A DNA stretch of 20,547 bases, taken from the IMG/VR virus record IMGVR_UViG_3300046462_000833, positions 1 to 20,547 of that record; one strand, written 5' to 3'. The notes below the pieces were generated by a model that did no database searches, was not told the DNA's origin, and saw only the letters and a program-made list of their open reading frames with translations. Position numbers and translations under genes: made by a program. This document shows, piece after piece, positions 1 to 20,547 of the stretch. Each line of letters begins with the position of its first letter. Positions within the stretch are counted from its first letter, which is position 1. This stretch comes from a virus.

Positions 1-35
1 TTTTCGATGAAAAACACCACCGAATGGAGAACCGC

Positions 36-485
36 ATGGGCTTGAAAGAACAGATCACCGAAGACATGAAGGCCGCGATGCGCGCCAAAGAGACTGCGAA
101 ACTCGGCGCCATCCGCCTGATCACCGCAGCAATCAAGCAAAAAGAAGTCGATGAACGCATCGAGCTGGGCGACACCCACGTGCTGGCCATCATCGAAAAA
201 ATGATCAAGCAGCGCAAAGACTCCATCAGCCAGTTTGAAGCCGGCGGCCGTCAGGACCTGGCCGACATCGAGAAAGCGGAACTGCTTATCCTTTCGGCCT
301 ACATGCCGGCCGGCCTGACAGAAGCGGAAATCCAGGCTGAAGTAGCGGCAGCCGTCGCAGCCAGCGGCGCCGGCGGCCCCCAGGACATGGGCAAGGTCAT
401 GGCGATACTGAAACCCAAGCTTGCCGGCCGCGCCGACATGACGGCGGTTTCGGCGCTGGTGAAAGCCGCGCTGAGCAAAGCCTGA
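36..485 (+). CDS. yqeY: GatB/YqeY domain protein
   Basis: A protein of about 149 residues that matches the YqeY family, which is related to the C-terminal tail domain of the GatB amidotransferase subunit. The N-terminus (GLKEQITEDMKAAMRAKE), the central run around IEKMIKQRKDSISQFEAGGR and the tail with MGKVMAILKPKLAGRADM are typical. Its biochemical role is not settled; tRNA or amidotransferase interaction is inferred from the domain. I chose the ATG at 36 over the in-frame ATG at 24 because GGAGA (26-30) lies five bases before it and the family normally starts with M-x-LKEQI. It lies 44 bp before dnaG on the same strand. In betaproteobacteria this gene usually sits between rpsU and dnaG, so rpsU is expected just outside the left edge. 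The family call is firm and the function vague. Confidence 0.93.
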   Translation: MGLKEQITEDMKAAMRAKETAKLGAIRLITAAIKQKEVDERIELGDTHVLAIIEKMIKQRKDSISQFEAGGRQDLADIEKAELLILSAYMPAGLTEAEIQAEVAAAVAASGAGGPQDMGKVMAILKPKLAGRADMTAVSALVKAALSKA

Positions 486-529
486 TTGTCCGATAGCCTG
501 ATAAAAACGCCGCCTGCCGTCGAATCCGC

Positions 530-2326
530 GTGATTCCGCAATCCTTTATCCAGGACCTCCTCAACCGCGTCGACATCGTCGACGTGGTGGGCAAGTACGT
601 CCAGCTGAAAAAGGGCGGCGCGAACCTGATGGGCTTGTGCCCTTTCCACAACGAGAAATCGCCCAGCTTCACGGTCAGCCCGACCAAGCAGTTTTACCAT
701 TGCTTCGGTTGCGGCGCGCATGGCACGGCGATCGGTTTCCTGATCGAATACTCGGGCCTCGGTTTTGTCGAGGCGGTGAAAGACCTGGCGCAAGGCGTCG
801 GCATGACGGTGCCGGACAACGACGACAAGATCCCGCCGGCGCAACGCGCCGAATACCAGGCCAAGAGCATGGCCCTGTCGGATGCGATGAGCGCCGCCTG
901 TGATTTTTACCGGCAGCACCTGCGCAGCGCGCCAAATGCCGTCGACTACCTGAAACGCCGCGGCCTGACCGGCGAAGTGGCGGCAAAGTTCGGGTTAGGT
1001 TATTCACCCGACAACTGGGACAGCCTGCGCCAGGTGTTTCCCGACTATGAAGCCACCGCCCTGGTCGAATCCGGCCTGGTGATCGACCGCACGGATGAGG
1101 AAGGCAACAACCGCAAGCGCTACGACCGCTTCCGTGACCGCATCATGTTTCCCATACGCAATACCAAGGGCCAAGTCATCGGTTTCGGCGGCCGCGTGCT
1201 GGACAGCGGCGAGCCGAAGTACTTGAATTCACCGGAAACACCCCTATTTCAGAAGGGTAGCGAGCTGTATGGCCTGTTCGAGGCGCGCCAGGCGATCCGC
1301 GATGCGGGTTACGTGCTGGTGACCGAAGGTTATATGGACGTGGTGGCGTTGGCGCAACTCGGATTCCCGCAAGCGGTAGCCACGCTGGGAACCGCCTGTA
1401 CGCCGACCCATGTGCATAAATTGCTGCGCCAGACCGACCATGTCGTCTTCAGTTTCGACGGCGACCGCGCCGGCCGCAAAGCTGCGCGGCGCGCGCTGGA
1501 CGCCTGCCTGCCGCATGCGACCGACAACAAGGTCATCAAATTCCTGTTCCTGCCGCAGGAACATGACCCAGACAGCTTTGTGCGGGAAATGGGAGCGGAA
1601 GCGTTTGAGCGCCAGATCCACGACGCCATGCCGTTATCGCAATTTTTACTGAACGAAGTCACGGCCGAAGCCGATTTGAGCACATCCGAAGGACGCGCGC
1701 GGGCGCAATACGATGCCAAACCGCTATTGCAGCTGATGCCGCCGTCGTCGTTGCGGCTGCAAATCGTGCGCGGCCTGGCGCAGCTGACGCAATCGACGCC
1801 GAACGAAATCGAATCCTTGTTTGAACTGGCCAAGCCGATAGCCAGCGCGCGCCGCGCACCGCCGCGCGGCAACCGGCCGGCGCCGGTCGGGCTGGAGCGG
1901 CAAATCATCCGTTTGCTGGTCGCCCATCCGGCGTTCGCGTCGGAACTGGACGATGCCGCGCTGGACGCCGTGGCGCATTTCGCGCCAGACCGGGCAGAAA
2001 TGCTGGCGCGCCTGATCACCGCCAGCCATGCGATGGGCGAACAAGCCAATTTTGCGACATTGGCCGAGCATCTGCGGGAAGGCGGCGAGGATTTTGAATC
2101 GCTGATTGCCGAAATTGCAGCAGAATCGGAATCCGAAACGGAAGCGGCGCGATTAGAACTGGCGGGTGCAATTCGCCAGACTAAAATGAAGATATTGAAA
2201 GAAGAACTGGACCAGCTGGCGGCAACCGGGCTTGGCAATGACGATGCGCGCAACCGCTACCGGGAATTGATGCAAAAACAGGAACAGTTGCGGCGCGAAG
2301 CCGAGGCCGAAATGAATTTACGCTAG
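530..2326 (+). CDS. dnaG: DNA primase DnaG
   Basis: This enzyme makes RNA primers at the replication fork together with the DnaB helicase. The 598-residue length is normal for the family. An N-terminal CHC2 zinc-binding domain shows C37-x2-H40-x17-C58-x2-C61. The TOPRIM catalytic core carries EGYMD (E266 to D270) and FDGDRAG (D310, D312), the metal-binding acidic residues. The C-terminal third is less conserved and is the helicase-binding region. The start is GTG at 530, directly giving the family-typical MIPQSFIQDLLNRVDIVDVV; no better upstream start fits. It is followed by a gap of about 350 bp that contains the rpoD promoter. A long minus-strand ORF inside the gene is a codon-bias shadow. 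Very secure. Confidence 0.98.
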   Translation: MIPQSFIQDLLNRVDIVDVVGKYVQLKKGGANLMGLCPFHNEKSPSFTVSPTKQFYHCFGCGAHGTAIGFLIEYSGLGFVEAVKDLAQGVGMTVPDNDDKIPPAQRAEYQAKSMALSDAMSAACDFYRQHLRSAPNAVDYLKRRGLTGEVAAKFGLGYSPDNWDSLRQVFPDYEATALVESGLVIDRTDEEGNNRKRYDRFRDRIMFPIRNTKGQVIGFGGRVLDSGEPKYLNSPETPLFQKGSELYGLFEARQAIRDAGYVLVTEGYMDVVALAQLGFPQAVATLGTACTPTHVHKLLRQTDHVVFSFDGDRAGRKAARRALDACLPHATDNKVIKFLFLPQEHDPDSFVREMGAEAFERQIHDAMPLSQFLLNEVTAEADLSTSEGRARAQYDAKPLLQLMPPSSLRLQIVRGLAQLTQSTPNEIESLFELAKPIASARRAPPRGNRPAPVGLERQIIRLLVAHPAFASELDDAALDAVAHFAPDRAEMLARLITASHAMGEQANFATLAEHLREGGEDFESLIAEIAAESESETEAARLELAGAIRQTKMKILKEELDQLAATGLGNDDARNRYRELMQKQEQLRREAEAEMNLR

Positions 2327-2396
2327 AAAATTGCTTGAAATATGGTCAAGCCGACCTAAAACACGTAAATCGGACTGCGCAGGAAGGCCGTCCGCA

Positions 2397-2426
2397 TTGG
2401 AGGAAAGGCCCTCCATATGCTATAAT
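2397..2426 (+). promoter_or_regulatory. Sigma-70 promoter for rpoD
   Basis: A consensus -10 box TATAAT (2421-2426) is preceded at 18 bp by TTGGAG (2397-2402), a fair -35 box. It lies in the dnaG-rpoD gap and points at rpoD. It would give rpoD its own transcript in addition to read-through from dnaG. The predicted start near 2433 leaves a leader of about 240 nt. No heat-shock promoter could be assigned with confidence. Confidence 0.7.
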
Positions 2427-2438
2427 TAAAGGCTTTAG

Positions 2439-2476
2439 ATTCAACACCTTAGGCTTAGCCGAATTGGGCGTTGAAT
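2439..2476 (+). promoter_or_regulatory. Stem-loop at start of rpoD leader
   Basis: ATTCAAC (2439-2445) is complementary to GTTGAAT (2470-2476), with a near match extending inward (ACC against GGC) and a small inner GGCT/AGCC pairing. This hairpin would form at the very 5' end of the rpoD leader RNA. No T-tract follows, so it is not an intrinsic terminator. It could stabilise the mRNA or be regulatory, but its role is unknown. Confidence 0.4.
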
Positions 2477-2516
2477 TGATAGTAGCACCAGATTGATTTA
2501 GACGGGCAGGAACGTA

Positions 2517-2570
2517 GTGAAGAAAGCAGCAAAGGCAACAGCAGCAGCAAGAGAACAGGCGCTCAATTGA
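2517..2570 (+). CDS. Possible 17-codon upstream ORF in rpoD leader
   Basis: A GTG at 2517 has AGGA (2508-2511) five bases upstream and opens a short frame to TGA at 2568-2570. It would encode MKKAAKATAAAREQALN. The composition, rich in Lys and Ala, resembles the N-terminal extension of RpoD itself, but the frame differs from rpoD and closes about 100 bp before it. It may be a leader peptide that tunes rpoD translation, or a relic of an older, longer rpoD N-terminus lost by a frameshift. It could also be chance. There is no evidence of expression beyond the good ribosome binding site. Confidence 0.35.
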   Translation: MKKAAKATAAAREQALN

Positions 2571-2673
2571 TTCTGTCAGCGGTTTAGGCTTATCAAAATT
2601 CAAACGGACAGAGTAAAGGCAGCTGCGGCGCGCAAATCAGTGTAACCAATTGGTATTTGAGGTATTTGATTCC

Positions 2674-5154
2674 ATGGCGAATGCAATGAAGAGACCAGCA
2701 AAATCCCTGACACTTTCCGTTAAAAAGCCGGCTGCGGCCAAGGCCAAAGTAAGCACCTCTTCCTCAAGCTCGAAGTCCCCCGTTAAAAAAACGGCTGCTT
2801 CATCCAAAACGCCGGCGAAGCCCGTTAGCAAGAAAGTAGTTTCTAAAGCAACTGCAACGACCACGAAAGCATCAAGAACTGTTGCAAAACCAGTATCTGT
2901 GAAATCGAAAGCCCCTGTGACAAACAAGAAACCACAACTCAAAGTCGTCAAATCATCCAAAAATGCGGCACCGGCTCCAGTCAAGGCCGACGTCAGCGTG
3001 ATGATTGGATCAGGCGTAAGTCAAACCACGGATGCCGCTACCCTGGCGGCGATTGATACTTCCGGCTATATCTTGCCGTCGGTGAAGGTGCCAGGACGTC
3101 GTGGTCGCAAGCCAAAAGAATTCCAGCCGGAAAACGACGAAGTCGCGGCGCTCAATGCTGTCGAACGCGCTGAACTGAAAGCGGTCGACAAGGCCAAGGC
3201 GAAAGACCGCAAGGCCAAGGAAAAGGCATTGCTGAAAGACGCCTTCTCGTCCGATACCGAAGCGAGCGAAGAAGAACTCGAAGCACGCCGTCAAAAGCTC
3301 AAGACCCTGATCAAAATGGGCAAGGAGCGCGGCTTCCTGACCTTCTCCGAAATCAACGATCACCTGCCTGAAAACATTATCGATCCGGAAGCCATCGAAG
3401 GCATCATCGGTACTTTCAGCGACATGGGGATTGCCGTCTACGAACAGGCGCCGGACGCGGAAACGCTGCTGCTGTCGGACAACGTCGCCACCGTCGCCAG
3501 CGACGACGACGCAGAAGCCGCGGCCGAAGCCGCGCTGTCCACCGTCGATTCCGATTTCGGCCGCACTACCGACCCGGTCCGCATGTACATGCGTGAAATG
3601 GGTTCGGTCGAACTGCTGACGCGCGAAGGCGAAATCGAAATCGCCAAGCGTATCGAAGACGGCCTGAAAGACATGATCCAGGCAATTTCCGCCTGCCCGA
3701 CCACCATCGCCGAGATCTTGCTGGCCGCCGACAAGATCGGCAAGGACGAAATCAAGATCGACGAAATCGTCGATGGCCTGGTTGATCCCAACCAGACCGA
3801 CGAAGCCGCCACCGCCAGCGCCGCAGCAACTGCTGCCGACGACGACAGCGAAGAAGACGAAGAAGAGGAAGAAGAAGATGCGGAAGAAGACGACGCCAGC
3901 TCGACCTCGGGCGCGGCCGGCTTCTCGGCGGAACAGCTTGAACAGCTGAAGCGCGATGCGCTCGGCAAGTTCGAGACCATCTCGACCCAGTTCGACAAGA
4001 TGCGCAAGGCTTTCGAAAAGGAAGGCTACAACTCGAAACCCTACGTCAAGGCGCAAGAGATCATCTCGAACGAATTGCTGGGAATCCGCTTCACCGCCAA
4101 GGTCGTCGAGAAATTGTGCGACACCCTGCGTGGCCAGGTCGATGAAGTGCGCCAGATCGAACGCCAGATCCTTGACGTCGCGGTGAACAAGTGCGGCATG
4201 CCGCGCCCGCATTTCATCAAGGTTTTCCCAGGCAACGAAACCAACCTCGACTGGGTCGACGGCGAAGTCAGCGGCAACCACGCCTACAGCACCGTGCTCA
4301 GCCGTAACGTGCCTGCAGTGAAAGAGCTGCAGCAGCGCCTGATCGACTTGCAGGCGCGCGTCGTGCTGCCGTTGCCAGACCTGCGCGGCATCAACAAGAA
4401 GATGGGCGCGGGCGAGAAAAAAGCCCGCATGGCCAAGCGCGAAATGACCGAAGCCAACTTGCGGCTAGTGATCTCGATCGCGAAAAAATACACCAACCGC
4501 GGCTTGCAATTCCTGGACCTGATCCAGGAAGGCAACATCGGCCTGATGAAAGCCGTCGACAAGTTCGAATACCGCCGCGGCTACAAATTCTCGACCTACG
4601 CGACATGGTGGATCCGCCAGGCCATCACCCGTTCGATCGCCGACCAGGCGCGCACCATCCGTATCCCGGTGCACATGATCGAAACGATCAACAAGATGAA
4701 CCGCATCTCGCGCCAGATCCTGCAGGAAACCGGCGCCGAGCCGGATCCGGCAACGCTCGCGATCAAGATGGAAATGCCGGAAGATAAGATCCGCAAGATC
4801 ATGAAGATCGCGAAAGAGCCGATTTCGATGGAAACACCGATAGGCGACGACGACGATTCGCACCTGGGCGATTTCATCGAGGACAACAACACCCTGGCCC
4901 CGGCCGACGCTGCCTTGCATGCATCGATGCGCGGCGTGGTGAAGGACATCCTGGACTCGCTGACTCCGCGCGAAGCGAAGGTATTGCGGATGCGTTTCGG
5001 CATCGAAATGTCGACCGACCACACCCTGGAAGAAGTCGGCAAGCAGTTTGACGTGACGCGTGAGCGGATCCGCCAGATAGAAGCGAAAGCGCTGCGCAAG
5101 CTGCGCCACCCTTCCCGCTCCGACAAGCTGAAGAGCTTCCTCGAAGGTAATTAA
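2674..5154 (+). CDS. rpoD: RNA polymerase primary sigma factor RpoD (sigma-70)
   Basis: The housekeeping sigma factor directs RNA polymerase to standard promoters. The first 150 or so residues are a Lys/Ala/Ser-rich extension of the betaproteobacterial kind. Next comes region 1.1 ([20 protein letters not shown]), region 1.2 ([21 protein letters not shown]) and a non-conserved region with a very acidic stretch near residues 389-408. Region 2 begins near residue 592 ([22 protein letters not shown], then the [11 protein letters not shown] element that melts and reads the -10 box). Region 4 has the helix-turn-helix ([20 protein letters not shown], near residues 793-812) that reads the -35 box. 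About 826 residues is long for the family because of the extension and acidic insert. The ATG at 2674 is preferred over an in-frame TTG at 2650; GAGG lies at 2659-2662. An ATG at 2686 is also possible. Confidence 0.97.
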
Positions 5155-5161
5155 GATTATT

Positions 5162-5196
5162 CGTGAATCATTCGCTGTTTTTTTGAATGATTCACG
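5162..5196. repeat. Perfect 12-bp inverted repeat just after rpoD
   Basis: CGTGAATCATTC (5162-5173) and GAATGATTCACG (5185-5196) are perfect reverse complements around an 11-base loop that contains seven Ts. An imperfect extension (ATTAT against ATAAT) lengthens the stem. It starts seven bases after the rpoD stop. The T-run sits inside the loop and not after the stem, so a classical intrinsic terminator is not evident. It may protect the 3' end of the rpoD mRNA or weaken read-through into the tRNA. Confidence 0.55.
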
Positions 5197-5204
5197 ATAA
5201 TTCC

Positions 5205-5235
5205 TTTACCTTTCGCCCACGTATTTTTCTATAAT
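5205..5235 (+). promoter_or_regulatory. Promoter for the tRNA gene
   Basis: A perfect -10 box TATAAT lies at 5230-5235. The best -35 candidate is TTTACC (5205-5210) with a long 19-bp spacer, so the -35 is weak. It lies between the rpoD 3' hairpin and the tRNA and would start RNA near 5242, leaving an 80-nt precursor leader to be trimmed. Confidence 0.5.
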
Positions 5236-5321
5236 ACGGGATTGATTTTAAGATGCTGCAGTGCGGTTGAGCGGATATGCGCAAAGACCACGAGCACGAC
5301 GCTGCAGCGCCCTAAGGAATT

Positions 5322-5400
<79 letters not shown>

Positions 5401-5418
5401 GTAAGAAGTAGTACCAGA

Positions 5419-5448
5419 GCGCCTGCTAGTGATAGCAGGCGCTTTTTT
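5419..5448 (+). terminator. Intrinsic terminator after the tRNA
   Basis: A perfect 10-bp stem GCGCCTGCTA (5419-5428) / TAGCAGGCGC (5433-5442) with a GTGA tetraloop is followed directly by six Ts. It ends the tRNA transcript and any read-through from rpoD. Confidence 0.9.
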
Positions 5449-5532
5449 ATTTGCCCGTCACGCTCCGCAATTCTACGACTGCTCCGCAAAACTCAATTAC
5501 CTGTGCGCCATCTGCTTAGTCACGCTGGCATC

Positions 5533-5569
5533 AAAAAAGCCCAATCGTTTAACGATGTGGGCTTTTTTT
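5533..5569. terminator. Bidirectional terminator between tRNA and mod
   Basis: AAAAAAGCCCA (5533-5543) pairs with TGGGCTTTTTT (from 5558), with a further inner stem ATCGTT (5544-5549) / AACGAT (5551-5556) and a one-base loop; G5557 is bulged. The T-run on one side and A-run on the other allow it to stop transcripts arriving from both strands. That fits its place between the plus-strand tRNA unit and the minus-strand res-mod operon. Confidence 0.85.
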
Positions 5570-5576
5570 ATACTTG

Positions 5577-5698
5577 TGACCCGTCCTGAAATAAGTTGAC
5601 ACTTTTCCGATGAAGAAAGGAAGTGTCATATGGAGCAAGGGACTAAGCGTCGTCCTATGGCGCCACTTCGGTGGCCGCCAAGTCCCCGCGAAGGATGA
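5577..5698 (+). mobile_element. Probable left-end remnant of an insertion sequence
   Basis: The stretch begins TGACCCGTCCTGAAATAAG, which looks like the terminal inverted repeat of an IS3-type element. It is followed by the perfect short repeat TGACACTT (5597-5604) / AAGTGTCA (5621-5628), a ribosome binding site (AAGGAAG) and an ATG at 5630. The frame from this ATG starts MEQGTKRR, like the basic start of an OrfA, but stops after 22 codons at 5698. A hairpin with a TTCG loop (5659-5679) sits inside it. No transposase body or right end is visible. The IS assignment is from pattern memory and is uncertain. It lies against the 3' end of the res-mod operon and may mark how that operon arrived. 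Confidence 0.42.
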
Positions 5699-5704
5699 TG
5701 AGTA

Positions 5705-8044
5705 CTAACCAACGTTCACCGGAACCAAAGTCATAGTGTCGTTACCAAAGATGTCGATCACCTTGACCGCCACGGTATAGCGCCCAGGGTGAACGTAGCG
5801 GTGCGCCGCGGTAGTCAATTCGAGATCCCTGTTCTGCCGCGTGCGGAAGCTCTGCCATTCATTCTCGAAAATGTAACCCCCGGTCCAACGTTCTTCGAAC
5901 GCAGGTTGTCCACTTTGCATAGTATCGGTGCTAGGCCGTATACCACCCACGCCCATATCGGACGGCACCTTGATAATTTCCTTGCGACTCATATAGTCGA
6001 AATCCACCGCCCAGTAATCTACCCAGTCGGTCCAGAGTTTGGTGAGTTTCTCCTTCTTTACGATACCGTCCTTGTTCTTGCTCACCTTGTAGAGCTGGCC
6101 CTGATCGCACAGCACCTGACTTTTACCTTCCTTGAGTCCTGCAATGGCAGCATCGGCAGCGCCCTGCGTGTAATAGACAGAAAAATCCGTCAGCTCGATG
6201 CTAACGGTGAACTTATCCTTCTTGTTGTAACGTGGCGTTGCTTCAACAAAGCTAATGTCATGAAACACCACCTGACCTTTATCTACCGCCCGCTTATCGA
6301 ATACCTCGACGGGGATATACTTCGGTGAAAGATCAATCCCTTTGCTACGTGCTTCTTCTAACACAGCCGGAAATAACCCCATCTCAAACTCAAAGGCGAG
6401 CACGTCGACCCGTGAGGCCCCGCGTTTGCGGCACTCGGTGATAACCTCTTCAACAAACAAGCGCCCGATCGGTAGGTTAATGGGTCCAATGACGACCAGC
6501 CGACCGTTTCGGGTACCATGAAAGAAGCCGTCTTGCGCTTGCACGCCATCACTACCACCCAGCTCCGTGGCTTTGTATGCGCGAAGGATCAGCTCACGAA
6601 ATTCGTTTTCCTTCTGGGCGAGTGCTTGCGCCTTCTGTTTGCCAGAGAGTCGCCCGCCGACGTTCAGGTAAGCCTGCCGCTCATAGCGACCCAAGTTGAG
6701 CACCTCGAAGGCGCGGAAATCTTGCTCGGCTGCCTTCTTTTCACGCTGCACGCCAATCAGTCGTTTGCGCGTAGTGTGGATGCCAAATTTTCCTAGGTCG
6801 GTAGCAATCCATTTCCGACCCAGCTTCTCGGCCACTGCGGCCGTGGTACCGCTGCCGCAGAAGAAATCGGCAATAAGGTCGCCTTCTTGACTGGAAGCTT
6901 TGATGATGCGTTCTAGGAGAGCTTCGGGCTTTTGAGTCGGGTAATCCAGCCGTTCTTTTGCCATTTGATTCACAGGAAATATATCGTCCCAAATGTCGCC
7001 AACTCTCGTGCCCTCATTGCCATCGAAGAATCGTTTCACATAAGGCACACCGTTCTTCGAGAATATGATGAGGCCTTCTTTCATACCGTCGTCAATGCGC
7101 TCCTGGGACCAAATCCAATGTTTGCCAGGGGGCGGAGTAAGAAGCTTGTCGCCGAACTTCCGTGCAGGGCCAGCACCATTTTGAGTGAAATTATCAAGGT
7201 TGTACCGACGACCGGAGGCCTCGTCAACATGACGGTAATGGGAGTCTAGCAACCGTTCATCTTTATCGACAAACTGCGGATCGAACAAAGGCGAATCCGA
7301 GCGAGCGAAGATGAAGATGCTGTCCTTGATATTTGAAAAATGACCGGATTGTCCCTTGGGTGATCGAAGTTTTTTCCACGCTACTTCAGCGATGAAAGTG
7401 CCAAATACTTCATCCAGCGCAAGACGAATGAACGAGCTTACCCGCCAATCACAATGCACATAAATTGACCCATCCTTTGCTAGCAAATCTCGCATCAGAA
7501 TCAGCCGTTCGTAAATCATTGCGATGAATGAGTCCGTCCCGCGACCCCAAGTATCGCGGTAGGCAATCTGTTCCAACAAATTCGGTTCCTTGTGAAAGGT
7601 TTCACCGCCGATCTCGATATCCATGCTGAAATCGGCTCCCACGTCAAACGGCGGGTCAATATAGATAAGCTTCAGTCCTCCTGCGTCTTCGATCTGCTGC
7701 CGCAATGCCCCGGCTTTGAGTGAAGATAGGATTAGCTTGTTGTCGCCCCATATCAGCTTGTTGGTCCAGCCGCGCAACTGGCGGCCACGACTGTCGAACA
7801 GGTCTTCCTGCTTTTTTGTCTCGGTTCGCGGTTCATCGATATGTTCCAACGATTGAAAAGGCAGCACCGTGGTACACACATCGCGCGTCTTGCCATTCCA
7901 GACAAGTTCAACTTCGCTTTTATCCTCGAATAAAATAAAGCGATACTTCTCGGGCAGGGCCTTACCCTGTTGGAGCAGCATAACAAGATCACGCTGTTCG
8001 GCTTCGCTCAAGTCATAGGATTTTTTTTCTTGTCGTGACATCAT
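5705..8044 (-). CDS. mod: Type III-like DNA methyltransferase (Mod)
   Basis: This is the adenine/cytosine N-methyltransferase subunit of a Type III-like restriction system, which would set the recognition sequence and protect host DNA. Catalytic motif IV DPPF is at about residues 130-133. TQKP (about 370-373) precedes the AdoMet-binding motif FCGSGTT (about 395-401). The DPPF-before-GSG order is the beta class used by Type III Mod subunits. Roughly 780 residues is longer than classical Mod. The extra C-terminus ends in a PKD-like strand pattern (PGRYTVAVKVIDIFGND). Three start codons lie in tandem (TTG 8047, ATG 8044, ATG 8041). AGAGG just upstream supports either ATG, and 8044 overlaps the res stop as TGATG. 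It is the second gene of the operon, which is the reverse of the usual mod-res order. The specific target cannot be told. Confidence 0.92.
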   Translation of the reverse strand: MMSRQEKKSYDLSEAEQRDLVMLLQQGKALPEKYRFILFEDKSEVELVWNGKTRDVCTTVLPFQSLEHIDEPRTETKKQEDLFDSRGRQLRGWTNKLIWGDNKLILSSLKAGALRQQIEDAGGLKLIYIDPPFDVGADFSMDIEIGGETFHKEPNLLEQIAYRDTWGRGTDSFIAMIYERLILMRDLLAKDGSIYVHCDWRVSSFIRLALDEVFGTFIAEVAWKKLRSPKGQSGHFSNIKDSIFIFARSDSPLFDPQFVDKDERLLDSHYRHVDEASGRRYNLDNFTQNGAGPARKFGDKLLTPPPGKHWIWSQERIDDGMKEGLIIFSKNGVPYVKRFFDGNEGTRVGDIWDDIFPVNQMAKERLDYPTQKPEALLERIIKASSQEGDLIADFFCGSGTTAAVAEKLGRKWIATDLGKFGIHTTRKRLIGVQREKKAAEQDFRAFEVLNLGRYERQAYLNVGGRLSGKQKAQALAQKENEFRELILRAYKATELGGSDGVQAQDGFFHGTRNGRLVVIGPINLPIGRLFVEEVITECRKRGASRVDVLAFEFEMGLFPAVLEEARSKGIDLSPKYIPVEVFDKRAVDKGQVVFHDISFVEATPRYNKKDKFTVSIELTDFSVYYTQGAADAAIAGLKEGKSQVLCDQGQLYKVSKNKDGIVKKEKLTKLWTDWVDYWAVDFDYMSRKEIIKVPSDMGVGGIRPSTDTMQSGQPAFEERWTGGYIFENEWQSFRTRQNRDLELTTAAHRYVHPGRYTVAVKVIDIFGNDTMTLVPVNVG

Positions 8045-10764
8045 CAAACCTCTTGGTATTTCCGAAACGTATTAACTAGACCGGCGAACGAGGACGGCTT
8101 GTGCTGTTCAAAGCCGGCCTGATCAACATACACGAAGTGGTAGCTTGGGCCACCCTCGATCTGGCTCGCCTCTGTCGCGTCTGCGCACCACTGGCGCAGG
8201 CGAGTCATCTTCTGCGGCAAGTCTAGCTCTTCTCGACCTTTGGTTTCGATTACCCAGACTTTGCCGTCTGTGGTCCTCACGATGAAATCCGGCGTATAAG
8301 TGGACAATTCGCCGTTGGCCTTCACATATTCAATCTTGAAGCCGACTGCCATGTAGTTCTTGCCAAAGGCCTGCACATCAGGCACTGAGTCAAGAAAGGC
8401 GGCGAAGTCTAATTCCAGACCATCAGCATTTGCTTCGCCAACGATTCGGTTGAACACGGATCGCTTGGCCTGCACGAACTTCCGAGGCTCTGTTCGGAAC
8501 GGTCTGGTGTCGCGCAAGCGGATATGTCCCTCGATGCGTGAGCTGCCGCTTTCATGAATCGTCAGTGCATTGATGGCCGCTCTGAACTGTTCAAAAAGGA
8601 CCTTACCGACCTCCGGTTCTGACAGATTGCGCAGGATCACCGGGTCTTCCAGATCGATAACGATAGTAAACAGATGGTCACGGATGAAGGTCTTGACCTT
8701 GGGATAGAGCTGTTCGTAGCCTCCCACCAAACGCAGATCCTTCAGCAGTTGGCTCGCAAAAAAACCGATGACGGACCGGTAGTCGCCCAACCCAATCCCG
8801 TCAAGTTGCACGATATGATGGACTTCGGCGTCGAGCATGGTCTTGAAGACAATCTCCCGTGTTTCTTCTGGAGTGAAAGGCTTGATCGGCAATTTCGCAT
8901 TGCCAAACGTGGTCGGATCGAGTTCAGCCAGATCCTTGAATTCCCGATTGAACCGCCGGGTCAGGCGAGGCAGGGCAATGTCGAGTGCATCGATGTTCTT
9001 ATCTGGCGTTTCCGTATCAACTTCAATGACCAGCGAGTCTTGCCGTTCGCGGCCACCAGATCCGCCCATCGGTACACGATCAAAGCTCACGCCTTCGTTT
9101 TGGATGGACTCGACGAACTCCATGAATGCCGGAGTACCCATGACGGAAACAGTCTCGCGTTGGTCGCTGCCAAAATACATGCGACGCAAACCACGCCCTA
9201 ATGTCTGTTCAGGGAGAATGTTGCTCTTGGCCGCGAAAGCCCGCAGGCCCACGATGGTGGTGACGTTACGGACGTCCCAACCTTCCTTCAACATTAGCAC
9301 CGAAACGATAGCCTTGTATGGGGATTTCCAGGTATCGATCTCGTTGGACTGTTTGCGTAGCAGTTCCAGTTCTTCCTTGTTTTTTCCGGACGCAGCTTCA
9401 GAAATATCGCCATTGTTCTTAGTGTGGATCACCAGCACCGCCCCTTGTAGCTCTGGGCAAATCTTCTCTAGGTGCGCCCCAACCTCATCGCAATTCTTAG
9501 TGTCGTCGACCATTACGAAAAGTACGGCCTTCTTATTGAGTTTTTCGTGTTCCACGTAACTTTTGCGCCATTCTTCGATGCCGAGCAATAGGTAATCCTC
9601 GTATTTCTCGGTAATGAGCGGACTCTTGCGCTCAGCCAGCTTAGCGCGGCTGACGGCATCCGGTAACACCGGGTGCTTCACTACATTCTGGGCAATGGCC
9701 TCGACGAGTGGGTAGTCACTGACTGTCTGGACGAAGATCGCGCCGTTGTTATGGCGCGGGGTGGCTGTGACATCAATCTGGAGCTTTAGCCGCAGATCCT
9801 TCTGCAGCATCCGATGGTGAATGTCCTGAATACTTTGAAACCACGCAAGTCGCTTGTCATGGATGTGGTGTGCTTCATCATTGAAGACGGCAAGTTCATC
9901 AATTTCCCGGACAATCTCGCCTAGATCGGTGTTGCTGTCGTTGGTCTTTCCCACCGGCTTGGGGCCGAATGGCGACAGGAAATAATCGGCTAGGTCGTCG
10001 TCTTCCAACGAAGGGGCCGCCACATCGCCAAGATAAACCCGATGGATGTTGGTTAGAAAAATATTGCCAGTGGGACGCACAATTCGGACATCGTCCTGAA
10101 TATGTAGGACGACTTGAAAGTCATCGCGCCAGTTGCGGCCGGCGTGCCCGTTATCGGGAAGAACCGGATCATTGAAAAAAATGCGAAGACCATCGAAGTC
10201 AGCCCTCAGGCGATCAAGCACGATGATGTTGGGCGCGATAAGCAAAAAGTTGCGCGAGAGCTCTGAATCTGGCTCGTAGACTTTGTGGAAATAGCTCCAG
10301 GCCATCAGCAACGAAAGCACTTTCGTCTTGCCCGCCCCCGTCGCCATTTTGATAACAAAACGTGGCCATTCCTCATCAAACATATTACTCGACACCGCTC
10401 CAGACGCGTCGAAGCGCAGCAGATCAAACTTATCTCGCACTCCCTTGGCGTCGTATAGCCATATGACTGTCTCCACGGCTTCCCGTTGGGCGAAGTAGTA
10501 GCGAAATTGAGACTGCGTGCCATCAGCGTGCTCGACGAAGTGATCTATATCAAACCACCAGTTTAGGAGCGCGCGCGACGTGGCAGAACTTCCGGCATAG
10601 CCGGAATCACGCCACACTTTGACTGCGCTGCGAATATTTGCAACGAGAGGCGGCAATAGCTTTTCGTATGCCGTGCTGCGAAGCTCTTCGGCCGCAGGGA
10701 ACCAACGCTGATTTGGGTCGAGCGTTTCGTACGGCGATAGCAAAAAGTTAGGGTGAAGAGCCAT
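8044..10764 (-). CDS. res: Type III-like restriction subunit (Res), helicase-nuclease
   Basis: A superfamily 2 helicase fused to a nuclease, which would translocate on or sense unmodified DNA and cleave it with Mod as partner. Visible motifs are Walker A MATGAGKT (140-147), DEAH (296-299), motif III TATP (333-336), a late helicase block with LKEGWDVRN, and motif VI QTLGRGLRR. The C-terminal PD-(D/E)xK nuclease signature is PDFIV (D826) followed by VIETKG (E840, K842). All key residues are present, so the enzyme looks intact. The 906-residue length is slightly short of classical Res (roughly 970-1000). It is first in the operon and coupled to mod by a stop/start overlap. The start ATG at 10764 has only a weakly placed GGGGA upstream. 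It could also be a stand-alone defence variant related to Type III. Confidence 0.92.
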   Translation of the reverse strand: MALHPNFLLSPYETLDPNQRWFPAAEELRSTAYEKLLPPLVANIRSAVKVWRDSGYAGSSATSRALLNWWFDIDHFVEHADGTQSQFRYYFAQREAVETVIWLYDAKGVRDKFDLLRFDASGAVSSNMFDEEWPRFVIKMATGAGKTKVLSLLMAWSYFHKVYEPDSELSRNFLLIAPNIIVLDRLRADFDGLRIFFNDPVLPDNGHAGRNWRDDFQVVLHIQDDVRIVRPTGNIFLTNIHRVYLGDVAAPSLEDDDLADYFLSPFGPKPVGKTNDSNTDLGEIVREIDELAVFNDEAHHIHDKRLAWFQSIQDIHHRMLQKDLRLKLQIDVTATPRHNNGAIFVQTVSDYPLVEAIAQNVVKHPVLPDAVSRAKLAERKSPLITEKYEDYLLLGIEEWRKSYVEHEKLNKKAVLFVMVDDTKNCDEVGAHLEKICPELQGAVLVIHTKNNGDISEAASGKNKEELELLRKQSNEIDTWKSPYKAIVSVLMLKEGWDVRNVTTIVGLRAFAAKSNILPEQTLGRGLRRMYFGSDQRETVSVMGTPAFMEFVESIQNEGVSFDRVPMGGSGGRERQDSLVIEVDTETPDKNIDALDIALPRLTRRFNREFKDLAELDPTTFGNAKLPIKPFTPEETREIVFKTMLDAEVHHIVQLDGIGLGDYRSVIGFFASQLLKDLRLVGGYEQLYPKVKTFIRDHLFTIVIDLEDPVILRNLSEPEVGKVLFEQFRAAINALTIHESGSSRIEGHIRLRDTRPFRTEPRKFVQAKRSVFNRIVGEANADGLELDFAAFLDSVPDVQAFGKNYMAVGFKIEYVKANGELSTYTPDFIVRTTDGKVWVIETKGREELDLPQKMTRLRQWCADATEASQIEGGPSYHFVYVDQAGFEQHKPSSFAGLVNTFRKYQEV

Positions 10765-11328
10765 TAAGTGTTTTTCCCCATTCGGCGTTTGATTGTCTTT
10801 AACTCACGCACGGCAGACAGCGTCATACGCCTATTCTTCTCGTAAAGTAATTGCAGCCTCTATAACGAAAACTGGATCACGCGAGACCAACCGCTGTGTG
10901 TGTTAGTTCTTGAACAAAACATTATGACTGACAATTGCCAGTTTTCAGTAGAAATTCAACTTTTCCTATTCACCATAATGCACAGCGTGATTCCTGCTGA
11001 GATTTGCAGCGATTTTTGCCGCTCGTAACGGCGATTGCATCCCATAAGCAGAAAATCAGACCCGCCAGCATGCCAAATTGCGTTCAACCACGGGCAACGT
11101 TACTGCCACCGGTATCGGTGCGACGGTGACCGACAGCGTCCTCTGTGTCGCAGAATGCCAACAAGAGTGTGAACTCTTGCAAAATTACCCAATCCTTAGT
11201 ATTTCCCCTTGGTAACTAAAGACATTGGCAGTTATGATTTAGTGAAATATTTATCAAGTAAAATGCCAATTGCATATATTGCTAAAAAACCATCTTAAAG
11301 TTGTCGGTTCAATCCTGAGGAACCCCGC
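10765..11328. other. Intergenic region between divergent res and vgrG
   Basis: No convincing gene was found on either strand of this 564-bp AT-richer stretch. It must hold the promoters of res (minus) and vgrG (plus), but no strong -35/-10 pair stood out. TTGGCA at 11225-11230 is a possible -35 for vgrG with only a weak -10 (TATTTA, 11248-11253). A perfect hairpin CAAGAGT-GTGA-ACTCTTG lies at 11162-11179 without a T-tract and could be an operator. The vgrG ribosome binding site GAGGA (11317-11321) is clear. The stretch from about 11070 to 11215 has short open frames resembling nothing I recognise. Confidence 0.5.
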
Positions 11329-13989
11329 ATGAGCAGTGTGTTCAAGTCTTTGATAATGGGGCGTCAGCATGGCCGCATATTGCGGCTGTCTTTCCCGCAC
11401 GACGATGGTCCCCAAGCCCAGCTCCTGGTCAACAAACTCGATGCAGTAGAAAGCCTGTCCCGCAACTTCGAATTTAATGTCGAATTGATATCTGATGATC
11501 CGACACTGGCGCTCAAGGACTTGCAAGGCAAGCTGTTCAGCGTAGAGCTGGTGCGGGCAGATGGCAGCCTCCGCTATTTCAGCGGTTTTTGTTTCGAGTT
11601 CCGTTTGACCAGGACCGATGGCGCCATTACGTTCTACCAGGCCAAGCTGGGTCCGTGGCTGCAGTATCTGCGGCTGCGCAAAGACAACTACATTTTTCAC
11701 GGCAAGACGCTGCGTGAGCAGATGGAAAGCATCTTCAGCGACTACGGCACCCATCCCGACTGGGATTTCCAAGTGCGCGGTGCAGATGCGGTAATGACTG
11801 ACGCTTGCCAGTTCGGCGAGAGCGACTACAACTATTTGCATCGTCGCTGGGAGGCCGCCGGCTGGTCGTACTGGTACGAACATACAGAAAAGGGTCACAA
11901 GCTGATCCTGGCCGACGATACCACCCAGGCCGCAGCCATCGACAATGGCCCCGACATACGCTTCCAGCGCCACGGCGGCGCGACCGAAGAAGACGGCATA
12001 GGCGACTGGTCGCCGGTGCGGCAGATCGTGCCGGGCAATGTCACGCTGGCGGGATTCAATTTCAAAAATCCCGTTCCGTTCAGTGCAGGCGTACCGACCC
12101 TGAACAAGCAAGGCAACGTCCTCGATATCGAATCCTATGAATATACCGGCGCCTATGGCGCCAAGGATGCCGGGGATGCGGATAAATTGGCGCGGCTGCG
12201 CATGGAAGAGATCGAAGCGACTGGCAAGCACTTCGAGGCAGCAGGCAATAACCGCTCGGTCCTTCCTGGGCGTTATTTTCGTCTGACCAGCCACTTTGCC
12301 TTCAATCCTTTCGGCAGCAAAGAAGAGGCCGGCAAGAGCGAGTTCCTGATCCTGTCGGTGCATCATGTCGCCATCAATAATTACCTGCAGCAGGCCGACG
12401 AAAAAGCGCACTACGATAACCGCCTGACCTGCATCCGCAAAACGATTCCATGGCGGCCAGGCCGGGGTTTCAATAGCGTCGCCACAAAAATCCTGGGGCC
12501 GCAAACCGCCACGGTAGTCGGTCCATCCGGACCGGACAGCATCCATACCGACGAATACGGCAGGATCCGCGTGCAGTTCCATTGGGACCGCATCGGTAAC
12601 AACGACGAAAAGAGTTCGGCCTGGGTGCGCGTCGCCAGTTCGTGGGCCGGCGGCCAGCTCGGCGCCAAAGCGATTCCCCGGGTTGGGGCCGAAGTGATTG
12701 TAATGTGGCTGGACGGTAATCCAGATCGTCCGCTGGCGACTGGCGCTGTCTATAACCAGCGCAATATGCCGCCGTGGAAACTGGCAACGCAACAGGCGCT
12801 GATGGGTTTGCGTAGCCGTGAGCTGACGCCGAACGGTGGCAACGCTGCCGGCGGCCGCAGCAATCACTTGATCCTGGACGACACCAACGCCAAGATCCAG
12901 GCGCAGCTCAAGAGCGACCACCAGCACAGCCAGCTGAGCCTGGGACATATCACGCGCATTGAGGACAACGCCGGCCGCAAGGATGCGCGGGGCGAGGGCT
13001 GGGAGCTGCGCACCGACGGCCACGGCGTGGCGCGTTCGGCCAAGGGCATGCTGATTACCACCGAAGGCCGTGGCAATGCAGCGTCGCACATGAAAGACAT
13101 GGGCGAGACGGTGCAACGCCTCACCTCGGCGCGTGACCAGCATGAAACACTGGCCGATATGGCACAGCAGGCAGGGGCACAGGACAAGCAAGGGCAGCAA
13201 GCCGATATCGCCAAGATCCTCAAGGCGCAAAATGATGCGATCAAGGGCAGCGGCGCCAGCAGCGAAGGAAATTTCCCGGAACTGTCGGCGCCGCATCTGG
13301 TGCTGGCTAGTCCAGCTGGAATTGAAACCACAACAGCCCAGTCGACCCACGTAGCAAGTGGCGAACACACTGCGATTACGACCGGAAAAAGTCTCTCTAT
13401 CGCCAGCGGCGACAGCTTGTTTGCCAGCATCCGCCAGACCTTCCGGCTGTTTGTCCAAAAGGCTGGCATCAAGTTGGTCGCAGCGGCTGGTGACATCGAG
13501 GTACAGACGTTGACTGATAGCATCAACCTCCTGGCAAAACTGAACATCACACAAACCGCGAATCGCATCACGATCACGGCTAAGGAAGAAGTGATGATTA
13601 ATGGTGGCGGCAGCTACGCCAAGTTCAATACCGGCGGAATCGAACACGGAACGAACGGTGTCTATGTTGCGCATGGCGCGTCGCATAGCCTACCAGGGGC
13701 GAAGAGTCTGCCCGTTGTAATCAACCCGACGACAGCCGAATTAAACGGGCACAGCGCGCAATTTATTCTAAAAACAGAAAAGGGGAAACCAATGGCAAAT
13801 TACCCCTATGTCATGGAATCCGCAGAAGGACATCGCTTTGAAGGGATTACCGATCAAGACGGGAAAACGCAGCGTGCCTATACTCCCCAGGCGGTCCAAT
13901 TTTCTGTGAGGAAGAATCCAAACAAAGCGGACAACGATATACAAACACCAGAAAGAACGGAGCGCTTCAATGACGAATTCTACGGCTGA
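11329..13989 (+). CDS. vgrG: Type VI secretion spike protein VgrG
   Basis: VgrG trimers form the tip of the type VI secretion needle and carry effectors into neighbouring cells. The first 400 or so residues are the gp27-like base (for example ESDYNYLHRRWEAAGWSYWYEH). The gp5-like OB-fold follows near 400-480 (DEYGRIRVQFHWDR, then GAEVIVMWLDGNPDRPLATG). Next is the VgrG-typical LRTDGHGVARSAKGMLITTEGR segment, a coiled and repetitive DUF2345 needle region, and a final domain of about 75 residues (FILKTEKGKPMANYPYV, then EGITDQDGKTQRAYT) of the transthyretin-like type often used as an effector adaptor. The start ATG has GAGGA seven bases upstream. Its 3' end overlaps the next gene by 20 bp. No other T6SS structural genes are in the window, so this is an orphan vgrG cluster. 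The 810-aa antisense frame is a shadow. Confidence 0.96.
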   Translation: MSSVFKSLIMGRQHGRILRLSFPHDDGPQAQLLVNKLDAVESLSRNFEFNVELISDDPTLALKDLQGKLFSVELVRADGSLRYFSGFCFEFRLTRTDGAITFYQAKLGPWLQYLRLRKDNYIFHGKTLREQMESIFSDYGTHPDWDFQVRGADAVMTDACQFGESDYNYLHRRWEAAGWSYWYEHTEKGHKLILADDTTQAAAIDNGPDIRFQRHGGATEEDGIGDWSPVRQIVPGNVTLAGFNFKNPVPFSAGVPTLNKQGNVLDIESYEYTGAYGAKDAGDADKLARLRMEEIEATGKHFEAAGNNRSVLPGRYFRLTSHFAFNPFGSKEEAGKSEFLILSVHHVAINNYLQQADEKAHYDNRLTCIRKTIPWRPGRGFNSVATKILGPQTATVVGPSGPDSIHTDEYGRIRVQFHWDRIGNNDEKSSAWVRVASSWAGGQLGAKAIPRVGAEVIVMWLDGNPDRPLATGAVYNQRNMPPWKLATQQALMGLRSRELTPNGGNAAGGRSNHLILDDTNAKIQAQLKSDHQHSQLSLGHITRIEDNAGRKDARGEGWELRTDGHGVARSAKGMLITTEGRGNAASHMKDMGETVQRLTSARDQHETLADMAQQAGAQDKQGQQADIAKILKAQNDAIKGSGASSEGNFPELSAPHLVLASPAGIETTTAQSTHVASGEHTAITTGKSLSIASGDSLFASIRQTFRLFVQKAGIKLVAAAGDIEVQTLTDSINLLAKLNITQTANRITITAKEEVMINGGGSYAKFNTGGIEHGTNGVYVAHGASHSLPGAKSLPVVINPTTAELNGHSAQFILKTEKGKPMANYPYVMESAEGHRFEGITDQDGKTQRAYTPQAVQFSVRKNPNKADNDIQTPERTERFNDEFYG

Positions 13990-14932
13990 GCCATTAGGCG
14001 AAACGACCGCAGACACGGATCACACAAAAGTTGAGCAGGTAACGGTGGCTTGTGCGTGCAACCGAGACATCACACTCGATGAATTGAAAGAAGCATATCC
14101 AGATCGCAAGAAAGCAATTCTGGAGAAATTTCTTCCCGAGTTAAACGCCACGATGAAGAGTTACGACATCACCAGCTGTTTGCGCAAAGCTCATTTTTTG
14201 GCGCAGGCAGGACATGAATCATCGGAATTGTTCTATACGGCTGAGAATGTATCAGCGGAGATTGAGAAAAAGAATTACGGTGGCTATAAAGGGCGTGGGC
14301 TAATCCAGATCACAGGCAAAGGGAACTATACAGCTTACGGTGCCTATATTAAGCAGGATCTACTGCTAGAAAATCGGCTTAAAGTCGAAGAAACCAAACT
14401 CGCAACAGACTCGGCAGGCTGGTTCTGGCTAACTGGAAGAAGTGAAAGTCTAAATATATATGCCGATCAAAATGACTTGCTATACATTTCAGCTGAAATC
14501 AATGGTGGATATAACGGGTACGAAGGCCAGTCCACTTCACGATTGCGCTTGTTGAAAAATGCAGTAGATTCGCTCCATGTCGTTGCGTGTCCGCAGTTAG
14601 ATGCGTTGTTCACTGCATTCCCTGAGGCAGCAAAGTTCACATATGAAACCTTTAAGCTGGAAAACAGCAAGGCTTATGACAAGCTCGACATGGCGTTCGC
14701 CTGGGGTTATTGGCATGATCCAAAGTCGACAATGCATGGAACAAAAAAAGATGTGGAACTAGCCAAGCTTGGCTATAGTCGATACGTTGAGTTATACGAT
14801 GGTTTGACAGCGGCTCAGATAAAAAAATTACCTGACAAGAGATTTGGCATTGAGCGAAAAAATATGAAACCACACGCAGAAAAACGCCTAACAGAATTGG
14901 CATCAACCACTACAGAGAAAACATCAAAATGA
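13970..14932 (+). CDS. GH19-type peptidoglycan/chitin hydrolase, probable T6SS effector
   Basis: A 320-residue protein of the glycoside hydrolase 19 (chitinase/lysozyme) fold. The diagnostic parts are HFLAQAGHESSELFYTAEN, with H82-E83 giving the likely catalytic glutamate, and YKGRGLIQITGKGNY (106-120), the substrate-cleft signature. A later block (DSAGWFWLTGR, ISAEINGGYNGYEG) also fits. Bacterial members usually cut the glycan strand of peptidoglycan. There is no signal peptide, so it needs another route to the periplasm. Its start overlaps the vgrG end by 20 bp (GGAG at 13959-13962), which points to loading on that VgrG as cargo. The next gene encodes a likely periplasmic protector. The fold call is firm; the effector role is inferred from context. 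A prophage endolysin origin is the main alternative. Confidence 0.88.
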   Translation: MTNSTAEPLGETTADTDHTKVEQVTVACACNRDITLDELKEAYPDRKKAILEKFLPELNATMKSYDITSCLRKAHFLAQAGHESSELFYTAENVSAEIEKKNYGGYKGRGLIQITGKGNYTAYGAYIKQDLLLENRLKVEETKLATDSAGWFWLTGRSESLNIYADQNDLLYISAEINGGYNGYEGQSTSRLRLLKNAVDSLHVVACPQLDALFTAFPEAAKFTYETFKLENSKAYDKLDMAFAWGYWHDPKSTMHGTKKDVELAKLGYSRYVELYDGLTAAQIKKLPDKRFGIERKNMKPHAEKRLTELASTTTEKTSK

Positions 14933-15378
14933 AATCTATTCCTGCATTGTTCGGCGCGTACCTTTGCCTATCCATTTCCTTGCTAACTCCGGCCGCCGCG
15001 CATGCTGCGGGTGTTGAGTCTGACTTGCGTTGTTTTGTAGGGACTTCTCCGCAAAAAACGAAACTGGAGATGATGCGATATTCGGACGATGCTCACGGCA
15101 GCTGGACTGGGGGATATGTCAAATATGGAAAAAACAAACCTCCGATTACGATCGTCTACGTGTCAAGCAAAACGTTAGATCAACCGGAAGGACGCCCCGC
15201 ATATTTTGAAAGTACATGGTTGGAAGTTGCTACGTCAGATGTGACAGGAAAATATATTGTTGGCTCCCAAGGCGCAAACGTTTACTCACTTGAATATGTC
15301 AGTCGTAAATCCGATAAAAAATATTCATTTGACGAAACTATTGAGCGGAATTCTACGGATGACGGTTGTAAATGGTGA
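14929..15378 (+). CDS. Small secreted protein, probable immunity protein to the GH19 effector
   Basis: A 149-residue protein with a clear Sec signal peptide: MK start, hydrophobic core to about residue 20 and a signal-peptidase site around AAAHAA (22-27). The mature part has two cysteines, one near the start (RCFVG) and one at the very end (DGCKW), that could form a disulfide in the periplasm. I do not recognise the family. Its ATG overlaps the stop of the hydrolase gene by four bases, so the two are made together. Cell-wall-degrading T6SS effectors are usually paired with a periplasmic immunity protein encoded right after them, and size, location and coupling all fit. No terminator is evident after it. 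Confidence 0.78.
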   Translation: MKSIPALFGAYLCLSISLLTPAAAHAAGVESDLRCFVGTSPQKTKLEMMRYSDDAHGSWTGGYVKYGKNKPPITIVYVSSKTLDQPEGRPAYFESTWLEVATSDVTGKYIVGSQGANVYSLEYVSRKSDKKYSFDETIERNSTDDGCKW

Positions 15379-15442
15379 GTTTTTAGAATTGATCTAGCTG
15401 TATTAAATTAGACTCGATCATACATGTAGCGTCCAATCTCGT

Positions 15443-15556
15443 TCATGCCGGACAATCGTTATATATTTCATGCGGCCAGTCCGACAGCGGCAGACGCATG
15501 GCGGAGACTGTCGACGGTAGCCTATCTCGCGGCGTCGCATTGTAATTTGTACACAT
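15443..15556 (-). pseudogene. Broken start of an SRAP/YedK-like (SOS-response-associated peptidase) gene
   Basis: On the minus strand an ATG at 15556 opens a 37-codon frame beginning MCTNYNATPRDRL and later SDWPHEIYNDCPA, then stops at 15443. SRAP proteins (YedK/HMCES) start with Met-Cys, Cys2 being the residue that crosslinks abasic sites, and continue with TNY and a W/YP-x-E-x-Y segment. The match is short but well placed. Just past the break another frame reads RHERDWT, as if the coding sequence continued after a frameshift. The remaining roughly 180 residues of the family are absent. It lies 28 bp after the stop of a LexA-controlled gene on the same strand, so it looks like the decayed second gene of an SOS operon. 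This call rests on pattern recognition of a short peptide. Confidence 0.5.
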
Positions 15557-15584
15557 AATCGGATCTCATTAGTACGTTCCCGAT

Positions 15585-15926
15585 CTAGTCTACCTGCGCA
15601 GCGACCTTTTGTTGAGTCGTCAGCTCCAATACCTTCACCTTCCAGCTCTGCGCAAAAGATTGCTGCAGCACCTCATCTTTCTGGATGCCGGTTATCAGGA
15701 TGTGATCACTATAAATCCATGTGACTGCGGCGTCTTGAAGCGGCGACAGTGAATCAAAACCACTATTCAGCAGCCGCGCTACCAAGGTCGGGCGATCTGC
15801 AGAACCATCGCTCCTATGGCGCTCAAGGCGCAGTTCTCCACACACGCAATTCATTTTGCGCTTGATTAACTCACCTCGTTCAAGCAAGCGCCCCTCATCC
15901 CAAAGGCTTTCCACTCTGACAAACAT
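15585..15926 (-). CDS. SOS-regulated protein of unknown function
   Basis: A 113-residue soluble protein with no signal peptide or membrane segment. It has a basic N-terminal part (LLERGELIKRKMNCVCGELRL, with a CxC pair) and a C-terminal ITGIQKDEVLQQSFAQSW segment. I do not recognise a named family. Expression is almost certainly damage-inducible: a LexA operator lies 12-39 bases before its ATG, and GAGGTG gives a good ribosome binding site. The gene downstream on the same strand is a probable broken SRAP. It may be a DNA-repair helper of the kind found beside SRAP or UmuDC genes, or, given its place near a P2-like cos site, a phage gene analogous in position to the LexA-controlled tum of phage 186. 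The first is slightly favoured. Confidence 0.75.
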   Translation of the reverse strand: MFVRVESLWDEGRLLERGELIKRKMNCVCGELRLERHRSDGSADRPTLVARLLNSGFDSLSPLQDAAVTWIYSDHILITGIQKDEVLQQSFAQSWKVKVLELTTQQKVAAQVD

Positions 15927-15937
15927 TTTTCACCTCA

Positions 15938-15965
15938 CATATACTGTATTTATGTACAGTATATG
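15938..15965. promoter_or_regulatory. LexA operator (SOS box)
   Basis: The core CTGT (15944-15947), eight bases, ACAG (15956-15959) matches the LexA consensus exactly. The symmetry extends to 11-bp perfect arms (CATATACTGTA at 15938-15948 and TACAGTATATG at 15955-15965). It lies directly upstream of the minus-strand gene starting at 15926 and contains -10-like TATACT on that strand, so LexA binding would block its promoter. The plus-strand ATPase gene starts 168 bp away on the other side and could in principle be affected too. Confidence 0.92.
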
Positions 15966-16036
15966 CAGTTTGTAGATTTATGGAATAACCGCATAGCCCC
16001 TTACCCAACTCATGATGAATTGAGATTTAAAAGTAC

Positions 16037-16079
16037 CCCACATTGCGACAGGCCGCAGATTTCCCTGTGGTAATGTAGG
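16037..16079. repeat. Imperfect 16-bp inverted repeat upstream of the ATPase gene
   Basis: CCCACATTGCGACAGG (16037-16052) and CCTGTGGTAATGTAGG (16064-16079) are reverse complements at 13 of 16 positions around an 11-base centre. It lies 54 bp before the ATPase start codon, inside its presumed promoter/leader. It could be an operator, a leader hairpin, or a piece of an insertion-sequence end; no transposase is near it. Confidence 0.45.
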
Positions 16080-16133
16080 ATGACATTTAATTAATTGGGA
16101 CGACTTTTACATTCTAAATGAGGGATTTCAGAC

Positions 16134-17837
16134 ATGACCGTCAAAACCGTCGAAGCTGTTATCACTCGATTTCTCAAAAGCGAGTTACCCGAAGTATTGG
16201 CGCTCAATGGCGCTTGGGGAGTTGGTAAAACATTCGCATGGAATCAAATTCTGACAAAACACAAGGACGACATTAAGCTTGAAAAGTACAGCTATGTGTC
16301 TTTGTTCGGCATGTCTTCGATAGCAGAACTTCGTACTGCAATATATGCAAAATCGAATGCAGTCCGATTCATTGGTGAGAGGCCAAGCGCTGAAGTAATA
16401 AATAAAGAGTGGTGGGAATTTACTAAGCAAGGATGGAGATGGGTCTCGCAGCGCGCCAGCATTCTCAAGGATTTGCCGTATATGAAGACTATTTCAACGA
16501 CGCTCGAGACTTTGGCACCCTATCTAACTCGCGATACCATCGTTTGCCTAGACGATTTCGAACGTCTGTCTCCAGACCGTATCAAGGCCGACGAGCTTCT
16601 TGGACTCATTTCTGAACTCAAGGAAGAAAAGGGATGTAAGGTTGTTTTGATTTTCAACGAATCTGAATTGCATGACACGGGTGACTACAAAAAGTATCGC
16701 GAAAAGGTAATTGATATCGAACTGACCTTTGCTCCGACCGCTGACGAGGCAACAGATTTAGCCCTTCCGCCTGACTTACCTAATCGCGAAACGATAAAAA
16801 AATATGTGTTGTTGCTCAATATTAAAAATATTCGAATACTCAAGAAAATTGTCAGCCTAACAAAAATAATGAACGTTGAACTTGCTGGCCTTCATAACTT
16901 GGTAATGGAGCAAGCCGCAATGACGCTGGTTCTTTTAGTTTGGTGTCACTATGACTCGACCGATAAAAAACCTCCGCTAGATTTCGTCATCAAATGGAGT
17001 CGCGTAAGTTGGCATTTAAGGGACAAGAAAGAAAAAGAGACGGTGGAACAAAAGACCCTCTGGGCGACCACTCTTCAAAATTACGGGTTTGAAAAATTCG
17101 ACGAATTTGATCTATCGATTCACAAATTTATAGAACAAGGTTTTCTCGAAGAGACAGGACTTTCAGATGAAGCCCGGAAGTTGGATTCAACGTTCCGGGC
17201 AAACGATATCGACCAGTCATTCACCACAGCTTGGCGCATGTTTCATGACACATTCTCTGATAATAAAAATGAACTGATACCAGCGCTGATCGAAGGTGTT
17301 CAAAAGGCTGTGAAGCGTCTGTCGCCATCGAGCTTACACAGCACGGTTCGGCTGCTACGTGAATGTGGAGAAGACGACAAAGCAAATGATTTAATCGAAT
17401 ATTATTTGCAAGCCAGATCAGACGAGAATAAGATTTTTAATCTTGTCGGCGGTCCTTTCAGTAGCGATTTCACCGACGCCATATTCATAGAGCGTTTTGC
17501 TGCGAAATATACCGAGAGTCAGATCACCGTACCGTTGCTTGATGCCGCTAGACACATTAGCGGAGGCCCGTCACGAGACGACATCGCAGCCCTCACCAAG
17601 GCAAGCGAAAATGATTTCATCGAGCTTTTCAAACTTGAGCACGGCACTCAACACCACTCATTAGTTTCATCATGTGTTGATCTCATAAATTGGGGGGACT
17701 ATAAATCAATAGGTGAGACGGCGCGTGCTGCATTGATTCGTATTGGTAGAGAAAATCATCTCAACGCAATGCGAGTGAAACGATTTGGAGTCGATGATGA
17801 CGAGCTAAATGATAACAAACCGGCCGCAAAACAATAG
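16134..17837 (+). CDS. KAP-like P-loop ATPase, candidate anti-phage protein
   Basis: A 567-residue P-loop NTPase of the KAP/AAA-like type. Walker A is GAWGVGKT (26-33). A conserved-looking VSLFGMSSIAELRTAIY follows (55-71). Walker B is TIVCLDDFERL (135-145) and a sensor-like strand VLIFNESEL is at 171-179. The rest, from about residue 200 on, is helical with no recognised domain and no clear membrane spans, unlike many KAP proteins. It is soluble and cytoplasmic by appearance. The start ATG has GAGGGA upstream (16119-16124). The gene is visibly AT-richer than dnaG/rpoD, suggesting transfer. It stands alone, facing a putative P2-type cos site 234 bp away, which is the slot where P2-like prophages keep variable immunity genes. 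The ATPase call is firm; the defence role is inferred from position and family. Confidence 0.85.
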   Translation: MTVKTVEAVITRFLKSELPEVLALNGAWGVGKTFAWNQILTKHKDDIKLEKYSYVSLFGMSSIAELRTAIYAKSNAVRFIGERPSAEVINKEWWEFTKQGWRWVSQRASILKDLPYMKTISTTLETLAPYLTRDTIVCLDDFERLSPDRIKADELLGLISELKEEKGCKVVLIFNESELHDTGDYKKYREKVIDIELTFAPTADEATDLALPPDLPNRETIKKYVLLLNIKNIRILKKIVSLTKIMNVELAGLHNLVMEQAAMTLVLLVWCHYDSTDKKPPLDFVIKWSRVSWHLRDKKEKETVEQKTLWATTLQNYGFEKFDEFDLSIHKFIEQGFLEETGLSDEARKLDSTFRANDIDQSFTTAWRMFHDTFSDNKNELIPALIEGVQKAVKRLSPSSLHSTVRLLRECGEDDKANDLIEYYLQARSDENKIFNLVGGPFSSDFTDAIFIERFAAKYTESQITVPLLDAARHISGGPSRDDIAALTKASENDFIELFKLEHGTQHHSLVSSCVDLINWGDYKSIGETARAALIRIGRENHLNAMRVKRFGVDDDELNDNKPAAKQ

Positions 17838-18070
17838 CTAGTGACAAATCCTTCTCATCAATCTTTGCAAGATAATCGGCCGTGAACCACTACAAACTAC
17901 AGGCGACTTGAATTTTTTACTTCCCCTGGTCCAGTCGCAAGGGTTCAGTCCAAAAGTGCATTATTTTGCGTCAATTCGTTGCAGGCGATTTTCCCGCATG
18001 CCCCGCGCAACTTAGAGGTCTGGCGTTTTTGCGCACTGCGTTAAAAGCAGCACATTTAACGAAGCCCCCA
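17838..18070. other. Non-coding stretch left of the putative cos site
   Basis: No gene with a credible start or family likeness was found between the ATPase stop and the cos candidate; the non-coding interval continues past cos to the zinc-ribbon gene at 18218. No obvious intrinsic terminator follows the ATPase gene. Short related words recur (TTTTGCG at 17963, TTTTTGCGC at 18026), which may be packaging-enzyme binding sites next to cos, but this is only a suggestion. A small hairpin GGCCG-TCGC-CGGCC lies at 18096-18109, just past cos. Confidence 0.5.
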
Positions 18071-18089
18071 GGCGTGGGGGGGACTGCGT
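18071..18089 (+). other. Putative cos (cohesive end) site of a P2-like phage
   Basis: The 19-bp word GGCGTGGGGGGGACTGCGT resembles the cohesive-end sequences of P2-type phages as I remember them: about 15 of 19 positions agree with phage 186 and about 13 of 19 with P2. Orientation and position also fit, because in P2 the genome begins with this word and the portal gene follows on the opposite strand, as here. The preceding CCCCC (18065-18069) makes a small hairpin with the G-run. It was identified by eye against remembered sequences. Confidence 0.55.
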
Positions 18090-18144
18090 TTTAAAGGCCG
18101 TCGCCGGCCAGTTTTCTATGGCAAGGCAATAATGTCAGGACGAT

Positions 18145-18165
18145 AAAAAGCCGCACAGGGCGGCT
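18145..18165 (-). terminator. Terminator of the prophage terminase-portal operon
   Basis: Read on the minus strand, AGCCGC (18165-18160) and GCGGCT (18154-18149) form a 6-bp GC stem around a 5-base loop, followed by a run of five Ts. It lies about 50 bp beyond the last gene of the operon (stop at 18218) and before the cos site. P2 has a similar terminator between its portal gene and cos. Confidence 0.8.
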
Positions 18166-18217
18166 CAGATCGATACAGGCGCTGCCGTTACAACATGGCA
18201 GCGGGTCGGGTATACCG

Positions 18218-18427
18218 TCAGCGTCCGGCGCGCCTGAGCGCCTCCTGTTCCTTCTCGTAATCATCCCGGCAATCCGTATTGCAGAACAGCGCGCCATGGG
18301 CGACATGCTCATCGCAGTAATGGCACCGGCCATCGGCTTCCAACTGCGGCGTGCGACGCGCATGTGCCATGGCGGCCTTGATGTCCTGGGCAATGCGCCA
18401 GTCGGCGCGGTCGGCTACATCGCTCAT
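18218..18427 (-). CDS. Small zinc-ribbon phage protein
   Basis: A 69-residue protein with a four-cysteine zinc-ribbon pattern in its second half: CHYC, then 12 residues, then CNTDC (C35, C38, C49 and C53 by count). The start is charged and helical. It resembles small zinc-ribbon proteins found after the portal gene in betaproteobacterial P2-like prophages; its function is not known. It is not the late activator Ogr, whose cysteine spacing and neighbourhood differ. Its ATG overlaps the portal stop by four bases, so it is the third gene of the operon, followed by a terminator. P2 itself has no counterpart here that I recall. Confidence 0.78.
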   Translation of the reverse strand: MSDVADRADWRIAQDIKAAMAHARRTPQLEADGRCHYCDEHVAHGALFCNTDCRDDYEKEQEALRRAGR

Positions 18428-19479
18428 GCTGCTTTCCCTTCCATGTTCCCCAATGTGTACTCGCTAAATTTCACTACCTCTTCCCCCATCCATTCATTGA
18501 TCGTTAAGAACTGCGATTGCAGCGGCACCAGCTCGTTGCGGGCGAACACTCGCGCCGCCGGTTCCACCGCACCGAAGCCGCCGGCATTGCTCGGCATGAT
18601 TCCCATCAGCTGCGGCGGCACGCGGTGCGCCGCCAGCAGGTCGTCCCTGGTCACGCCCTTGATGTTAAAAAATTCGTCCTTCGCGGCGACCTCGGACACC
18701 GGCAGGATCTGAATGCCGTCCTTCTTGCCCCCTGGGGCGTACATGAACACGTTGCGGAAATTGCCCGGCCCCTTGCTCTCGCGCAGCGCAGTGCGCAGCT
18801 TGTCCACGTCCTTGATGTCCTGGGCCGCATCGGTCATGTAGAGAATGAAACCAGCGTGAGAACCGTTCTTGTAATACTTGCGCCGGAACAGGGTGGCCGA
18901 TTCATTGAGCCAGGCCGACTGCAAAGCAGACAGGTACTGCGGCAAGCCGTACACTTCCTGGTTCACGTCTGGATCCATCAGGTGGAATACCGTCCCCCTG
19001 GGGAAGGCGTGTTCCTGTTTCCACCCCTGCACAAAGAAATAGTTATCCAGCTCCTGCCCGCGCCGCGTGTACTTGGCGAGTGAGTGGGTCAACTGCACCA
19101 GCCGACCCGTGCGGCTGCTGCGCTGTTCCGGGTAGGCATTACCGAAGGTCAGGAAATCCAGCGCCAGGCGTTTAAACGTATCCCGTGACAGGTATTTGTT
19201 CGGCAAGAACGTTGAGGTCAGGATGTTCGTTTTGAAATAGATCGCGCTGCTATGGTGGACACTGGCGTTAAACGACTTCGCCAGGCCCTGCCAGCTGACA
19301 GGCGGCTCGTACCAGCGGCCATTGAGCCAGCATTCCAGGTTCTCCATGATGTCGGCCTGATCCAGCACCGGCATCGGGTCGCCGAACGAAAACGCCTCCA
19401 TCGATGGCGCCGGCGGCGCTGCCTGGTCAGATGGTTCCGCTGCGGCTTGCTGGGTTCGTTTGAATCGTTGTTTCTTCAT
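18424..19479 (-). CDS. P2-like phage portal protein (gpQ family)
   Basis: The portal ring forms the DNA entry vertex of the capsid and docks the terminase. This protein has 351 residues against about 344 in P2 gpQ. Family features are WYEPPVSWQGLAKSFNASVHH near the start of the conserved part, the central HLMDPDVNQEVYGLPQYLSAL, GSHAGFILYMTD, and the late VPPQLMGIMPSNAGGFG with NELVPLQSQF. The first 30 residues are a variable Ala/Pro linker. Its ATG overlaps the terminase stop by four bases and its stop overlaps the zinc-ribbon gene the same way. Gene order and strand match the P-Q operon of P2. It looks intact. Confidence 0.95.
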   Translation of the reverse strand: MKKQRFKRTQQAAAEPSDQAAPPAPSMEAFSFGDPMPVLDQADIMENLECWLNGRWYEPPVSWQGLAKSFNASVHHSSAIYFKTNILTSTFLPNKYLSRDTFKRLALDFLTFGNAYPEQRSSRTGRLVQLTHSLAKYTRRGQELDNYFFVQGWKQEHAFPRGTVFHLMDPDVNQEVYGLPQYLSALQSAWLNESATLFRRKYYKNGSHAGFILYMTDAAQDIKDVDKLRTALRESKGPGNFRNVFMYAPGGKKDGIQILPVSEVAAKDEFFNIKGVTRDDLLAAHRVPPQLMGIMPSNAGGFGAVEPAARVFARNELVPLQSQFLTINEWMGEEVVKFSEYTLGNMEGKAA

Positions 19480-20547
19480 CCCGTAAAAATCTCCATAAAT
19501 GAGGTGGTGGCTTTCGATATGCCCTCAATCGGTTCGTGATCGAGCGCGTGCATGCAGGCCCAGGCCAGGTCGGCATGGCCGGTTTCGTCGGTACGGCCAG
19601 CGTCGTAGGTGACTTGCCTGCCGCTGGCGGTAATGGTTTTGCGGATCGCCATAAAGGCTTGCGCCAGGTCGGTGGCGCCGGCGTCGAATTCCAGGCGTCC
19701 CTTGCTGATGACGTCCTTGGCTTTCAAGACCATGCGGACCTTGACCTCGGCGGAATAGTTGATCGCGGTCGCATTTGGAAAGAACTGCTTCACTATCGGA
19801 AACACGCCAATGCCCATGCCGGTCGTGTCGATGCCGATATAGTCGACCTGGTAGCGCAGGGTCATTTGCCGGATGGCCTCGGCCTGGGCCGCAAAGTCCA
19901 TGCCGCGCCATTGATGACGCTCCAGGACGCGGAACTTGCCGCCGGCAACCAACGGCGGCGCCAGCACCACGCAGCCGGCGCTGTCGCCGGTCAATGAGGG
20001 GTCGTAGCCGATCCAGACCGAGCGGTAGCCGAACGGACGCGCCGCAAACGGTTTGACGTCGTCCCAGGCTTCCCAGGAATCGACCATGCAGCGCTGCAGC
20101 TCGGCCAGCGGGAATATCGATGCGGTGTCATCGATAAAATTACACATGAGCAGGTTCTCGAACTGGTCGGGGCTGTATTCGAAATTGCGCAGCTCATCGA
20201 TGTCGAACAGATTGCAGCCGCCCCGCTCTGCATCCAGAATGGTCACAATCTGGCGCCAGATCTTGTCTTGCCCCGTAAAACCGCTCATCAGCTTGGCGTG
20301 GCTGATATCAATCTTGACCTGGTCGGCTTTGGGCCGGCGCTTGTTGAACAACTCGCCAGTCCAGAATGGATACGCCTGGTGCGTGGTCGATGACGGCGTC
20401 GAAAAATACGTTTTGCGCCATTGCTTGTGCAGCGCCATGCCGGATGCGACCTTGTTCAATTCCTGGAAATTGTGGGTCCAGAAAAATTCGTCAAAGTAGA
20501 AATTGCCGTGATAGCCCTGGGCTGTTCTCGCATTGGTGCCCAGGAAA
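19476..20547 (-). CDS. P2-like terminase large subunit (gpP family), 5' end outside window
   Basis: This is the ATPase/nuclease that cuts phage DNA at cos and pumps it into the procapsid. The frame stays open to the right edge, so about 356 C-terminal residues are visible of a protein that has about 590 in P2; a TTG at 20459 is only an internal codon. Just before it the frame reads YFDEFFW, the Walker B strand with its catalytic DE, then the family-typical ELNKVASGMALHKQWRKTYF. The C-terminal RNase H-like nuclease shows its aspartates in WIGYDPSLTGDSAG, YIGIDTTGMGIGV and HADLAWACMHALDH. It is the first gene of the operon with portal and zinc-ribbon genes. No break is seen in the visible part. 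Confidence 0.94.
   Translation of the reverse strand, partial: FLGTNARTAQGYHGNFYFDEFFWTHNFQELNKVASGMALHKQWRKTYFSTPSSTTHQAYPFWTGELFNKRRPKADQVKIDISHAKLMSGFTGQDKIWRQIVTILDAERGGCNLFDIDELRNFEYSPDQFENLLMCNFIDDTASIFPLAELQRCMVDSWEAWDDVKPFAARPFGYRSVWIGYDPSLTGDSAGCVVLAPPLVAGGKFRVLERHQWRGMDFAAQAEAIRQMTLRYQVDYIGIDTTGMGIGVFPIVKQFFPNATAINYSAEVKVRMVLKAKDVISKGRLEFDAGATDLAQAFMAIRKTITASGRQVTYDAGRTDETGHADLAWACMHALDHEPIEGISKATTSFMEIFTG

Follow-up and report, generated by a model that had tools for sequence, protein, structure and literature searches.

A P2-like Collimonas prophage carries, in its cos-proximal cargo slot, a KAP-like ATPase gene for a putative single-protein anti-phage factor

Analysis of a 20,547-bp IMG/VR virus record (IMGVR_UViG_3300046462_000833), the whole of which is referred to as the window, revealed a gene for a KAP-like P-loop ATPase beside the packaging site of a P2-like Collimonas prophage. 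We consider this protein a putative single-protein anti-phage factor, encoded by a lysogenic-conversion gene in the cos-proximal slot of the prophage, with a probability of about 0.6; it would shield the lysogen, and with it the prophage, against other phages. This reading is based on the recurrence of the gene at the cos/Q slot, the defence-rich neighbourhoods of its chromosomal relatives, a PDC-S49 match shared by 60 of 60 relatives, a patchy presence, an ORC/TnsC/RdrA-like core and a likeness to QatA. Weighed against it were the non-defence cargo known from the slot, the part-length PDC-S49 match, a neighbourhood tally made at the level of models, the absence of a visible effector, Foldseek matches confined to the core, and the dispensability of QatA.

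The left end of the window is host DNA: positions 1 to 5401, which carry yqeY, dnaG, rpoD and tRNA-Met, share 98.9% identity with Collimonas sp. OK412, and this similarity ends at 5401, the 3′ end of tRNA-Met, with inserted DNA rightwards of there. The two ends of the inserted DNA seen in the window are marked by the following features.

5322..5400, plus strand: tRNA-Met, the 3′ end of which is the attachment site attL (ARAGORN; OK412 identity stops at 5401)
18071..18088, plus strand: cos-like packaging site GGCGTGGGGGGGACTGCG, resembling P2 cos GGCGAGGCGGGGAAAGCACTGCG
18218..18427, minus strand: DksA/TraR-like zinc-finger gene of the prophage (phrog_54, E 3.4e-9)
18424..19479, minus strand: portal protein Q (phrog_68, E 1e-161)
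19476..20547, minus strand: terminase ATPase P, running off the record end (62.7% identity to P2 gpP over 351 aa; Terminase_6C)

The cos pattern has a single match in the window, versus about 0.06 expected per strand, and it is followed by Q and then P, the same order as in P2. Its core, GGCGTGGGGGGGACTGCG, is kept in five other Collimonas P2-like prophages, with the G run one base shorter in two of them. From about position 17,900 rightwards, the DNA (cos flank, zinc-finger gene, Q and P) shows 81-86% identity to other Collimonas prophages, and the ATPase gene is not common to these. The element is a P2-like prophage integrated in the Collimonas chromosome, in which 12.5 kb of cargo (5402-17837) lies between the tRNA-Met attL and the cos/Q/P packaging end. 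A search of the region's DNA against phage records gave no match. The tRNA-Met behind rpoD is an integration hotspot: at least five Collimonas genomes have copies of 40-50 bp of its 3′ end (5354-5395 in the window), at distances of about 3.5-59 kb downstream.

The gene had originally been assigned to the interval between gene A and cos, where P2 carries old and tin. We searched the window, which ends inside P, and found neither gene A nor an integrase. The island at tRNA-Met in Collimonas G021 is a P2-like prophage bounded on the far side by a 48-bp copy of the tRNA end; inwards from there follow the integrase, A, ogr and C, then tail and head genes, P and Q, and, up to the tRNA, cargo of about 15 kb. 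Gene A was placed 23-31 kb from Q, on the tail side, in all six Collimonas P2-like prophages having both genes on one contig. Thus, this lineage is permuted on the chromosome relative to P2, with the integrated order attL-cargo-cos-Q-P...A-int-attR (L205-L212), and the circular-map order A-int-attP-cargo-cos-Q is kept in the one prophage traced in full. That the window represents a rearranged or broken prophage, since A is absent, was rejected on account of the position of A in those six prophages. The cos- and Q-proximal P2 cargo site of the original assignment was recovered, with the amendment that the window lacks A and the gene lies between the tRNA-Met attL and cos.

The slot resembles that of old/tin and of the E. 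coli P2 hotspot systems in being a cos-proximal cargo site between replication and portal genes on the circular map, but the ATPase is unrelated to those proteins, and the Collimonas attachment site falls inside the interval, so that the cargo abuts tRNA-Met rather than gene A. In other Collimonas prophages, the slot holds a type II restriction-modification (R-M) system (G018), a type I secretion and Tle1-like set, a VgrG cassette, or an adhesin. As the Collimonas prophages show, cargo in the P2 slot can extend over about 12-15 kb and combine R-M with T6SS genes.

The ATPase gene and its parts are as follows.

16134..17837, plus strand: KAP-like P-loop NTPase of 567 aa, phrog_4740/PDC-S49-like (ORF; PF07693; phrog_4740; PDC-S49)
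16209..16232, plus strand: Walker A GAWGVGKT, residues 26-33 (G26, W28, G29, G31, K32 and T33 invariant in 60 relatives)
16362..16535, plus strand: helical insertion, residues 77-134 (low-pLDDT helices at the site of the transmembrane pair in KAP proteins)
16536..16568, plus strand: Walker B TIVCLDDFERL, residues 135-145 (D140, D141 and R144 invariant in 60 relatives)
16884..17798, plus strand: C-terminal all-helical repeat region, about residues 251-555 (pLDDT 92.2 when predicted alone)

The ORF is intact, with an ATG start and 567 codons, and is oriented towards cos; the distance from its stop to the start of the cos-like site (18071) is exactly 234 bp. Its GC content is 0.44, versus 0.58-0.59 in the host DNA and packaging genes. 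The original prediction of an AT-rich, 567-aa P-loop ATPase with Walker A and B motifs, facing a P2-type cos from 234 bp away, was borne out in each of these respects: both motifs are perfect, their key residues are invariant in the 60 relatives, and the cos site is conserved in Collimonas prophages. Motifs common to the relatives are GxWGxGKT, YxYxSLFG and CxDDxER. Also conserved are C168-K169, N175, E190-K191 before a VID strand, N232 and R234, and we read N175 as the sensor-1 position, E190-K191 as the position of an AAA+ finger, and N232 with R234 as the sensor-2 position. Conserved residues are scattered over the C-terminus (W310, D326, G336, W367, D448, N544 and R547), where inspection of the residues conserved in 60 relatives revealed no visible catalytic signature.

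The gene had been described as standing alone, which is true locally only, as it shares the 12.5-kb cargo with a type III R-M system, a VgrG-GH19 cassette and a gene with a LexA box.

5705..10764, minus strand: type III restriction-modification, mod 5705-8047 and res 8044-10764 (PADLOC MTase_III, E 9e-111; REase_III, E 4e-20)
11329..15378, plus strand: T6SS VgrG 11329-13989, GH19 lysozyme-like gene 13970-14932 and a 149-aa protein 14929-15378 (Pfam; PHROGs endolysin, E 5e-35)
15585..15926, minus strand: 113-aa gene, divergent neighbour of the ATPase gene (87% and 68% identical homologues in two Collimonas genomes)
15944..15959, no strand assigned: LexA-type box CTGTATTTATGTACAG (sole CTGT-N8-ACAG in the window, 0.15 expected)

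The 87% identical homologue of the 113-aa gene, in G012 (L214), has a conserved upstream box, and the 68% identical one, in G014 (L215), lies beside a 90% identical VgrG. Judging from the box, the 113-aa gene is probably SOS-controlled. A LexA box serving the ATPase gene itself was considered and rejected: only 1 of 162 relatives has such a box within 300 bp upstream, and the box was assigned to the divergent gene. VgrG cassettes occur near Q in two Collimonas P2-like prophages (11329-15378 in the window and 5514-9596 in L207), which suggests that these phages carry T6SS parts for the host.

With such neighbours, the ATPase could be non-defence cargo, acting in stress or competition or as a partner of the SOS gene or the VgrG cassette, and merely using the P2 slot, which carries many kinds of genes (PMC9122126). 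We regard this as very unlikely: apart from Q, neighbours are not conserved among the relatives, near which no homologue of the 113-aa SOS gene or of VgrG was found and a GH19 gene in only six cases, and chromosomal relatives sit with defence genes.

Next, the family of the protein was considered. It matches PF07693 (KAP) with E 1.4e-8 and 34.8 bits (gathering score, 20), and phrog_4740 over nearly its full length (E 6.1e-68; protein 2-550, profile 2-622 of 627). The PADLOC model PDC-S49 is matched with E 2.8e-29 over protein positions 23-371 of 567 and model positions 28-377 of 624, and PDC-S49 models are matched by all 60 relatives. NB-ARC (STAND/NLR-like, Avs type) stayed below the cut-off (E 0.0073; 16 bits versus 23.5). 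Tmn, PifA and QatA were not among the PADLOC matches up to E 1, the PADLOC library contents for these three being not established. By these profile matches, the family is already catalogued (PHROG 4740, PADLOC PDC-S49) and the window protein is a new member of it. It is shorter than PHROG 4740, a family of phage proteins of unassigned function (567 aa versus 627 profile positions). With PDC-S49, a single-gene defence candidate, it shares the NTPase core and the first part of the helical region, but its last third falls outside the alignment. The original claim of a new C-terminal part was not supported in that form, since the C-terminal half is already within PHROG 4740 and the family is flagged as PDC-S49; this part is uncharacterised, not unseen. 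PDC families are mostly candidate-level and come from a guilt-by-embedding approach (PMC12988326), and our literature search found no paper naming PDC-S49 and no published test of it.

To place the protein structurally, we compared its predicted model (pLDDT 89.5 for the full ATPase) with known folds. Residues 1-283 match ORC/Cdc6, TnsC and RdrA of RADAR with Z 12-14, at an rmsd of mostly 3.3-4.5 over about 205-230 residues and 10-16% identity, and the core is accordingly predicted to adopt an ORC/TnsC/RdrA-like AAA+ fold. Only this core fold is shared with these proteins, however; Foldseek matches are confined to the NTPase core and the C-terminal half is unmatched. A search by sequence found no solved structure. 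The C-terminal half had been described as helical, and the model agrees, being all-helical there with good confidence. Folded alone, the C-terminal 318 residues gave only generic TPR/HEAT-like helical-repeat matches, the best of which (Z 7.7 over 89 residues) is below the informative level for helical models.

Classical KAP NTPases have transmembrane helices inserted between Walker A and Walker B. In the ATPase family, the insertion at this place is 50-74 residues long and, in 60 of 60 relatives, has no 19-residue stretch with hydropathy above 1.6 (median, 0.84), and for this reason we call the protein KAP-like rather than classical KAP. These values bear on whether the ATPase is a membrane-active exclusion protein in the manner of PifA or Tmn, whose insertion would contact the membrane on activation and cause a leak. 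Such a mode of action, for which KAP homology and the helical nature of an insertion lying exactly at the KAP transmembrane site can be cited, appears unlikely in view of the low hydropathy throughout the family. Compared with PifA, Tmn and QatA, which are KAP NTPases with defence roles, the window protein has the same KAP-type P-loop core, but it has no transmembrane pair and no qatBCD partners and is encoded by a single gene.

Single-sequence scans of bacterial genome contigs and viral contigs yielded no relatives; an alignment query did, and a seven-sequence profile search retrieved 336 bacterial genome stretches and 120 viral contigs, of which the best 80 of each were kept. Since the viral collection makes residence in a phage trivial, the informative part is the position within the phage. 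Q is also present in 36 of the best 80 (of 120) viral loci, and in 33 of these 36 the ATPase gene and Q converge tail-to-tail at a distance of no more than 1.3 kb, which in most cases is 25-50 bp. Together with one genome locus, these make 34 loci, which form 18 clusters when grouped at 90% identity, 12 clusters at 70% and 5 at 50%; A is upstream on the same strand in 31. Locating cos by its pattern, we found it just before the ATPase gene, placing the gene in the cos-Q interval, in 32 loci (30 viral, a Pantoea plasmid and a Serratia genome), and between the ATPase gene and Q, as in the window, in two (L101 and L131). The ATPase thus docks on either side of cos, a two-sidedness absent from the original prediction, and most relatives, unlike cargo of the P2 slot, lie across cos. 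A search of E. coli genomes with the relatives matched no more than a short segment around cos, from the locus of one relative; the ATPase gene itself had no match. In another Collimonas P2-like prophage, a relative of 28% identity (G023:C31:46645-47934) lies near gene A, not cos.

That the gene adjoins cos and Q so strictly across very diverse P2-like phages, whichever side of cos it is on, and that it is oriented towards Q would also be expected if the ATPase served the prophage cycle, by controlling cos cleavage or packaging, by P2 entry exclusion, or by blocking P4-type satellites that share cos, the site being functional rather than a cargo dock. This is improbable in our estimation: P2 itself lacks the gene, as do most Collimonas P2-like prophages, in which R-M, secretion or adhesin genes occupy the slot, and close relatives are found well away from any P2 genes, in a BREX operon and on SSU5-size phage-plasmids and conjugative plasmids; moreover, the anti-satellite version would still be a form of defence. 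Further relatives are carried by roughly 109-kb (SSU5-size) phage-plasmids of E. coli and Klebsiella and by plasmids of rhizobia, Cupriavidus and Nostoc, conjugative plasmids included. Only 3 of 15 Collimonas genomes have a relative, and this patchy, non-core distribution does not fit the core chromosomal setting that had been named as evidence against a defence role.

The expectation that homologues lie at the cos/Q end of P2-like prophages or near defence genes was supported on the second point by the chromosomal loci. As many as 103 PADLOC models (E 1e-10) were matched by 110 chromosomal neighbour proteins, versus 11 by 108 control proteins, a tally that counts models and not genes (one R-M gene can match many models) and whose controls came from arbitrary stretches of other and fewer genomes, mostly Collimonas. 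In Sulfurisoma (L060), full-length pglZ and brxL of BREX lie directly upstream, and the ATPase gene starts 3 bp after brxL. Other chromosomal neighbours include a type IIG R-M system (L016), a DpdF/PsyrT-like helicase (L026) and an OLD/AriA-like ATPase (L010); plasmid neighbours include a TIR-domain gene at one locus, and ThiF and Mov34 with DUF4238 elsewhere. A DUF4238 protein is one validated P2-hotspot system (PMC9122126). The P2 slot is a tested defence hotspot in E. coli (PMC9122126; PMC9519451), and type III restriction enzymes, which the window has too, are among its known contents. The slot also carries partition and toxin genes, i.e., non-defence cargo (PMC9122126), and the position in the slot alone is therefore moderate evidence and no proof of defence.

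As to how an anti-phage ATPase of this kind might work, a sensor-triggered, ATP-dependent assembly that itself acts as the effector is a tentative proposal, drawn by analogy and somewhat short of an even chance. The protein would rest in an inactive nucleotide state; the C-terminal superhelix might recognise a phage product or phage DNA; and the ATPase could then form a ring or filament in an ATP-dependent manner, like ORC/TnsC/RdrA folds and QatA, and this assembly would block phage DNA replication or packaging or abort the infected cell. No nuclease, deaminase or transmembrane effector part is visible in the ATPase, so the assembled ATPase, or the flexible insertion at residues 77-134, would itself be the output. 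For QatA, which is a KAP NTPase, DNA binding and assembly into a heptamer or octamer have been reported (PMC13279940), and it is dispensable for full defence against some phages, i.e., not required against all.

Members of the phrog_4740/PDC-S49 family are frequent among proteobacteria and phages (one search each gave 336 genome stretches and 120 viral contigs), and the family's fixed position at cos in diverse P2-like phages puts the family among the better-supported defence candidates. A broader and more doubtful generalization is that soluble KAP/ORC-like AAA+ ATPases with a helical-repeat sensor may form a widespread single-protein defence, detecting and stopping phage without a separate effector and docked repeatedly by P2-like phages at cos, on either side. 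The members in Collimonas, in other P2-like phages, in a phage-plasmid and beside BREX form a natural allele series, and the family bears on the question of whether an ORC-like ATPase can suffice as an immune protein on its own. Two further observations concern the relatives. A second phage setting recurs in some non-P2 viral contigs (L144, L146, L150 and L151), where a GH19 endolysin gene is followed, no more than about 1 kb downstream, by the ATPase gene. Collimonas OK412 has a distant copy (36% identity; L028 8001-9656 / L202) with an in-frame TAG in the matched stretch, yet L028 reads open.
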